Of a stretch of 64,000 nt of DNA, positions 1 to 64,000 are shown piece by piece; positions within the stretch are counted from its first letter, which is position 1; the number at the start of each line of letters is the position of its first letter. Origin of the DNA: Streptomyces profundus. Its GTDB lineage: Bacteria; Actinomycetota; Actinomycetes; Streptomycetales; Streptomycetaceae. A model generated the notes under the pieces. It did no database searches. It had not been told where the DNA came from and saw nothing but the letters and a program-made list of their open reading frames with translations. Position numbers and translations under genes: made by a program. The stretch is from assembly GCF_020740535.1 (NCBI RefSeq), contig NZ_CP082362.1:2232001-2296000 (forward strand), read 5' to 3'.

Positions 1-614
1 ACGACGCCGCCTCGGCCGCCGCGTTCGCCGACAGCACCCTCGGGCTGATGGCGGAGTACGGCTTCGACGGGGTCGACATCGACCTCGAACACGGCATCAA
101 CGCCCAGTATCTGACGCAGGCCATGGAGGCCATCCACGCCTCGGCCGGCGACGATCTGGTGTACACCATGGCACCGCAGACGCTGGACATGCAGAACACC
201 GGCAGCGAGTACTTCCAACTGGCGCTGAACACCAGCGACTTCCTCACCGCCGTGCAGACCCAGTACTACAACAGCGGCTCCATGCTGGGCTGCGACGGTC
301 AGGTGTACTCGTCGGGCACCGTGGACTTCCTCACCGCGCTCGCCTGTATCCAGCTGGAGAGCGGACTCTCCGCCTCCCAGGTGTCCCTCGGCGTGCCGGC
401 GACCCCGAACGCGGCCGGCTCGGGGTATGTCGACCCGCAGGTGGTCAACGACGCGCTGGACTGCCTGGCGCGGGGCACCAACTGCGGCTCGTTCGTGCCG
501 GACCAGACCTACCCCGAGATCCGGGGCGCGATGACCTGGTCGGTGAACTGGGACGCGCACGCGGGCAACTCCTGGTCGAACACCGTCGGCCCGCACGTCC
601 ACGGCCTGCCGTGA
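1..614 (+). CDS. GH18 chitinase, C-terminal part (5' end outside window)
   Basis: This is the C-terminal part of a glycoside hydrolase family 18 chitinase, a secreted enzyme that cuts beta-1,4 bonds in chitin. The reading frame is open from position 3. It carries the GH18 active-site signature DGVDIDLE at 66-89, whose last Glu is the catalytic acid. Further on are YYNS and an M-T-W-S-V-N-W-D motif near the end, both typical of the last strands of the GH18 barrel. The gene ends at the TGA at 612-614 and no carbohydrate-binding module follows the barrel. The signal peptide and any N-terminal domain lie outside the window. A GC-rich hairpin follows at 657-687. The AA10 LPMO at 38.7 kb could act on related substrates but is not linked to this gene. 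Confidence 0.9.
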   Translation, partial: DAASAAAFADSTLGLMAEYGFDGVDIDLEHGINAQYLTQAMEAIHASAGDDLVYTMAPQTLDMQNTGSEYFQLALNTSDFLTAVQTQYYNSGSMLGCDGQVYSSGTVDFLTALACIQLESGLSASQVSLGVPATPNAAGSGYVDPQVVNDALDCLARGTNCGSFVPDQTYPEIRGAMTWSVNWDAHAGNSWSNTVGPHVHGLP

Positions 615-656
615 CGCTCGCCGCCTGAGACGCCGTCTCAGCCGCCCCACCTCGCG

Positions 657-687
657 CCGGCCCGCCCCGCCCTGACCGGCGGGCCGG
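657..687. terminator. Bidirectional hairpin terminator
   Basis: A perfect 10-bp inverted repeat, CCGGCCCGCC at 657-666 and GGCGGGCCGG at 678-687, with an 11-nt loop. It lies between two convergent genes, the chitinase and the deaminase. A smaller perfect palindrome, TGAGACGCCGTCTCA, lies just upstream at 626-640. There is no U-tract, which is common for streptomycete terminators. Confidence 0.6.
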
Positions 688-733
688 TGCGGGCCGGCGC
701 CGTCGGCAACCGGCGCGGCAGGGCGGCCCCGGC

Positions 734-2005
734 TCAGAAGAAGGTGCGCAGGCAGTCGACGACCGTGCCGTCGGCCGTGACCACCGGAATCAGCGGCCAC
801 TTCTCGAAGATGGTGCACGGGTGCGACATCCCCAGCGCCAGCCACTCCCCCACTCCCGGGGCCGCCACCCCCTCCTCGGCGCGCACGAAGGCGTGTTGGT
901 CAGCGAGCTTGACCACGGAGAGACCGGCCCCGGGCCGCCGGCCGCCGTCGGCCGAGCGGACCTCGACCACCTCGGGGAGCCCCAGGTCGTAGGCGATGTC
1001 GCGCTTCCCCGCGTTGAGCAGCGCCAGGCCCGGCTCGGGCTGGGACACCACCTGGGCCCAGAGCAGGAAGGCCGGGCGCAGCTCGCCCTCCGCCGGCACC
1101 CGCGCGAAGGGCGTGATCTCCCGGTAGCGGCCGTGGTCATGGCTGACATAGGCGCCGGCGCGCAGCACGCGCACCGTGGGCAGGGAGAGCGCGGGCAGCT
1201 CGGCGAACGCCTCGGCCAGCACGTCGAACCAGGCGCTGCCGCCGGCGCTGACCAGCACCTCGGTGAGGCCGTCGAACCTGCCGGCGGCGTCGAACTCGGC
1301 GGCCAGGGCGCCGAGCTGACCGAGCCACCGGCGCACGGACACGGCGTCGGCCCCGGGCAGCTCACCCTCGTACCCGGCGACCCCGACCAGCCGCAGCGTT
1401 CCCGCGCCGGCGACCGCGTCGGCCACGGCCGTCGCCTCGGCGACATCCCGCACGCCGGTGCGGCCACCGGGGGCGCCCCACTCCACGACCACCTCCAGCG
1501 GGCGACGGGCGCCGGCGGCGCCGAGCGCCTCGTCCATCAGCGCGACCCCGGCGACGGAGTCGACATAGACCACGCAGCGGAACTCGGGGTCGGCGTCCGA
1601 CTCCGCCGCCAGCCACCGCAGCGCCGCGCCGTCCACCACCTCGTTGGCCAGGAAGATCCTCGACACCCCGAAGGCCCTGGCCACCCGCGCCTGATGGGGC
1701 ACGGCGACCGTGATCCCCCAGGCGCCGAGGTCGAGTTGGCGGTGGAAGAGCGCGGGCGCCATGGATGTCTTGCCGTGTGGCGCCAGGGCCAGGCCGTGGC
1801 GCGCCGCGAAGTCCGCCAGGGTGCGGAGGTTGTGGTCCAGCGCCTCGGCGGAGGCCGTCAGCAGCGGGGTGGTGAAGCCGCCTCGCTGGAAGTTCCGCCG
1901 CTCGGCCGCCAACTCGCCCACGGTGCGGCCGGCCGCATCGGGCGGCAGCCCCTTGAATCGGCTGTCCAGGGTCTCGTTGGCGAGCTGGTCGAGCGGGCTG
2001 GCCAT
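734..2005 (-). CDS. PLP-dependent amino acid deaminase (D-serine dehydratase-like, fold type III)
   Basis: A 423-residue cytosolic PLP enzyme of the alanine-racemase-N / D-serine-dehydratase-like family, which includes D-threonine aldolases, DSD1-type D-serine dehydratases and streptomycete 'amino acid deaminases'. The cofactor lysine is in the APHGKTSMAP motif at about residue 78. The C-terminal domain has HPCTIFEKW, the His-Cys zinc pair of eukaryotic-type D-serine dehydratases. The length fits the family. The substrate (D-amino acid or beta-hydroxy amino acid) cannot be read from the sequence. The gene lies 25 bp downstream of the bPH-domain genes on the same strand and may be the last gene of that operon. 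Confidence 0.85.
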   Translation of the reverse strand: MASPLDQLANETLDSRFKGLPPDAAGRTVGELAAERRNFQRGGFTTPLLTASAEALDHNLRTLADFAARHGLALAPHGKTSMAPALFHRQLDLGAWGITVAVPHQARVARAFGVSRIFLANEVVDGAALRWLAAESDADPEFRCVVYVDSVAGVALMDEALGAAGARRPLEVVVEWGAPGGRTGVRDVAEATAVADAVAGAGTLRLVGVAGYEGELPGADAVSVRRWLGQLGALAAEFDAAGRFDGLTEVLVSAGGSAWFDVLAEAFAELPALSLPTVRVLRAGAYVSHDHGRYREITPFARVPAEGELRPAFLLWAQVVSQPEPGLALLNAGKRDIAYDLGLPEVVEVRSADGGRRPGAGLSVVKLADQHAFVRAEEGVAAPGVGEWLALGMSHPCTIFEKWPLIPVVTADGTVVDCLRTFF

Positions 2006-2030
2006 GGGGCTGCTCCCGGGTTCCGACGGG

Positions 2031-3527
2031 TCAGGGGACGAGCTGTTGCGACCCTATGTGGGCCTCGATGTCCCCACCACCCCGCCGAAACGGCTTCACC
2101 TGGGACAGCGCTTCGGCGGCGAGCGGCACGGCGTCGGCCATGGCGAGATCGACCGCCTGGTAGACCCCGTCCCCCGCCGCCGTGGAGACCCGCACCGTGG
2201 CCAGGCCGAGGCGCCGTTGCAGCGGCGACTGGCGGATGGACACCCCGCTCACCGCCGAGTGCCGCAGCACGGACGTGACCCGGCTGAGGGCCCCGGACCG
2301 AAAGACCAGGTAGTCGCCGCGCACGCTGTGCCCCAGGGCGCGGTAGCCGGCGCAGGCAAGACCCACGGACAGCGGCCCGAGGACCAACAGGACGGGCAGC
2401 CAGACGCGTTGCCCCAGCGGCGCCACCGCCGACACACAGCCCGCCGTGGTGAGCAGCGCCCAGGTCAACCGGCGCCGCAGCGCCGCCACCGGATGGCGGA
2501 CCAACGGCTGGGCCAGCGGATCGGCGCGCAGCACCTCGGCCGCGACCCGGCGGGCCACCCGGCGCGGGCCGCGCGGCAGGATGGCCACCCCCTCGCTCCA
2601 CCAGAACACCCCCGTCGTGATGAGGCTGGTGTCCGTGGTGCCGAGCCAGCGCCACAGCAGCGGCTCGGAGAGGCTGACGCCGCGCACCCGCGACTCGTCC
2701 CGCACCACCTCCCTGGTCCTGAAGAGACCGCGGGAGGTGCGCAGCACCTCGCCCTGCTCGCCCGGCTCCCTGGTGAGCCGGAAGTGCGCCTGGCCCGTGA
2801 GGAAGGCCCCGCCCATGCCGGCCGCGCCAACCAGCACCACGGCGGCCCAGGCCACCAGGGCCGTGCGCACCGGGCCCTGCGCGTCCCAGTCGGCGAGCGA
2901 ACTCACCCAGCCGCCCACGTCCACCCCGAAGGCCCCCAGCGTGAAGAAGCCGCCCCAGAGCAGCCCGGCCGCGGTCAACAGGGCCCATACGCCGAAGAGG
3001 TTGTGGATGATCCAGCGCCAGTCGAACTCGGCCATGGCCGGCGGACGGGCCTCCTCCCGCTCCTCGGCCGGGACGCCGGTGAGCTCGGCGCGCAGCTGGT
3101 GGGCGGCCTTCTTGGAGACCGCGTCCAGCGTGAGCGCCGCCTCCGTCGTGGTGCTCGTCTGGCCGGCGCCGATGGTGAGACGACGGACGCCGGCCAGCCG
3201 GTGGATCAGCCGCGCGTCCGCGTCCACCGTGCGGATCCGCTCCCGGCTGATCGAGCGGTGGCTGCGGACCAGCACCCCGGATCTGCGCTCCACATGGCTC
3301 TCGGTGACGCGGTAACGGGTGGTCAGCCAGCGCACCAGATCCCCGAGCGCGCCCCAGACGCCCCAGGCGGCCAGGCCGACCAGCGGCATGATCGTCATCG
3401 AGCCCCGGGCGTCGAGGAAGAGGATGGCGAAGCCGCCGGGCAGCATGGACAGCACCACCCGCAGCCCGTCGGCCCAGATCAGCCTGGGGTCGAGGCGCCG
3501 CCAGGGAACGTCGCTCGGCTCGGTCAT
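2031..3527 (-). CDS. Multi-pass membrane protein with repeated bPH2 domains (YdbT-like)
   Basis: A 498-residue membrane protein. Three blocks, each a pair of hydrophobic helices followed by a bacterial PH (bPH2, formerly DUF304) beta-domain, can be seen. The best are RVTESHVERRSGVL at about residue 67, FRLTREPGEQGEVLR in the middle and VRGDYLVFRSGALSR near the C-terminus. This matches YdbT of Bacillus, which is encoded with YdbS; the YdbST pair is linked there to membrane or antimicrobial-compound resistance. The ATG at 3525-3527 is chosen because it overlaps the stop of the upstream gene as ATGA (3524-3527), which indicates translational coupling. The exact biochemical role is unknown. Confidence 0.85.
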   Translation of the reverse strand: MTEPSDVPWRRLDPRLIWADGLRVVLSMLPGGFAILFLDARGSMTIMPLVGLAAWGVWGALGDLVRWLTTRYRVTESHVERRSGVLVRSHRSISRERIRTVDADARLIHRLAGVRRLTIGAGQTSTTTEAALTLDAVSKKAAHQLRAELTGVPAEEREEARPPAMAEFDWRWIIHNLFGVWALLTAAGLLWGGFFTLGAFGVDVGGWVSSLADWDAQGPVRTALVAWAAVVLVGAAGMGGAFLTGQAHFRLTREPGEQGEVLRTSRGLFRTREVVRDESRVRGVSLSEPLLWRWLGTTDTSLITTGVFWWSEGVAILPRGPRRVARRVAAEVLRADPLAQPLVRHPVAALRRRLTWALLTTAGCVSAVAPLGQRVWLPVLLVLGPLSVGLACAGYRALGHSVRGDYLVFRSGALSRVTSVLRHSAVSGVSIRQSPLQRRLGLATVRVSTAAGDGVYQAVDLAMADAVPLAAEALSQVKPFRRGGGDIEAHIGSQQLVP

Positions 3528-4021
3528 GTGGCGTCCCCTGGCGTGCGTCGGGTGATCTCGGTGAGCCGGTCGGCGGCGGCGCTCGCCGTGTCGGGGGCCA
3601 GGCCCCGGATCGAGATGGCTCCGCTGGACGAGGCCGTGGTGACCACCAGGGTGGTCAGGCCGAGCAGTTGGTCGAAGGGGCCGCGCACCGTGTCCACCGT
3701 CTGTATGCGGGATATCGGCGCTATCCGCCACTGCTGGACCAGCCAGCCCTCCCTGGCGAAGACCGCCTCCTCCGTGCTCTCCCAACGATGCACCCGATAG
3801 CGCCAGTTCGGCATGACGAGGACGTAGGCCGGGATCAGCACGGCGGCGGCGACCAGCAGCGGACCCGTCCAGGGCCGGGCCGACGACCACACCGCGTGCA
3901 GCAGCCCCAGGACGCCCGCCACCGGAAGCGACCAGGCCAGCGCGCGCGCCACCCAGAGGGCCACGGCGCGCCGCTCCACGCGGTGCTCCGGCTCGCGGAG
4001 CGGAACGGGATGATTCATCAT
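3524..4021 (-). CDS. bPH2-domain membrane protein (YdbS-like)
   Basis: A 165-residue protein with two transmembrane helices at about residues 20-70 followed by one bPH2 domain. The domain opens with YRVHRWESTEEAVFAREGWLV and contains the family's RIQTVDTVRGP turn. It is coupled by a 4-bp ATGA overlap to the larger bPH2 protein, reproducing the YdbS-YdbT gene pair. Two ATG codons are adjacent (4016-4018 and 4019-4021). The first overlaps a perfect palindrome at 4021-4037, so the mRNA is probably leaderless or nearly so, and repressor binding there would block transcription directly. Confidence 0.8.
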   Translation of the reverse strand: MMNHPVPLREPEHRVERRAVALWVARALAWSLPVAGVLGLLHAVWSSARPWTGPLLVAAAVLIPAYVLVMPNWRYRVHRWESTEEAVFAREGWLVQQWRIAPISRIQTVDTVRGPFDQLLGLTTLVVTTASSSGAISIRGLAPDTASAAADRLTEITRRTPGDAT

Positions 4022-4058
4022 GGGACACAGTGTCCCACAACTGGACGCGGTGTTCCAG
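4021..4058. promoter_or_regulatory. Tandem TetR-type operators
   Basis: A perfect 17-bp palindrome, TGGGACACAGTGTCCCA (4021-4037), lies at the start codon of the bPH2 pair. Four bp on is a second, imperfect copy at 4042-4057 that reads TGGAACACCGCGTCCA on the minus strand. Both fit TGGrACACnGyGTyCCA. Given the divergent TetR gene at 4197, these are the likely operators of that repressor. This assignment is inferred from position and symmetry. Confidence 0.7.
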
Positions 4059-4196
4059 CTTTTTCCGCCGACCGCCCGCCGACCCCCCGCCGGCCCCCGC
4101 CGGCCTCACCGCCCTCGCCGCGCCGCCCAACCGTCGCCCCGGGCTTCCCGAACCGGCGCCCCTGACCCGGGCGACCGCCGGTCTTACGATGGGGGC

Positions 4197-4805
4197 ATGG
4201 CAGCACCGGTCTCCTCCTCGGGAACGCACTCGGGAACGATCGCCCGCACCCGCCGGGCCATCCTGGACGCGGCGGTGATGGTGCTCAGCCGGGATCGCTC
4301 CGCCCCGATGTCGGAGATCGCCAAGGCGGCCGAGGTCGGCCGCAGCACGCTGCACCGCTACTTCCCGGACCGGTCCGCGCTGGTCAAGGGCCTGTACGCG
4401 CAGTGCGCCGAGATCATCGAGCGCGCCGTCAGGGATCTCGACCTGGACCAGAGCGAGGTGCCCGACGCCTTCCGCCGCCTGGTCGCCGCCCTGTTCGAGC
4501 ACGGGCGGTTGGTCGACTTCCTCTTCAACGAGCCCCAGCACACCGACGGCGCCTGGGATGACGACCAGTGGGAGCGCGCGCACGTCCCGATGGCCATGTT
4601 GTTCGTCCGTGGCCAGCGGGAGGGCTATTTCGCGGCCGAGTTCGACGCCGACTGGTTCATCCGGGCGCTCTGGTACATGCTGTCGGCCGGCTGGGAGGCG
4701 AACGCCGAGGGCCTGCCCCGGCATCTCGCGCTTGAGCGGGTGGTCAGGACCCTGACCGGCGGCGTGGTGGCGCAGCCCGAGCGCCCCGGGCCGGTCCACG
4801 ACTGA
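4197..4805 (+). CDS. TetR/AcrR-family transcriptional repressor
   Basis: A 202-residue regulator. An N-terminal TetR helix-turn-helix spans about residues 15-62, with the motif MSEIAKAAEVGRSTLHRYF followed by a Pro-Asp-Arg turn, and an all-helical ligand-binding domain follows. The ATG at 4197 is chosen because it gives the usual 10-15 residues before helix 1. The open frame extends upstream to 4020, but that part lies over the operator region. It is divergent from the bPH2 gene pair, whose start codon is covered by TetR-like palindromes, so this is probably the repressor of that operon. Confidence 0.85.
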   Translation: MAAPVSSSGTHSGTIARTRRAILDAAVMVLSRDRSAPMSEIAKAAEVGRSTLHRYFPDRSALVKGLYAQCAEIIERAVRDLDLDQSEVPDAFRRLVAALFEHGRLVDFLFNEPQHTDGAWDDDQWERAHVPMAMLFVRGQREGYFAAEFDADWFIRALWYMLSAGWEANAEGLPRHLALERVVRTLTGGVVAQPERPGPVHD

Positions 4806-4900
4806 CCCGGCCGGATCACGACCGGCCGCCCGGGCCCGGCCCCCCTCTGGTGGGCGAAAACACAGGGCGGTCCTCGTAACACGGTCGTAAGGTGGCGAGC

Positions 4901-6115
4901 ATGATGCAGGTGATCCAGTCAAGCAAGCTCGCAAATGTCTGCTACGAGATCCGGGGCCCGGTTCTTGAGGAGGCACAGCGGCTTGAGGCAGCAGGACACC
5001 GCATCCTCAAGCTCAACACCGGCAACCCGGCCGCCTTCGGTTTCGACTGCCCGCCCGAGATCCTGGAGGACGTGCTCCGCAACGTCGGCGAGGCCCACGG
5101 CTACGGCGACGCCAAGGGGCTGCTCTCCGCCAGGCGCGCGGTCATGCAGCACTACCAGACCAAGGGGATACAGCTCTCGGTCGAGGACATCTACCTGGGG
5201 AACGGCGTCTCCGAGCTGATCCAGATGGCGATGCAGGCGCTGCTGGACGACGGGGACGAGGTCCTGGTGCCGGCGCCCGACTATCCGCTGTGGACGGCCT
5301 CGGTGGCGCTGGCCGGCGGCACGGCCGTGCACTACCGCTGTGACGAGCAGTCGGACTGGATGCCGGACATCGCCGACATCGAGCGGAAGATCACCGACCG
5401 CACCAGGGCGCTGGTGGTGATCAACCCCAACAACCCGACGGGCGCGGTGTACGACGAGGAGATGCTGCGGCAGCTCACCGAGCTGGCCAGGCGGCACCGG
5501 CTGGTGGTCTGCTCGGACGAGATCTACGACCGCATCCTCTATGACGGCGCCACCCACACCTCCACCGCCGAGGTCGCGCCCGATCTGCTGACCCTCACCT
5601 TCAACGGCCTCTCCAAGAACTACCGGGTGGCCGGATTCCGCTCCGGCTGGCTCGCGGTCTGCGGTCCCAAGGAGAACGCGGGCAGCTATATGGAGGGCCT
5701 GACCATCCTGGCCAACATGCGCCTCTGCGCCAACATGCCGGCGCAGCACGCGGTGGCGGCGGCGCTCTTCGGCCGGCAGTCGATCGAGCAGCTGGTGTTG
5801 CCCGGCGGGCGGATCAAGGAGCAGCGGGACGTGGCGCACCGCCTGCTGACCGATATCCCCGGCGTCACCTGCGTCAAGCCCAAGGGGGCGCTCTACGCCT
5901 TCCCCCGGCTCGACCCCAAGGTCTACAAGATCAAGGACGACCGGCAGATGGTCCTCGACCTGTTGCGGGCCGAGAAGATCATGATCGTGCACGGCACGGG
6001 CTTCAACTGGCCCGAGCCCGACCACTTCCGGGTGGTCACACTGCCCCCGGTTGACGAGCTGGCGGACGCGGTGGGCCGGATCGGCCGCTTCCTCGACGGC
6101 TACGCGCAGTTCTGA
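4901..6115 (+). CDS. PLP-dependent aminotransferase, AlaT-like
   Basis: A 404-residue fold-type-I class I/II aminotransferase closest to the AlaT (alanine-glutamate transaminase) group. Visible motifs are LNTGNPAAFGF near the N-terminus, NPNNPTGAVY, the Asp/Tyr cofactor contacts in VVCSDEIYDRI, and the Schiff-base lysine in FNGLSKNYRVAGFRSGW at about residue 240. The ATG at 4901 has a good ribosome site (AAGGTGG, 6 nt away). An in-frame GTG at 4892 is less likely. The gene runs into four 9-bp repeats and a strong terminator. Confidence 0.85.
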   Translation: MMQVIQSSKLANVCYEIRGPVLEEAQRLEAAGHRILKLNTGNPAAFGFDCPPEILEDVLRNVGEAHGYGDAKGLLSARRAVMQHYQTKGIQLSVEDIYLGNGVSELIQMAMQALLDDGDEVLVPAPDYPLWTASVALAGGTAVHYRCDEQSDWMPDIADIERKITDRTRALVVINPNNPTGAVYDEEMLRQLTELARRHRLVVCSDEIYDRILYDGATHTSTAEVAPDLLTLTFNGLSKNYRVAGFRSGWLAVCGPKENAGSYMEGLTILANMRLCANMPAQHAVAAALFGRQSIEQLVLPGGRIKEQRDVAHRLLTDIPGVTCVKPKGALYAFPRLDPKVYKIKDDRQMVLDLLRAEKIMIVHGTGFNWPEPDHFRVVTLPPVDELADAVGRIGRFLDGYAQF

Positions 6116-6150
6116 CAAACATGAGAAACACGATAAACATGACAAACATG
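6115..6150 (+). repeat. Four tandem 9-bp repeats over the stop codon
   Basis: Four consecutive 9-mers, ACAAACATG, AGAAACACG, ATAAACATG and ACAAACATG (consensus AnAAACAyG), start on the last base of the aminotransferase stop codon. They are strikingly AT-rich for this genome and lie directly before the terminator hairpin. Function unknown. Confidence 0.8.
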
Positions 6151-6162
6151 GTGCATGGTGAT

Positions 6163-6204
6163 GGCCCCTCCTCGGTGCGTCCGAGGAGGGGCCTTCGCCC
6201 GTTT
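6163..6204 (+). terminator. Intrinsic terminator after aminotransferase gene
   Basis: A perfect 13-bp stem, GGCCCCTCCTCGG (6163-6175) with CCGAGGAGGGGCC (6181-6193), and a 5-nt loop, followed after TTCGCCCG by a run of T. The aminotransferase and pckG are convergent, so it may work for both. Confidence 0.85.
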
Positions 6205-6274
6205 TGATCAGCCTCGCCCTACAAACGGTCGATGGCCGTCAACAGGCGCTCATCAGCAGCTCATCGGCAACTGA

Positions 6275-8137
6275 TCAACCGGCGGCCCGTTCGTGCCCCT
6301 CGGCCGCGTCGAGCCGCCGCACCAGCTCACGGTGCTCGACCCACAGGCCCTCGGGGGTGTGGTCGCCGTAGGTGCGCAGGTGTTCGGGGATCAGCTCGGC
6401 CTCGGCACGCCAGGCGTCCATGTCCACGTCCAGCAGCGTCGACAGCTGCTCCGGGGTGAGCCCGAGCCCCTCGATGTCCAGCTCTCCGGCCGCCGGCAGC
6501 AGCCCCACCGGCGTGGCCCGTCCGGTCGCCTCGCCGTTGAGCCGGTCGACGATCCACTTCAGCACCCGGATGTTCTCGCCGAACCCTGGCCAGACGAAGT
6601 CGCCCCGCTCGTCCTTGCGGAACCAGTTGACGTAGAAGATCCGCGGCAGCTTCGCCGGGTCGGCGGCGCGTTCGCCCATGGCCAGCCAGTGCGCGAAGTA
6701 GTCGCCCATGTGGTAGCCGCAGAACGGCAGCATGGCGAACGGGTCACGGCGCAGCTCGCCCACCGTGCCCTCCGCCGCCGCCGTCTTCTCCGAGGCCACG
6801 TTGGCGCCGAGGAAGACGCCGTGCCGCCAGGAGAGCGACTCGGTGACCAGCGGGACCGTGCTCGCCCGCCGGCCGCCGAAGAGAACGGCCGAGATCGGCA
6901 CCCCCGCCGGGTCCTCCCACTCGGGCGCGATGGTGGGGCACTGCGCCGCCGGCACGGTGAACCGGGCGTTGGGGTGCGCCGCCGGGCGGCCGTCCGCCGG
7001 CGTCCAGGGCTGGCCGCGCCAGTCGGTGAGGTGGGCGGGGGCCCGTTCGGTCATGCCCTCCCACCAGACGTCGCCGCCGTCCTCGGTGAGCGCGACATTG
7101 GTGAAGACCGCGTTGCCCCAGAGGGTGCGCATCGCGTTGGCGTTGGTGTCCTCGCCGGTGCCGGGCGCCACCCCGAAGAAGCCGGCCTCGGGGTTGATGG
7201 CCCGCAGCTGTCCTTCCTCGTCGAAGCGCATCCAGGCGATGTCGTCGCCCACCGTCTCCACCCGCCAGCCGGGCAGCGCGGGCCGCAGCATGGCCAGGTT
7301 GGTCTTGCCGCAGGCGGACGGGAAGGCCGCCGCGACGTAGTGCGGCCGGCCGCAGTCGGGCGGGGTGAGCTTGAGGATCAGCATGTGCTCGGCGAGCCAG
7401 CCCTCGTCCCTGGCCATCACGGAGGCGATGCGCAGCGCGTAGCACTTCTTGCCGAGCAGCGCGTTGCCGCCGTAGCCGGAGCCGAACGACCAGATCTCGC
7501 GGGACTCGGGGAAGTGGGAGATGTACTTGGTCTGGTTGCACGGCCAGGCCACGTCCGCCTCCCCCGCCGCCAGGGGAGCGCCGACGGAGTGCACGGCCCG
7601 CACGAACGGGCCGTCCTCGCCCAGCTCGTCCAGCACGGCACGCCCCATCCGGGTCATGGTGCGCATGGCGGTGACCACGTACGCGGAGTCGGTGATCTCC
7701 ACGCCGAGCGCGGAGAGCGGCGAGCCGAGCGGGCCCATGCAGAACGGGACCACATACATGGTCCGGCCGCGCATCGAGCCCCGGAACAGGCCGTCCTTCC
7801 CGGTGAAGACGCGCCGCATCTCGTCGGGGGCCATCCAGTTGTTGGTGGGCCCCGCGTCCTCCTCGCGTCGCGAGCAGATGAAGGTGCGGTCCTCGACGCG
7901 GGCGACGTCGGTGGGGTCGGAGGCGGCGTAGTAGGAGTTGGGGCGCCGGGTCGGGTCGAGGGCGCGGAAGGTGCCCCGGGCGACCAGCTCGGCGCACAGG
8001 CGGTCGTACTCCTCCTCGGAGCCGTCGCACCACACGACCTGGTCGGGTTGGGTCACCTCGGCGATCTCGGCCACCCAGGCCAGGAGATCCCGGTGTCGGG
8101 TGGGGGCGGTCGCGGCGACGGGAGCTGGGGTCAGCAT
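6275..8137 (-). CDS. pckG: Phosphoenolpyruvate carboxykinase (GTP)
   Basis: A 620-residue GTP-dependent PEPCK, which converts oxaloacetate and GTP to PEP, CO2 and GDP in gluconeogenesis. The family's P-loop with the hyper-reactive cysteine, FPSACGKTN, is at about residue 285. [18 protein letters not shown] and the Mn-binding region around [13 protein letters not shown] are also intact. The ATG at 8135-8137 has a clear AGGAG 8 nt upstream, and an in-frame ATG at 8242 lacks one. It is divergent from an MFS gene across a 270-bp region with an unusual inverted repeat. Confidence 0.97.
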
Positions 8138-8285
8138 CGCGTTCGCTCCTGAAGTGTTGAGGGTTTGAGGGTTGTGCGCGCGCAAGGCGGCCACCGGCGG
8201 GCCCGACGTCCGGGTCGTTTCTGCACATGTCTCCCCGGGCATCGCTTTTCAGCCGGCCGATCGCGCTCATCCGTAAGGATGGGCC

Positions 8286-8340
8286 GCTCATCTGATACTG
8301 AACCCACTTCTCTTCTGTGTCTAGAGCAGCTCAGATGAGC
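8286..8340. promoter_or_regulatory. 10-bp inverted repeat between pckG and MFS gene
   Basis: GCTCATCTGA (8286-8295) and its exact reverse complement TCAGATGAGC (8331-8340) are separated by 35 bp of unusually T-rich sequence. They lie in the divergent promoter region of pckG and the MFS gene. This could be a pair of half-sites for a looping or oligomeric regulator, or the stem of an RNA hairpin. No known regulator was recognised. Confidence 0.5.
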
Positions 8341-8407
8341 ACAGGCCAAGCGTGGGCAAAACCCCCTTGCCGGGACGGGCCGAATCGGGGGTAAGTAACA
8401 TTCGGTG

Positions 8408-9958
8408 ATGCCTCCAGGAGGGAAGCCGACGCCCCCGCCGCAGGCCCCCCACCGCTGGTGGGCGCTGGCCGCGCTGGGCCTCGTCATGCTGACCCTGGGC
8501 TTCGATCTGACCATCCTCAATGTGGCGCTGCCCACACTCTCCGCCGAGCTGCGGATAGACACCGGTCAGCAGCAGTGGGTGGTGGACGCCTATCTGGTGA
8601 CGTTCTCGGCCGCCGTGCTGCCCGCCGGGCTGCTGGGCGACCGGTTCGGCCGGCGCCGCACCCTGCTGGTCGGGCTGGTCTTCGTGCTGACCGGGTCCGC
8701 GTTGGGCGCGCTCGCCGACGGGGCCGCGCAGCTGATCGCCGCCCGAACGCTCATGGGGCTCGGCGCCGCGCTGGTCTCGCCGCTGGTGCTGGCGGTGCTG
8801 CCGACCATCTTCGCCCCGGCGGACCGGCCGAAGGCGGTGGCCCTGGTCGCCACCTCGTTCACGGCGGGGATGCCGCTCGGCCCGCTGGTCGGCGGCGCGC
8901 TACTGGACCGCTTCGGCTGGGCCGCGCTGTTCCTGACCAATCTGCCGGCGCTGGCGCTGGCGGCGATCGCCTGCCGGCTCCTGCTGCCGGAGACCAGCGA
9001 TCCGGCCGCCCCCCGGGTCAACCCGTTGAGCACCGCGCTGATCGCCGCCGGCATCGGCGCCCTGGTCTTCGCCGTCATCGAGGGCACCGCGCGGGGCTGG
9101 ACGAGCCCGCCGGTGCTGATCGCGATGGCCGCCTCGCCGCCGCTCACCGCGCTCGCGCTGGTCAGGGAGAGCCGGCGCCGGCGCCCCATGATCGATCTGC
9201 GGCTGCTGCGCGACCCCGGCTTCGGCTGGCCCACGCTGTTCAGCGCGGTGGCCGGATTCCTGCTCGCGGGACTGCTGTTCTTCCTGCCGCAGTACCTCCA
9301 GGACGTGCGCGGCTTCGGCCCGTTCGACGCCGGGCTGCGGCTGCTGCCGCTGCTCGCCGGGCTGCTGCTGCTGGTGCGGGGCGGCGGCCCGCTGGTGCGG
9401 CAGTTCGGCGTGGGCGCGGTGGTCGCCAGCGGCATGGTGCTGCTGTCCTTCGCCGGCTTCCTCGGCAGCTCGGCGCTGGCCGAGGCGGGCGACGGGCAGC
9501 TGGCGATCTGGCTGGCCATCACCGGCCTCGGCCTGGGTCTCGCCATGGTGCCCTCGGTGGACGCCGCGATGGGCGCGCTGCCACCGGACCGGTTCGGCGC
9601 CGGCTCCGGCATGCTGACCACGGTGCGGCTGCTGGGTTCGGCACTGGGCGTCGCGCTGCTCGGCAGCCTGCTGGCGCACACCTACCGCGGCCGGCTGGAC
9701 ACCAGCGGCCTCACTGAGGCCGCGGCCGAGGGCGCCGGACGCTCCGTCACCTCGGCGCACCAGTGGGCCGAGCGCCTGAACCGGCCCGAGCTGGCCGAGG
9801 CCGCTGACGCGGCGTTCACCCATGCCACCAACGTGGCGCTCTTCGTCAGCGCCTATCTGGCGCTGGCCGCCGCGCTGCTCGCCGGTTGGCTGCTGACCAG
9901 GGCACATCCCCTGAGCGCCCCGGTGCCGCCCCGCGCGCAGACCGGCGCGGGGGGCTGA
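8408..9958 (+). CDS. MFS exporter, DHA2 (14-TMS) family
   Basis: A 516-residue major facilitator. The N-terminal half shows the DHA motif A region LLGDRFGRRRTLLVG after TM2 and motif C-like glycines in TM5 (FTAGMPLGPLVGGALLDRFG). About 14 hydrophobic segments can be counted, typical of EmrB/QacA-type proton-coupled drug exporters. The ATG at 8408 is preceded in frame by a GTG at 8405 and either may be used. No strong ribosome site is visible. The substrate cannot be inferred and no adjacent regulator gene is present. Confidence 0.85.
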   Translation: MPPGGKPTPPPQAPHRWWALAALGLVMLTLGFDLTILNVALPTLSAELRIDTGQQQWVVDAYLVTFSAAVLPAGLLGDRFGRRRTLLVGLVFVLTGSALGALADGAAQLIAARTLMGLGAALVSPLVLAVLPTIFAPADRPKAVALVATSFTAGMPLGPLVGGALLDRFGWAALFLTNLPALALAAIACRLLLPETSDPAAPRVNPLSTALIAAGIGALVFAVIEGTARGWTSPPVLIAMAASPPLTALALVRESRRRRPMIDLRLLRDPGFGWPTLFSAVAGFLLAGLLFFLPQYLQDVRGFGPFDAGLRLLPLLAGLLLLVRGGGPLVRQFGVGAVVASGMVLLSFAGFLGSSALAEAGDGQLAIWLAITGLGLGLAMVPSVDAAMGALPPDRFGAGSGMLTTVRLLGSALGVALLGSLLAHTYRGRLDTSGLTEAAAEGAGRSVTSAHQWAERLNRPELAEAADAAFTHATNVALFVSAYLALAAALLAGWLLTRAHPLSAPVPPRAQTGAGG

Positions 9959-9981
9959 ACGCGCGCCGGGCGCTCAGCGCC

Positions 9982-10023
9982 GCGGGGACGGCGTCGCGGG
10001 GACGGCGTCGCGGGTACGGCGTC
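9982..10023. repeat. Three tandem 14-bp repeats
   Basis: Units GCGGGGACGGCGTC, GCGGGGACGGCGTC and GCGGGTACGGCGTC follow each other between two convergent genes. A small hairpin (GGCGCT-C-AGCGCC, 9969-9981) precedes them and may serve as terminator. Non-coding. Confidence 0.7.
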
Positions 10024-10034
10024 GCGGGGATGGA

Positions 10035-12044
<2,010 letters not shown>

Positions 12045-12152
12045 ACCGGCATCGTCGCACGGCCGGGAGCGGCGGGCCCAGCGGACTCCGCCGCGCGCAC
12101 CAGGACACGGCCGGTCCGTCTTCTTACATATACGCAACATCGGCGAATCGGA

Positions 12153-12181
12153 TTGGCATACACCGCATCTGGCAATATCTT
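12153..12181 (+). promoter_or_regulatory. Predicted sigma-70 (HrdB-type) promoter
   Basis: TTGGCA (12153-12158) and TATCTT (12176-12181) are separated by 17 bp in an AT-rich pocket of the 250-bp gap between the YyaL gene and the secreted metalloprotease-like gene. The predicted start near 12188 leaves a leader of about 108 nt. Matches to TTGACA/TATAAT are 5/6 and 4/6. Confidence 0.5.
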
Positions 12182-12295
12182 CCTGTCGATCAGCCGTACG
12201 CACCCCACCCCCCTGAACCCGGGCGAACCCCACATTCCGTCCGGTCAGGCCGTATCCGACGACCGCGTATGGCGCCCCCCACGAGAGGAATTGTC

Positions 12296-12847
12296 ATGGC
12301 CACGCCATTGCGAAGACTGGCCGGTGTGCTCGCCGCCTTCGCCATCCTCATGTTCTTCCCCACCGCGGCCAACGCCGGTGCGGTGGTCGACATCCACGAC
12401 TCCGAACCCCACGCGACGCTCCTGGTGAGCGACCCGGAGGACGCGTACGAGACCGGCGAGACCGACGGCCACAGCGACCTGCCGCAGGTCCAGGAGGGCG
12501 TGGACACGGCCGCGCCGGTGGCCTGGAGCTACCACATAACCGCTTCGTGCAGCGGCTACGCGGGCTCCATCCGCAGCGGCGCCAACTTCTGGGGCGACGC
12601 CACCGAGACCTCGGGCAGCGGCACCCCGGTCGAGTGCGTCAGCGGCTACGTCCAGGGCTGCGGCAGCGCCACCAACGTGGTCGGCTGCAACTGGGGCCAG
12701 GGCCAGCGCATCGTGCTCTCCAGCCTGGTGAGCGACTTCGCGCTGCTGGCCGCCCACGAGTTCGGGCACAACTGGTACGGCCACTCGGCCGAGGGCTGCG
12801 CCAACTGGGGCAGCGAGTACGAGGTCATGCGCCCCTACATGTGCTGA
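12296..12847 (+). CDS. Small secreted metalloprotease-like protein
   Basis: A 183-residue protein with a clear signal peptide (MATPLRRLAG plus a hydrophobic core, cleavage after TAANA at about residue 27). The mature part has HEFGHNWYGHS (residues 154-164), a zinc-protease HExxH with a third His, and EVMRP near the end resembling a metzincin Met-turn. This recalls snapalysin (M7) and other small streptomycete metalloproteases. The third ligand is at +9 from the first His instead of the metzincin +10 (HExxHxxGxxH/D). Six or so Cys suggest disulphides. The ATG at 12296 has a good GAGAGGAA site. The assignment to a peptidase family is tentative. Confidence 0.7.
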   Translation: MATPLRRLAGVLAAFAILMFFPTAANAGAVVDIHDSEPHATLLVSDPEDAYETGETDGHSDLPQVQEGVDTAAPVAWSYHITASCSGYAGSIRSGANFWGDATETSGSGTPVECVSGYVQGCGSATNVVGCNWGQGQRIVLSSLVSDFALLAAHEFGHNWYGHSAEGCANWGSEYEVMRPYMC

Positions 12848-12863
12848 CGGCGCCCCGTACCAC

Positions 12864-12903
12864 CCCGGGGGCGGGGCGGCCGACCGGCCGTCCCGCCCCC
12901 GGG
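12864..12903 (+). terminator. Strong hairpin between the two secreted-protein genes
   Basis: A 19-bp stem with one G-T (G-U) pair and a 2-nt loop. The outer arms are CCCGGGGGCGGG (12864-12875) and CCCGCCCCCGGG (12892-12903), and the inner arms are CGGCCG twice. No T-run follows. It probably ends the metalloprotease transcript, or insulates the next gene. Confidence 0.75.
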
Positions 12904-12937
12904 ACACCACCGGCTCTCACCCACACAGGAGCATGGC

Positions 12938-13690
12938 ATGACAGGCACAGCAACGAACCTGGCGCCAGGGCCAGGCCGCCGCCGGGCGGCCCAGCGGACG
13001 CTGGTCGGCACCGTACTCGGCGCGCTGCTCATCGCCCTCGCGCTGGCCCTGGCCCCCACCGCCTCCGCCGCGCCGGCCACGCCGGCCACGGACACCGCCT
13101 CCGTCACCGCCGCCGACGCGATACGCGGCGGGGACCGCCTCCACAGCGCGGCCGGGCCGTGCACCGTCGCCTTCAACGCCACCGACGGCACCGACCGCTA
13201 CGGGCTGATGGCCGGCCACTGCGGCGGCGTCGGCACCCAGTGGTACCGCGATCCCGCGCTGACCGTCCCGGTCGCGGTCACCACGATGGCGGTCTTCCCC
13301 GGCTCGTCCTGGTCGGTCGTCCGCTACACCAACCCCGACCTGGAGTACCCCAGCGAGCTCAACGGGGGCGGACAGCCGGTACGGATCACCGGCGCCGCGA
13401 GCCCCTCGGTGGGCCAGTCCGCCTGCCGCTACGGCTCCACCACCGGGATCCACTGCGGCACCGTGACCGGGGTGAACCAGACGATCGCCTTCCCCGACGG
13501 CACCGTCAACGGGCTCTTCACCACCAACATCTGCGCCGAGCCGGGCGACCAGGGCGGCCCGGTCCACGCCGCCAGCACGGCGCTGGGCATCCTCGTCGGC
13601 GGCAGCGGCAACTGCGCCTCCGGCGGCCAGACCTACTACCAGCCCGTGTCGCCCGTCCTCGCCGCCGCCGGTCTCAGCGTCGGCTACTGA
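12938..13690 (+). CDS. S1-family (streptogrisin-like) secreted protein lacking catalytic Asp and Ser
   Basis: A 250-residue secreted protein with a Sec signal (basic start, hydrophobic core, cleavage near TASAA at about residue 45). The body aligns with streptogrisins A/B: AGHCGG (His94), VVRYTN, GSTTGIHCG, ICAEPGD and GILVGGSGNC. The catalytic Ser position in the usual GDSGGP is Gln205 (codon CAG, 13550-13552). The Asp position, in streptogrisin FPGNDY, reads FPGSSW (Ser124). Only His94 of the triad remains, so it is very unlikely to be a serine protease. It also lacks the usual long propeptide. The gene is intact, with an AGGAG site, and shows no other decay. A binding or inhibitor-trapping role is possible. 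Confidence 0.9.
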   Translation: MTGTATNLAPGPGRRRAAQRTLVGTVLGALLIALALALAPTASAAPATPATDTASVTAADAIRGGDRLHSAAGPCTVAFNATDGTDRYGLMAGHCGGVGTQWYRDPALTVPVAVTTMAVFPGSSWSVVRYTNPDLEYPSELNGGGQPVRITGAASPSVGQSACRYGSTTGIHCGTVTGVNQTIAFPDGTVNGLFTTNICAEPGDQGGPVHAASTALGILVGGSGNCASGGQTYYQPVSPVLAAAGLSVGY

Positions 13691-13731
13691 CCCCTCCCCG
13701 ACGCCACGGGAACGCGGCGGCCCGGGCGTCG

Positions 13732-14160
13732 TCAGGCGGTGGCGGGCCGCTGTCGGGGGAGCGTGGCGCGTCCCATGGCGTGGTCCACCGCGATCTCGAT
13801 CACCACCCGCTCCGGGTCGGGCGTCGGCCTGCGCCCGTAGCGTCGCGCGTAGCGGTCGACGGCGTCCGCCACGGCTGCCTCGTCGGTACGCACCGCCGCC
13901 GTTCCCTCAAGCGTCGCCCAGCGCCCTCCGTCGATCTGGCAGACGGCGACCCGGGCGGGGCCCGCACCGCTCAGGTTGGCGACCTTCCTGCTGGTCCGGC
14001 GGGTGATGACGCGCGCCATCCCCGCGTCCGCGTCGACCGTCACACCGACGGGCACCACATGCGGGGTTCCGTCCGGGCGCAGGGTCGTGAGGGTGCACAG
14101 ATGTCTCTCGGTCCAGAAGGCCAGGTACTCGCTCCCCTGGCGGAGAAGTGCGTTGGGCAT
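13732..14160 (-). CDS. PPOX-class (split-barrel, F420/FMN-binding) protein
   Basis: A 142-residue split-barrel flavin/F420-binding protein of the pyridoxamine-5'-phosphate-oxidase-like class. The family pattern is ERHLCTLTTLRPDGTPHVVPVG at residues 18-39, a middle strand RVITRRTSRKVANL, and ARVAVCQIDGGRWATLEGTA. The family includes F420-dependent reductases; the cofactor cannot be fixed by eye. It is 72 bp downstream of the ALAD-like gene on the same strand and may be the last gene of that operon. Confidence 0.8.
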   Translation of the reverse strand: MPNALLRQGSEYLAFWTERHLCTLTTLRPDGTPHVVPVGVTVDADAGMARVITRRTSRKVANLSGAGPARVAVCQIDGGRWATLEGTAAVRTDEAAVADAVDRYARRYGRRPTPDPERVVIEIAVDHAMGRATLPRQRPATA

Positions 14161-14232
14161 GGCGGAAGCGTACCCACGGGCCCACCACGGACGGGCGGCG
14201 GTGGGCTGGCCTCCGCCCGTCCGCGGTGGGGG

Positions 14233-15336
14233 TCAGACGCCGAGCAGGTCGCCCCGCAGATAGCTGATGGCGTTGCGGTCGATGATCCGGCCGCCGTGGG
14301 GGCCGGCCGCCGCGAGCCAGTTGTGCCAGGACTCCTCCAGCCTGGCGCGCGCCAGGCGCAGCCCGTCCACGGCGGCCAGCACGCCGAGGGCACGGGTCGT
14401 GCCCGAGACGGCGTAGCCGTACAACTCCAGCTGTGCCAGGGACTTCTGAAGCGTCTCCTGGGAGTCCAGCACCTCCCTGACCAGGCCGGCCGCAGCGCCG
14501 GTGAGAGGTGGCAGGCCCGGGTCGGCCCGTTCGAGGGAGCGCAGCAGACGGCCGGTCAGCTCCTCGTGCTCGATATGGCGTGCCACGTCGAGGGTGGCGT
14601 GGGCGTTCTCCAGCGGTTTGGTCACCGAGACCTGGGTGCCCTGGAAGGCGTCGAGCAGCGACCAGAGCGTCATCTCCGCGAGGTTGCCCGGGAGGATCTT
14701 CTGCCCGGTGTCGCGGTGGTCCTCGTCGAGGTAGACATAGGCGGTGCTGGTCTCGCTGTTCTGGGAGAACGAGTACAGCCGGGTGGCGCCCCGCACCGAG
14801 TCGACGCCGGCCCTGGTGTGCGACACCTCAAGCGGCAGCCGGCCCAGCGTGACGATGCCGTGCGCCCCGGCGGTCGCGACGCCGGCGGCGGTGTCGCGCA
14901 GCAGCGTGTAGGTGGCGGGGATGTCGAGGCGGTCGCCGTCGTCGCGCAGGCCCCAGCTGCCGTCGGGGTTGAGCGCGAGGGCGAAGGGGTCGACCGTGCA
15001 GCGGACGCCGGGCGGTGCCTCCCGCACCAGCCGGGCGATGGCCCGGATGTGCCGGTCGAGCCGCGCGGGCGTCGGGTGTTCGTCGGAGCCGGTGTCGCAG
15101 ACGCGCAGCACGAACTCGCCGATGCCGAGGGCGTGGCCGTCCCGGACGCGTTCCACGGCGGCGGCGACGCCGTAGCTGTGCCAGCCGGGGATCGCGTCGA
15201 CGGGCTCCCGGCGCTCCTCGTCGAGGCCGAGGTCGACGTCGACCGGCTGGGCCAGCCGATCGGGGGTGAGTTGGGTCTGTGAGGTGTCATGGAGTCGGCG
15301 TCGGGCGTCAGCGGGGAGCCTTCTTGGCGGCGTCAT
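14233..15336 (-). CDS. ALAD-fold (porphobilinogen synthase-like) enzyme
   Basis: A 367-residue protein that aligns along its length with delta-aminolevulinate dehydratase (HemB) but is far diverged. Matches include the PVDAIPG region (residues 45-51, HemB 'AMPG'), the LDIPATYTLL block, SLLDAFQGTQVSVTKP with Lys240 at the HemB P-site Schiff-base lysine, and YGYAVSGTTRALG at the HemB YxVSGEYAM strand. The second HemB lysine (MSYSxKF) is replaced by Gln192 in YSFSQNSE. The Cys cluster of zinc-type HemB is absent, and about 60 extra residues lie between Lys240 and the VSG strand. It is unlikely to make porphobilinogen. The start at 15336 has an AGAGGA site and overlaps the MFS gene by 29 bp, so translation is coupled. 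Confidence 0.75.
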   Translation of the reverse strand: MTPPRRLPADARRRLHDTSQTQLTPDRLAQPVDVDLGLDEERREPVDAIPGWHSYGVAAAVERVRDGHALGIGEFVLRVCDTGSDEHPTPARLDRHIRAIARLVREAPPGVRCTVDPFALALNPDGSWGLRDDGDRLDIPATYTLLRDTAAGVATAGAHGIVTLGRLPLEVSHTRAGVDSVRGATRLYSFSQNSETSTAYVYLDEDHRDTGQKILPGNLAEMTLWSLLDAFQGTQVSVTKPLENAHATLDVARHIEHEELTGRLLRSLERADPGLPPLTGAAAGLVREVLDSQETLQKSLAQLELYGYAVSGTTRALGVLAAVDGLRLARARLEESWHNWLAAAGPHGGRIIDRNAISYLRGDLLGV

Positions 15337-16522
15337 CGTTGGTTCCTCTGGGGTGGGGAGGGACGGAGGGTGCGTCCGTGCCGGTCAGCCGGTTCAACAG
15401 CAGCAGCACGAGGGTGGAGCCGACGCAGAAGGCGACGGCGATCCAGAAGAGGGCGGGGCGGTAGCCGGAGACGGTGAGGGGGGCGAGGATGCCCACCAGG
15501 GAGCCGAGTTGCATCACGCCGGCGAAGAGGCCGGCGCCGGCCGGCAGTCCGCCCCTGACCAGGCCGGCGAGGACCACCATCCCCAGCGACTGGAGCGCGG
15601 CGGCGAAGACGGCGAAGATCGTCTGCGAGGCCAGCAGGGAGCCGAGGGACGTCCAGACGGCGGTGAGGGTGAAGGACAGCGCGCCGGCGAGCGCCGCCAG
15701 GGCGAGCAGCCGCGCCGCCGGGTGACGCTCGCCCGCGCGGCCGAGCCAGGGCAGCACGGCGAGTTCGACGAGCGCGGTGAGCATGAAGAGGACGCTGTTG
15801 AGCCGTGGGTCCCAGCCGGAGTTGACGACGAACAGCGGCAGGTACACCAGGCGCAGGCTGTCCGCCGCCTTGAGGAGGACGATCGCCAGCACGCCGACGG
15901 CCAGGGCGGGGCCGACGCCCGACCGGCCGGCGCTCGCCGCCGGGGCGGGGGGCGCGGGCGCGGGGGCCGAGCGCCGGTCGAGGGTGGCGAGGACGGCAGC
16001 GCCGAGCAGGAGGAGAACGGCGGCGCCGACGGGGGGCCAGTCCGACCACCACTCGGTCAGGGAGCTGGAGCCGGCGAAGACGGCGACGCCGGCGACATAG
16101 CCGGCCACGGCGATCCACCGGGTGCGGGCGGCGAGCACCGCGTCGGAGAGCCCGGCGGCCCCCGGGGTGGTCTGCAACCGTCGGAGGATCAGCGGCAGCG
16201 AGACGGCGCCCGCCATGGAGAGCGCGCCGCCCAGGCACACCAGCGGCAGCGCGTGCCCCGTGCTGACCAGGGCCGTCCCGACGGCCCCGGCCAGCAGGGC
16301 GGGCGTGAGCAGCCGGGGCGCGTGCCGGAGCGCCACCGGGCGGCTGGAGGAGAGGGCGAGGGTGAACGCGATCAGCGAGTTGACGACGAAGAACAGGGCG
16401 ATATCGCCCTTGGCGAAGCCGGCGGAGTCCAGCGCCAGGGGGTAGCCGACGCTGATCACGCCCGTCATCGCGGACACGAACAGCAGGCACAGGCCGAGCG
16501 GGGAACGCAGCAGGAGAGCCAT
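15308..16522 (-). CDS. MFS transporter
   Basis: A 404-residue, about 12-TM major facilitator. The layout resembles sugar-efflux (SET/SotA) permeases: a first helix with SAMTGVISVGYPLAL, a conserved acidic/basic loop after helix 2-3, and a central variable Ala/Pro-rich loop at about residue 185. It is coupled to the ALAD-like gene by a 29-bp overlap, so it probably exports the product of that enzyme set or imports its precursor. Short direct repeats directly upstream (16532-16570) may hold the control region. Confidence 0.8.
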   Translation of the reverse strand: MALLLRSPLGLCLLFVSAMTGVISVGYPLALDSAGFAKGDIALFFVVNSLIAFTLALSSSRPVALRHAPRLLTPALLAGAVGTALVSTGHALPLVCLGGALSMAGAVSLPLILRRLQTTPGAAGLSDAVLAARTRWIAVAGYVAGVAVFAGSSSLTEWWSDWPPVGAAVLLLLGAAVLATLDRRSAPAPAPPAPAASAGRSGVGPALAVGVLAIVLLKAADSLRLVYLPLFVVNSGWDPRLNSVLFMLTALVELAVLPWLGRAGERHPAARLLALAALAGALSFTLTAVWTSLGSLLASQTIFAVFAAALQSLGMVVLAGLVRGGLPAGAGLFAGVMQLGSLVGILAPLTVSGYRPALFWIAVAFCVGSTLVLLLLNRLTGTDAPSVPPHPRGTNDDAAKKAPR

Positions 16523-16531
16523 CTTCCGTCC

Positions 16532-16570
16532 GTCCAGATTCCGTCAGGTTCTGTCAGATGCCGTCAGATT
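16532..16570 (-). promoter_or_regulatory. 10-bp direct repeats upstream of MFS/ALAD-like genes
   Basis: On the minus strand the sequence reads AATCTGACGG, CATCTGACAG, AACCTGACGG and then AATCTGGACGG, one unit per helical turn, ending 10 bp before the MFS start codon. Direct heptamers at helical spacing are typical of activator sites such as SARP boxes (11-bp spacing is usual). That reading is an inference. Confidence 0.5.
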
Positions 16571-16591
16571 CGGCGTAGGTGCGGCCCGGAT

Positions 16592-16668
16592 CTGGTCTGG
16601 GCCCGGCCTGGGCCCGGTCTGGGTCCGGTCTGGGTTCGATCCAGGTCCGGCCCAGATCCGGTCCGGGG
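16592..16668. repeat. 11-bp tandem repeats, CCGGyCTGGGy
   Basis: About seven units of 11 bp, clearest at 16603-16635 (CCGGCCTGGGC, CCGGTCTGGGT, CCGGTCTGGGT) with decayed copies on both sides. They fill the gap between the GT2 gene and the MFS gene. Non-coding. The embedded GGTTCGATCC only resembles a tRNA T-loop. Confidence 0.75.
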
Positions 16669-16715
16669 CGCGAGGGGCCCGGTGCGTTCGCGCCAGGGGC
16701 GCGACGGGCGGCCCG

Positions 16716-17759
16716 TCAGCTCAGGAGCGTGTGGTACTCGATGTGGCGGAGGCCGTTGCGCTGTATCTCCAGATCGAGACCCGAGCCGTGGAGGCCGTCG
16801 ACGATCCGCAGCGGCACGCCGTCGTGCAGCAGCGTCCTGGCGTGGTCGGCGTCGGCCGGGGAGAGGACCGTCAGGGTGCGGGCCGGCGGCGCGGGCGCCG
16901 GGACGCCGTCGATACGGCGCAGCTCGGCGTCGAGGCGGCGGAAGGAGTCCATCCACATCTGCCCCGGGGAGGACCCTTTGCCCGAGGGGTAGTTGTCGAT
17001 GAGCCGGACGGCCTGGGCGTGCGGCTCGGGGTGGGCGGCCAGGAAACGGTCGCGGTTGGCCGCCCACTCGGCGACCCGGTCGGCGTCCGTGCGCACCGCG
17101 TGGTGCCGGTCCCACGTCCAGGCGAGAGGGTTGTGCACGGTGGGGACGCCGGCGGCCCAGGCCCGGTAGCCGAAGTCGTGGTCCTCGTAGCCCCAGCCGA
17201 CGAACATATCGCTGTAGCCGCCGAGCTGACGGTAGACATCTGCCGGCACGGACAGGTTGCAGCTGAAGGGCAGATACCAGGCGGCGGCGATACGGGCGTA
17301 GTTCTGCGAGTACTCGGCGGTGACCCGGGTGCGCACCTCGGGCCGCCAGCGGCCGGCGTCGGACGCGTCGAGATGCCGCCGGTGGCCGGCGACCACGGCC
17401 CCGGGGAGCGCGCGTTGCCAGCGGAGGTGCTCGGCGACCCAGTGCGGCGGGGCCTCCTGGTCCGCGTCGAGGAAGGCGAGATGGCGCCCGCGCGCCTCGG
17501 CCGCGCCCTCGGCGCGGGCCGCCGCGCGGTTGCCCGCGCCCCTCCGGCGGATCAGCGCGAGCGGGACGCCGCCGGCCAACTCGGCGAGGTCGGCGCGGAC
17601 GGGCGGCGTCGAGCCGTCGTCGACGGCGACGATCTCGTAGGCCCCTTCGGTGCGTTGGGCCGAGGCCCCGAGGGAGGCGACGAGCGCGCGCAGCGCTGGC
17701 TCGTCGTCCCGGACGATGACGACGACCGACAGCTCGGGCGCCGGCCCCCGCTCAGCCAC
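16716..17759 (-). CDS. Family 2 glycosyltransferase
   Basis: A 347-residue GT-A fold glycosyltransferase. The N-terminal nucleotide-binding strand is ELSVVVIVRDDEPALRALV, the metal site is FLDADQE (DxD, about residue 97), and the acceptor-side motif GWGYEDHDFGYR at about residue 195 is that of polysaccharide/chondroitin-synthase-like GT2 enzymes (the catalytic-base ED). No membrane segment is seen, so it is probably cytosolic. Its start overlaps the end of the next glycosyltransferase by 8 bp (17752-17759), and the two are surely co-translated. The sugar donor and acceptor are unknown. Confidence 0.85.
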   Translation of the reverse strand: MAERGPAPELSVVVIVRDDEPALRALVASLGASAQRTEGAYEIVAVDDGSTPPVRADLAELAGGVPLALIRRRGAGNRAAARAEGAAEARGRHLAFLDADQEAPPHWVAEHLRWQRALPGAVVAGHRRHLDASDAGRWRPEVRTRVTAEYSQNYARIAAAWYLPFSCNLSVPADVYRQLGGYSDMFVGWGYEDHDFGYRAWAAGVPTVHNPLAWTWDRHHAVRTDADRVAEWAANRDRFLAAHPEPHAQAVRLIDNYPSGKGSSPGQMWMDSFRRLDAELRRIDGVPAPAPPARTLTVLSPADADHARTLLHDGVPLRIVDGLHGSGLDLEIQRNGLRHIEYHTLLS

Positions 17760-18948
17760 GACGCCCTCGCGTCAGCGCCGAGAGGGAGGCGAACGCCAGG
17801 ACGTGCGAGGCGAGTTCGGCGGCACCGTCGCGGCCGGCCAGCACCTCGCCGACCTCCCGCGCCCTGCGGGCCAGGCCCTGGTCGCCGAGGAGACGGGTGG
17901 CCGTGGGCACGAACTCGTCGGCGACCGCGTCGGCCGGGAGGATCTCGCCGGTGCCCAGGGAGACCGCGCGGGAGGCGTTCCACTCCTGCTCCGCGTGGCC
18001 CGGCAGCGCCAGCAGTGGTGTGCCCAGGCAGAGCGCCTCCATGGTGGAGGTGTGTCCGCCGTGGGTGACGACCAGATCGGCGGCCCGCGTCCACGCCATG
18101 CTGTCCTCGGTGTACGCCATCACCACGTCCGCGGTCCGCTCCCGGAGCCGCTCGGGCGGGATGTTGGGGCCCGTGACCAGCACGGTGTGCGCGGGGACCG
18201 CGCCGAGCCTGGCGGCGATGGTGGTGAGCGACCCGTAGCCCTGGGCCGTGCCGCCGAGGCTGACGTACACCAGCGGAACGTCCGCCGCGACGCCGAGCCG
18301 CTCGCGGGCCTCGGCGCGGGACGGCGCGCCGTCGGGGGCCTCCTTCAACACCGGGCCCACATGCCGGATCTCGGACAGCGTGCCCAGCGCCGTGGCCGAC
18401 TCCCGGGCGGCGATACCGGAGAGCGGATCGAACCGCGACCAGTCCGGGATGTAGAGGACATCGCCCAGGACGCGCCGCGCGGTCTCCCGGGGCACGCCCA
18501 GCTCGACCAGTTGGGGCACCACATCGCGCAGCACCTGGGGGAAGGGGAACTCGAAGAACCCCGAGTTGACGATCCAGGCGGCCGGCACGCCCTCCAGGGC
18601 CGCCGACACCGCGCCCGTGACCCGGAAGTCGCTGACCACCATGTCGGGACGGAACTCCGCTATCGCGGCGCGCTCCTCGGCGAGGCAGGTGGTGAGGTAG
18701 TCGGGATCGGCCAGCCGGATCCGGCCCCCGGGGGCCGGCGGGGGCTCCTCGGCCGGCTCGCGCGGCGGGAACGGCGGCAGCTCCGTCAGCGGGAACGAGT
18801 CCAGACCTTGGGCCTTCATGATGTGCCGCGCCGGCTCCGCCGTGCCGACCAGCACCTCGGCGCCGGCGGCGACCAGGGCGGAGCCCACCCGCGCGGTCCG
18901 CACCACATGGCCGAGCCCGTGGAAGAACGTCAACAGCAGAACCCGCAT
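17752..18948 (-). CDS. UDP-glycosyltransferase, MurG/macrolide-GT type (GT1/GT28)
   Basis: A 398-residue GT-B glycosyltransferase. The N-terminal FFHGLGHVVRTARVGSALVAAG is the MurG/GT28 glycine loop, and the C-terminal nucleotide-sugar site is VVTHGGHTSTMEALCLGTPLL followed by LPGHAEQEWNA. Such enzymes glycosylate natural products or lipids. It is first in the leftward set GT-B, GT2, MFS, ALAD-like, PPOX. No biosynthetic core gene (PKS, NRPS, terpene) is present nearby. Confidence 0.85.
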   Translation of the reverse strand: MRVLLLTFFHGLGHVVRTARVGSALVAAGAEVLVGTAEPARHIMKAQGLDSFPLTELPPFPPREPAEEPPPAPGGRIRLADPDYLTTCLAEERAAIAEFRPDMVVSDFRVTGAVSAALEGVPAAWIVNSGFFEFPFPQVLRDVVPQLVELGVPRETARRVLGDVLYIPDWSRFDPLSGIAARESATALGTLSEIRHVGPVLKEAPDGAPSRAEARERLGVAADVPLVYVSLGGTAQGYGSLTTIAARLGAVPAHTVLVTGPNIPPERLRERTADVVMAYTEDSMAWTRAADLVVTHGGHTSTMEALCLGTPLLALPGHAEQEWNASRAVSLGTGEILPADAVADEFVPTATRLLGDQGLARRAREVGEVLAGRDGAAELASHVLAFASLSALTRGRRG

Positions 18949-19243
18949 CAGATCCCCCGACTCGCTTCCTGCGCACGGGACTTCGCCCGCTGCCTCAGGG
19001 GCCGCGACACCACGCGGTCACCGGGACGAACGAACCCGTCCCGGCGCGGAACACGCCCCCGTCGACCACAGTGGTCCTCGTCACGCTCTCACCATCCACC
19101 CCAGGTATCACAGACGTTTTTCCGCCACTTCCTGGCCGCCATCGACACGGGCCAGAGGCCGTTCCCCGCGCGGCCATCAGGACACCGACGGGATCTCCCG
19201 ACCGGGGGATCGGACGGCTCGGCGCGGGCCCCCCGAGGGCCCG
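18949..19243. other. Intergenic region, no gene seen
   Basis: About 295 bp between the glycosyltransferase start and the end of the Mrr-like gene. It must hold the promoter of the glycosyltransferase set. A short T-rich pocket near 19110-19125 is the only AT-rich spot. No convincing promoter, RNA or repeat was found. Confidence 0.5.
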
Positions 19244-19996
19244 TCATGGCGCGGGGCTCCGGGGGCGCGGGGGGCGCGGGGGGCGCTTTCGACGGGGGCG
19301 AGGGCGGGGGCCAGTGCCGTAGGCGCGCCGCCAGGTGCTCAGGTGGCGCCGGTCCCCGAGACCGGCTCCGTTCAGCTCGATCAGGGTGTCCAGCCTGGCG
19401 CCGCCCAGCCAGGGGCCCAACAGGTCCCGGTGGACGAGGACGATGCCGTTGGCGCGGGCGAACTCAGCGGCCTGCGCGGTGTACCTGGTGTTGGTGACGC
19501 ACAGCGCGATGTCCGCGGCGAAGTGTGTCCTGGTGCCCAGCAGCCGTTGCATCGCGGGCGCGGTGACGGCCCGGTGGGGCGCGTAACGCTTGCACTGGAC
19601 GACCATGCCGCGGCCGTCGGGCAGCTTCCCGGCGATGTCCCGCCCCTGGTCCCCGCCGCCACCGACCCGTTCCACCTCCGTGCAGCCGTCCGCCCGCAGC
19701 CGGGCGGCGACCAGCTCCTCGAACCCCTCCCCGGACAGCGCGTCGACATCGGCGAGGGAGCGGTTGTTCGCCAGGACGGCGTCCTGGCGCCGCCACTCCC
19801 GGTCCCCGGCCCGCGCCCGGCGGTGCACCCGCCGCGCCCACCACAGCGAGACGGCCACCCCCGCGACGAGACCGACCACCAGCACGGCGGCCCAGCCCCA
19901 GCGGGCCAGGCCGAACACGAGCAGCAGCACCCCGCCGACCACCGGGCCCCGCCGGGGGGCGCGCCTGGAACGTCGGCCGGAACGTCGGTTGTTCAC
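19244..19996 (-). CDS. Membrane-anchored Mrr-like restriction endonuclease domain protein
   Basis: A 250-residue protein. A basic N-terminus is followed by two hydrophobic helices (about residues 17-55), and then a restriction-endonuclease-like Mrr_cat domain (about 85-200). Catalytic residues are visible in ELVAARLRADG, GGGGDQGRDI (Asp) and VVQCKRY (QxK), the Mrr variant of the PD-(D/E)xK site. The C-terminal 40 residues are Arg/Pro-rich and low in complexity. Mrr-type enzymes cut modified DNA, but membrane-anchored versions are common in actinomycetes and their job is unclear. No methylase or defence gene is adjacent. Confidence 0.75.
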   Translation of the reverse strand: MNNRRSGRRSRRAPRRGPVVGGVLLLVFGLARWGWAAVLVVGLVAGVAVSLWWARRVHRRARAGDREWRRQDAVLANNRSLADVDALSGEGFEELVAARLRADGCTEVERVGGGGDQGRDIAGKLPDGRGMVVQCKRYAPHRAVTAPAMQRLLGTRTHFAADIALCVTNTRYTAQAAEFARANGIVLVHRDLLGPWLGGARLDTLIELNGAGLGDRRHLSTWRRAYGTGPRPRPRRKRPPRPPRPRSPAP

Positions 19997-20347
19997 GGTG
20001 TGGACTCCTCGCGAGCTGACGTTCGGTCACCCCAGCGTGACGGCTCGACAGCCACGGGTAAAGAGGCCCAGGGGCGCCGACACCCGAAGCGGCCCCGGCC
20101 GGACGTGCGTCGACGCGACGCGTCGGCAGGTCAGACGGGGGCCGCCGGGATCGTGTTCACCCACGGGATTCTCGATGGCCGCCGGCGTCAGCGCGCTCGG
20201 CGGCTGGTGGAGCCGCTTCCCGGCGGCGGGCCTCGTTGAACCTCCGTGGAGGTCAGGGCCGTCGGTCCGCCGGGCTCGGCTCACTGGGACGGAAGGGGGA
20301 GGGCTCGGCGCTCGGCCGATCGGCCAGGTCCCCGCCCCGCGCCAGGA
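19997..20347. other. Intergenic region with palindromes, no gene seen
   Basis: This 351-bp gap separates greA (upstream) from the Mrr-like gene. It contains two perfect palindromes, CGACGCG-A-CGCGTCG (20111-20125) and GGCCGATCGGCC (20314-20325); the latter is 23 bp past the greA stop and could be part of a terminator. Short open frames here have no family features. Confidence 0.5.
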
Positions 20348-20845
20348 TCAGGCCTGGTAGGGCTTGGCCTCCAGGACCTTGACCTTGGCGACGCTGCCGT
20401 TGGGCAGCTCGTACTCGGCGTCCTGCCCGACCTTCTTGCCCAACACCCCACCGCCCAGCGGCGACTGCGGCGAGTAGGTCTCGATGTCGGAGGTGGCGAA
20501 CTCCCTGGACGCCAGGAGGAACACCATCGTGTCGTCCTCGTCGCCGTCGAAGGCGATGGTGACGACCATGCCGGGCGCCACCACGCCCGTGTCCGCCGGG
20601 GCCTCGCCGACCTGCGCCGTCTCCAACAGCTGCGTCAGCTGCCGGACCCGCGCCTCCATCTTCCCCTGCTCCTCCTTGGCTGCGTGATAGCCGGCGTTCT
20701 CCTTGAGATCGCCCTCTTCACGAGCCGCCTCGATCTTCTTCGCGATCTCGACGCGGGCAGGACCCGACAGTTGATCCAGCTCTGCCTTGAGCTGGTCATA
20801 CGCCTCCTGGGTCAGCCAGGTGACAGTGTCGCTGGTCTGCGTCAC
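20348..20845 (-). CDS. greA: Transcription elongation factor GreA
   Basis: A 165-residue GreA, which stimulates cleavage of backtracked RNA by RNA polymerase. The N-terminal coiled coil carries the acidic tip (EEGDLKENAGYHAAKEEQ, about residues 43-60), and the C-terminal FKBP-like domain ends with SPLGGGVLGKKVGQDAEYELP. The start is a GTG at 20843-20845 with GAGGAG nearby, giving the usual VTQTSDTVTWLTQEAYD N-terminus. The longer frame upstream has no homology. The neighbours DUF4307 and mca are the standard actinobacterial context. Confidence 0.95.
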   Translation of the reverse strand: MTQTSDTVTWLTQEAYDQLKAELDQLSGPARVEIAKKIEAAREEGDLKENAGYHAAKEEQGKMEARVRQLTQLLETAQVGEAPADTGVVAPGMVVTIAFDGDEDDTMVFLLASREFATSDIETYSPQSPLGGGVLGKKVGQDAEYELPNGSVAKVKVLEAKPYQA

Positions 20846-21044
20846 AGGTGCTCCTCGGGTAGCAAGAGGGGATAAAAACAAGGCCCGTCCCAGACATGTG
20901 CGCTCCTGGGCGGGCGGATCGATCGATCGAAATATCGACTCTAACAACGAAACGGTCGATGTGCGGAAGCATTACCCTGCGCGCACCGGGACAAACCAGA
21001 GGGCGGTCCCGCCCTGGGCCCCCGCGCCGCCGCGCCGGGCCCGG
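20846..21044. promoter_or_regulatory. greA upstream region
   Basis: About 200 bp including an AT-rich pocket near 20915-20975 with a GATCGATCGATC run. It should contain the greA promoter and the end of the DUF4307 transcript. No exact -35/-10 pair is claimed. Confidence 0.4.
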
Positions 21045-21461
21045 TCAGTCCTCGTCGGCCGCCGAGCAGCCGGTCAGCTCGGCCGAGGTGGCGCGCTCCA
21101 GGGTGCGCAGGACGACGGACCCGTGCAGGCTGTCGTCCGGCTCGTCGAAGCGGATCTGTCCGCGCCCGACCTCAAGCCCGTCCTCCGCCTGGGCCCGCAC
21201 CGTACAGACACCGACCACGTCGACCTGCTTGCGGACGGCGACCCGGACGTCGATCTCCTCGTCGGAGATCACCTCGAAGCCGGTCAGCTCGCCGGAGACC
21301 CGTTGCTCGCTGATGTACGAGACGCCGGCCCAGCCCACGAAGGCCAGCAACGCGACGCCCAGCACCAGGCCGATCACCTTGAGCCTACGGTCGGTCCGCG
21401 CGTCGTCGGAGGTGGAGCGACCGTAGCGCCCTTCGGGCAACTCCGTCGGCGTCTGCGCCAT
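21045..21461 (-). CDS. DUF4307 single-pass membrane protein
   Basis: A 138-residue protein with about 27 polar residues, one transmembrane helix (VIGLVLGVALLAFVGWAGV, about residues 29-47) and an extracytoplasmic domain with two cysteines. The sequence RYGRSTSDDARTDRRLKVIG matches the actinobacterial DUF4307 family, which lies between mca and greA. Function unknown. It is divergent from mca. Confidence 0.85.
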   Translation of the reverse strand: MAQTPTELPEGRYGRSTSDDARTDRRLKVIGLVLGVALLAFVGWAGVSYISEQRVSGELTGFEVISDEEIDVRVAVRKQVDVVGVCTVRAQAEDGLEVGRGQIRFDEPDDSLHGSVVLRTLERATSAELTGCSAADED

Positions 21462-21696
21462 GCCCCCTCCTCGTCTCTCGCGGTTTCCCTCAGCCGCTCG
21501 CGGCTTCCTCGCGGCTTCGGTGCGGCTGTTCGCGGCTTCGGTGCGTCCGACGCCATGGTGTCACGGCCGCGAGCCCTCTCCGTCGGGGGCCCGGATCGAC
21601 ACCGAAGGCGAGGAATACCGGCGCGCACTCCATCCGTCACTATAGAAGGCGTCTCGGAGGCAGAGACGACCAGGATCGAGCGACGAGGACCAAGCC

Positions 21697-22572
21697 TTGA
21701 CAGAGCAACTGCGACTCATGGCGGTGCACGCCCACCCGGACGACGAGTCCAGCAAGGGCGCCGCGATGATGGCCAAGTACGTGTCGGAGGGCGTCGAGGT
21801 GCTGGTCGCCACCTGCACAGGGGGCGAAAGGGGCTCCATTCTGAACCCCAAGCTCCAGGGCGACCCCTATATCGAGAAGCACATCCACGAGGTGCGGGCC
21901 AAGGAGATGGCGGAGGCCAGGGAGATCCTCGGCGTCCGGCAGGAGTGGCTCGGATTCGTCGACTCGGGCCTCCCCGAGGGCGACCCGCTGCCTCCGCTGC
22001 CCGAGGGGTGCTTCGCCCTCAAGGACGTGGACGAGGCGGCCGAGCCGCTGGTGCGGCTGATCCGCGCGTTCCGCCCCCAGGTGGTCACCACCTACGACGA
22101 GAACGGCGGCTATCCGCACCCCGACCACATCATGACCCACAAGATCTCGATGGTGGCGTTCGAGGCCGCCGGCGACGCCGACCGCTACCCGGACGCGGGC
22201 GAGCCCTGGCAGCCGCAGAAGCTGTACTACAACCAGGGGTTCAACCGGGCGCGGACGGTGGCGCTGCACGAGGGGCTGCTGGCGCGAGGGCTCGACTCCC
22301 CGTACGCGGAGTGGCTGGAGCGGTGGGAGGAGTCCTCCATGCCGGAGCGGCAGTTGACCACGCGGGTGCCCTGCGCGGAGTTCTTCCCCACCAGGGACAA
22401 GGCGCTGATCGCGCACGCCACCCAGATCGACCCGGACGGCGGCTGGTTCCGGGTCCCGATGGATGTCCAGCAGGAGATCTGGCCCACCGAGGACTTCGAA
22501 CTGGCCCGCTCGCTCGTCGACACCTCACTACCCGAGTCCGACCTGTTCGCGGGCATCCGCGAGAATCGATGA
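21697..22572 (+). CDS. mca: Mycothiol S-conjugate amidase
   Basis: A 291-residue LmbE/PIG-L-type zinc amidase that cleaves mycothiol S-conjugates, releasing a mercapturic acid for export and GlcN-Ins for recycling. Zinc ligands are in the N-terminal AVHAHPDDESSKGAAMMAKY (His, Asp) and in GGYPHPDHIMTH. It starts with TTG at 21697, behind GAGGA. This start gives the family N-terminus TEQLRLMAVHAHPDDE, and the next ATG would remove part of the first strand. It is followed at once by a small membrane protein gene. Confidence 0.95.
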   Translation: MTEQLRLMAVHAHPDDESSKGAAMMAKYVSEGVEVLVATCTGGERGSILNPKLQGDPYIEKHIHEVRAKEMAEAREILGVRQEWLGFVDSGLPEGDPLPPLPEGCFALKDVDEAAEPLVRLIRAFRPQVVTTYDENGGYPHPDHIMTHKISMVAFEAAGDADRYPDAGEPWQPQKLYYNQGFNRARTVALHEGLLARGLDSPYAEWLERWEESSMPERQLTTRVPCAEFFPTRDKALIAHATQIDPDGGWFRVPMDVQQEIWPTEDFELARSLVDTSLPESDLFAGIRENR

Positions 22573-22573
22573 C

Positions 22574-22786
22574 ATGACTGACGTACTGCCGCTTGCCAAG
22601 GAGCTGAACGAGTACACGGTGACTCCCGGCGTGCTGGGCTTCATCGTGTTCGCGGTGCTGGGCGTGGGCGTCTGGGTCCTGCTGAAGTCGATGAGCCGAC
22701 ACCTCGGCAAGATCGACTTCGAGGAGAACCAGGGCCGTAAGGACGGAGCGGACGAGGCGGCCACCGCCTCCTCCGCCAGCTCCTGA
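22574..22786 (+). CDS. Small single-pass membrane protein linked to mca
   Basis: A 70-residue protein whose ATG (22574) overlaps nothing and lies 1 bp after the mca stop, so it is surely co-transcribed. It has one hydrophobic helix (GVLGFIVFAVLGVGVWVLL, about residues 19-37) and a polar, Ala/Glu/Ser-rich tail. It is conserved next to mca in streptomycetes. Function unknown. Confidence 0.8.
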   Translation: MTDVLPLAKELNEYTVTPGVLGFIVFAVLGVGVWVLLKSMSRHLGKIDFEENQGRKDGADEAATASSASS

Positions 22787-22861
22787 CCACGGTGCGCCAA
22801 GCGGGCCGCGCGGCCTGAGCCGCGCGGAGCCGAGCGCTGCCCGCGCGGGGTGAGGCGGCGG

Positions 22862-22914
22862 GCCCGCCCGTGGGTGTGGCAGGCCCGATGGTCCTGCCAC
22901 ACCCACGGGCGGGC
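22862..22914. terminator. Perfect 22-bp hairpin
   Basis: The arms 22862-22883 and 22893-22914 are exact reverse complements (22 bp) around a 9-nt loop CCCGATGGT. It lies 75 bp after the mca-linked gene and just before a large repeat array, and converging transcription comes from the STAND gene. It is a very strong terminator candidate without a T-run. Confidence 0.8.
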
Positions 22915-22972
22915 TGGGGCGCATGACACCGGGACGGCGCACGGGAACCTCGACCGGACGACCGCACCGGCG

Positions 22973-23578
22973 ACAGCCGGACGGCACCGCACGCCCGGAG
23001 CGCAGGCCCCGGCCCGGGCGACAGCCGGAGGCGCGGTGAGGGCCCTCGGACGGGTGGGGCCGGGGCCGTGAGCGGGAGCTGAGACCGCACCGCCGCCGTG
23101 CCGGTGGCAGCCGGGCGGAACCGCACGCCCGGGCGACAGCCGGAGGCGCGGTGGGGGCCCTCGGACGGGTGGGGCCGGGGCCATGAGCGGGAGCTGAGAC
23201 CGCACCGCCGCCGTGCCGGTGACAGCCGGGCGGAACCGCACACCCTGAAGCCCGGGCCAGGGCGACAGCCGAAGGCGCGGTGAGGGCCCTCGGACGGGTG
23301 GGGCCGGGGCCATGAGCGGGAGCTGAGACCGCAGCACCGCCGCGCCGGTGACAGCCGGGCGGAACCGCACACCCGAAGCGCAGGCCCCGGCCCGGGCGAC
23401 AGCCGGAGGCGCGGTGAGGGCCCTCGGACGGGTGGGGCCGGGGCCATGAGCGGGAGCTGAGACCGCAGCACCGCCGCGCCGGTGACAGCCGGGCGGAACC
23501 GCACACCCGAAGCCCGGGCCCCGGCTCGGGCGACAGCCGGAGGCGCGGTGGGGGCTTTCGGTGGGTGGGGCCGGGGTG
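22973..23578. repeat. Five tandem copies of a ~130-bp non-coding repeat
   Basis: Copies start at 22973, 23107, 23222, 23351 and 23485 (lengths 134, 115, 129, 134 and a partial of about 94 bp). Each begins ACAGCCGG, has a second ACAGCCG after about 40 bp, then GGCGCGGTG, CCCTCGGACGGGTGGGG and GAGCGGGAGCTGAGACCGCA. Copies 3 to 5 are nearly identical. No frame is plausibly coding. The array lies between two convergent genes. Confidence 0.9.
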
Positions 23579-23584
23579 GCTGGG

Positions 23585-26500
23585 TCAGGAGGTGGGGGTG
23601 ACTCCGATGATGTCTCTGGCCGCTCGTTGGGGGACCAGGCCCAGGCGCCAGGCCGGCCAGCCGTCCTCGGGGCCCTGGCCGCGTTCCAGCATCAGCGCGT
23701 AGGAGTGGGCCGCGTCCGCGAGCCGGAGGTCGCGCAGGGGGTGTTCCGCGCGGACCAGCTCGGCCAGCTCCTGTTGGGCGACGGCCTGGCCCACCTCTGA
23801 GCCGCCGGGCGAGGCCAGGGGGAGCAGCGTGCAGCGCAGGAACTGTGCCCAGTCCGCGCCGCGTTGGTCGGGGCCCTCGCCGCCGTAGCCGGCGGTGAAG
23901 AGCGCCAGCGCCTCGTCGGCGAGGCGCAGCGCCTCGCCCGTCCGTTCGTTCCCGGCCTCGATCACCGCCAGTTCGAGGGCCGACCAGGCCTCGCCCTGGG
24001 CGACTCCGATCCGCTCGAAGTCCCGGCGGGCGTCGGTGAGCAGCTGCCGGGCGAAGCCGCTGTTGCGCAGCGAGCCCGTGCTCTCCGCGCGCATGTCGCG
24101 GGTGACCCGGGCCGAGTGGTGTCGGGTGCAGGCCAGGCCGTAGACGTCGCGCATGCGGTTGAACATGGTGCGGGCCCGCTCCAGGGTGCGTACCGCGCCC
24201 GTGGCGTCGCCGGCCTCCTCCAGGGCCTGGCCCAGGTAGTAGAGGGTCCACGCCTCGCCGCGCGCGTCCTCCGTGTCCTGGTGTCTGGCCAGGGCCGCCC
24301 GCAGCTCGTCGACGGCGGCGGCGTCCTCGCCGTCGTGGACGCGGGCCAGGCCCAGCTCGCTCATCGCCCAGGCCACCCCGCGCACATCGCGGGACTGTTC
24401 ATAGAGGTCCAGCGCGAGGCGCAGTTCGCGCTCACCGTCGCGCAGCTGGCCCTGCCAGAGCATGGTCTGGCCGAGCTGGAACCTCGTCCATGCCTCACCG
24501 TGCACGCTGCCGCTGTTCTGGTGCAGCGGCAGGGCCTCGGCGAGCAGTCGGCGGGCGGAGCGCACCCGGCCGCACTCCCGTTCGACCGCGGCCAGGGCGT
24601 GCAGGGTCCAGGCTCGGTCGCCGGCCAGGTTCTCGGCCTGCTGGAGCTCCAGCGCCTGGCGCAGCTTCTCGCCGGCCTCGTGGAGCTGTCCCTGGTGTTG
24701 CAGGGTGATGCCCAGATCGCGCAGGGCGCGGGCAGTGCCGGCGTCATGGTGGGCCTGCTGGTAAAGCGAGACGACCGAGGTGAGCGTGGACCGTGCCTTG
24801 TCCAGCTCACCCAGCTGCCGGGCCGCGACGCCCGTGCGCCAGCGCACGGAACGCGTCAGCAAGCCCTGGTCGACCGCCTCCGCCAGCTCGTTCAGCTCGC
24901 CCAGGCGGTAGAGGTCACCGCGCAGCAGGCAGTAGTCGCAGAGGGCGCCCAGCAGGTGTTGCACGGCCTGGCGGTCCACCCGCTCGTCGGCGTAACGCAG
25001 CGTGGAGGTGATGAAACTGGTCTCTTCGTCCAGCCAGCGCAGCGCCGCGTCCAGCGAGGTGAAGCCGTGGCCGCCGGCCGCTGCCGGCAGCAGATCGGCG
25101 CGGGTGGACGTCTTGCCGTCGACCAGGCGGATCACCGTGTCGGCCAGCTCGGCGTAGCTGCGGATCAGGCGTTCCTGGGCGGCGGAGACCTGCCGGTCGC
25201 TGTCCTCCTCGTACATTCTGGCGCGGGCGAACCTGCGCACCAGCTCGTGCAGGCGGTAGCGGTTGCCCCGCACCCGGCGGAGGAGCCCGGCCTGGGCCAG
25301 CGACTCCAGCTGGCCGGCGGCCTCCTGCTGGCCGACGTCCAGCAGAGCGGCGGCGGCGCGGGCGCCGAGGCTGGCGCGGCCGGCCAGCGCCAGCCGGCGC
25401 AGCAGCCGGCGCCCGGCCTCGGGCTGGTCCGCGTAGCGCAGGCCCAGGACGCGCTCGGCCGGGTCGGCCACGGCCTCGCCGGCCTCGCCGTCCGGGCCGG
25501 GGGCCGGGGTGTCGAAGGCCGCCAGGTCGTCGGCGAGCGCGCCGGGGGCCCGCGTGTCCAACGCGGAGCCGGCCAGCCGGAGCAGGATGGGGCGGCCGGC
25601 GCACAGCTCGTTGATCCGGCGCCAGCTGGTGTCGTCCCTGGGCCCGGGGCCGATGACGCCGCCGTCGGTGACGGAGGCCCGCAGCAGCTCCTCGGCCGCC
25701 TCGTCGTCCAGGGCGTCGATGGACAGGTGGTGGACCGAGGCGGGGGACGAGGGCCGGATGTCCATCGGCTCGGCCGAGGTGACCAGCACCAGGGAGGGGG
25801 AGCGGGCCGGGATCAACGTGCAGACCTGCTCGGCGTCGGTGGCGTCGTCCAGGATGAGCACCACCGGGAGGTCCGTGAGGTGCTGCTGGTAGCGCTCGAC
25901 GAGCCGGCCGAGCTGCTGGACGCCGGCGGCCCGGCCGGCGCCGTCGCGGAAGAGCAGCTGGTCGCGGGGGGCACCCAGGCGGTTCATCAGGTGCAGGATG
26001 GCGTCCCTGGTGGGAAGCGGATCCTGGCTCTGACCCCGCAGGTCCACCAGGCAGGCGCCGCGGAACAGCTCGCGGGTCTCCTGGGCCGCCCAACTGGCCA
26101 GCGTGGTGCGGCCGGAGCCGGAGGCGCCGTGCAGCACGACCACGGTGGGGTGGGTGTCGCTGCTGGCGCGGTCGCGGTTGACCCACTGGACGATCTGGGT
26201 GAGCTGGCTGCGGCGGCCGATGAAGGGGCGCTCCAGATCGGCCAGGCGGTCGAAGGACTTGCCGACCACGGAGCGGCCCCGGGCCTCGGCCGCCCGGTCC
26301 CTGGGGCGCTGGCGGCTGGAGCCGCGTTCGGCGCGCAGCTGGCGGCGGCGCGGGGCGACCGCCCGCTGCTGCTCCAGGTAGGGGCGGATACCCCGCACCT
26401 CGACCGCGGTCAGCCAGGCCAGCCGCAGCTGTTCGACGCCGCCCGGCTGGTGGCGGCTGCCGGCCTGTCGCTCGGCGGACCAGAAGTGGGCGAGCAGGGC

Positions 26501-26887
26501 CTGGAGGACGAACCCGAGCACGGCGGCGGCGGCCACGATGGCGCCGTCGCCGAAGGCGACGCCGGCCGAGTCGTTGAGGGAGCCGACCAGCAGCACGGTG
26601 GCGATGGCGGCCGAGACGACGGCGGCGGCGAGGCCGCCCAGCACCCTCGGCGCGAAGCGGTCGGCGAGCCGGCTGGGCGCCGCCTCCTGCTCGGCCTCGA
26701 CGAAGGCGGTGTACTCCTCACGCGCCGGGCGGATGATCTCGTCGATCGAGGAGCGGGCGCGTTGGAGGAGCTGGTCGGCCGAGGAGCTGCCCTCGGAGCG
26801 GCGCGCCTCCTCCTGGGCCGCCCGCTCCAGCAGTCGGTCAACCTCCGTCCGGTGTCGTTCGTTGAGTGTCGCCGTCTCCACCGCCAT
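23585..26887 (-). CDS. Membrane-anchored NB-ARC/STAND ATPase with TPR repeats
   Basis: A 1100-residue multidomain protein. Residues 1-70 form a polar coiled coil, and two hydrophobic segments at about 80-105 and 112-135 anchor it. A basic linker follows (about 170-220), then an NB-ARC-type ATPase (about 225-520) with Walker A GASGSGRTTLASW and Walker B VVLILDDATDA, a winged-helix region (LHELVRRFARARMY), and about ten TPR units from 680 to 1030 (for example RALRDLGITLQHQGQLHEAGEKL). The start at 26887 has a GGAGGG site. Upstream in-frame sequence lacks family features. STAND proteins act as signal-triggered switches. No effector domain other than the N-terminal membrane part is visible. Confidence 0.85.
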   Translation of the reverse strand: MAVETATLNERHRTEVDRLLERAAQEEARRSEGSSSADQLLQRARSSIDEIIRPAREEYTAFVEAEQEAAPSRLADRFAPRVLGGLAAAVVSAAIATVLLVGSLNDSAGVAFGDGAIVAAAAVLGFVLQALLAHFWSAERQAGSRHQPGGVEQLRLAWLTAVEVRGIRPYLEQQRAVAPRRRQLRAERGSSRQRPRDRAAEARGRSVVGKSFDRLADLERPFIGRRSQLTQIVQWVNRDRASSDTHPTVVVLHGASGSGRTTLASWAAQETRELFRGACLVDLRGQSQDPLPTRDAILHLMNRLGAPRDQLLFRDGAGRAAGVQQLGRLVERYQQHLTDLPVVLILDDATDAEQVCTLIPARSPSLVLVTSAEPMDIRPSSPASVHHLSIDALDDEAAEELLRASVTDGGVIGPGPRDDTSWRRINELCAGRPILLRLAGSALDTRAPGALADDLAAFDTPAPGPDGEAGEAVADPAERVLGLRYADQPEAGRRLLRRLALAGRASLGARAAAALLDVGQQEAAGQLESLAQAGLLRRVRGNRYRLHELVRRFARARMYEEDSDRQVSAAQERLIRSYAELADTVIRLVDGKTSTRADLLPAAAGGHGFTSLDAALRWLDEETSFITSTLRYADERVDRQAVQHLLGALCDYCLLRGDLYRLGELNELAEAVDQGLLTRSVRWRTGVAARQLGELDKARSTLTSVVSLYQQAHHDAGTARALRDLGITLQHQGQLHEAGEKLRQALELQQAENLAGDRAWTLHALAAVERECGRVRSARRLLAEALPLHQNSGSVHGEAWTRFQLGQTMLWQGQLRDGERELRLALDLYEQSRDVRGVAWAMSELGLARVHDGEDAAAVDELRAALARHQDTEDARGEAWTLYYLGQALEEAGDATGAVRTLERARTMFNRMRDVYGLACTRHHSARVTRDMRAESTGSLRNSGFARQLLTDARRDFERIGVAQGEAWSALELAVIEAGNERTGEALRLADEALALFTAGYGGEGPDQRGADWAQFLRCTLLPLASPGGSEVGQAVAQQELAELVRAEHPLRDLRLADAAHSYALMLERGQGPEDGWPAWRLGLVPQRAARDIIGVTPTS

Positions 26888-27123
26888 GCGCGTGCCCTCC
26901 CCGTTCCCCGTTGAATCTCCGGTGTTCCCCGGTGGTTCTCGTCCTGTCCGCTGGCCCTCCGCCGGCGTGCGGCGGTGGTGTTCCGCCCCTGGGCGAGGGG
27001 CAGTTGTCGGAGTGGTCCCCGAGTGTGTGGTCATGACCCGGAGAGATCGCCTGCCCCGTCCGACGGGGTGTCACGCCGAATTCGACCAACTCGTTACCGG
27101 TATGTCGCGGAACGAAGGGCGCT

Positions 27124-27150
27124 GCCCTCGGCCGAGCGGTGGCCGAGGGC
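27124..27150 (-). terminator. Terminator after ABC exporter operon
   Basis: A perfect 10-bp stem, GCCCTCGGCC (27124-27133) with GGCCGAGGGC (27141-27150), and a 7-nt loop, 38 bp past the permease stop. The rest of the 300-bp gap to the STAND gene (26888-27188) must hold that gene's promoter. No clear -10 box was seen. Confidence 0.7.
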
Positions 27151-27188
27151 GGCGAGAACACGGCCGGGGGCGTGCGCCGGCGGCTGGC

Positions 27189-28058
27189 TCAGGCCGAGGC
27201 CCGCTTGTACTTCCGGACGGCGAGCGTGCGGAACAGCAGGATGATCGCCAACGACCAGAGCACGGAGGCAAGCGCCGGGTGCTGCATCGGCCAGACGTCG
27301 GGGGCCTGGTAGTTGGGCGGCAGGTTGCCGAACAGCTCGCGGGTGGCCAGCACGGTGGCGCTGAACGGGTTCCACTCGGCGACGGGTTGCAGCAGCGAGG
27401 GCATGTTCTCCGAGGGGACGAAGGCAACGGAGACGAAGGTGAGCGGGAAGAGCCAGACCAGGCCGCCGGAGGTGGCTGCCTCGGGGGTGCGGACGGAGAG
27501 GCCGATCAGCGCGCCGATCCAGGTGAAGGCGTAGCCCAGGAGCAGCAACAGGCCGAAACCGGCCAGCGCGTTGAGGATCCCGTCGTGGATGCGCCAGCCG
27601 ACCAGCAGGGCGACGATCGCCAGCACCAGCAGGATCACCGCTGTCTGCACCAGATCGGCGAAGGTGCGCCCTGTGAGCACCGCGCCACGGGCCATGGGCA
27701 GGGAGCGGAAGCGGTCGATGATGCCCTTCTGCATGTCCTCGGCGATGCCGGCGCTGGCACCGGCGGTGGCGAAGGTGACCGTCTGGGCGAAGATGCCGCC
27801 CATCAGGAACTCGCGGTAGGCGCCCGAGTCCGTGCCGGCGCCCGGCAGGGCGATGGAGCCGCCGAAGACATAGCTGAACAGCACCACGAACATGATGGGC
27901 TGGACCAGGCCGAAGATCACCACCTCGGGGATGCGCAGCATCCGCAGCAGGTTGCGTTTCGCGACCACCATGGAGTCCCGCCAGCTCTGCCGGAAGGAGA
28001 CCCGATCCCCCGGCCGGGCCACGGGGCGCGGGCTGGGATCGTTCGCGGTGATACTCAC
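27189..28058 (-). CDS. ABC-2 type exporter permease (DrrB-like)
   Basis: A 289-residue, six-helix ABC-2 permease. The family signature region is LLGYAFTWIGALIGLSVRTPEAA, with the conserved PLTFVSVAFVPSENMP and a WNPFSATVLATRELFGN stretch before the last helix, as in daunorubicin-type DrrB proteins. It starts with GTG (28056-28058), which overlaps the stop of the ATPase gene as GTGA. The two form one exporter. Confidence 0.9.
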   Translation of the reverse strand: MSITANDPSPRPVARPGDRVSFRQSWRDSMVVAKRNLLRMLRIPEVVIFGLVQPIMFVVLFSYVFGGSIALPGAGTDSGAYREFLMGGIFAQTVTFATAGASAGIAEDMQKGIIDRFRSLPMARGAVLTGRTFADLVQTAVILLVLAIVALLVGWRIHDGILNALAGFGLLLLLGYAFTWIGALIGLSVRTPEAATSGGLVWLFPLTFVSVAFVPSENMPSLLQPVAEWNPFSATVLATRELFGNLPPNYQAPDVWPMQHPALASVLWSLAIILLFRTLAVRKYKRASA

Positions 28059-29116
28059 TTCTCCTCCTTGCCGGCCGTGCCAGCCGTGCCGGCCGTGCCG
28101 GCCGTGCCGGAACGCTGGCCCGAACCCGCTTCCGTGCTCTCGGGCTTGGGCTTGATCCCCTCGGCCGCCTCGGCGTCGTCCGCGCCGTGGCCGGTCAGCG
28201 AGATGAAGACGTCGTCCAGCGTGGGGCGGCGCAGCCCGATGTCGTCGATCTCCACGCCCTCCGCGTCCAGCTCGCGGATCACCTCGGCGAGCAGCTTGGC
28301 GCCGCCGGCGGCCGGCACGCTGAGCTTGCGGGTGTGCTCCACGAGCGTGGTGTCGCCGTCGCCGAGCCGGCGGAGCACCCGCTCGGCCAGCTCGATATGC
28401 GCCCGGTCGTGGACCACGACCTCCACCACATCGCCGCCGCTCTGGCTCTTCAGCTCGTCCGAGGTGCCCCGGGCGATGACCCGGCCGTGGTCGACCACGG
28501 CGATGGTGTCGGCGAGGTGGTCGGCCTCCTCCAGATACTGGGTGGTGAGCAGCAGCGTGGTGCCGCCGGCGACCAGCTCCTCGATCACCGCCCACAGGCC
28601 CTGGCGGTTGCGCGGGTCGAGGCCGGTGGTCGGCTCGTCCATGAACATCACCGGCGGGCTGATCACCAGGGCCGCCGCGAGATCCAGCCGGCGCCGCATG
28701 CCGCCGGAGTATGTCTTGGCGGTGCGGTCGGCGGCGTCCGCGAGGTTGAACCGGTCGAGCAGCTCGACGGCTCGCCGCTTGGCGTCGCGGGCGGTCAGCT
28801 GGTAGAGCTGACCGACCATCTGGAGGTTCTCCCGGCCGGTCAGATACTCGTCGACGGCGGCGAACTGCCCGGAGAGCCCGATGGAGCGGCGCACCTCGCC
28901 CGGATGGGCGCACACGTCGATGCCCGCCACCTCCGCGCGCCCGCTGTCGGGCTGGATCAGCGTGGTGAGCACCCGCACGGCGGTGGTCTTCCCCGCGCCG
29001 TTCGGGCCGAGGAGGCCGAGCACCGACCCCTCGGGGACTTCGATGTCCACGCCGTCCAATGCGCGGACGTCACCGAAGGTCTTCACCAGACCCTCGGCGT
29101 AGATGGCGGCTGGCAT
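28055..29116 (-). CDS. ABC exporter ATP-binding protein (DrrA-like)
   Basis: A 353-residue ATPase: Walker A GPNGAGKTTAVR (about residue 37), signature YSGGMRRRLDLA, Walker B VMFMDEPTTGLDPRN, and the DrrA-specific C-terminal domain ending GLRRPTLDDVFISLTGHG. The tail is low-complexity, a GTA repeat encoded by a 9-bp tandem repeat (GGCACGGCC type), before the final KEEK. A GGAG site precedes the ATG at 29116. Together with the permease it probably exports a hydrophobic drug or metabolite. Confidence 0.92.
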   Translation of the reverse strand: MPAAIYAEGLVKTFGDVRALDGVDIEVPEGSVLGLLGPNGAGKTTAVRVLTTLIQPDSGRAEVAGIDVCAHPGEVRRSIGLSGQFAAVDEYLTGRENLQMVGQLYQLTARDAKRRAVELLDRFNLADAADRTAKTYSGGMRRRLDLAAALVISPPVMFMDEPTTGLDPRNRQGLWAVIEELVAGGTTLLLTTQYLEEADHLADTIAVVDHGRVIARGTSDELKSQSGGDVVEVVVHDRAHIELAERVLRRLGDGDTTLVEHTRKLSVPAAGGAKLLAEVIRELDAEGVEIDDIGLRRPTLDDVFISLTGHGADDAEAAEGIKPKPESTEAGSGQRSGTAGTAGTAGTAGKEEK

Positions 29117-29185
29117 GTGTCTTCTCCAAGGTGGGCTGAGGTTCAGGGTCTCCCCGTTGTGACGGCGCCGCCAGTCTAGAACTAA

Positions 29186-29199
29186 CGCGATGTATCGCG
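29186..29199. promoter_or_regulatory. Palindromic operator upstream of ABC exporter
   Basis: CGCGAT-GT-ATCGCG is a perfect 14-bp palindrome 70 bp upstream of the ATPase start, in the AT-richest part of the gap (TAACGCGATGTATCGCGATAGGG). Palindromes of this look are often bound by PadR, MarR or TetR repressors of exporters, but no such gene is adjacent, so the regulator would act in trans. Confidence 0.5.
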
Positions 29200-29200
29200 A

Positions 29201-29411
29201 TAGGGCTTTATGGGCACGAGCAGTTGACATGGGAGTGCGGAACAGCGCGCGCCACCAAACTCGCGCCCCCAGGCCACCGACAGGCCCCAGGCAGCCGATG
29301 AGCCCCGGCAGCCGAGGAAGCCCGGCAACCCCAAGCAGCCCCGGCAGCCCCGGCAGCCCCCGGCAACCCCCGAGCAACCGCGACGACAGGGGCCGGGGGA
29401 AACGGCACGCC
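29201..29411. other. Low-complexity spacer, no gene seen
   Basis: The spacer between the exporter promoter and the end of ilvA. It is C/G-rich, with short irregular repeats of CCCCGGCAGCC type (29290-29400). No terminator with a clean stem was found. Confidence 0.5.
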
Positions 29412-30626
29412 CTAGGACAGCACGACGTAGCCCGCCTCGCGGAGGGCCACGATCACCTCGTCACAGTGGCGCGGCCCCTTGGTCTCCAGCCACAGTTCGA
29501 CCTCCGCCTCGCTGACGCCCAGCCTCGGGTCGGTCCGCACATGGTGGACGGCCAGCACGTTGGCGTCCACCGCCGAGAGCACCCCGAGCAGCGCGGCCAA
29601 CGCGCCCGGGTGGTCGGGGAGTCGGAGCCGCAGCGACAGATAGCGGCCGGCGGCTGCCATCCCGTGCCGGAGCGAGCGCTCCAGGACCACCGGGTCCACG
29701 TTCCCGCCGGAGAGCACGGCCACCAAGGGGCCCCGGAACGCGTCGGGTTCGGCGAGGAGCGCCGCGATCGGCGCGGCGCCCGCCGGCTCGACCACCAGCT
29801 TCGCCCGCTCCAGGCAGTGCAGCAGCGCCGCGGAGAGCGCGCTCTCCGACACCGTGCGCACCTCGTCCACCAGCTCGGCGACCAGGTCGAACGGCACATC
29901 ACCCGGTCGGCCCACCCGGATGCCGTCCGCCATGGTGGCGGCGCCGGGCAGGGAGAGCGGGCGGCCGGCGGCCAGCGAAGGCGGGTAGGCCGCCGCGCCC
30001 TCGGCCTGGACGCCGACGATCCGCACATCGGGCCGCAGCGCCTTGATCGCCAGCGCGACGCCGGCGACCAGACCACCACCGCCGACGCTCATCACCACGG
30101 TCTCCACCTCGGGGCACTGCTCCAGCACCTCAAGGCCCAACGTGCCCTGCCCGGCCACCACATCGGGGTGGTCGAAGGGGTGGATGAAGACCGCCCCCGT
30201 CTCCCTGGCGTGGGCGGTGGCGGCGGCGAGCGTCTCGTCCACCAGCTGGCCCTCAAGCCGCACCCTGGCGCCGTAGTCGCGAGTGGCAGCGACCTTGGGC
30301 AGCGGGGCTCCCACCGGCATGAACACGGTGGACTCGACGTCGAGCAGCGAGGCGGCGAGGGCCACGCCCTGCGCGTGGTTGCCGGCGCTGGCCGCCACCA
30401 CGCCGCGTTCCCGGTCGGCGGCGGAGAGCCCGGCGATCCGGTTGTAGGCGCCGCGCAGCTTGAACGAGCCGGTGCGCTGGAGGTTCTCACACTTCAACAG
30501 AACGGGATGGCCGATCAGACGGCTCAGATACCGGCTGCCTTCGAGAGCGGTCACCCGGGTGACCCCGGCGAGCGTCTTCCGGGCGGCGAGCACATCCTCC
30601 AGGGTGGGCCGGTGGTGCGTGGGCAT
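29412..30626 (-). CDS. ilvA: Threonine ammonia-lyase (dehydratase), with ACT domain
   Basis: A 404-residue fold-type-II PLP enzyme that converts L-threonine to 2-oxobutyrate and ammonia, feeding isoleucine synthesis or threonine breakdown. The PLP lysine is in RTGSFKLRGAYN (about residue 57), the phosphate loop is SVGGGGLVAGVA, and a single C-terminal ACT domain begins at about residue 325 (RLRLPDHPGALAALLGVLS). The one-ACT, 400-residue form is common in actinomycetes. It is close to the tdcB/ilvA boundary, so the symbol is by function. Confidence 0.9.
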   Translation of the reverse strand: MPTHHRPTLEDVLAARKTLAGVTRVTALEGSRYLSRLIGHPVLLKCENLQRTGSFKLRGAYNRIAGLSAADRERGVVAASAGNHAQGVALAASLLDVESTVFMPVGAPLPKVAATRDYGARVRLEGQLVDETLAAATAHARETGAVFIHPFDHPDVVAGQGTLGLEVLEQCPEVETVVMSVGGGGLVAGVALAIKALRPDVRIVGVQAEGAAAYPPSLAAGRPLSLPGAATMADGIRVGRPGDVPFDLVAELVDEVRTVSESALSAALLHCLERAKLVVEPAGAAPIAALLAEPDAFRGPLVAVLSGGNVDPVVLERSLRHGMAAAGRYLSLRLRLPDHPGALAALLGVLSAVDANVLAVHHVRTDPRLGVSEAEVELWLETKGPRHCDEVIVALREAGYVVLS

Positions 30627-30733
30627 GCCCCCAGTCTGTCAGGCATCGCGGGAGTCGGCCGCCCAGGGCGGCGGCTACGCTATGGCCCACATCAGGGCGC
30701 CGCACGGCCCGCCTCCCGCTACCTCAGACGGAC

Positions 30734-31330
30734 ATGACGCCTGAAGCCTCCCCTCCCCAGGACCCGCACCCCCTCCCCACCTCCCCGACCACTCCCCCGC
30801 CGACCCGCCAGAGCACGCCGACCGGCCAGAACTCCCCAGGCGGCCAGAGCTCCCCGACCGAGCGGGACCTGACGCTGTTGGACGCCTTCCAGCACGAGGT
30901 GGCCGTGTTCGCCCGCCGGGCCGAGCAGACCAGGCTCGGCGGCCTCGGCCCGGCGCGCAACTCCATGGACCGGGCGGCCTATCTGCTGCTCAGCCGGCTG
31001 GACCAGGGCGGCCCCGCCGGCGTCAAGGCGCTGGCAGCCGCGATGGGCATCGACTCGTCCACCGTCACCCGGCAGGTCGCCCCGCTCGTGGACGCCGGTC
31101 TGGTGCGCCGGGCACCCGATCCGGAGGACGGGCGCGCCGTGCTGCTGCGGCTGACGCCGCCGGGGCGCCAGCGCCTCGAAGAGGTCCGCGCCTCGCGCCG
31201 CGCCCTGGTGGCACTGCTCACCGAGGACTGGACGGGCCAGGAACGCGCCGACTTCCACGCGCTCCTGGCCCGTCTCAACGGAGCCATCTGCCGCCTCCAC
31301 GGCCGCGACGGCGAGGCCGACCGCCGATAA
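30734..31330 (+). CDS. MarR-family transcriptional regulator
   Basis: A 198-residue regulator. The first 45 residues are Pro/Ser/Thr-rich and disordered. A standard MarR winged helix follows, with RAAYLLLSRLDQGGPAGVKALAAAMG and DSSTVTRQVAPLVDAGLVRR as recognition helix, and the wing DPEDGRAVLLRLTPPG. The ATG at 30734 has no strong ribosome site and a later start is possible, since the tail is not needed for the fold. Divergent from ilvA; target unknown. Confidence 0.85.
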   Translation: MTPEASPPQDPHPLPTSPTTPPPTRQSTPTGQNSPGGQSSPTERDLTLLDAFQHEVAVFARRAEQTRLGGLGPARNSMDRAAYLLLSRLDQGGPAGVKALAAAMGIDSSTVTRQVAPLVDAGLVRRAPDPEDGRAVLLRLTPPGRQRLEEVRASRRALVALLTEDWTGQERADFHALLARLNGAICRLHGRDGEADRR

Positions 31331-31331
31331 C

Positions 31332-31363
31332 GGTCCCGTTCAACGGGTCCGTTCAACGGGACC
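31332..31363. terminator. Bidirectional terminator between marR and metB
   Basis: GGTCCCGTT (31332-31340) pairs with AACGGGACC (31355-31363), and the loop itself repeats CAACGGGTCCGTTC, so two alternative stems can form. It lies between convergent genes whose stops are 36 bp apart. Confidence 0.7.
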
Positions 31364-31366
31364 CGT

Positions 31367-32527
31367 TCAGGTCTGGGCGAGCGCCTGGCCGAGGTCGGCG
31401 AGCAGGTCGTCCACCGACTCGATGCCGACCGACAGCCGCACCAGATCGGCCGGCACCTCAAGCGCCGAACCGGCGACCGAAGCGTGCGTCATCCGGCCGG
31501 GGTGCTCGATCAGCGACTCCACGCCGCCCAACGACTCGCCCAGCGTGAAGAGTTCGGTCCGGTCGCAGACGGCGACCGCCGCCTCCTCGCCGGCGGCGAC
31601 CCGGAAGGACACCATCCCGCCGAAGTCCCGCATCTGCTTGCCAGCGGTCTCGTGCCCCGGGTGCGAGGGCAGCCCCGGGTAGCGCACATCGGCCACCCTG
31701 GGGTGCGCGGCGAGCATCTCGGCGATCCGGCCGGCGTTGGCGCAGTGGCGGTCCATCCGGACCGCCAGCGTCTTGATGCCGCGCAGCACCAGCCAGGAGT
31801 CGAACGGCCCGGCGATCGCGCCCATCGCGTTCTGGTGGTACGCCAACTCCTCGCCGAGCGCCGCGTCCGAGGTGATCAGCGCGCCGCCGACCACGTCGGA
31901 GTGGCCGCCCATGTACTTGGTCGTGGAGTGCACCACCACATCCGCGCCCAGCGCCAGCGGCTGCTGGAGGTAGGGGCTGGCGAACGTGTTGTCCACCACC
32001 AGCCGGGCGCCGGCGGTGTGCGCCAGATCGGCGATCAGGGCGATGTCCGTGATGCCCAACAGCGGGTTGGACGGGGTCTCCACCCAGACGACCTTGGTCT
32101 CCGGACGCAGCGCCGCCTTGACCGACATCGGGTCCGAGGTGTCGGCCACCGACCAGGCGACGCCCCACCGTTCGACCACCTTGGCGACCAGGCGGAACGT
32201 ACCGCCGTAGGCGTCGTTGGGGATCACCAGATGGTCGCCTGGCCGCAGCATGGTGCGGAGCGCGCAGTCCTCGGCGGCCAGCCCCGACGCGTAGGCGAGA
32301 CCCCGGGCGCCGCCCTCCAGGGCGGCGAGGTTCTCCTCCAGCGCGGTGCGCGTGGGGTTGGCGGAGCGGCTGTACTCGTAGCCGCCGCGCAGCCCACCGA
32401 CCCCGTCCTGCTTGTAGGTGGACACCTGGTGGATGGGCGGGACCACGGCCCCGGTCAGCGCGTCGGGCTCCTGCCCGGCGTGAATGGCCAACGTCTCGAA
32501 ACGCTGCCCGAAGTGCTGCTCGTTCAT
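31367..32527 (-). CDS. metB: Cystathionine gamma-synthase
   Basis: A 386-residue Cys/Met-metabolism PLP enzyme (fold type I). It has the N-terminal FETLAIHAGQEPDALTGAVV, the Arg/Tyr pair in YEYSRSANPTRTALE, the PLP lysine in VVHSTTKYMGGHSDVVGG (about residue 205), and the conserved end region LFTLGESLGGVESLIEHPG. The 386-residue length and the IHAGQEPD start match actinobacterial MetB, which makes cystathionine from O-acyl-homoserine and cysteine. A cystathionine gamma-lyase role is the alternative for this family. Confidence 0.88.
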   Translation of the reverse strand: MNEQHFGQRFETLAIHAGQEPDALTGAVVPPIHQVSTYKQDGVGGLRGGYEYSRSANPTRTALEENLAALEGGARGLAYASGLAAEDCALRTMLRPGDHLVIPNDAYGGTFRLVAKVVERWGVAWSVADTSDPMSVKAALRPETKVVWVETPSNPLLGITDIALIADLAHTAGARLVVDNTFASPYLQQPLALGADVVVHSTTKYMGGHSDVVGGALITSDAALGEELAYHQNAMGAIAGPFDSWLVLRGIKTLAVRMDRHCANAGRIAEMLAAHPRVADVRYPGLPSHPGHETAGKQMRDFGGMVSFRVAAGEEAAVAVCDRTELFTLGESLGGVESLIEHPGRMTHASVAGSALEVPADLVRLSVGIESVDDLLADLGQALAQT

Positions 32528-32702
32528 GGGTCCACGGTAGTGGCCTTACGGTGGTGTGGGAGCCGGGTGTCGCCCTTGGGAGAGCCCCGGACCGTCGGCG
32601 ACATAGGGTGTTCATCCGTCGTCACACTTCGGTCGTCCCGTGTCGAACCGACGCACGACGGTCGCGGGCGGCCTCCCGTCCGTCCGGCCGGAACGCGTCA
32701 GC

Positions 32703-32782
32703 CCGAGAACGTCGGACAACGTCCGAGAACGAACGACGACAACGAGAACGACCGACAACGTCCGACAACGGTCGGAGAACCA
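32703..32782 (+). repeat. Short (C)CGACAACGTC / CCGAGAAC repeats in a leader region
   Basis: About seven copies of an 8-10 bp word alternating between GGACAACGTCC and CCGAGAACG forms. They include small inverted pairs such as CCGAC-AACG-GTCGG (32763-32776). The block lies just upstream of the membrane-protein gene at 32811 and makes an open frame that looks like Arg/Thr-rich low-complexity sequence. The 283-bp gap 32528-32810 also holds the metB promoter region. Confidence 0.6.
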
Positions 32783-32810
32783 GGAACGAGCAAGGGGGAG
32801 CCTCGCCGCC

Positions 32811-33953
32811 ATGGAAGCCGTGTTGCTGCTTATCGCTTTCACCGCGATCTTCGGCGTGCTGGTGCTGCCCGCGCTGCGCCGGCGTCGGGAACGGCAGGAG
32901 TTCGAGCGAGCCGCGGCCCAGGCGGACGCGCGGACCCGCTCGGGGCCGCCCGGGATCTCCCTGAGCAAGGGGGACGACGACCAGCCGGCGGCGAGCGCCG
33001 GCCTGGTCCCCGTCGACGAGCTGGACGTGCGCCTGCCGGGCCCGGACGACGCGCTGGTGCACGCGCTGGAGGAGGCCCGGGGCAGCCAGGACTGGCGGCC
33101 GGCCGGGCAGCTGCTCGCGCTGACCGACGACAGCGAGCAGCGCTGGCAGCGGGTGCAGTCGCTGGCCGGCGCGGCGGCGATGGAGCTGTCCGAATGGCGC
33201 GCCTCGGGCGCCGCCCCCGGCGAGGGGCAGCGGGACGCCGGTTGGCTGCGCCGCTGGCGCGCCGAGGAGCCGAGGGATCCGGGCGGCGCGCAGGTGTACG
33301 CGCAGTTCCTGGTCTGGCAGGCGATGGCGGACCCGGGCGCGGCCGAGTACCGGATCATCCTGGAGGAGGCCCGCACGGTCTGCGCCGAGGCCGCGGGGCT
33401 GGCCCCCGACGACCCGGTGCCGCACATCACCGAGCTGGTGATCGCCCGCGGCCTGGACTACTCGCGCGAGGAGTTCGCCGCCGTCTGGCAGCGGGTCACC
33501 GAGCGTGACAAGGCGCACATGGGCGCGCATCTGGCGGCACTGCCCTACTGGTCGGAGAAGTGGCACGGCTCCCGGGCCGACGCCGAGGGCTTCGCCCGCA
33601 CCGCGGCCGGCGCGGCCGAGGCCGGCAGCCTGCTGCCGGCGCTGCCGCTCTTCGCCGTCTACGACCACCTGCCCGACATGCAGTACTCGCAGGGCATGTA
33701 CCAGGGCGCGGTGGTGTCCGACGCCATCGAGGCGGCTCAGTTCGCGTTGCACAACGTCAGGGCCGATCACCCGATGGAGCCGCATGTGCGCCATCTGTTG
33801 CTGTGTTTCCTGGTGCGCGCGGAGCGGTACCCGGAGGCGGCGGAACAGGTGCGGGCGGTCGACGGTTATGTGGGTGCGATCCCCTGGGTCGACGGCGAGA
33901 ACCCCGCCGGTGAGTACGCGACGTACCGGGCCATCGCCATCGCCCGCCGGTAG
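32811..33953 (+). CDS. Conserved actinomycete protein with N-terminal membrane helix
   Basis: A 380-residue protein that I recognise only as a conserved streptomycete hypothetical. One N-terminal hydrophobic helix ([19 protein letters not shown], residues 4-22) is followed by RRRRERQ, then a long, soluble, mostly helical region with TPR/Sel1-like spacing of Ala/Leu/Tyr (for example [22 protein letters not shown] and [20 protein letters not shown]). The ATG at 32811 follows AAGGGGGAG and puts the helix at the N-terminus. Upstream in-frame sequence is repetitive and not included. It is 44 bp before msrA and may be co-transcribed with it. Confidence 0.7.
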
Positions 33954-33997
33954 CCAGCCGACGGGCTCGCGGACCAAGGAGCGACGAGGAGAGAGAC

Positions 33998-34654
33998 ATG
34001 CTGTACGCGTTCAAGAGCCGACTGCCGTCCCCCGAGGAGGCCCTGCCGGGCCGGGCCGAGAGCCCGTTCCCGGTGCCGAGCACCCACACGGTGCTGGGCA
34101 CGGAGCTCCAGGGGCCCTACCCGGAGGGCTTCGAGGTCGCCGACTTCGGCCTTGGCTGCTTCTGGGGCGCCGAGCGGCGCTACTGGCAGACCCCCGGGGT
34201 GTGGACCACGCTCGTCGGCTACCAGGGCGGCGTCACCGACTACCCCACCTACGAGGAGGTGTGCAGCGGCATGACCGGGCACACCGAGGCCGTGCGGGTG
34301 GTCTTCGACCCGTCCCAGGTCTCCTATGAGGACCTGCTCCGGGTCTTCTGGGAGTCCCACGACCCGACCCAGGGCTTCCGCCAGGGCAACGACGTCGGCA
34401 CGCAGTACCGCTCGGCGATCTACACCCACAGCCCGGCCCAGCAGGAGACGGCCGAGCGATCCCGCGAGGCCTACCAGCGGGTGCTCACCGACTCCGGCTA
34501 CGGCGAGATCACCACCGAACTGGCCCCGGCCACACCTCGCCCGTTCTACCCGGCCGAGGGCTACCACCAGCAGTACCTGGACAAGAACCCGGCCGGTTAC
34601 TGCGGTCTCGGCGGCACGGGCCTGTCCTGCCCGGTGGGGGTGGCGCGGGCCTGA
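33998..34654 (+). CDS. msrA: Peptide methionine sulfoxide reductase A, copy 1
   Basis: A 218-residue MsrA that reduces methionine-S-sulfoxide. The catalytic [11 protein letters not shown] motif is at about residue 52, with [22 protein letters not shown], and [13 protein letters not shown], so all substrate-site residues are present. The C-terminal resolving cysteines are in [12 protein letters not shown]. The start has a GAGGAGAGAG site. The last 95 bp of the gene region are duplicated at 35422-35516 beyond a toxin-antitoxin pair, and a divergent second msrA lies at 35655. Confidence 0.95.
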
Positions 34655-34676
34655 GGCTGCGCTCCGGCCGGCGGGG

Positions 34677-35084
34677 TCAGGCGGGCGTGACGGCCGCGTG
34701 CACGCCGGGGAGGTCGTCGAACGCCGCCTTGCCGTCGGTGGTCAGCAGCGTCCTGGCCGTGGCGGCGGCGGTCGCGGCGATGATCAGATCGTGGGCGCCG
34801 CGGGGCTTTCCCTCGCGGCGCACATGAGCCAACAGCCGTGCGTGCACAAGCGCCACATCGTCCGTGTAGTCCTCCACCGGGATCAGGGCGCGCACGCCGT
34901 CGACGAACTCCTGCCGCCGCACGCGACGTTGCCCCTCGGAGAGCTCCACCCCGAGTTGCAGCTCGGCGAGGCTCACGGCCGCGATGGTCACATCGTCATC
35001 CTCGTCGAGCACCCGCGCGAGACCGGCGTGGCCACGCTCGGCCCGGATGACGACGCCCGTGTCCAGGATCAGTCGTCGTGCCAT
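34677..35084 (-). CDS. PIN-domain toxin (VapC family)
   Basis: A 135-residue PIN-domain ribonuclease. Acidic metal ligands are in LILDTGVVI (Asp near residue 8), AAVSLAELQLGV (Glu) and HDLIIAATA (Asp), in the usual VapC order. It is encoded downstream of its antitoxin with a 16-bp overlap, the normal arrangement. The target RNA cannot be predicted. It is 20 bp from the end of msrA and convergent with it. Confidence 0.9.
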   Translation of the reverse strand: MARRLILDTGVVIRAERGHAGLARVLDEDDDVTIAAVSLAELQLGVELSEGQRRVRRQEFVDGVRALIPVEDYTDDVALVHARLLAHVRREGKPRGAHDLIIAATAAATARTLLTTDGKAAFDDLPGVHAAVTPA

Positions 35085-35323
35085 GTCGCGCTCATCTCGT
35101 CGGTGACACTCTCCCGAGCAGCGGCCACATCGTCCGCGAAGCCCTCGTCCACCGGGTGCGACTCCAGGAACGCCTTGATCGCCGCACCGTTGCCGGAGGG
35201 CGCGGGAGCCAGCGTCGCCAGCCGTCGCCCGCCACGGGTGATCACAATCGTCTCTCCATGCTCGGCTCTGTCGAGCACGGAGGCGAAGTTGCGTGCGACC
35301 TCCGTCGCCGTCATCGTCCTCAT
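35069..35323 (-). CDS. Phd/YefM-family antitoxin
   Basis: An 84-residue antitoxin. The N-terminal DNA-binding half, TATEVARNFASVLDRAEHGETIVITRGGRRLATL, is the Phd/YefM fold, and the acidic C-terminal half (ESHPVDEGFADDVAAARESV) should wrap the toxin. It overlaps the toxin gene by 16 bp. The start codon at 35321-35323 lies 3 bp from a perfect palindrome, so the mRNA is nearly leaderless and autorepressed. Confidence 0.9.
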   Translation of the reverse strand: MRTMTATEVARNFASVLDRAEHGETIVITRGGRRLATLAPAPSGNGAAIKAFLESHPVDEGFADDVAAARESVTDEMSATWHDD

Positions 35324-35326
35324 GGG

Positions 35327-35370
35327 ATCAGAGTATCTGATTTTCCCTGATGAGCACGAGTGGGATCAGG
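35327..35370 (-). promoter_or_regulatory. Toxin-antitoxin autoregulatory operators
   Basis: ATCAGA-GTA-TCTGAT (35327-35341) is a perfect palindrome directly upstream of the antitoxin start. A second inverted pair, CCTGAT (35346-35351) and ATCAGG (35365-35370), uses the same half-site. The shared ATCAG/CTGAT half-sites suggest cooperative binding of the antitoxin-toxin complex. Confidence 0.65.
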
Positions 35371-35421
35371 CTCACGTCAGCCTCCGGGAGGGGGAGGGAT
35401 CTACCGCCTTTGAGGTACCGG

Positions 35422-35516
35422 TACCACCAGCAGTACCTGGACAAGAACCCGGCCGGTTCTTGCGGTCTCGGCGGCACGGGCCTGTCCTGCCCGGTGGGGG
35501 TGGCGCGGGCCTGAGG
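35422..35516 (+). pseudogene. Orphan copy of the msrA 3' end
   Basis: A 95-bp copy of the end of msrA copy 1 including the stop codon, with two adjacent base differences (35459-35460) that change the GYCGLGG Tyr to Ser. No msrA sequence precedes it; the sequence changes abruptly at 35421. Not functional alone. Confidence 0.85.
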
Positions 35517-35654
35517 GCGGGGACGCGGGGGTGGGCGTCGAGCGTTTCGGCGCCACGAACTCCGGCCGAAATGCCGCTGGTGGGCCGGTACCGGGGTGGG
35601 TAGGGAGTTCCCGGAACGAACCAACGTCACCGAGGACTTGAGGACGCGCCGACG

Positions 35655-36299
35655 ATGCTGACCGACTTCACCCACCGCCTGCCCACGTCCGAGGAGGTGT
35701 TACCCGGTCGCTCGGAGCCCATGTTCACGGTGCCCGAGAAGCACACCGTGCTGGGGACACGTCTGCTGGGGCCGTACCCGGCGGGGTTCGAGATCGCCGA
35801 GTTCGCGCTCGGCTGCTTCTGGGGCGCGGAGCGCCGCTTCTGGCGGACGGACGGCGTGTGGACCACGCTGACCGGCTTCCAGGGCGGCGGCACGGCGCAC
35901 CCCATCTCCGAGGAGGTCGCCTCCGGGCGCACCGGTCACGCGGAGACCGTCCGCGCCGTCTTCGACCCCGCCAGGGTCACCTACCGCGCGCTGCTCAAGG
36001 TGTTCTGGGAGGGCCACGACCCGACCCAGGGCTTCCGGCAGGGCAACGACATCGGCACCCACTGCCGGTCCGCCGTCTTCCACCACTCCCCCGCGCAGCG
36101 CGACGCCGCCGAGGAGACCAGGGACAGCTACCAGAAGGTCCTCGGCGACAAGGGCTACGGGCAGATCACCACGGAGATCCTCCCGGCCCGGGAGTTCCCG
36201 TTCTACCCGGCGGAGACCCGTCACCAGCAGTACCTGGACAAGCACCCCCGGGGCTACTGCGGTCTCGGCGGCACAGGTCTGACCTGCGACGTGGACTGA
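35655..36299 (+). CDS. Divergent MsrA paralogue with a TTA codon
   Basis: A 214-residue MsrA-family protein, similar in length and layout to copy 1: GCFWGAERR catalytic motif, GHAETV Glu, GNDIG Asp, and resolving cysteines in [12 protein letters not shown]. Two substrate-pocket tyrosines are changed, since VGYQGG reads TGFQGG and GTQYRSAIY reads GTHCRSAVF. Codon 16 is TTA (35700-35702), which in streptomycetes needs the developmentally controlled bldA tRNA. Its ribosome site is weak (GAGGA near 35645). It is followed by a strong terminator. Confidence 0.88.
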   Translation: MLTDFTHRLPTSEEVLPGRSEPMFTVPEKHTVLGTRLLGPYPAGFEIAEFALGCFWGAERRFWRTDGVWTTLTGFQGGGTAHPISEEVASGRTGHAETVRAVFDPARVTYRALLKVFWEGHDPTQGFRQGNDIGTHCRSAVFHHSPAQRDAAEETRDSYQKVLGDKGYGQITTEILPAREFPFYPAETRHQQYLDKHPRGYCGLGGTGLTCDVD

Positions 36300-36320
36300 C
36301 CTCGCCCCGCCCCCGGCACC

Positions 36321-36361
36321 GCGACGGCCGCGTACCCACCCGACGGGTACGCGGCCGTCGC
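36321..36361 (+). terminator. 17-bp hairpin terminator after msrA copy 2
   Basis: The perfect stem GCGACGGCCGCGTACCC (36321-36337) with GGGTACGCGGCCGTCGC (36345-36361) has a 7-nt loop. The remaining 140 bp up to clpP3 must hold the clpP3 promoter and the PopR/ClgR-type site. I could not pick out that site with confidence. Confidence 0.85.
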
Positions 36362-36503
36362 CGCGTCGGACGCGCCTCGGGCACTCTGCTGTTGGCTGAT
36401 CTGCTCCGGGCCTAGAGGTGCCGGGATGTGGCGGTCGGCGGCGGATGGTGGTGGGGAGGGCGCGGCTTCGGTGTCGCGCCGATGCGAGGAGAAGGAGAAG
36501 GTG

Positions 36504-37127
36504 ATGGTCATACCGGTCACCGCCGCCGAGGGCGACACCCCGACCACCAGGATCGACGACGAGTTGGCCGCCCGGCTGCTGACCCAGCGCATCGTGTTCC
36601 TGGGCACCCAGGTGGACGAGGTCTCGGCGAACCGGGTCTGCGCGCAGTTGCTGCTGCTGTCCGCCGAGGACCCGCGCGAGGACATCAGGCTCTGCGTCAA
36701 CAGCCCCGGCGGCTCGGTCTCGGCCGGGCTGGCGATCTACGACACCATGCGGCTGATCCCCAACGACGTGGCCACCCTGGCCATGGGGTTCGCCGCCAGC
36801 ATGGGCCAGTTCCTGCTCGCCACCGGCACCCCGGGCAAGCGGTACGCGCTGCCCAACGCGCGGATCATGATGCACCAGCCGTCCGCCGGGATCGGCGGCT
36901 CCACCTCGGACATCGCGATCCAGGCGGAGAACCTGGAGTTCACCAAGCGGACCGTGGAACGGATCACCGCCGAGCACACCGGCCAGACCGAGGAGACCAT
37001 CGCCAGGGACGGCGACCGGGACCGCTGGTTCACGGCGGAACAGGCCAGGGAGTACGGGCTGATCGACCGGGTCGTCGTCTCCCTCGCCGACCTCGCCCCC
37101 ACCTCCCCTCGCCGGACCGGCTTCTAG
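36504..37127 (+). CDS. clpP3: ATP-dependent Clp protease proteolytic subunit, ClpP3-like
   Basis: A 207-residue ClpP serine peptidase subunit. The catalytic triad is complete: Ser in [11 protein letters not shown], His in IMMHQPSAG and Asp in [25 protein letters not shown] is the oxyanion region. The ATG at 36504 follows AAGGAG, and an in-frame GTG at 36501 is possible. It is 19 bp before clpP4 and forms with it the streptomycete clpP3-clpP4 operon, a reserve set known in S. lividans to be activated by PopR when ClpP1/P2 are missing. Confidence 0.92.
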
Positions 37128-37146
37128 GAACAGGACGGTTCACCCC

Positions 37147-37752
37147 ATGAGCCAGTACACGATCCCCACCGTGGTCGAGCGCACGTCGAGCGGTGAGCGC
37201 GCCTACGACATCTACAGCCGGCTGCTCTCCGACCGGGTGATCTTCCTCGGCACCGAGATCGACGACGGCGTGGCCAACGTCGTGATCGCCCAGCTGCTGC
37301 ACCTGGAGTCGGCCAACCCGGAGCAGGAGATCTCGATCTACATCAACTCCCCCGGTGGCTCGCCGACCTCGCTGATGGCGATCTACGACACGATGTCGTT
37401 CGTGAACGCGCCGATCTCCACGTTCTGCGTGGGGCAGGCCGCGTCCACCGCGGCCGTGCTCCTCGCGGCCGGCGACCGGGGCCGCCGGGCGGTGCTCGGC
37501 CACGCGCGGGTGCTGATCGGGCAACCGGTGAGCGGCGGACACCGGGGCACGGTCTCGGACCTCTCCATCCAGGCGAAGGAGATGCTGCGCATCCGCTCCC
37601 AGGTGGAGGAGGTCCTCTCCGAGCACACCGGACACGAAGTGGCCACCCTGCGAGCGGAGATGGACCGCGACCGGGTCCTCACCGCACGCGAGGCGGTCGA
37701 ATTCGGCCTCGCGGACCAGATCGTCACCCGGCGTACCCCGGTCGCCACCTGA
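37147..37752 (+). CDS. clpP4: ClpP4-like subunit lacking the catalytic histidine
   Basis: A 201-residue ClpP-family protein. Ser100 ([11 protein letters not shown]) and the Asp in FGLADQIV are in place, and the oxyanion region [17 protein letters not shown] is normal. The triad His of the usual (M/L)IHQP motif is Gly125 (LIGQPVSGG; codon GGG at 37519-37521). It is therefore probably inactive by itself, like ClpR subunits, and may serve as a structural ring partner for ClpP3. The gene is otherwise intact and overlaps no other. The ribosome site is weak (ACAGG). Confidence 0.9.
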
Positions 37753-38051
37753 CGGCTCCCCGCCGGGGGGCGAACACCGGCGGACGGACGGACGGACGGT
37801 GGGCCGGGCGGTGGGGCGGTGGGGCGGGGGAACGGCCGGCCCGCCGGTGGGCGGAACATGCGGGTGGCGACCGCACCAGCGCCGTCCTTCCGCCCCACCC
37901 CGAACGGACACCGGGGCAGGCCCCGCCCGACCACGTCACGCGTCGGACCGCCGGCGCGCGCCCCCGACAGCCGGTCGTACGAGCCCCGCCGGCCCGGCCC
38001 CGGCCGCACGGCCCAGCTCGTCGGCGCCGCACCGACGGTTGCCGACAACGC
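37753..38051. other. Intergenic region, low complexity
   Basis: A gap between clpP4 and popR, which are convergent. It contains a 4-bp repeat run (GACG, 37784-37800) and GCGGTGG-type repeats (37805-37835). No gene or RNA recognised. Confidence 0.5.
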
Positions 38052-38076
38052 CCCGCGCCCGCGCGGTGGGCGCGGG
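38052..38076 (-). terminator. Hairpin directly after popR
   Basis: CCCGCGCCC (38052-38060) pairs with GGGCGCGGG (38068-38076) across a 7-nt loop, 2 bp beyond the popR stop codon. Confidence 0.65.
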
Positions 38077-38078
38077 CC

Positions 38079-38603
38079 TCAGGCCGCCAGCAGCACCGTG
38101 TCGCCGGTGCGGGGACGGGCGCGGGCGCGGTGGGCGAGCAGGGATGTGGCCGACGGCTCCGGCCCCGGCCGGCTCGCGGGGCGGGCCGCCGGGTCCGCCG
38201 TCAACTGGTCCTGGGTCAGGGCCAGGAGGTCGGCGAGGCCGAGGCCGAGGGCCTGCGCCGCCGCGGCGAGCACCTCGGACGACGCCTCCTTCCGGCCGCG
38301 CTCCACCTCGGAGAGGTACGGCATGGAGATGCGCGCCTTCTCGGCCACCTCCTTGAGCGTGCGCCCGCGCGCCAGCCGCTCGCGGCGGAGCGCGGCGCCC
38401 ACCACATGCCGCCAGAGCGGCTCCCTGACGGTCACCGGCGCCGGGGCTGGCTCGGGAGCGGCGCCCGGGGCCGGAACCGGCCGCAGGAAACCGATCCCGG
38501 GGCGGTGCTGGGCACGGCCCCGGACATCGACATCGTCGCCGGCGCGGTCAGGGGGACGATTCGAGGCATGGCTGCTACTCACCCCTTCAGGGTAGAAGCG
38601 CAC
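38079..38603 (-). CDS. popR: PopR/ClgR-like XRE-family regulator
   Basis: A regulator with a Cro/C1-type helix-turn-helix: WRHVVGAALRRERLARGRTL, then KEVAEKARISMPYLSEVERGRKEASS, very close to ClgR and PopR. It lies beside clpP3-clpP4, as popR does in streptomycetes. The protein ends VLLAA; PopR and ClgR are known to be degraded by ClpP through two C-terminal alanines, and that tag is present. The start is uncertain. The frame opens at a GTG (38603), with further GTGs at 38582 and just before the HTH (VTVREPLWRH), and the 55 residues before the HTH are Pro/Ala-rich. The family usually starts nearer the HTH. Confidence 0.75.
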   Translation of the reverse strand: MRFYPEGVSSSHASNRPPDRAGDDVDVRGRAQHRPGIGFLRPVPAPGAAPEPAPAPVTVREPLWRHVVGAALRRERLARGRTLKEVAEKARISMPYLSEVERGRKEASSEVLAAAAQALGLGLADLLALTQDQLTADPAARPASRPGPEPSATSLLAHRARARPRTGDTVLLAA

Positions 38604-38696
38604 CGCGCCGCCGTAACGGGTCAGGCGTTCCGCCCCCCGCGAAATCGTTCCGCCGGGTAGCCGGTAGCCGACCCACCCGGCGGAACGACGTTCCGG

Positions 38697-39368
38697 TCAG
38701 CCGAAGTTCACATCGCTACAGATGTAGTACGACTGGTCCGAGTGCGAGGCCTGCCAGATCGTGTACACGACGTGGTGTCCGCTGCGGCCCGGGGCCGAGA
38801 CGTCCACGGTCATGTGCTCACTGGGCGCGAGGCGTCCCGTCTCGGCGAGCAACTCCAGGTCGCCCCAGCCGAGTTCGTCCGTGGTGGGGTCGAAGCCCTG
38901 CTCGGTGACATAGACCAGCATGTAGTCGGCGCCGTGGAGGGCCTGGTCCCAGAGGTCGACGGTGAAGTTCGCGTTCACGTCGGTGGTCTTCCAGGCGCCC
39001 GGGGTGTCCATCGCGGCGTAGCGGCCGTCGCCGGTCAGGCCGGCGCTGCACAGCTGGCCGTCGGGGATCGCGCCCTGGTGGTCGCCGGCGACGCCCTCGC
39101 GGTAGAGGCCGTTCCAGTTCCACATGGCGTTGGTGTCGTACTGCCACGCCTCCCAACACATGGGGTCTTCCTGCTCCATGGCCGGGTTCTGGAAGTCGTG
39201 ACCCCAGCGGTCCCAACAGCCGTAGTTGCGGGACGACGGGTCGATGACCGAGCCGTGTGCGGACGCGGTGTTGGCGCCCGGCACCAGCACCACCAACAGC
39301 GCGACGGCCAACAACGCGATGGCGCGCGGCGACCAGCGAGCCGGTCGCACCTTTTCCTGTGCGGACAT
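38697..39368 (-). CDS. AA10 lytic polysaccharide monooxygenase
   Basis: A 223-residue secreted copper monooxygenase. The signal peptide ends at TASA, leaving the mature N-terminal His (HGSVIDPSSRNYGCW), the first histidine of the copper brace. The second is in GRSGHHVVYTIWQASH. It is a single catalytic domain without a binding module. AA10 enzymes oxidise chitin or cellulose. The start at 39368 has GGTGGAG 8 nt away. A near-perfect CebR box lies 42-55 bp upstream, which points to control by cello-oligosaccharides and hence a possible cellulose role. Confidence 0.92.
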   Translation of the reverse strand: MSAQEKVRPARWSPRAIALLAVALLVVLVPGANTASAHGSVIDPSSRNYGCWDRWGHDFQNPAMEQEDPMCWEAWQYDTNAMWNWNGLYREGVAGDHQGAIPDGQLCSAGLTGDGRYAAMDTPGAWKTTDVNANFTVDLWDQALHGADYMLVYVTEQGFDPTTDELGWGDLELLAETGRLAPSEHMTVDVSAPGRSGHHVVYTIWQASHSDQSYYICSDVNFG

Positions 39369-39409
39369 GCTGCGTTCTCCACCTTCCGGTCATGGGGGTA
39401 TCGGAATGA

Positions 39410-39423
39410 GGGGAGCGCTCCCA
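39410..39423 (-). promoter_or_regulatory. CebR-like operator upstream of LPMO gene
   Basis: GGGGAGCGCTCCCA matches 13 of 14 bases of TGGGAGCGCTCCCA, the palindrome known for the cellulose-utilisation repressor CebR in streptomycetes. The 12-bp core GGGAGCGCTCCC is perfect. It sits in the short upstream region of the LPMO gene, where a bound repressor would block its promoter. Confidence 0.7.
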
Positions 39424-39549
39424 TAGTTCACGGTGGCGTTACCCGAGGACATCAACACGAAACCGGGCGCCGGAAGTTCGACACGTTCGCGAACAACTTC
39501 GACGGCCCACAAACGTTTTCCGCCCCTGAGACGCCAACAGGCCGTCCGC

Positions 39550-41145
39550 TCAGGCCCGTTGGGCGCCCGGCTGGCCGGCGGCGACATGGAAGGAGGCGAC
39601 GGTCGTCAGGCCGGCGCCCGGGATGGTGACGAAGGGGGTGACGCGGTAGTCGGCGGTGAGGGCGTCCGGGGTGAGGTGGACGACGGTGTAGCCGCGCTGG
39701 GAGCTGTGCCAGCGCAGGTGGGGGTTGACGCCGGGGGCCATCCAGGCCGCGCCGACCTCGTCCGTCGGGGAGCCGTCCTTGCCGGAGGTGAGGGAGCTGC
39801 CGGCGAACTCGGTGGCGACCACGGGGGCGTGTTCGTCGGCGAAGTCGAGCGTGAGGTCGGCGACCACGGCGCGGTGGATGTCGCCGGTGACCACCACGGG
39901 GTTGTTGGCGCCGCGCTCCCACAGGCCGGTGAGCAGCCGGTCGCGGGCCGCCGTGTAGCCGTCCCACATGTCCAGGCCCGAGCTGTGGACCAGCGGGTCG
40001 GGGTCCTGGTCGACCTGGGCGATCAGCGTCTGGTTGGCCAGCACGTTCCAGGTGGCCCCCGACCGCCCGGCGCCGTCCAGCAGCCAACTCTCCTGTTCGG
40101 CCCCGAGGATGGTGCGGTCGGGCGCGGAACGCTCCACATCGCAGCCGGGTTTGGTGCCGTCGCCGCAGACCTGGTCGTCGCGGTGCGAGCGGGTGTCGAG
40201 CACATGCAGGTCGAGGAGTTGGCCGAAGCCCAGCCGGCGGAACATCCGGGCCTCGGCACCGTTGGGGCGCTGGGGCAGCCGCAGCGGGAGGTGTTCGTAG
40301 TACGTCTGGAAGGCGGCTGCCTTGCGGGCCCGCCATGCCTCCGGGTCCTGGTCGGGGAGGCCGTCGGTGTCCAACTGGGCGAAGTCCCCCGCCCAGTTGT
40401 TCTCCACCTCGTGGTCGTCCCAGGTAAGCACCCAGGGGAACGCCTGGTGGGCGGCCTGGAGGTCGACGTCGAGGCGGGTCAGGGCGTGGCGGTTGCGGTA
40501 GTCGATCAGGCTGTGGGTCTCGCGTTGGAACGAGGCGTCGAGGGCGACGTTGCGCACGCCGCCGGTCTCGCCGACGCCGTACTCGTAGAGGTAGTCGCCG
40601 AGGTGCACCACCAAGTCCAGGTCCTCGCCGGCCATATGGCGGTAGCCGGTGTAGAAGCCCTCGTACCAGCACTGGCAGGAGGCGAAGGCGAAGGAGAGCG
40701 CGCTGGTGCTGGTGGGTGCGGTGCGGGTGCGGCCCACCGGGCTGAGGTCGCGGCCGGCGCGGAAGCGGTAGAAGTAGTCGCGGCCCGGGGCGAGGCCGCT
40801 GACCTCCGCATGGACGGAGTGCGCCAGTTCGGGGGTGGCGCGCGTGCTGCCCCGCCGTACCCGGGTGGTGAACCGCTCGTCCTCGGCGACCTCCCACTGG
40901 ACGTCCACCACCCGCTCGGGCATCCCGCCGCGTCCGTCCAGGGCCAGCGGGTCGGGGGCGAGCCTGGTCCAGAGGACGACGCCGTCGGGGACCGGGTCGC
41001 CGGAGGCGACGCCGAAGGCGAACGGGTCGCCGGCGAACCGGGGGGCGGCCCAGACCTTGCCGGTGCTGAAACCGGCGGCGTGCAGGGCGATTCCGGAGAG
41101 GGAGGCACCGGCCAGGCCGAGCAGGCGGCGTCGCGTGAGATCCAT
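39550..41145 (-). CDS. phoD: Alkaline phosphatase, PhoD family (Tat-exported)
   Basis: A 531-residue PhoD-type phosphatase/phosphodiesterase. The twin-arginine signal is LTRRRLLGLAGASLSG. It has an N-terminal Ig-like domain (FAFGVASGDPVPDGVVLWTRLAP, about residues 42-65) and a metallophosphatase domain with FASCQCW, VHLGDYLYEYG, TWDDHEVENNW and a late VVTGDIHRAVVADL, the metal ligands of the Ca/Fe centre. The ending fits the family. It releases phosphate from organic phosphates outside the cell. No convincing PHO box was seen upstream. Confidence 0.93.
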   Translation of the reverse strand: MDLTRRRLLGLAGASLSGIALHAAGFSTGKVWAAPRFAGDPFAFGVASGDPVPDGVVLWTRLAPDPLALDGRGGMPERVVDVQWEVAEDERFTTRVRRGSTRATPELAHSVHAEVSGLAPGRDYFYRFRAGRDLSPVGRTRTAPTSTSALSFAFASCQCWYEGFYTGYRHMAGEDLDLVVHLGDYLYEYGVGETGGVRNVALDASFQRETHSLIDYRNRHALTRLDVDLQAAHQAFPWVLTWDDHEVENNWAGDFAQLDTDGLPDQDPEAWRARKAAAFQTYYEHLPLRLPQRPNGAEARMFRRLGFGQLLDLHVLDTRSHRDDQVCGDGTKPGCDVERSAPDRTILGAEQESWLLDGAGRSGATWNVLANQTLIAQVDQDPDPLVHSSGLDMWDGYTAARDRLLTGLWERGANNPVVVTGDIHRAVVADLTLDFADEHAPVVATEFAGSSLTSGKDGSPTDEVGAAWMAPGVNPHLRWHSSQRGYTVVHLTPDALTADYRVTPFVTIPGAGLTTVASFHVAAGQPGAQRA

Positions 41146-41233
41146 CGAGAGAGAGGCCCGTCTGTGCAGGAGTGCTGACGAGGCGCCACCTTCCAGGCAG
41201 CCGGCCGGATTTCGACGGAGGCTCGCCTGACAC

Positions 41234-41263
41234 TCACCGCCCCGGCGGGATAACGGGCGGTGA
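41234..41263. promoter_or_regulatory. 9-bp inverted repeat upstream of phoD
   Basis: TCACCGCCC (41234-41242) and GGGCGGTGA (41255-41263) are exact complements around a 12-bp spacer, about 90-120 bp before the phoD start. It is an operator or hairpin candidate and does not fit the direct-repeat layout of a PHO box. Confidence 0.4.
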
Positions 41264-41306
41264 CGGGGGCGCGGAAGCGCCGCCGGGATCGACCCTCCGT
41301 GAACCC

Positions 41307-41873
41307 ATGGCCGGGGCTCGGCGGCTCCGTCAGACTTCTGCGGGCACCCCCGACGGCTCAGGGGTGGCGGTGGCGGGGGAGCGGCTCGCCACAGACGACG
41401 GACCAGGGGGCGGGCGCCGCGCCGAGGTCCTCGCCTTCGGGAGCCAGGTGGTGGAGGTGGTCGCCTCGGCGCACAGCCGCAACCCCGGGCACGCGGTGGC
41501 CTTTCCCGGGGTCAGGGTCGAGCCGCCCGCTCAACAGCCGTTCACCGTGGCCGACTTGCCGGAGGACGAGACCCTCGCGCTCCAGTTGACGGTTCTGGGC
41601 GGCCCGCGCGTGTTCCTCGTGGGCGCCAGCGACTTCGTGGCCCGCGACCCGACGGGTCTCGCGCCCGATGGGGCGAGGGTGGCGATCCCGTCGAGCGAGG
41701 CGACCCGCGCCTGTGCCGAACGGCCGATGGCGGCGCTGGACGGGCCCTCCCCGCCGGTCAGGCCACCCGGCAGCGCAGTGGTTCGCCGGCCAGGGCGCGG
41801 GCGGCCTCCTCGGCGGCCAGGCGTTGCAGCGCGTCCAACGAGTCGGTCGAGTAGAAGGCGGCGTGCGGGGTGA
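41307..41873 (+). pseudogene. Possible gene remnant
   Basis: An open frame with strongly GC-biased third positions and plausible protein-like composition from about 41340 to 41700 (for example FGSQVVEVVASAHSRNPGH and LALQLTVLGGPRVFLVGAS). No family is recognised. After 41700 it becomes Arg/Pro-rich and overlaps the end of the convergent dehydrogenase gene by 116 bp, so the C-terminus is probably not authentic. There is no good start or ribosome site. It may be a decayed gene or chance. Confidence 0.3.
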
Positions 41874-42714
41874 GCAGCACCTGGGGCAGGGCGCGCAGCG
41901 GGGAGTCGGGCGGCAGCGGCTCCGGGTCGTGGACGTCCAGGGCGGCGCCGGCGAGCCGCCCGGCGCGCAGTGCCTCGGCGAGCGCGTCCGGGTCGACGAG
42001 GGCGCCGCGCGAGGTGTTGACCAACACGGCGCCCTGGCGCATCAGCGCCAGGCTGGATCGGCCGATCAGCCGATGGGTGGCCCGCGTCGCCGGGGCGTGC
42101 AGCGAGACGGCGTGCGAGCTGGCCAACAGCTCGGCCAACTCGACGTGCTCGATGCCCTGTCGGGCCAGCGCCGCCGGATCGGCGAAGGGGTCGCTGGCCA
42201 GCACGCGGCAGCCGAACGGGCGCAGCCGTTCCCGCACGGCGAGCCCGATCTGGCCGGTGCCGACCAGCCCCACCGTGGTCGCGGTGAGGCTGGGCAGCGG
42301 GCCGACGTCGGAGGGCGCCGCCCAGCCGTTCGCGCGGACGGCGCGGTCGTAGGCGGGCAGCCGGCGCAGCAGGGCGAGCAGGCAGGCGACGGCGTGGTCG
42401 GCGACGGTCCCGGTGCCGTAGTCGGGGACGTTGGCGACGCGGACGCCGAGCTCGCGGGCGGCGTCCACGTCGACGTTGTCGTAGCCGATGCCGTAGCGGA
42501 TCACGGTGGCGCCCGGCGCGAGGGCGGCGAGCGCGGGGCGGGTCATCGGGGCGAAGTTGACGAAGGCGACGTCGGCGCCCCGGACGGCTTCGACGGTGCC
42601 CGGCTCGTCGGCGCAGCGGTGTTCGGCGAACGTGGCGGCGAACCGTTCGGCGGTGGCCCGCTCGTGGTGGACCTGGCCGAACGCCTGGTCGGTGACGACG
42701 ACTCGGGGGCTCAT
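41758..42714 (-). CDS. D-isomer 2-hydroxyacid dehydrogenase
   Basis: A 318-residue NAD(P)-dependent dehydrogenase that interconverts a 2-hydroxyacid and a 2-oxoacid. The Rossmann motif is VGLVGTGQIGLAVRERLRPFG (GxGxxG) and the catalytic Arg lies in VNTSRGALVDPDAL. The Glu is in ALDVHDPEPLP and the His in LLTPHAAFYS. It is the last gene of the GntR-controlled operon, joined to the FAH-family gene by a 4-bp ATGA overlap (42711-42714). The substrate is probably a sugar-acid-derived 2-oxoacid, by context only. Confidence 0.88.
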   Translation of the reverse strand: MSPRVVVTDQAFGQVHHERATAERFAATFAEHRCADEPGTVEAVRGADVAFVNFAPMTRPALAALAPGATVIRYGIGYDNVDVDAARELGVRVANVPDYGTGTVADHAVACLLALLRRLPAYDRAVRANGWAAPSDVGPLPSLTATTVGLVGTGQIGLAVRERLRPFGCRVLASDPFADPAALARQGIEHVELAELLASSHAVSLHAPATRATHRLIGRSSLALMRQGAVLVNTSRGALVDPDALAEALRAGRLAGAALDVHDPEPLPPDSPLRALPQVLLTPHAAFYSTDSLDALQRLAAEEAARALAGEPLRCRVA

Positions 42715-43919
42715 CGGAGCAGCCCGCGCTGGGCTAGGTTGGCCATCAGGGCGCGGATGCCGAAGGTCCAGGGCGGGGCGTCCTCGGCGTGGGTGACGAC
42801 GTTGGCGAGGGTGCCGAGGCGTGGCGTCGCGATCCGGACGACGTCGCCGAGGTGGTGGGTGAAGCCCTCGCCCGGCGCGCCCCGGTCCTGGGTGGGCGCG
42901 AACATGGTGCCGGTGAAGAGCAGTACGCCGTCCGGGTACTGGTGGAGTCGGCCCATGGTCTGGCGCACCAGGTCCAGCGGGTCGCGGCTGATCTCGGCGA
43001 GGGAGCTGACGGCCTCCAGCTGGAAGCCGTCGGGGCCGGTGATGTTCAGGGTGATGTCGAGCCGGCGGGCGTCGTCGAGGGTGAACGTCGCGTCGAAGAG
43101 GCGGACGAACGGGCCGATGGCGCAGGAGGCGTTGTTGTCCTTGGCCTTGCCGAGGAGGAGGGCGCTGCGGCCCTCGACATCGCGGAGGTTGACGTCGTTG
43201 CCGAGGGTGGCGCCGACGGCCTCGCCCCGGGAGTTGACGGCGAGGACGAGTTCGGGCTCGGGGTTGTTCCAGACGGAGCGGCTCCAGATGCCTATCTCGG
43301 CGCCGAGCCCGACGGCGGAGAGCACGGGGGCCTTGGTGAAGACCTCAGCGTCGGGGCCGATGCCGACCTCCAGATACTGCGACCAGAGGCCCTCGGCCGT
43401 CAGCACCTCCTTGACGCGGGCGGCCTCAGCCGAGCCGGGCACCAGGCTCTGCAACTGCCCGCCGAGCGCGTCGAGGACGCGGGCCCGGACGCCGGCGGCG
43501 CCGGCCCGGTCGCCACCGGCGCGCTCCTCGATCACCCGCTCGACCATGCTGCGGACAAAGGTGACGCCGCACGCCTTGAGCACCTGGAGGTCGGCGGGGG
43601 CCAGCAGACGGGGGCGGTCCCGGTGGCCGGCGAGGGTGGCGTCGAGCACCTCGGCGAGGTCGAAGTCACGTTCGGCCGGGGCCTGTTGGGCGAAGACGGC
43701 GGCGTCGGGGCGTTCCAGCAGGTCGGTCAGGGTGGGGGTGTGCGGGGTGAGGTCGACGAGCCGGTCGCCGCGCAGCGCGACCACGCAGGGCCCGCCGGCC
43801 GCCGGATCGTGCAGGCGGGCTATCAGGGTGGCGCGTTCCACGTCGTCGGGCAGCACGCGGGGCGCCAGCGCGGTGAGGTCCCTGGCCGGTTCGAACGCGG
43901 TGAAGGCGGTGGTGGTCAC
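42711..43919 (-). CDS. Fumarylacetoacetate hydrolase (FAH) family protein, 402 aa
   Basis: A 402-residue FAH-superfamily enzyme. The catalytic C-terminal domain has the metal-binding GIWSRSVWNNPEPELVLAVN (Glu pair), ATLGNDVNLRDVEGRSALLLGKAKDNNASCAIGP and LLFTGTMFAP. The N-terminal region of about 140 residues contains KACGVTFVRSMVERVIEER. Proteins of this length in sugar-acid clusters act on 2-keto-3-deoxy acids (for example 2-keto-3-deoxy-D-arabonate dehydratase). The start is a GTG at 43919 with GGAGGAG upstream. It overlaps the next gene by 4 bp. Confidence 0.85.
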   Translation of the reverse strand: MTTTAFTAFEPARDLTALAPRVLPDDVERATLIARLHDPAAGGPCVVALRGDRLVDLTPHTPTLTDLLERPDAAVFAQQAPAERDFDLAEVLDATLAGHRDRPRLLAPADLQVLKACGVTFVRSMVERVIEERAGGDRAGAAGVRARVLDALGGQLQSLVPGSAEAARVKEVLTAEGLWSQYLEVGIGPDAEVFTKAPVLSAVGLGAEIGIWSRSVWNNPEPELVLAVNSRGEAVGATLGNDVNLRDVEGRSALLLGKAKDNNASCAIGPFVRLFDATFTLDDARRLDITLNITGPDGFQLEAVSSLAEISRDPLDLVRQTMGRLHQYPDGVLLFTGTMFAPTQDRGAPGEGFTHHLGDVVRIATPRLGTLANVVTHAEDAPPWTFGIRALMANLAQRGLLR

Positions 43920-43936
43920 GGGGTGGGGTCTCCTCC

Positions 43937-44449
43937 TCAGTCCTGTCCCGCGTAGCGGCGGGCCAGTTCGCGGTAGTGCGCGGCGTTCAGCCGGATGCCG
44001 TCGGCCTCCTCGGCGGTCAGTTCGCGGCGCACCTTGCCCGGCACGCCGGCGACCAGGGAACCGGGCGGTACCACGGTGCCCTCCAGCAGCACGGTGCCGG
44101 CCGCGATCAGCGAACCGGCGCCCACCCGGCTGCCGTTGAGCAGTACGGCGCCCATGCCGATCAGCGAGTCGTCGCCGACGTGGCAGCCGTGCAGCACGGC
44201 CCGGTGGCCGACGGAGACGCCGGCGCCGACCCGGGTGGGGAAGCCGGGGTCGGCGTGCAGCACGCAGCCGTCCTGGATGTTGCTGCCGGCACCGATGCTG
44301 ATGGTCTCCGCGTCGGCGCGGACCACGGCGGTGAACCAGACACCGGCCTCCTCGCCGACGGAGGCGTCGCCGATCACGGTGGCGTCGGGCGCCACCCAGG
44401 CGCTGTCGGCGATCTGCGGGACATGGCCGTCGAACTCGATCACTCTCAT
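43937..44449 (-). CDS. Gamma-carbonic anhydrase-like left-handed beta-helix protein
   Basis: A 170-residue LbH protein with hexapeptide repeats (VAPDATVIGDASVGEEAGVW, VSVGHRAVLHGCHVGDDSLIGMGAVLLNGSRVG). Metal histidines as in gamma-carbonic anhydrases are in QDGCVLHAD and VSVGHRAVLHGC. It resembles YrdA/PaaY; PaaY acts as a thioesterase in phenylacetate breakdown, so a role in handling CoA esters from the neighbouring CoA enzymes is conceivable. The start overlaps the amidohydrolase stop as ATGA (44446-44449). Confidence 0.85.
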   Translation of the reverse strand: MRVIEFDGHVPQIADSAWVAPDATVIGDASVGEEAGVWFTAVVRADAETISIGAGSNIQDGCVLHADPGFPTRVGAGVSVGHRAVLHGCHVGDDSLIGMGAVLLNGSRVGAGSLIAAGTVLLEGTVVPPGSLVAGVPGKVRRELTAEEADGIRLNAAHYRELARRYAGQD

Positions 44450-45306
44450 GCGCCCACTCCATACCATCGGGCGGCGGTTTGGCCACGGACCTGCGCCAAC
44501 GACTCCTCGTCGAGGCCGGAGCGCACCAGCAGATCGCTGAGGTCGCTCAGCGTTCCGACATAGTCGCGGCGGAGCAGGGAGACCGGCCAGTTGCTGGCGA
44601 GCATCAGCCGTTCGGGGCCGAAGTACCGGACCGCCTCGGTGACATGGGGCAGCAGCGCGTCGGCGTCCCAGCGTTCCCAGGCGGTCAGCACATCGATGCC
44701 GACGGAGACCTTGAGCGCCACCGCCGGGTGGGCCGCGAGCGCGGCCAGCCGGTCGGCCCAGGCGCGGAGGTCGCCGCGTTCCACCGGCGGGCGCGCCAGA
44801 TGGTCGACGACGATCCGCAGCCCCGGCACCGCGCCCGCCAACGCCGTGACGGCGCGCACCTGTTGGTCGGTGACGGGCACCACGTCCCAGGCGAGGCCGC
44901 GTTCCGCCAGCTCGTGGCAGAGGTCGACGGTGGCCGGTTCGGTGAGCCAGTCCAGCGGGTCGCGGGCGACCAGGGTCCGCACCCCGCACAGCGCGTCGGC
45001 CGTGAGCCGACCCAACTCGGCGCGGGCGGCCTCGGGTCGGGCGAGCGGCAGCCAGCCGACCAGCCCGGCGACGAACGAGGCGCGCCGGGCGTAGTCGACG
45101 ATCCGGTCGTTCTCCTCGGCGCTGTCGACGGACTGCACCAGGATGGTGGCGTCCACGCCGGCGGCGGTGAGCTCGGGGCGCAGCTGCTCGGGCTCGAAGT
45201 CCCTGGCGATGCCGTGGTGTTGGTGGGTACGCCACGGCTGGTCCTGCCGGGAGACCTGCCAGAAGTGGTGGTGGGCGTCGATGACGCGGGCGGTGCCGGC
45301 GGGCAT
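44446..45306 (-). CDS. Amidohydrolase-2 family lactonase-type hydrolase (COG3618)
   Basis: A 286-residue TIM-barrel hydrolase of the L-fuconolactonase/2-pyrone-4,6-dicarboxylate lactonase family. It begins with VIDAHHHFWQ (the HxH metal site), has VDHLARPP with the third His and ends with the SNWPVSLL motif in which fuconolactonases usually have SDWPV. In sugar-acid pathways this family opens the lactone made by a dehydrogenase. It starts 1 bp after the enoyl-CoA hydratase stop, so it is in the same operon. Confidence 0.85.
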   Translation of the reverse strand: MPAGTARVIDAHHHFWQVSRQDQPWRTHQHHGIARDFEPEQLRPELTAAGVDATILVQSVDSAEENDRIVDYARRASFVAGLVGWLPLARPEAARAELGRLTADALCGVRTLVARDPLDWLTEPATVDLCHELAERGLAWDVVPVTDQQVRAVTALAGAVPGLRIVVDHLARPPVERGDLRAWADRLAALAAHPAVALKVSVGIDVLTAWERWDADALLPHVTEAVRYFGPERLMLASNWPVSLLRRDYVGTLSDLSDLLVRSGLDEESLAQVRGQTAARWYGVGA

Positions 45307-45307
45307 C

Positions 45308-46108
45308 TCAGCGGCCCTCCCATCGGGGGGTGCGGTGGTCGAGGAACGCGGCGACGCCCGCGCGGAAGTCTGCGCTGCCGTAGGCGCGGCGCAGCAGGTC
45401 GTCGGTGTCGACCCGGGCGGCGGCCGAACTGAGCCGACGTTCCGTCTCCTTGAGTGCGGCGAGGGTCAACGGCGCCTGGTTGACGAGGCGTTCGAGGAGC
45501 GCGTCAATCCTTTCCGGCAGTTCGTCGGGCTCGGCGATCCGGTGGACGAAGCCGGCGGTGTGCGCCGTCGCCGCGTCCAGGGGCTCGGCGGTGAGCAGCA
45601 GCGCCATGGTGCGGGCGGTGCCGAGCCGGTCGGCGAGCCGGGCGACGACGGGCGCCGGCAGGCAGTTGCCGAGGGTGCGGGCGATGGGCGCGCCGAAGGT
45701 GGCGTCCGGGGTGGCCAGCAGCAGATCGCAGGCGGCGGCCAGGGCGAGGCCGCCGCCGAAGGCCGGGCCCTCGACCACGCCGACCAGCGGCGCGCGCAGC
45801 GCCAGCAGCCGGGCCAGCACCCGGCCGACGCGGCGCTCGTAGGCGAGCCCCGCCTCGCCGGCGGCCTCGGGGTCGGTCGGGAAGTCGGCGAAGTGCCGGA
45901 TGTCGGTGCCGGCGGCGAACGCCAGGCCGCCGGCACCGCGCAACACCACGGCGCGCACCCCTGGCTCGTCGGCGACCTCGCAACCGGCGGCGAGCTGCTC
46001 GTACATGGGGAACGTCAGGGCGTTGCGGCGGCGTTGGTTGTCCAGCAGCAGCTCCACCACGGGGCCACGGCGGGTGACCCGGACGCCGCCGTCGAGTTCC
46101 GGGCTCAT
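45308..46108 (-). CDS. Enoyl-CoA hydratase/isomerase family protein
   Basis: A 266-residue crotonase-fold protein. Oxyanion-hole segments are FAAGTDIRHFADF and VEGPAFGGGLALAAACDLLLA. The glutamates of classical hydratase (normally in the second segment and in a following E motif) are only partly conserved, since the second region reads TFGAPIARTLGNCLP, so isomerase, hydrolase or decarboxylase activity is as likely. It overlaps the CoA-transferase stop by 4 bp (46105-46108), which implies it acts on the CoA ester made by that enzyme. Confidence 0.85.
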   Translation of the reverse strand: MSPELDGGVRVTRRGPVVELLLDNQRRRNALTFPMYEQLAAGCEVADEPGVRAVVLRGAGGLAFAAGTDIRHFADFPTDPEAAGEAGLAYERRVGRVLARLLALRAPLVGVVEGPAFGGGLALAAACDLLLATPDATFGAPIARTLGNCLPAPVVARLADRLGTARTMALLLTAEPLDAATAHTAGFVHRIAEPDELPERIDALLERLVNQAPLTLAALKETERRLSSAAARVDTDDLLRRAYGSADFRAGVAAFLDHRTPRWEGR

Positions 46109-47316
46109 GCGTCGTCCCCCCGCTCGCCGGCCTCCTGGGCCGCGCGGATCTCGGCGAGCACCTGCTCGGTGTGTTCGCCGATCAACGGCGGGTGGGCGCG
46201 GATGCTGGCCGGGCTGTCGCTGAGGTGCAGCGGCGAGGCGAGCACCCGCACCCGGCCGGCCACCGGATGGTCGATCTCGCGCACCAACTCCCGTGCGGCG
46301 ACCTGGGGGTCCTGGTCGAGGACCTCGGCGTAGTCCTGGATCGGTCCGGCGGGGACGCCGGCGTCCAGCAGGGTGGTGACCCAGTTGGCGGTGGTGTCGC
46401 CGACCAGCCGTTCCTCAAGCAGCGCGGCGAGTTCGTCGCGGTTGCGCATCCTGTCCATGTTGCTCGCGAACCTGGGGTCGTCGGTGAGGGGCGTCAACTC
46501 CAGCGCGGCGCAGAGGCGTTGCCAGAGTCGTTGGTTGTTGGCGCCGACCGTGAGGTAGCCGTCGGCGGTGCGCAGCGCCTGGTAGGGCGCCGACATCCGG
46601 TTGGCGGAGCCGAGCGGCCTCGGCGGGCTGCCGGTGGCCCAGTACTCGGTGGACTCCCAGATGGACATGGCGAGCACCGCCTCGAAGAGCGAGGTCTCCA
46701 CCCGCTGGCCGCGTCCCGTGCGCAGTCGGTGCACATAGGCGGCGAGTATGCCGCTGATCAGCAGCATTCCGGCGCCGAGATCGCCGACCGGCAGCCCGTT
46801 CTTGACGGGCCGGCCGCCCGGCTCGCCGGTGATGCTCATGGCGCCGGCCATGCCCTGCGCGATCAGGTCGTACCCCGGCCGGTCGGCATACGGTCCGCTG
46901 CCGCCGAATCCGGAGATATTGGCGTAGATCAGCCCGGGGTTGAGCGCGGCGAGGGTGTCGTAGTCGGCGCCGAGGCGTTCGGCGACGCCTGGCCGCCAGT
47001 TGTGCACCACCACATCGGCGGTGCGGGCCAGCGCGTGCAGGTCGGCGAGGCCCTGCTCGGTCTTGAGGTCGAGCAGCACGCTGCGCTTGTTGCGGTTGAG
47101 GGCGAAGAACGCGGTGCTGTCCCGGCCCTCGCCGCTGTCGCCCCAGGAGTGCCGGGTCTGGTCGCCGCCGCCCGGGTTCTCGACCTTGATCACATCGGCG
47201 CCGAGGTCGGCGAGAAGCATGGTGCAGAACGGTCCGGCCATCACCTGGGTGAGGTCCACCACCCGCATCCCGGCGAGGGCGGCGTGCGGCGAGTGGTCCT
47301 TCGCGTCGTCGGACAT
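46105..47316 (-). CDS. CaiB/BaiF-type (class III) CoA-transferase
   Basis: A 403-residue formyl-CoA-transferase-like enzyme. The N-terminal MRVVDLTQVMAGPFCTMLLADLGADVIKVENP is the family signature, and the catalytic Asp (YDLIAQGMAG region) follows GGSGPYADRPG. It activates a carboxylic acid by moving CoA from a donor acyl-CoA. The ATG at 47316 has a GGAGAG site. It is placed 44 bp after the binding-protein gene in an otherwise sugar-type operon, which is unusual. Confidence 0.92.
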   Translation of the reverse strand: MSDDAKDHSPHAALAGMRVVDLTQVMAGPFCTMLLADLGADVIKVENPGGGDQTRHSWGDSGEGRDSTAFFALNRNKRSVLLDLKTEQGLADLHALARTADVVVHNWRPGVAERLGADYDTLAALNPGLIYANISGFGGSGPYADRPGYDLIAQGMAGAMSITGEPGGRPVKNGLPVGDLGAGMLLISGILAAYVHRLRTGRGQRVETSLFEAVLAMSIWESTEYWATGSPPRPLGSANRMSAPYQALRTADGYLTVGANNQRLWQRLCAALELTPLTDDPRFASNMDRMRNRDELAALLEERLVGDTTANWVTTLLDAGVPAGPIQDYAEVLDQDPQVAARELVREIDHPVAGRVRVLASPLHLSDSPASIRAHPPLIGEHTEQVLAEIRAAQEAGERGDDA

Positions 47317-47360
47317 GGTGTCTCTCCTGGCTCGGTGCGCGTGGGGGTCGGGTGCCGGGG

Positions 47361-48686
47361 TCAGCGGGCGAGTCCGTCGTTGGCCTCGGCGAAGAAGGTG
47401 TCCACGGCCTCGGGCACGGTCTGGTGGCCGAAGGCGACGTCCTGGTAGGCCCGGGTGAACGCGGACTCGAAGACGGCCAGATAGCCCGGCGGATAGACCA
47501 CGTTGGGCGGGTCGTCGGCCACGATCCGCTGGTAGAGGGCGAGTTCGCCCTTCTTCAGCTCGGGCAGTTCGGGATCGTCCAACTGCCGTTGTAGCAGGGT
47601 GGTGTTGGTGACTGCGCCGTTGTCCGACGCATAGGTGTCGCCGCTGCGCGGGTCGTTGGCCCAGAAGTCGATGAACGCGGCGGCGGTGGGCAGGTTGTCG
47701 CAGTTGCGCGGGATGGAGAGGCCGGAGGCGATCAGCACGTTGCCGGCGCCGGCGGGCCCGCTGGGCAGCGGCAGGCTGGTCATCCGCTGGTCCTGGCCCT
47801 GCCCGTCGAGGGTGCCCTGGATGGGGGTGAGCGCGTTGCCGGGCCGGTTGTCGGAGAGGACGTCGCCGCTGGCCACATAGCTGGCCTCGGGCGACGGCGG
47901 CTCCTCGGCGTTGGCTGTGGGGCTGTTGGCGAGCCCATCGGCGCGGATCTCCTCCCACAACTCCCAGTACTCGATGAGGAGTTCCTTGGTGAAGCCGAGC
48001 TCGTTGCCGGCGAACATCTCCTCGCCGAGGCCCTGCACATAGGCGATGAAGAAGTTGGGCAGTCCGCCGCGGAGGGAGGTGGCCGGGATGTCGTCCGGCA
48101 GCCCCTCGGCGGCCCGGCGCAGGAAGTCGACGTAGTCGTCCCAGTCGTAGCCGGGCTCCGGCAGCGCCGCGCCGGCCTGCTGGGCGAGGGTCTCGTTCAC
48201 CATCAGCGCGTCATAGGCGGCGCCGGTCGGCAACATGTAGAGCTTGCCGTCCTCTCCCCTGCCGGTGTCCAGCACGGCGTCGGGGATGTCCTGGACGTCG
48301 ATGGCGCCCGACTCGATCATCGGGTCCAGCGGCAGCAGCGCGTTCCGGGCGGTGAAGTCGCCCAGGGTGCGGGCCTGGAGCTGGGTGACGCAGGGCATGT
48401 TGCGGCCCGCGCCCTGGACGTTGAGCCGCTTGAAGTAGTTGCCGAAGTCGGCGGTCTCCCGACTGACGCTGACCCCGGGGTGGTCCTCCTCGAAGATGTC
48501 GGCGACGGCGTTGGTCTTCTCGTTCCTGGATCCCGAGCCCCACCAGGAGAGCCGGATCTCGCCGGTGATCTCGCCCTGGCCGCCCAGTTGTTCGGGGGTG
48601 TGGTCGGGCATCCCCTGGCCGCAGGCGGCGAGGGCGGTGACACAGAGCAGGGCGAGCGCGGCCGGGCCGCTTCGGTGATGTCTCAT
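47361..48686 (-). CDS. ABC sugar importer, substrate-binding lipoprotein
   Basis: A 441-residue family-1 (MalE-like) binding protein. The lipoprotein signal ends LAAC-GQG, so it is membrane-tethered. The mature part begins EIRLSWWGSGSRNEKTNAVADIFE, typical of CUT1 carbohydrate binders. The ATG at 48684-48686 has GAGGAA just before it; a GTG at 48698 would overlap the permease gene but has no spacing for a ribosome site. The 8-bp gap to the permease gene indicates one transcript. The ligand is unknown. Confidence 0.9.
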   Translation of the reverse strand: MRHHRSGPAALALLCVTALAACGQGMPDHTPEQLGGQGEITGEIRLSWWGSGSRNEKTNAVADIFEEDHPGVSVSRETADFGNYFKRLNVQGAGRNMPCVTQLQARTLGDFTARNALLPLDPMIESGAIDVQDIPDAVLDTGRGEDGKLYMLPTGAAYDALMVNETLAQQAGAALPEPGYDWDDYVDFLRRAAEGLPDDIPATSLRGGLPNFFIAYVQGLGEEMFAGNELGFTKELLIEYWELWEEIRADGLANSPTANAEEPPSPEASYVASGDVLSDNRPGNALTPIQGTLDGQGQDQRMTSLPLPSGPAGAGNVLIASGLSIPRNCDNLPTAAAFIDFWANDPRSGDTYASDNGAVTNTTLLQRQLDDPELPELKKGELALYQRIVADDPPNVVYPPGYLAVFESAFTRAYQDVAFGHQTVPEAVDTFFAEANDGLAR

Positions 48687-48694
48687 CAGGTTCC

Positions 48695-49588
48695 TCACTT
48701 CAGCCCGCTGGTGGCGATGCCCTCGACGAGCAGCTTCTGGGCGGCGATGAAGAACGCGAGCACCGGCACCAGCGAGAGCGTGGACATCGCGAACAGCGAT
48801 CCGTAGGCCGACTGGCCGGTCGCGTCCAGGAACGTGGCCAGCCCCTGGGAGACCGTCCAGGCCTTGGGCTCGGTCAGATAGAGCATCGGGCCGAGGAAGT
48901 CGTTCCAGGTGTTGATGAAGGTGAACAGCGCGGTGGTGCCGAGCGCGGGCACGGACAGCGGCAGGACCACGCGCCAGAAGATGCCCCAGTGGCCACAGCC
49001 GTCGAGCCGGGCCGCGTCGTCCAGGCTGGGCGGCAGGGCGCGGATGAACTGCACCATCAGGAAGATGAAGAACGCGTCGGTGGCCATGAACTTGGGCACC
49101 ACCAGCGGCAGGATGGTGCCGACCCAGTCCAGCTGGTTGAAGAGGATGTACTGCGGCACCAGCGTCACGTGGTACGGCAGCAGCAGGGTGCCGATCACCA
49201 ATGCGAACAATGTCTTCTTGAAACGGAAATCAAGCCGCGCGAAGGCATAGGCGGTCAACGCGCAGGCGAACAGGTTCCCGACGATGCTCAGCACGGTGAT
49301 GGTCAGCGAGTTGAAGAAGAACCGGGAGAAGTTCAACTGCCCGCCGCCGGCCCAGCCGTCGGTGTAGTTGTCCCAGGTGAAGTCGCCGGTCCACAGACCC
49401 AACGTGTTGAACACCTGGTTGTCGGGCCGGAGCGAGGCGCCGAACATCCACAGCAGCGGGTAGAGCATCAGCGTCAACGCGATGATCATGACGCTGTGCT
49501 TGGCCAGTCCACGCAGCAACGGGCTGCGGGTGGGACGGTTGCCGAACAACAGCCGCCGCGGGCGGTTCGGCGCGCTGGTGATGCTCAT
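48695..49588 (-). CDS. ABC sugar importer permease (MalG-type)
   Basis: A 297-residue, six-helix CUT1 permease. The EAA loop that docks the ATPase is DDAARLDGCGHWGIFWRVVLPLS. The GGAGG site in front of the ATG is intact even though a TnpB element lies immediately upstream, so the gene can still be translated. Transcription from the upstream permease must cross about 1.4 kb of opposite-strand element. No ATPase gene is in the operon; in streptomycetes MsiK commonly serves several such importers. Confidence 0.92.
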   Translation of the reverse strand: MSITSAPNRPRRLLFGNRPTRSPLLRGLAKHSVMIIALTLMLYPLLWMFGASLRPDNQVFNTLGLWTGDFTWDNYTDGWAGGGQLNFSRFFFNSLTITVLSIVGNLFACALTAYAFARLDFRFKKTLFALVIGTLLLPYHVTLVPQYILFNQLDWVGTILPLVVPKFMATDAFFIFLMVQFIRALPPSLDDAARLDGCGHWGIFWRVVLPLSVPALGTTALFTFINTWNDFLGPMLYLTEPKAWTVSQGLATFLDATGQSAYGSLFAMSTLSLVPVLAFFIAAQKLLVEGIATSGLK

Positions 49589-49599
49589 TGCGTTCCTCC

Positions 49600-50973
49600 G
49601 TGCATATCTCCGGCTTCAGCCGGGGGAGGAAGGAGAGCCCCTGCGGGGCAGGGCCGGGAAAGCCGAGATGGCGTCGGGACGATGCGATGTCTGCCGGCCA
49701 CCCGTCGACGCCTCCGACCGGCATGGGACTTGGTAGGGTGCGAGGCACGATGCAGCAGGTCAGGCGGGCTTTCAGATACCGCTTCTACCCCACGGACGAG
49801 CAGGCGGCCGAGCTGTCGCGGACGTACGGCTGCGTGCGTTTCGTGTACAACAGGGCGCTGGAGGAGCGCACTCACGCGTGGCACAGCGAGCGGCGCCGGA
49901 CCTCCTACGCGGAGTCGTCCGCCGCGCTGACGGGGTGGAAGAAGACCGAGGAACTGGCCTTCCTGACGGAGGTGTCCTCCGTTCCACTCCAGCAGGCACT
50001 CCGCCACTTGCAGACGGCTTTCGGAAATTTCTTCGCCAAGCGTTCCAGGTATCCCCGGTACAAGAGTCGGAAGAAGTCCCGTGCGTCGGCCGAGTACACC
50101 CGCAGCGCCTTCAGGTGGCGTGACGGGGAGCTGACGTTGGCCAAGATGGCGGAGCCGCTGGACATCCGCTGGTCGTGTCCTCTCCCGAAGGGGTCTGAGC
50201 CGACCACGGTGACCGTGTCCCGCGACGCGGCTGGTCGCTGGTACGCGTCCCTGCTGTGCGAGGACACGATCGCCCCGGCTCCGGGCACGAAGAGCGCGGT
50301 CGGCATCGACGCGGGCATCACCTCGCTGGTGACGCTCTCGACCGGTGAGAAAATCGCCAACCCGCAGCACGAGCGGCGTGACCGTGTACATCTGGCCAGG
50401 GCCCAGCGGGAACTGTCGCGGAAGGCCAAGGGATCCGCGAACCGGGAAAAGGCCCGCCGCGGAGTCGCCCGTGTGCACGCCCGGATCGCCGACCGGCGAC
50501 GCGACTTCCTCCACAAGCTTTCGACTCGTCTCGTCCGTGAGAACCAAACGGTCGTGATCGAGGACCTCACCGTCCGCAACCTGTTGAAGAACCGGAAGCT
50601 CGCGCGCGCCATCTCCGACGCGTCCTGGACGACCCTGCGCTCCATGCTGGAGTACAAGTGCGCCTGGTACGGGCGCGAACTCGTCGTGGTCGACCGTCGG
50701 TTCCCCAGCAGCAGGCTCTGCGGAACCTGCGGCACGGTCCGCGAGAAACTGCCGTTGAACGTCCGCGAGTGGACGTGCGGCTGTGGAGCCAGGCACGACC
50801 GCGATGTGAACGCGGCACGCAACATCAAGGCGGCCGGGCTGGCCGCGTCTGCCTGTGGAGACGGTGTAAGACCTCAACGGGAGTCCTCCTGGACGGGGCG
50901 GTCGGCGATGAAGCAGGAAGCCCGGCGGGTAACCGCTGGAATCCCCCTCCGTAGGGATCGGGGAGGAAGTCAA
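49600..50973 (+). mobile_element. IS200/IS605-type element carrying only tnpB
   Basis: An insertion between the two permease genes of a leftward operon, transcribed in the opposite direction. The left end has a hairpin CCGGCT-TC-AGCCGG (49610-49623) followed by GGGGAGGAAGG. The right end has the related terminal structure ...CCCCCTCC...GGGGAGGAAGTCAAC, and TCAA at 50970-50973 resembles the right cleavage site known for IS608. There is no tnpA, so it would need a transposase in trans. Ends are accurate to about 10 bp. The stop codon of the upstream permease (TGA, 50970-50972) is formed by the element's right end. Confidence 0.75.
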
Positions 50974-50988
50974 CGCTCGTCTCCGTAG
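49750..50988 (+). CDS. tnpB: TnpB, RNA-guided nuclease of an IS200/IS605-type element
   Basis: A 412-residue TnpB. The N-terminal FRYRFYPTDEQAAELSRTYGCVRFVYN is the family start. The split RuvC site is complete: Asp187 (VGIDAGI), Glu271 (VVIEDL) and Asp352 (ARHDRDVNAARNI). A zinc ribbon CGTCG...CGCG lies between the last two. TnpB proteins are guided by omega RNA made from the element's right end and cut matching DNA, which helps keep the element in place. The frame reads through the right end, so the last five or so residues are encoded by the target gene. The ATG at 49750 is chosen over a longer open frame that starts in the permease gene. Confidence 0.92.
   Translation: MQQVRRAFRYRFYPTDEQAAELSRTYGCVRFVYNRALEERTHAWHSERRRTSYAESSAALTGWKKTEELAFLTEVSSVPLQQALRHLQTAFGNFFAKRSRYPRYKSRKKSRASAEYTRSAFRWRDGELTLAKMAEPLDIRWSCPLPKGSEPTTVTVSRDAAGRWYASLLCEDTIAPAPGTKSAVGIDAGITSLVTLSTGEKIANPQHERRDRVHLARAQRELSRKAKGSANREKARRGVARVHARIADRRRDFLHKLSTRLVRENQTVVIEDLTVRNLLKNRKLARAISDASWTTLRSMLEYKCAWYGRELVVVDRRFPSSRLCGTCGTVREKLPLNVREWTCGCGARHDRDVNAARNIKAAGLAASACGDGVRPQRESSWTGRSAMKQEARRVTAGIPLRRDRGGSQRSSP
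50860..50973 (+). ncRNA. Predicted omega RNA (reRNA) scaffold at tnpB 3' end
   Basis: Known TnpB systems use an RNA spanning the 3' part of tnpB and the right end, whose 3' extension beyond the element is the guide. Here the scaffold would end in the conserved ...GGGGAGGAAGTCAAC fold (ATCCC 50941-50945 with GGGAT 50954-50958, and CCTCC with GGAGG). The guide would begin at about 50974 with GCTCGTCTCCGTAG, antisense to the permease gene's end. The 5' boundary is a guess. Confidence 0.5.
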
Positions 50989-51962
50989 TGGACCCAGTAA
51001 CGCGCGCTGAGGAAGAGGGCGGCGGTGAAGAGCGCCAGGCCGAGGACCAGCACCCAGGCCATGGCCGCCGCATAGCCCATGTTCAGCTGGGCGAAGCCCT
51101 GGTCGTAGAGGTAGAGGGTGTAGAAGAGCGTCGAGTCCGAGGGACCGCCGCTGCCGTTGCTCACCACATAGGCGCTGGTGAACGCCTGGAACGCGTTGAC
51201 CACGCTGAGCAGCAGGTTGAAGAAGATCAGCGGCGAGAGCATGGGCAGGGTGACGCCGCGGAAACGGCGCAGCGCGCCCGCGCCGTCCACCGAGGCCGCG
51301 TCGTACAGCTCCTGCGGGATCTGCCGCAGCCCGGCCAGGAAGATCACCATGGCCGAGCCGAACGTCCAGACCTGGAGGATCACGATGGTGTACAGCGCCG
51401 AGTCGGGGTCGCCGACCCAGCTGGTGTGCTCGATCCCGACCAGCGCCAACGCCTTGTTGACGATGCCTTCCTCGCCGAAGATCTGCCGCCACAGCGCGGC
51501 CACCGCCACGCTGCCCCCGATCAGCGAGGGCAGGTAGAACAGCGCCCGGTAGCCGGTGAGAAAGCGCAGCCCCCGGTTGAGCAGCATGGCCAGGCCGAGC
51601 GAGACCGCCAGCAGCAGCGGCACCGACCAGGCCACATAGGTGAGGGTGACGCGCACCGAGTCCAGATAGCGCGGATCGGTGGTGAACATCCGCTCGAAGT
51701 TGGCGAAGCCGACCCATTCGGGCGCGCTCGACAGGTCGTAGCGGGTGAACGCCAGATAGAGCGAGAACAGCATCGGGCCGATGGTGAACACCAGCATCCC
51801 GATCAGCCACGGCGTGAGAAAGGCGTAGGCCGCCCGGTTCTCCGAGCTGGCCCGGCGGGAGCGCGGGCGCCGCTCGACGGGGGGCTCCCCCGTTGGTCCC
51901 GGCTCCGGGTGGGAAAGGACCTGGGGTCTTCCCCCGGCCGGCCCCGGATCGTTGTCCTTCAT
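50970..51962 (-). CDS. ABC sugar importer permease (MalF-type), 3' end touched by IS
   Basis: A 330-residue permease with a polar N-terminal extension (about 50 residues, Pro/Arg-rich) and six helices starting at AAYAFLTPWLIGMLVFTIGP. The EAA loop is YDAASVDGAGALRRFRGVTLPML. The ATG at 51962 has a GGAGG site. The C-terminus RYWVHYGDER is at the usual end of the family, but the stop codon lies in the IS right end, so the original protein may have been a few residues different. Probably still functional. Confidence 0.9.
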   Translation of the reverse strand: MKDNDPGPAGGRPQVLSHPEPGPTGEPPVERRPRSRRASSENRAAYAFLTPWLIGMLVFTIGPMLFSLYLAFTRYDLSSAPEWVGFANFERMFTTDPRYLDSVRVTLTYVAWSVPLLLAVSLGLAMLLNRGLRFLTGYRALFYLPSLIGGSVAVAALWRQIFGEEGIVNKALALVGIEHTSWVGDPDSALYTIVILQVWTFGSAMVIFLAGLRQIPQELYDAASVDGAGALRRFRGVTLPMLSPLIFFNLLLSVVNAFQAFTSAYVVSNGSGGPSDSTLFYTLYLYDQGFAQLNMGYAAAMAWVLVLGLALFTAALFLSARYWVHYGDER

Positions 51963-52006
51963 CGCGAAACCTCCACTTCGGCGTGGGGTCGTGGGCAGCG
52001 CCCGCC

Positions 52007-52873
52007 TCAGCGCGGCGGGCGCTCCCTGGCCGCGCGCGCGTGGTGCTCCACGCGGTCGGCCATGATCTGGGCGAGGAGACCGGCCAGTGGGACGTCGACG
52101 CCGGCGGCGCGAGCCGCGGCCGTCACCTCCCACAGGTCCTTGCTCCAGGGACGTTCGCGCACCGGTGTGGACCCGGCGTCGTAGGCGTCGGCGACCCGGT
52201 CGAAGAAGCCCCAGTTGCGGGCCACCCAGGAGTCACCTGTGCCGCCGGCGACCACGGCCAACACCGCGTCCGCCGCGACGTCGTGCGCGGCGGCCAGGTC
52301 CAGCGCCTCATGGGCGCCGGCCAGCGCGGCGAACATCATCAGTTGGTTGGCGAGCTTGACGGCCGCGCCCGCCCCGGCGGGGCCGACATGACGGATGTCG
52401 TTCCCCACCGAGTCGAGCAGCGGACGGGCCTTCTCCAGCACGTCGGCGGGGCCGCCGACCATCACGGACAGCTCGCCCAGCGCGGCGCGTTCGGCGCCCC
52501 CGCTGACCGGCGCGTCCAGCAGGCCGACGCCGGCGCGTTCCGCCTCGGCCGCCAGCTGGCGAGCGGTCGCCGGCAGCACGGTGCTGTGCACCAGCACCAC
52601 GGCGCCGGGCGAAAGCCGCGCCAGCAGTCCGCGTTCGCCGCTCAGCAGCCCCGTCACGGCGGCGTCGTCGGGGACCGCCAGGCAGAGCGCCTGACAGTCC
52701 GCCAACTCCGCCGGCTCGGCGACTCGTCGGGCGCCGGCCGGGATGCGCCGTGCCGCCGCCACATCGTGCACCGCCAGCCGCCAGCCGTCCGCGGCGAGGG
52801 CCCCGGCCATGGGCAGCCCCAGATTGCCGAGGCCGACAAAGCCGACGCGGGTGTGCTCACGGTGCGGTGACAT
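52007..52873 (-). CDS. NAD(P)-dependent 3-hydroxyisobutyrate/tartronate-semialdehyde dehydrogenase family protein
   Basis: A 288-residue beta-hydroxyacid dehydrogenase. Rossmann motif VGFVGLGNLGLPMAGALAADG, substrate motif DAPVSGGAERAALG, and the catalytic Lys in GAAVKLANQLMMF are all present. The family includes HIBADH and the GarR/GlxR 2-hydroxy-3-oxopropionate reductases, which work after aldol cleavage of sugar acids. The adjacent RraA-like aldolase makes a role of the latter kind plausible. 44 bp before the permease gene. Confidence 0.88.
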   Translation of the reverse strand: MSPHREHTRVGFVGLGNLGLPMAGALAADGWRLAVHDVAAARRIPAGARRVAEPAELADCQALCLAVPDDAAVTGLLSGERGLLARLSPGAVVLVHSTVLPATARQLAAEAERAGVGLLDAPVSGGAERAALGELSVMVGGPADVLEKARPLLDSVGNDIRHVGPAGAGAAVKLANQLMMFAALAGAHEALDLAAAHDVAADAVLAVVAGGTGDSWVARNWGFFDRVADAYDAGSTPVRERPWSKDLWEVTAAARAAGVDVPLAGLLAQIMADRVEHHARAARERPPR

Positions 52874-52915
52874 GGCGTGCGAACTCCTGACGGGGGAACG
52901 GGTGACGGGCGGCGG

Positions 52916-53599
52916 TCAGACGGTGTCGTCCAGCGGGCGGCCGAGCTTCTCGTAGAGCCGCCGACGTCCGATCTTGTCGTTCTCCAGCTCCTGCCTGGCG
53001 TACTTGGCGACCGTCTCGGCGTGTTCCACCGGGACCGCCACCACGCCGTCGCCGTCGCCGACGACCACATCGCCCGGCCGGATCAGCACGCCGCCGATGT
53101 CCACCGGCACCTGGAGCGCGTCGAACTCGACGCGGCCCTGCACCATCGACTGCGCGCGGTAGCGGCAGAAGATCGGCACCCGCTGCATCACGCACTCGTC
53201 GGTGTCCCGCACCCCGCCGGTGGTGACGATGCCGGTGGCGCCGGCGGCGTGCCACTCAAGGGAGTTGTTGGAGCCGATCTCGCCCACCGGCAGCCCGGCG
53301 GACTGGATGACGACGATGTCGCCGTCCTCGATGGTCGGGGTGATCTTGTTGGGGTAGATGTTCCGGTACCAGTTGTTCGCCCAGCCCGTGTACTCCTCGG
53401 GGGTCAGCGGGGGCACGGCCTTCTCGGTGGGCTTGAACCGCATGGTGCGGGCGATGCCGGTGAACCGGGCGCCCTCGTACAGCGGGGTGATCTCCGGCGA
53501 GACGGTGCCCTTGGCGTGCAGCCCCGCCCAGTCGAGACCGTCCCGCACATCGGCCACGCGCAGACCGTCGAACAGGCGCAGCAGCTCAGCTTTCTCCAT
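52916..53599 (-). CDS. RraA-like / HMG-aldolase family protein
   Basis: A 227-residue protein of the RraA/4-hydroxy-4-methyl-2-oxoglutarate aldolase fold. The metal/substrate region is VGEIGSNNSLEWHAAGATGIVTTGGVRDTDEC (the G-x-R-D motif binds Mg and oxoacid). DIGGVLIRPGDVVVGDGDGVVAVP is the other conserved block. These enzymes split or decarboxylate 4-hydroxy-2-oxoacids; some homologues are only RNase E regulators, unlikely here. It is first in the catabolic operon, 42-57 bp from the GntR operator. Confidence 0.88.
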   Translation of the reverse strand: MEKAELLRLFDGLRVADVRDGLDWAGLHAKGTVSPEITPLYEGARFTGIARTMRFKPTEKAVPPLTPEEYTGWANNWYRNIYPNKITPTIEDGDIVVIQSAGLPVGEIGSNNSLEWHAAGATGIVTTGGVRDTDECVMQRVPIFCRYRAQSMVQGRVEFDALQVPVDIGGVLIRPGDVVVGDGDGVVAVPVEHAETVAKYARQELENDKIGRRRLYEKLGRPLDDTV

Positions 53600-53640
53600 C
53601 GATCTCAGTCCTCAGTCGACTCGATTCCCGGTTGTCTGGC

Positions 53641-53656
53641 CTATTGTCTACAATAG
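53641..53656. promoter_or_regulatory. GntR (FadR-type) operator
   Basis: CTATTGT-CT-ACAATAG is a perfect 7+2+7 palindrome with the TTGTnnACAA core common for FadR/FCD regulators. It lies 42-57 bp upstream of the first operon gene and 210 bp before the divergent GntR gene, so the regulator can control the operon and itself. Confidence 0.75.
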
Positions 53657-53773
53657 TCATTGGCTGACGACAAGACCCTGGACGATGTCATCGCCACGAC
53701 CCTGTGGTGTGCTGTCGCCCGACGCGCGCTTGTCGCCGCCGCGTCGGGCCCATGGTGCCGAACCGTCATGCGG

Positions 53774-53850
53774 ACCGTCGCGAGGACTCCTGCGAGAACC
53801 GTTGCGAGAACCCGTCGTGAGAACCGCCCTGAGAACCGTCGTGAGATCCG
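53774..53850 (+). repeat. 12-13-bp GAGAACCG repeats in the gntR leader
   Basis: About six copies of a unit around GCGAGAACCGTT / GTGAGAACCGTC stand between the operator and the gntR start. If translated in the gntR frame (open from a TTG at 53660) they would give an Arg/Thr/Glu-rich tail, so they are treated as leader sequence. Confidence 0.65.
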
Positions 53851-53866
53851 CCAAGAAAGGCTGCTG

Positions 53867-54589
53867 ATGGCTTCCAGCGCCCGCACCCCGGCGTCACCCC
53901 CGGAAGGACCAACGGGGGAAGGTCAGTTGGACCCGCCGAGCCTGGTGCAACTCGCCGCCGGCGCGATCCGCAAGATGATCCTCTCCGGTGAACTCGGCCC
54001 GGGCGACCGGCTGATCGAGCTCACGCTCACCGAGCGCCTGGGCATCAGCCGCCCCCCGCTGCGCGAGGCGATGCGGCTGCTCCAACAGGAGGGCCTGATC
54101 CTGGTCCAGCCTCGGCGCGGCGCCACCGTGGCCGCCCTGACCGACCAGGACGTCTATGAGATCCTCACGCTGCGCTCGGCGTTGGAGCGCACCGCGATCG
54201 AGCTGGGCGTGCCGGTGCGGCTGCCGGAGCGGCTCGCCGTCTGCCGGGAGGCGCTCGGCCGGATGGAGCACAGCGCGGCCACCGAGGACCGGGCGGCGCT
54301 GGTGGAGAGCGGCTACGCGTTCCACGCGGCCCTGGTGGGGCTGGCCGGGCACCGCAGGATCGAGGACATCTACTCCTCACTGCACCGGCAGTTGCTGCTC
54401 TGCATGGCCCGCAACCTCTACGCCAGGGAGCGCTACTACGAGGATCTGGACGTCCATGTGGCACGCCACCGCTACCTGTTGGAGCTGGTGGAGGCGGGCG
54501 ATCCGGCGGCGGTGCTCGCCGAGTTGGCGGTGCACGGCGAGCGCTCGTTCTCCCAACTGGCCGACCGGGCGCCCAGGAACGGCTCCTGA
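53867..54589 (+). CDS. GntR-family regulator, FadR subfamily (FCD domain)
   Basis: A 240-residue regulator. The winged helix (about residues 25-95) shows LAAGAIRKMILSGELGPGDRL and ISRPPLREAMRLLQQEGLILVQPRRGATVA. The FCD helical domain follows, with metal-ligand style residues in the FHAALVGLAGHRRI region and a late His in VARHRYLLELV. Such proteins bind an organic acid and release the operator. The ATG at 53867 (AGAAAGG upstream) leaves a 20-residue tail before the HTH. Its divergent operon suggests it senses a pathway sugar acid. Confidence 0.88.
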   Translation: MASSARTPASPPEGPTGEGQLDPPSLVQLAAGAIRKMILSGELGPGDRLIELTLTERLGISRPPLREAMRLLQQEGLILVQPRRGATVAALTDQDVYEILTLRSALERTAIELGVPVRLPERLAVCREALGRMEHSAATEDRAALVESGYAFHAALVGLAGHRRIEDIYSSLHRQLLLCMARNLYARERYYEDLDVHVARHRYLLELVEAGDPAAVLAELAVHGERSFSQLADRAPRNGS

Positions 54590-54621
54590 CGGGGCGTCAG
54601 CGACGCCTCCCGCGCATGGGT

Positions 54622-54650
54622 ATGGCCCGGGACCAGGAGTCCCGGGCCAT
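54622..54650. terminator. Bidirectional terminator
   Basis: The perfect 12-bp stem ATGGCCCGGGAC (54622-54633) with GTCCCGGGCCAT (54639-54650) and loop CAGGA lies between the convergent gntR and L,D-transpeptidase genes. Confidence 0.8.
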
Positions 54651-54666
54651 GCTCAGGCGTCCCCGC

Positions 54667-55932
54667 TCAGACCGCGCTGCCGGCGACCCACTCGTCCCAG
54701 CCCATGTTCCAGCCGTTGAGGCCGTTGTCCGGCGCGATCACCTCGTCCGGCGAGTTGACCACCACGACCAGGTCCCCGAGCAGCGACTCCTCGAAGAACC
54801 ACGCGCCGTCCTGGTCCGGATCGTCCGCGCCCTGCTTGTCGTTCAGCCCCACACAGCCGTGGCTGGTGTTGGAGCTGCCGAAGATGCTGTCGGCTCCCCA
54901 GTAGTTGCCGTGGATGAAGGTGCCGGAGGTGGAGAGCCGCATGGCGTGCGGGACGTCCGGGATGTCGTACTCGCCCTCGCCGTCGTCGTCGGTGAACCCG
55001 ACGGTGGCGCCGTCCATCCTGGTCTCCCGGTACTTCTCGGAGATCACCATCTGGCCGTTGTAGGTGGGCGTCTCGTCGCTGCCGGCCGAGATCGGCACGG
55101 TGCGCAGCGTCTCGCCGTCGCGGATGACCTCCATCTGCTTGGCCTCGACGTCCACCGTGCTGATCTGGGACCGGCCCACGGTGAAGGAGAAGTCGCGGTC
55201 CTGGACGCCGGTGATACCGGGCGAGCCCTCGACGCCGTCGAAGTCCAGGGAGACGTTGACCTCGGTGCCGGCGTCCCAGTAGGACTCGGGCCGGAAGTCG
55301 AGACGGCTGTTGTCGAACCAGTGGCCGACGATCTCCTGGCCGCTGCTCGCGGTGATCTCCACGGCCTGCTGCACGGCGGCGCGGTTGGTGATCTCCTGGT
55401 CGAAGTTGAGCGAGACCGGCATGCCCACCCCGACCTCGGAGCCGTCCTCCGGGGTGAAGTAGCCGATGAAGCTGTTCTCCGGCGCGACCGTGGTGAACGC
55501 CGCGGCCTGGTGCGCCGCGCGCCCCTCGGCGTCGACGGCCACCACCGTCAGCTCGTATCTGGTCGCCCGGTCGAGCTGCTCGTCCGGCTGCCACGACAGC
55601 TGGTCGTCGGATATGGAGCCGGGGACCTCGACGCCCGCGTCCGGCGCCGTGAGCACCACCTCGTCCAGTGTGCCGCTCTCGACCGCGACCCGCACGTCGT
55701 CGTTGATGCCGACGCCCGTGGCGGCGTCGTCCGGGGTGATCGATATCACCGCGGACGAGGTGTTCGCGTCCTCGGCCGCCTGGTCGGCGTCGCTCTGCTC
55801 CGTCTCCTCGGTGTCCGGGGTGTCGTCCCCGTCGTCTCCGCCGCTGCACCCGGCCAGCGTCAGCACTCCGCACAGCAGCGCGGTTGCGGTGGTCAGGCCC
55901 TTGCGCCGCATGACGTCCCTCATCCGAATCAT
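54667..55932 (-). CDS. L,D-transpeptidase lipoprotein (YkuD, Ig-like domains)
   Basis: A 421-residue cell-wall enzyme. A lipoprotein signal with LTLAGC (Cys near residue 29) is followed by an acidic linker, two Ig-like domains (about 60-260) and a YkuD catalytic domain with TFIHGNYW and SNTSHGCVGLND. The Cys is the nucleophile. It makes 3-3 peptidoglycan cross-links, as do mycobacterial LdtMt2-type enzymes, which share this layout. The first of several nearby starts (ATG 55930-55932, 55921 or 55912) is given. Confidence 0.92.
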   Translation of the reverse strand: MIRMRDVMRRKGLTTATALLCGVLTLAGCSGGDDGDDTPDTEETEQSDADQAAEDANTSSAVISITPDDAATGVGINDDVRVAVESGTLDEVVLTAPDAGVEVPGSISDDQLSWQPDEQLDRATRYELTVVAVDAEGRAAHQAAAFTTVAPENSFIGYFTPEDGSEVGVGMPVSLNFDQEITNRAAVQQAVEITASSGQEIVGHWFDNSRLDFRPESYWDAGTEVNVSLDFDGVEGSPGITGVQDRDFSFTVGRSQISTVDVEAKQMEVIRDGETLRTVPISAGSDETPTYNGQMVISEKYRETRMDGATVGFTDDDGEGEYDIPDVPHAMRLSTSGTFIHGNYWGADSIFGSSNTSHGCVGLNDKQGADDPDQDGAWFFEESLLGDLVVVVNSPDEVIAPDNGLNGWNMGWDEWVAGSAV

Positions 55933-56098
55933 TTCTCCGTCCGCTGCCGCGCTTCCCTGGAGGACTTATGGGAGAACGTGATATGGCGGCAGCCTGTTCC
56001 ACCATAGGCGAAGCGGGCCGGCGGTTCTCCGGGGGGCGTGCGTGGGCGGCGCGCGGTGGATGGCCGTGCGCGGGTGGGTCCTCGGGGCCCGGCCGGGG
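55933..56098. other. Intergenic region
   Basis: 166 bp between the ends of the upstream acidic-protein gene and the transpeptidase start. It must contain the transpeptidase promoter. Nothing else seen. Confidence 0.4.
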
Positions 56099-56740
56099 TC
56101 AGCGGCGGCTCTCGCCCCCCTCGTCCCCCGCGTTCAACTCTCCGACGCCGCGCGGGGGTTCGATCGGGTCGCCGGCGAGGTCGGCCAGCTCCTCGTGGTC
56201 GAGGCCGTCCTCGAAGAGGTCGCGCTCATGGGCGCGCCCCTCGCCGCGTGGATCCTGGCCGTTCCGGTCGAAACCGTCCTCGTCGAGGCCCTCGTCGTCC
56301 AGCTCGTCCTCGTAGGTGTCGGGCCGATAGGCGCCGGGCCGACGGGGGTCGTCGTAGGTGTCGTCGCTCTCGTAGCCGTCGTCGAGCCCCTCGTCCGGCG
56401 CGTCGTCGTCCAGGCCGTCGTCGTCCAGCGCGTCGTCCGGCTCGTCCCAGGCGAGGTCCGGGTCGAAGGCGGCGCGTTCGCTGCTCCACGACGCCTGCGC
56501 GAGGACGACGCCGGGGACCTCGCCGACGAGGTCGACGGGGTCGATCAGATAGGCCACCGCCTCGGCCTCGTCGCGGGAGACGGCGCGGGCCGCCTGTTCG
56601 CGTTCCTCGGCCGGCATCAGCGTGTCGCCCTCGATGCGCGACCAGGCGGCGCTGATCAGCTCGTCCGGCTCCGCGATCTCCAACACCATCTCGACTCGAA
56701 CCCGGACGTGACGTGCCCCGGGGGCCACCTCTTCGCTCAT
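56099..56740 (-). CDS. Acidic conserved actinomycete protein
   Basis: A 213-residue protein, not assigned to a characterised family. The first 85 residues look folded (RVRVEMVLEIAEPDELISAAW, then a conserved-looking DPVDLVGEVPGVVLAQASW). The remaining 125 are extremely acidic with irregular repeats of (D/E)(D/E)GLDDD type, probably disordered. No signal peptide or membrane helix. The ATG at 56740 starts the folded part directly. The coding reality is supported by third-position GC and by the abrupt drop after the stop. Confidence 0.65.
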   Translation of the reverse strand: MSEEVAPGARHVRVRVEMVLEIAEPDELISAAWSRIEGDTLMPAEEREQAARAVSRDEAEAVAYLIDPVDLVGEVPGVVLAQASWSSERAAFDPDLAWDEPDDALDDDGLDDDAPDEGLDDGYESDDTYDDPRRPGAYRPDTYEDELDDEGLDEDGFDRNGQDPRGEGRAHERDLFEDGLDHEELADLAGDPIEPPRGVGELNAGDEGGESRR

Positions 56741-56845
56741 GACGGGGAGCGTAAGACGCGGGGCCGTCACCTCTTCCCCACGACCCGCACCGGCCCGTAA
56801 CATCGCTTCCCACGCCGCCGATACGCAGCAATTCCGGAGCGCCCC

Positions 56846-57019
56846 GTGAACGGTTCCCCTCGTGCTCTCGACCGTCGATCGCTGATCAGCGGCATGGTGG
56901 CCGCCTGCGCCCTCTGTGTGGTCTGGCTCCTGCCCTCCGCCTACGGAGACGGCGGCGACGCCTCGTCGACCCCCTCGGTGATGCCCCTGGACCAGCCGCT
57001 GGAGTCCGGAACGCGCTAG
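56846..57019 (+). CDS. Small membrane or secreted protein (57 aa)
   Basis: A short gene starting with GTG at 56846 (GGAG 7 nt upstream) and ending TAG at 57017-57019. The product has a basic N-terminus (SPRALDRRSL), one hydrophobic segment (ISGMVAACALCVVWLLPSA, about residues 14-32) and a polar Gly/Asp/Ser/Pro tail. It may be a signal-anchored small protein. Divergent from the acidic-protein gene. Function unknown. Confidence 0.6.
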   Translation: MNGSPRALDRRSLISGMVAACALCVVWLLPSAYGDGGDASSTPSVMPLDQPLESGTR

Positions 57020-57185
57020 CCGGGCGCCCGAGTTGTCGGATGATGCCCCGCTATCTCTTCCCGCCGTCTCCACGATTTTTTTACCTATGTTTTACCTCTT
57101 GCCGTACAACCCGGGCCGGCCATGCGCCGCTTCCATCCCCTTTCACCCCCCTTCGCGGTCATCCGGGGTGCCGGATGCCGGGAGC

Positions 57186-58733
57186 TCACGCCAGCGGACC
57201 GGTCACCCGTTCGGCGGCGCGCACCAGGCCGCCGGCACGCACCAGGGCCTCGGCGGCGGCCAGCTCGGGCGCCAGGAAGCGGTCGGCCCCCGGGCCGCCG
57301 AGCCCCGCCCCCCGCGCGGCGGCCAGCACGGCACGGGTCGCGGGGGCCGGCCGCAGCTCGGCCGTGGCACGCAGCTCGACGGCGCGCGCCGCCGCGTACA
57401 GCTCGATGCCGATCACCCGCGTCAGCAGGTCGAGCGCGGTGCGCAGCTTGCGCGCCGCGGACCAGCCCATGGACACGTGGTCCTCCTGCATCGCCGAGGA
57501 CGGGATGGAATCCACCGAGGCCGGCACCGCGAGCCGCTTGAGGTCGCTGACCAGGGCGGCCTGGGTGTACTGGGCGATCATCAGACCGGAGTCGACCCCG
57601 GGGTCGTCGGCCAGGAACGGCGGCAGCCCGTGCGAACGGTGCCGGTCCAGCAGCCGATCGGTGCGGCGCTCCGCCATCGACGCCAGATCGGCGACGGCGA
57701 TGGCCAGGAAGTCCAGCACATATCCGAGCGGCGCGCCGTGGAAGTTCCCGTTGGACGCCACCCGTCCGTTCACCACCACCGGATTGTCCACGGCGGCGGC
57801 CAGCTCGCGGTCGGCGACCGCGCGGGCGTGCGCCAACGTGTCACGGGCGGCGCCGGCGACCTGGGGCGCGCAGCGCACCGAGTAGGCGTCCTGCACCCGG
57901 GGCGCGGTGTCCTGATGGTGCCCGGTGAGGCCCGAACCGGCCAGCACCCGGAGCATGTTGTCGGCGCTGGCGGCCTGCCCGGGATGCGGGCGCACGGCGT
58001 GCAACTCGGCGTCGAGCACCCGGTCGGTGCCGAGCAGGGCCTCCAGGGTCAGCGCGGCGCTGATGTCGACGGAGGTGAGCAGCCGGCCCAGGTCCGAGCA
58101 GGCCATCAGCAGCATGCCGAGCATCCCGTCGGTGCCGTTGAGCAGCGCCAGCCCCTCCTTCTCCCGCAGCTCGACCGGCGCGATGCCGTGCTCGGCGAGC
58201 AACTCGGCGGCGGACCGCGTGCGGCCGTCGGGCCCCTCGGCCTCGCCCTCCCCCAGCAGCGTCAACGCGCAGTGCGCGAGCGGGGCGAGATCGCCGGAGC
58301 AGCCGAGGGAGCCGTGCTCGTGCACGACGGGCGTGATACCGGCGTTGAGCAGCGCGGCCATGGTGTGCGCCACCTCGGGACGGACGCCGGTGTGCCCGGA
58401 GGCCACGGTCTTGAGCCGCAGGAACATCAGCGCGCGCACCACCTCACGCTCCACCCGGGGGCCGAGCCCGGCGGCGTGCGAGCGGACGATGTTCCGTTGC
58501 AGGCGGGTGCGGAGGTCCGGCTCGATGGAACGAACGGCCAGCGCGCCGAAGCCGGTTGACACGCCGTACACCGGCTCCGCACGAGCCGCCAACCGCTCGA
58601 TCACCCGCCGCGCGGACGCCATCGCGGCGAGCGCGTCATCCGCCAACTCGACGGCGGCACCCCCTCTGGCCACGGCGACCACCTCGGCGGCGGCGGGAGG
58701 CGTCGAGTGCACCACAACGCTTTGCATATCCAT
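57186..58733 (-). CDS. hutH: Histidine ammonia-lyase
   Basis: A 515-residue HAL converting L-histidine to trans-urocanate and ammonia. The MIO cofactor forms from Cys-Ser-Gly in GSLGCSGDLAPLAH (most bacteria have Ala-Ser-Gly; the streptomycete enzyme also has Cys). Other conserved blocks are YGVSTGFGAL, LNGTDGMLGM, SRHG-equivalent RHRSHGLPPF, and SSAMQEDHVSMGW. The start MDMQSVVVHS (58733) matches the streptomycete N-terminus; an ATG at 58739 is in frame. No other hut gene is next to it, which is normal in Streptomyces. Confidence 0.96.
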   Translation of the reverse strand: MDMQSVVVHSTPPAAAEVVAVARGGAAVELADDALAAMASARRVIERLAARAEPVYGVSTGFGALAVRSIEPDLRTRLQRNIVRSHAAGLGPRVEREVVRALMFLRLKTVASGHTGVRPEVAHTMAALLNAGITPVVHEHGSLGCSGDLAPLAHCALTLLGEGEAEGPDGRTRSAAELLAEHGIAPVELREKEGLALLNGTDGMLGMLLMACSDLGRLLTSVDISAALTLEALLGTDRVLDAELHAVRPHPGQAASADNMLRVLAGSGLTGHHQDTAPRVQDAYSVRCAPQVAGAARDTLAHARAVADRELAAAVDNPVVVNGRVASNGNFHGAPLGYVLDFLAIAVADLASMAERRTDRLLDRHRSHGLPPFLADDPGVDSGLMIAQYTQAALVSDLKRLAVPASVDSIPSSAMQEDHVSMGWSAARKLRTALDLLTRVIGIELYAAARAVELRATAELRPAPATRAVLAAARGAGLGGPGADRFLAPELAAAEALVRAGGLVRAAERVTGPLA

Positions 58734-58769
58734 ATTCATCAGCCTAGGTGAATGAATGAACCCCTGGCA

Positions 58770-59480
58770 GCACCAAGCCGAGCCCTGGCCGGGCGGGCTC
58801 GGGCAAAGGGCCCAGGACCGGGCACCGCCAGGCGGGGCCCCCGGCCAGCGAGCTCAGAAACGGGCAGACGTACCGGCCGCCAGGCAGAGACCACGGCAGA
58901 CAAAGCCCTGGCCGGGCGGGCCTGGGCAAGGGCAAGGGCCCAGGGGCGCAAAGGCGCCCTGACCGGGCAAGGACCACCGACATCCAGCAAAGCCCTAGCC
59001 GGGCACCGGCAGGGGGCCCTGCGGGCGAACGGTGCCCCCCGGCCAGCGAGCTCAGAAACGGGCAGACGTACCGGCCGCCAGGCAGAGACCACCACAGACA
59101 AAGCCCTGCCCGGGCGGGCCTGGGCAAGAGCCCAGGAACGCAAAGGAGCCCTGACCGGGCGAGAACCACCGGCATCCAGCAAAGCCCTAGCCGGGCGGGC
59201 TTGCGGGGAAAGGCCCGGCGATGGGTGGAGGTACTGGCCGCCGGGCAAGAACCACCGCCATCGGGCGAAGCCCGAACCCGGCAGCTCAGCGACAGACGCA
59301 CCCAGGGCACACCAGGCAAAGCCTCGGAAACGGACTACCGCAGACGAGCCGAGCCCCGGCCGGGCGGGCTTGGGCAAAGGGCCGGCGCCAGCGGTGCCCT
59401 GGCCGGGCGGTCGGACAGGGTCCCGGAACGGGCCGGTGTGCTGGCGAGGTGGGTAGGAACCGCCGCAGGCGAGCGGTGCC
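58770..59480. repeat. Non-coding repeat array A (~198-bp unit)
   Basis: A unit with GGCCAGCGAGCTCAGAAACG, then a segment GGCAGACGTACCGGCCGCCAGG, AAAGCCCTGGCCGGGCGGGC and CATCCAGCAAAGCCCTAGCC occurs at 58843 and again at 59041 (198 bp apart, highly similar), with decayed parts before and after (for example 59236-59300 and 59350-59420). No frame looks coding. The region has many CCGGGCGGGC words. Confidence 0.8.
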
Positions 59481-59639
59481 CTGGCCCGGGCGAGGCTCGG
59501 GGAAGGACGCGCCGAGGGCCGGCTCGGCAAGGTCCACACCACGGCAGCGGGGTCCTGGGCGGGTGGGGGCCGCCTGGGTGGCAGTGGATAGCCGGCCGGC
59601 ATCCACGGGCCGATGTCCGACGGGCCATGACCGAGCTGG

Positions 59640-60290
59640 CCACTTGACCGACGTCAGTCACCCCGCTTCGCCGACGGCAGTCAGTCGGTGGGGGCTTCAC
59701 CGGCGGCAGCCGGTGGCCGCTTGGCCGACGGCAGTCACTCCGCTGCACCGGCGACAACCGGAAGCCGGCAGCCGGTAACCGGCGCACGATGGCCAGGGTG
59801 GCCGCTTAGCCGACGCCAGTCACTCCGCTTCGCCGACGGCAGTCAGTCGGTGGGCGCTTCACCGGCGGCAGCCGGCAGCGGCAATCGGCCATCGGTCGGC
59901 AGGGGCTTCACCGGCGGCAGCCGGTGGCCGCTTGGCCGACGGCAGTCACTCCGCTGCACCGGCGACAACCGGAAGCCGGCAGCCGGTAACCGGCGCACGG
60001 TGGCCAAGGTGGCCGCTTGGCTGACGGCAGTCACTCCGCTTCACCGGCGGCAGCCGGTAGCCGGCGCACGGTGGCCAAGGTGGCCGCTTAGCCGACGCCA
60101 GTCAATCCGCTTCACCGGCGGCAGTCAGTCGGTGGGCGCTTCACCGGCGGCAGCCGGTAGCCGGTGGCCGCTTGGCTGACGGCAGTCACTCCGCTTCGCC
60201 GGCGGCAGCCGGTAGCCGGTAGTCGGCGCGCGGGGGTCGGGGTGGCTGCCTAGCCGACGGCAGTCACGCCGCTTGGGCGACGGCAGTCGG
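59640..60290. repeat. Non-coding repeat array B (~211-bp unit)
   Basis: Built from words CCGACGGCAGTCACTCCGCT, TCACCGGCGGCAGCCGGT and CCGGAAGCCGGCAGCCGGTA. A long copy at about 59694-59820 recurs almost unchanged at 59905-60031, followed by several shorter copies to 60290. Each copy contains self-complementary CCGGC/GCCGG pairs. It fills the gap between hutH and the GGDEF gene together with array A. Words such as ACAGCCGG recall the array at 22973-23578. Confidence 0.8.
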
Positions 60291-61376
60291 TCAGTGGGGG
60301 CGGAAGGTGCGGCGGCGGTGGGGGGTGGTGGGGAGGGAGGTCGCGCGGTCCCAGTCGGTACGGTCGGCCACCACGGGGGCGGGGGACCGTGCGGCCTTGG
60401 CGCGGTACTGGGCCGCGTCCGCGAGCCGGAGGAGTCGGCGGCTGGAGCGCAGCCGACCCGGCACCGCGACCGTCGAGGCGACTCCGCAGGCCACCCCCTC
60501 GCTCAGCTCCAACGCCGAGGCCCCCCGGCAGACCTCGCCGGCTATCCGCTCCACCTCGGCCACCTCGGCGCCCACCGCGAACAGGCAGAACTCGTCCCCG
60601 CCCAGCCGCGCGGCCAGCGCGCCCGGCAGGTCGGCGGCGGCGCCCGAGAGCACGCCCGCGAACCGGATCAGCAGCCGGTCCCCCGCCGCGTGCCCATAGG
60701 TGTCGTTGACCCGTTTCAGGCCGTTCACATCGCAGACCACCAGGCTCAGCTCAGCGCCCGAGGCGTGGTGGTGCCGCAGGCCCTCGGCCAGCGCGTGGTC
60801 GACGGCCCGCCGGTTGGCCAGGCCGGTCAACGCGTCGGTGAACGCCAACCGCCGTGCGTCGGCGAGCCGTTCGTACTGGGCCAGGCCGGCGGCCAACACC
60901 GCCGCGAGCGCCGGCGCGAACGCCAGATCGCGCGCGCCGAACACGGGATCCGAGCGCCCCCTGGCGACATAGAGCTCCCCCCAGACCGTCCCCCGCACCA
61001 GGATCGGCGCCATCAGCGCGCTGCCCCGGCCCCGCGCGCGCAGCGCGTCCGCTCGGGGACCCTGGCCGCCGGCCTCGGCCAGCAGTGCCGCGCCCTCGGA
61101 CCCGACCGGCGGCCCACTCACCCACTCCTCGACGGGATGGAACTCGGCCTCGGGGAACGGCCGCTCGTCCGCCCCCAACTGCCCCACGTTGACCAGGACC
61201 CGCAGCCGGGGCCTGCTCGGCTCCCGTTCCCACTCGTGGACCGATATCGCCGCGAAGGAGCCGCCGAGCGCGTGCCGCGCCCGCTCCGCGCCGGCCCGGG
61301 CGGCCTCGGCGAGGCCGTGCTCGGCGGCCATCCCGCGCGCGACCTCGGCCAGCGACCACAGCCTCTGCTCAGCCAT
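60291..61376 (-). CDS. GAF-GGDEF diguanylate cyclase
   Basis: A 361-residue soluble protein. A GAF-like sensor (about residues 15-165) is followed by a GGDEF domain beginning DALTGLANRRAVDHAL, with the intact active site RLGGDEFCLF at about residue 270 and the metal/substrate block VVCDVNGLKRVNDTYGHAAGD. It should make cyclic di-GMP, which in streptomycetes delays sporulation through BldD. The C-terminal 40 residues are Arg/Pro-rich. No EAL domain. The stop lies in the edge of repeat array B. Confidence 0.9.
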   Translation of the reverse strand: MAEQRLWSLAEVARGMAAEHGLAEAARAGAERARHALGGSFAAISVHEWEREPSRPRLRVLVNVGQLGADERPFPEAEFHPVEEWVSGPPVGSEGAALLAEAGGQGPRADALRARGRGSALMAPILVRGTVWGELYVARGRSDPVFGARDLAFAPALAAVLAAGLAQYERLADARRLAFTDALTGLANRRAVDHALAEGLRHHHASGAELSLVVCDVNGLKRVNDTYGHAAGDRLLIRFAGVLSGAAADLPGALAARLGGDEFCLFAVGAEVAEVERIAGEVCRGASALELSEGVACGVASTVAVPGRLRSSRRLLRLADAAQYRAKAARSPAPVVADRTDWDRATSLPTTPHRRRTFRPH

Positions 61377-61451
61377 GGGCCCAGGCTATGACCGTTCCCA
61401 CCGGTTTGTTACCTTCAGCTACTCCCTGCCCGTTTCTCCCGGCGGCCGAGG

Positions 61452-62294
61452 TCAGGGCCTGGCGTCAAGTCCTGGCCAGTTCGGCGGTCGCTTCTCGTTG
61501 AACGCGGCGATGCCCTCGACGCGGTCGGCGGAGAAGGCCACCGCGTGCCAGGCGGCGTCCTCCACCTCAAGGCCCGCCCGCAGGTCGAGCCCCCCGCCCA
61601 GCCGCAGCGCCCGTTTCGCCGCCCGCACCCCGACGGGCGAGTTGCCCGCGATCCGCCGGGCCACGGCGAGCGCCTCGGTCCGCTCCTCGCCGGCCGCCGC
61701 CAGCTGGTCGACCAGGCCCAGCGTGTGCGCCTCCGCCGCCGGCACCTTGCGGGCGGTGAAGATCAGTTCGGCGGCCCTGGCGGCGCCGACCCGGCGCGGC
61801 AACAGCTGCGTGCCGCCGCCACCGGGCAGCACCCCGACCGACACCTCGGGCAGGCCGACCACCGCGCTCTCGTCGGCCACGATCAGGTCGCAGCTGAGCG
61901 CCAACTCGTAGCCGCCGCCCAGCGCGAAGCCGCGCACCGCGGCGATCACCGGCATCGGCAGGTCGAGCACCCCGCCGAACGCGGCGCGCAGCACCGCGCG
62001 CTGCCGGCGCAGCCCGGCGTCGTCCAGCCGGTTCCGCTCCTTGAGGTCGGCGCCCACGCAGAACGCCCGCTCGTGCGTGGAGCCCAACACCACCGCGCGT
62101 ACCGTCCGGTTGGCCGCGAGCGCGGCGCACGCCTCGGCGAGCGCGGCGGCCAGCCGGGACGACAGCGCGTTCATCGCCTCGGGCCGGTCCAGGAGCAGCT
62201 GGACCACCCCCGTCCCCTCGTCCCGCAGCACGGCGATCCCGTCCCCGTACCGCTGCTCCGCACCCTGTTCCGCTGTGTCGTCCCGCTCGCTCAT
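61452..62294 (-). CDS. Enoyl-CoA hydratase
   Basis: A 280-residue crotonase-family enzyme. Oxyanion-hole motifs are FCVGADLKERNRL and VRGFALGGGYELALSCDLIVA, and the catalytic glutamates are in GGGYELAL and GLPEVSVGVLPGGGGTQ, so it should be a true hydratase. The longer ATG (62303) gives MPPM at the start and either is possible; neither has a strong ribosome site. It is 54 bp after the cyclase gene on the same strand. Confidence 0.88.
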   Translation of the reverse strand: MSERDDTAEQGAEQRYGDGIAVLRDEGTGVVQLLLDRPEAMNALSSRLAAALAEACAALAANRTVRAVVLGSTHERAFCVGADLKERNRLDDAGLRRQRAVLRAAFGGVLDLPMPVIAAVRGFALGGGYELALSCDLIVADESAVVGLPEVSVGVLPGGGGTQLLPRRVGAARAAELIFTARKVPAAEAHTLGLVDQLAAAGEERTEALAVARRIAGNSPVGVRAAKRALRLGGGLDLRAGLEVEDAAWHAVAFSADRVEGIAAFNEKRPPNWPGLDARP

Positions 62295-62348
62295 GGGCGG
62301 CATTATCGACCGGCCACGCCCCCACGTCAGCCCTCGGGCGGCCTCGGG

Positions 62349-63407
62349 TCAGCCTCGGCGGGTGAGCAGCCAGGGCTCGACGATGCCGAGGCCACGGACC
62401 GGCCGCTGGTAGAGCGGTTGCAGCGCGAAGCGGTACGCCTCGCTGTGCTCGGCCGCCTTCTCCGACCTGGGCGCCAGGCCGGCGGCGGTCAGCTCCTCCC
62501 GCAGCGCGCCGTCAACCAGCACCATGTCCTTGGGCGCTATGGAGGTAAGCCGACTGGCCAGGTTGACGGTGTTGCCGAAGACGTCGCCCATCCGCGTGGT
62601 GACCGTGCCGAAGGCGATGCCAACGCGCAGCTCGGGCATCATCGGGTCGTCCCCGAGGGTCTCCACCAGCCGCAGCCCGATCTCGGCCGCCGTGCCGGCG
62701 TCGTCAGCGGCGAACAGCACCTCGTCGCCCAGCGTCTTGATCAACCGGCCGCCGTGCGCGGCGACCTGGTCGGCCGCCGTGGTCTCGAACGCCTCGACCA
62801 GCTCGCCCAGCTGCTCCTCCTCAAGGCGCCTGGTGAGCCGGGTGAAGCCGACCAGGTCGGCGAAGCCGACGGCCAGCCGGCGGTCCACCATCTCCGCGTC
62901 GTCCTGCGCCTGCACCACCCGCCCGGTGGCCGCCGCCAGCTGCCGCCGCCAGACGTAGACCAGGAACTCCTGAAGCTCCGGGAGCAGCAGCTCGACCAGC
63001 GGATACGCCACCTCCGTCCTGGTCATGCCGGGCTCGGGCGGCTCGGTGAGACCTTCGAGGAAGGAGTCGATCTGCCAGTCGGCCAGCCGCGCCGTGGTCT
63101 GCCCCGTCGACCGCGCCACCTGGATGGCCATCGACTCGCTCAGCAGCCCCGCCTCCACCATGCCGGCCAGCCGGCGCAGCGCCAGCACATCGGCCTCGGT
63201 GAGGGCACGGGCCTGGCCGATGTCGGGGAAGCCCATGGCCCGCCAGAACCGTGAGGCCAGATCCATCGGCACTCCGGCGGCCCGCGCCGCCTGGAAGGGC
63301 GTGTACTGCCGACCGGCGCCGAGGATCAGCTGTTCGATACGCAACGCGAGGGGGTCCTCGCCTTCCGTTGGCTCCGGCGGGCCTGGGTCAGCCTCCGCCA
63401 CAGCCAC
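62349..63407 (-). CDS. cya: Class III adenylate/guanylate cyclase
   Basis: A 352-residue soluble cyclase. The N-terminal 180 residues are helical, with an RIEQLILGAGRQYTPFQAA start. The catalytic domain begins GFADLVGFTRLTRRL (first metal Asp) and continues with KTLGDEVLFAADD (second metal Asp) and RVGIAFGTVTTRMGDVFGNTVNLASRL. The layout matches the streptomycete adenylate cyclase encoded next to the biotin ligase. cAMP is the expected product. Confidence 0.9.
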   Translation of the reverse strand: MAVAEADPGPPEPTEGEDPLALRIEQLILGAGRQYTPFQAARAAGVPMDLASRFWRAMGFPDIGQARALTEADVLALRRLAGMVEAGLLSESMAIQVARSTGQTTARLADWQIDSFLEGLTEPPEPGMTRTEVAYPLVELLLPELQEFLVYVWRRQLAAATGRVVQAQDDAEMVDRRLAVGFADLVGFTRLTRRLEEEQLGELVEAFETTAADQVAAHGGRLIKTLGDEVLFAADDAGTAAEIGLRLVETLGDDPMMPELRVGIAFGTVTTRMGDVFGNTVNLASRLTSIAPKDMVLVDGALREELTAAGLAPRSEKAAEHSEAYRFALQPLYQRPVRGLGIVEPWLLTRRG

Positions 63408-63604
63408 CGCCCGCCCCTGACGGGAGAGTCCCTACGTCGCGCACTGTCCTACCGTTCCGCTCCGCCACGCCCCCACTGGCGCGGTCCTGGGGGCCCGCCG
63501 CCGCGCCGCGCCGGGCCCTGCGGACCTGGAATGATCCGCCACCCTGGCGCGACCGCGCCGTCACGAGTCCCCGAGCACCAACCCTACGGCAGGTGTGCCC
63601 CAAG
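63408..63604. promoter_or_regulatory. Gap between birA and cya
   Basis: 197 bp downstream of the biotin ligase gene and upstream of cya. It should contain the cya promoter. No clean -35/-10 pair or terminator hairpin was identified. Confidence 0.35.
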
Positions 63605-64000
63605 TCACGTCGCCCGGAGGTGGACGATATCCGCGGCCCCCAGCGGGTGCCGCACGCCGTCGGCGTCCGCGATCACCAGCCGGCCGTCGCCGTCCAGCGC
63701 GATCGCCTCGCCCCGCACGTCCTCGCCGCCCGGCAGCTCGGCCCGCACCTGGCGGCCCAGCGTGGCGCAGCCGGCGACATAGGCGTCGCGCAGCCCGCCG
63801 ACGGCCGGATCGCCGCCGGTCTCCGGGTCGCCGCCGGCCGCGACCCAGCCGGTGTACCAGGCGCCGAGGGCGCGCAGCACCGCCCGCAACAGCGGGTCGC
63901 GGTCCCGCACCGGGGCGCCGGCCAGCAGCAGCGAACCGGCGGCCGGCACCGGCAGCTCGTCGGCGCGCAGCGACACGTTGAGCCCCATCCCGAGGACCAC
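63605..64000 (-). CDS. birA: Biotin--[acetyl-CoA carboxylase] ligase, C-terminal part
   Basis: The last 131 residues of BirA; the 5' end lies beyond the window. VVLGMGLNVSL is the conserved C-terminal strand of the catalytic domain, followed by an SH3-like C-terminal domain (GRQVRAELPGGEDVRGEAIALDGDGRLVIADADG). It attaches biotin to acyl-CoA carboxylase carrier proteins. Its position upstream of cya agrees with the streptomycete gene order. Confidence 0.88.
   Translation of the reverse strand: MVLGMGLNVSLRADELPVPAAGSLLLAGAPVRDRDPLLRAVLRALGAWYTGWVAAGGDPETGGDPAVGGLRDAYVAGCATLGRQVRAELPGGEDVRGEAIALDGDGRLVIADADGVRHPLGAADIVHLRAT

Follow-up and report, generated by a model that had tools for sequence, protein, structure and literature searches.

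In the genome of the soil bacterium Streptomyces profundus, a gene for a protein with the ALAD fold of the porphobilinogen synthase HemB lies next to genes for two glycosyltransferases and an MFS transporter, which raises the question of what such an enzyme does there. To our knowledge, porphobilinogen synthesis is the only reaction described for the ALAD fold, and the 33 HemB rows among the structure matches obtained here are in line with this. The gene is located within a 64,000-nucleotide stretch (the window), in a group of five leftward open reading frames that an initial annotation of the DNA had described. All five were present at the coordinates given there, and the family labels were borne out by Pfam and NCBIfam profile scores:

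13732..14160, minus strand: F420-type PPOX flavoprotein (TIGR03618, 96.3 bits against 79.05)
14233..15336, minus strand: predicted ALAD-fold enzyme, not HemB, 367 amino acids
15308..16522, minus strand: MFS transporter, 404 amino acids (PF07690, 33.7 bits against a cut-off of 33.4)
16716..17759, minus strand: GT2-type glycosyltransferase (PF00535, 69.6 bits; PF02709, 35.8 bits)
17752..18948, minus strand: GT-B glycosyltransferase, macrolide-glycosyltransferase-like (EryCIII-like_C, 36 bits against 31.7; TIGR01426, 81 bits)

The overlaps of 8 bp between the GT-B and GT2 genes and of 29 bp between the MFS and ALAD-like genes had likewise been read correctly; gaps of 193 bp and 72 bp separate GT2 from MFS and precede the PPOX gene, respectively. 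The GT2 protein carries a galactosyltransferase-like motif at its C-terminal side (Pfam/NCBIfam). The C-terminal half of the GT-B protein resembles YjiC and the oleandomycin glycosyltransferases among its PDB relatives, with the best stretch from residue 211, and its 81 bits for the macrolide family TIGR01426 are under the 260-bit cut-off.

Comparison of the predicted structure with the PDB yielded the ALAD TIM-barrel fold for the ALAD-like protein, with a HemB match over 297 residues. At the profile level, PF00490 was reached with 30.2 bits (cut-off 24.6), whereby only the N-terminal part (12-176) is matched, and the porphobilinogen synthase equivalog NF006762 gave 25.3 bits against a cut-off of 297. 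A normal hemB (438 bits) is present elsewhere in the 7.65-Mb, single-contig genome, and a separate normal hemB was found in 8/8 searchable genomes. Together with the absence of the A-site lysine from all 28 aligned members, these results sustain the earlier view that this is not a porphobilinogen synthase; as far as can be judged from sequence, the ALAD-like protein is not the cell's HemB.

Active site of the ALAD-like protein

The residues that matter for the reaction map to the following positions:

14758..14760, minus strand: codon of Asn193, opposite the HemB A-site lysine; 28/28; end of modelled strand 186-193
14698..14700, minus strand: codon of Lys213, invariant; lid residue that pairs with the glutamine of the HemB Tyr-Gln motif or follows it by one
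14617..14619, minus strand: codon of Lys240, counterpart of the HemB P-site lysine that forms a Schiff base
14416..14607, minus strand: residues 244-307, after the P-site lysine and before the Y-x-V-S-G motif; contain a 45-residue insertion, modelled helices

K240 had been proposed as the HemB P-site lysine, and this assignment is well supported: it is kept in 28/28 members, an alignment anchored at this lysine needs no gap between the lid and K240 (score 31, against -20 or lower for six other registers), and hhalign gives the same pairing. On the A-site strand, ungapped scoring placed N193 best (+6.5), followed by S191 (+2.0), whereas Q192 scored -4.9; two hhalign runs likewise paired Asn193 with the A-site lysine, and the codon was checked. 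Thus, the claimed loss of the A-site lysine stands, but its replacement is Asn193 and not Gln192. Besides N193, K213 and K240, also D116, Y308, S311, D353 and R354 are identical in 28/28 members, and Q192 in 27/28. The frameshifted L014 copy, which is outside the 28-member alignment, has A at 192 and retains N193 and K213. The HemB C-terminal tyrosine was paired with Ile351 by hhalign, which did not bear out a by-eye reading in which Arg354 replaces this tyrosine; any assignment at this place is tentative.

In HemB, the lid arginine preceding the Tyr-Gln pair and the glutamine bind the A-site carboxylate. When the ALAD-like protein is anchored gaplessly on the P-site lysine, K213 comes to lie opposite this glutamine, residue 209 is D/N in 23/28 members, residue 210 is T/S in 28/28, so that in this register the arginine is missing. 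Alignment by hhalign introduces a one-residue gap in the lid, so that Q212 takes the place opposite the glutamine and K213 follows one further. Both alignments would thus place K213 in the lid, one residue apart, in a region of which residues 196-205 and 208-211 were modelled at a pLDDT under 50. Lys213 had been named as a possible A-site lysine; the strand position is taken by Asn193, and K213 is in the lid, not in the strand. The idea of an enzyme with a single Schiff-base lysine therefore holds insofar as the A-site lysine is gone, but not as a firm claim, since an invariant lysine is present in the lid. Judging by these residues, the second half-site is rebuilt, which is more than a missing lysine.

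It might even be that the lid lysine takes over from the A-site lysine, so that a double Schiff base is formed and perhaps two different amino-ketones are joined to a pyrrole other than porphobilinogen. The invariance of both K213 and K240 and the gapless register opposite the Tyr-Gln glutamine fit such a two-lysine enzyme. However, a lid position differs from a strand position, hhalign shifts K213 by one residue, the nearby lid is modelled poorly, and a lid lysine may simply bind a carboxylate or phosphate. We therefore consider this reading rather unlikely.

Of the 46 residues that are invariant in the 28 members, 28 fall within 80 of the 367 positions, which were chosen by the analyst around the point where each of the eight barrel strands ends on its C-terminal side (p = 6e-10, hypergeometric test). 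Such clustering on the barrel face speaks for a working enzyme rather than a decayed copy. Two further features of the initial annotation have to be seen differently. The insert is not about 60 but 45 residues long compared to the own HemB, within a K240-to-Y308 span that is nearly constant (63-74). The zinc Cys cluster is indeed absent, and a DPF motif is found in its place. This motif is common to Chlorobium HemB 1w1z ("plant like" in the title), and a metal-independent porphobilinogen synthase is described in PMC535902. Hence, absence of the cluster alone is unremarkable and a weak sign of a new reaction.

Distribution and gene neighbourhoods

The family is small and its gene rare. Among 5.8 billion proteins there were 23 matches, the own protein included and two of them fragments, and a profile search gave 21 matches and no new members, whereby both searches scored just the 8000 best word-sharing candidates. 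Among the named sources are Streptomyces capitiformicae, Pantoea, Scandinavium and Acinetobacter; the Pfam ALAD label is on 15 of the 23 matches, and some members are publicly named porphobilinogen synthase. A scan of genome contigs led to 16 loci: three from Streptomyces (two strains), one from a Streptomycetaceae MAG, seven from Photorhabdus (one truncated), one each from Xenorhabdus indica and a Pseudonocardiales MAG, and three from Paenibacillus. Two of the three Streptomyces loci are the same 21,089-bp sequence, present on each of two S. gossypii scaffolds. In sampled groups, with the centre genome counted in each, the gene occurs in 2/392 genomes of the own genus, 1/394 of the class and 1/396 of the phylum (five candidates scored per genome in these three), as well as in 1/247 of the Xenorhabdus order and 1/149 of the Paenibacillus order. 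When 100 relatives were searched with the window protein, the own genome was matched at E 4e-245 and five others at 7e-6 or weaker, partially. For GT-B, 1/246 genus genomes, the own one, was matched at E 1e-60 with seven candidates scored per genome, a weak measure of co-distribution since S. capitiformicae, which has a 78% relative, is missing from these matches. In a tree of 31 rows, three of them HemB, the family is split from HemB by a long branch, to which a long-branch warning applies, and the named members are grouped by phylum. Carriage by mobile elements or phages was rejected: no relative was found in plasmids or phages by tblastn, in viral contigs, or in E. coli genomes by blastn with Xenorhabdus DNA as the only query. 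Among the matches listed from open-licence PMC articles, none dealt with such an ALAD-fold enzyme.

Within Streptomyces, gene order is the same in 4/4 loci, GT-B and GT2 being followed by the MFS gene and the ALAD-like gene; these loci are the window, NBRC 109706 (L003), S. gossypii (L004) and L027, which is assigned to S. capitiformicae by inference. The flanks of the NBRC 109706 locus are as in the window, and the S. gossypii and L027 loci match 0/10 flanking proteins tested. The link of the ALAD-like gene to two glycosyltransferases and an MFS transporter, which had been put forward for the window, thus recurs in the genus amid unrelated flanks. MFS adjoins the ALAD-like gene in all four: in L027 the stop of the MFS gene and the start of the ALAD-like gene overlap, and in S. 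gossypii both form one unbroken 775-aa frame, a fusion seen in one strain that might be an artefact of assembly or sequencing. The PPOX gene, which had been counted as a member of the set, is found in the nearest relative, NBRC 109706, as the only other Streptomyces locus, and is absent from the other two; we no longer regard it as part of a conserved set, and it is probably a neighbour outside the cassette. In the window, the cassette adjoins a GreA/Mca block, and no cassette gene was present at this block in six other genomes (19 kb read). The cassette is probably a small, patchily distributed pathway that has been horizontally spread.

Outside Streptomyces, no GT-B or GT2 relative was detectable in the fetched loci (tblastn, E up to 1e-4), and other genes adjoin the ALAD-like gene. 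In six Photorhabdus loci (L007-L012) it is followed by an MFS gene, with a gap of 124 bp in L007; these MFS proteins are 93-99% alike, and that of L007, the only one scored, resembles the DHA2 type under the cut-off (113 against 230 bits). For the upstream arginine/carbamoyl-type genes (L007, 213-7732), a connection with the Photorhabdus gene is not supported, as a LuxR-type frame on the opposite strand and an FKBP-type frame intervene (by-eye labels). The P. noenieputensis locus (L018) has a truncated ALAD-like gene, and no MFS gene was found there. The frameshifted Pseudonocardiales contig carries an MFS gene related to that of Photorhabdus in the same place. The actinomycete locus L006, whose contig stops about 0.7 kb upstream of the ALAD-like gene, shows the order ALAD-like, PhzE-like and DHA2 MFS (above cut-off), followed by a Tn3 transposase on the opposite strand; its PhzE-like protein matches 3r74, which we take to be PhzE, at 1e-170, the next structure following at 2e-17. 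In Paenibacillus, L016 and L017 have a fused TrpE-clade-3 anthranilate synthase 0.2 and 0.9 kb upstream and no adjacent MFS, and in P. shirakamiensis the synthase is located about 3.3 kb downstream, beside a gene of PabAB type, and a MATE-like gene lies in between (by-eye labels). This synthase, near the gene in 3/3 Paenibacillus, is the single over-cut-off copy of each genome; over the cut-off it was found in 0/14 control genomes and not in the window genome, G389 or Xenorhabdus, and S. gossypii has two copies on contigs other than that of the cassette. In Xenorhabdus indica the gene is flanked by btuF-like and mtnN-like genes, with hemL nearby (by-eye labels), presumably an enterobacterial housekeeping block, with no MFS, GT or chorismate enzyme adjacent.

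Counted over 16 distinct intact loci (window included, L005 and L018 left out), MFS is adjacent or one gene off in 12/16. A PhzE/TrpE relative is near the gene in 4/16 (tblastn over fetched loci), none of them a Streptomyces cassette or a Photorhabdus locus. Since MFS genes are common, single adjacencies are weak, and it is the recurrence with dissimilar MFS proteins, those of different lineages having no detectable mutual likeness, together with the fusion, that carries weight. For the same reasons, and with the GTs confined to Streptomyces, some of these links could be local.

Predicted function and comparison with known systems

Sequence and model establish an ALAD-fold protein with new, strictly conserved residues on the active-site face that is linked to MFS in several lineages. 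From this we predict a non-HemB Schiff-base enzyme in a small export-coupled pathway, to which we give a probability of about 0.6. The initial annotation had expected a different aldol/imine reaction; a different reaction of the imine type, within a small pathway that includes export, remains the best reading. According to PMC7725820, the P-side ALA is the first to form a Schiff base, on K252 of human ALAD, before the A-side ALA binds, and in plant ALAD two conserved lysines make the Schiff bases (PMC6262466). With the P-site lysine kept and the other site replaced, this suggests the same first step and a different second partner. Lys240 would form a Schiff base with a carboxylated substrate, through the substrate's keto or aldehyde group, much as human Lys252 does with ALA on the P side. 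The partner would be bound in the rebuilt second site, which comprises N193, K213 and conserved face arginines, and the reaction would be a condensation, cyclization or dehydration other than porphobilinogen formation. A PhzE- or TrpE-like synthase is encoded close by in one actinomycete and three Paenibacillus, hence in two phyla, which makes anthranilate or a related chorismate-derived (ADIC-like) amine a tentative lead for this partner. The enzyme probably helps to make a secreted small molecule. Only for Streptomyces is the earlier suggestion of a glycosylated nitrogen compound plausible: there, the two GTs would glycosylate the product and the MFS transporter would export it; elsewhere it is the MFS exporter that recurs. 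It is unlikely, though conceivable, that all of this combines into one picture: a distinct ALAD-fold family whose second lysine has shifted from strand to lid, which links a keto compound bearing a carboxylate with an amine derived from chorismate and so constitutes nearly a one-enzyme pathway to an exported product, glycosylated in Streptomyces, in several phyla including natural-product producers.

Other functions fit less well. A class I aldolase-like enzyme might make an unusual sugar or sugar-acid unit that is used or extended by the GTs, with MFS exporting the sugar compound. The match to deoxyribose-phosphate aldolase on which this would build is far weaker than that to HemB, did not appear in sequence searches of the PDB and may be generic to such TIM barrels, and GT relatives are confined to Streptomyces, which makes the proposal improbable. 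Still more improbable is a role in self-protection or regulation, in which a HemB look-alike binds a toxic ALA analogue or haem precursor and passes it to the exporter. The adjoining exporters, the S. gossypii fusion and the solved complex of HemB with alaremycin 2 (2woq) would agree with it, but the conserved active-site face looks catalytic, and reading through the Streptomyces regions by eye revealed no gene resembling an ALA synthase. An ordinary or barely altered porphobilinogen synthase from a second hemB is hardly credible and was rejected, because the above-cut-off Pfam match and the public names are set against an equivalog score far below its cut-off, the lost A-site lysine and the separate hemB genes.

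If the predicted Schiff-base function is true, the locus would represent new enzyme chemistry on the ALAD fold, apparently in specialized metabolism, and a compact, easily cloned route to a secreted compound, with four genes in Streptomyces and perhaps two in Photorhabdus. The original description as a mini-locus around an ALAD-fold enzyme holds in spirit, with the residue, the insert length, the PPOX gene and the single-lysine claim corrected. Compared to known systems, PhzE (ADIC synthase) and TrpE-clade-3 enzymes are neighbours of the ALAD-like gene in L006 and the three Paenibacillus and are absent from the window cassette. With HemB, the ALAD-like protein shares the fold, the P-site lysine K240, the Y-x-[VI]-S-G motif, the DPF motif of the 1w1z type and the lid between the strands that bear the two HemB lysines. 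It differs from HemB in Asn193 in place of the A-site lysine, in a lid lysine, Lys213, that coincides with the Tyr-Gln glutamine or adjoins it, in the 45-residue insertion after the P-site lysine and in the new motif SFSQNSET.

Intergenic repeats and neighbouring genes in the actinomycete loci

In the window, the gap between the GT2 and MFS genes carries GC-rich short tandem repeats with a unit of 10–11 bp (16529–16650), and in the cassette locus of Streptomyces sp. NBRC 109706 this gap measures about 75 bp. Elsewhere in the window, a 1149-aa protein (23585–27034) combines an NB-ARC domain with tetratricopeptide repeats. In L027, a cassette locus presumably from S. capitiformicae, two genes adjoin the cassette (3374–4921 and 5093–5869); they encode a member of the tryptophan halogenase family, scoring 450 bits, and a regulator of the LuxR type. 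In the actinomycete contig L006 a Tn3-family transposase gene (6139–7686) adjoins the ALAD-like, PhzE-like and MFS genes.

In S. gossypii, a 21,089-bp stretch that includes the cassette is identical throughout on scaffolds 15 (L004) and 12 (L005), which may reflect a recent duplication, a terminal repeat or an assembly duplicate.

Surroundings of the ALAD-like gene in Photorhabdus and Xenorhabdus

Upstream in the Photorhabdus locus L007 lies a distinct gene set (213–7732) with cysteine-synthase-like, argininosuccinate-synthase-like, dimethylargininase-like, NodU-type carbamoyltransferase, MFS-like and ATP-grasp-like genes, some of these labels having been assigned by eye. This set looks like a biosynthetic cluster in its own right, and similar ORFs occur in the other Photorhabdus loci. 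In the P. noenieputensis locus (L018), the ALAD-like gene is truncated (10001–10447), and no MFS neighbour of it was found there.

In the Xenorhabdus indica locus (L013), a hemL-like gene (glutamate-1-semialdehyde aminotransferase, labelled by eye; 5278–6636) is located about 3.3 kb from the ALAD-like gene and is probably the housekeeping copy.
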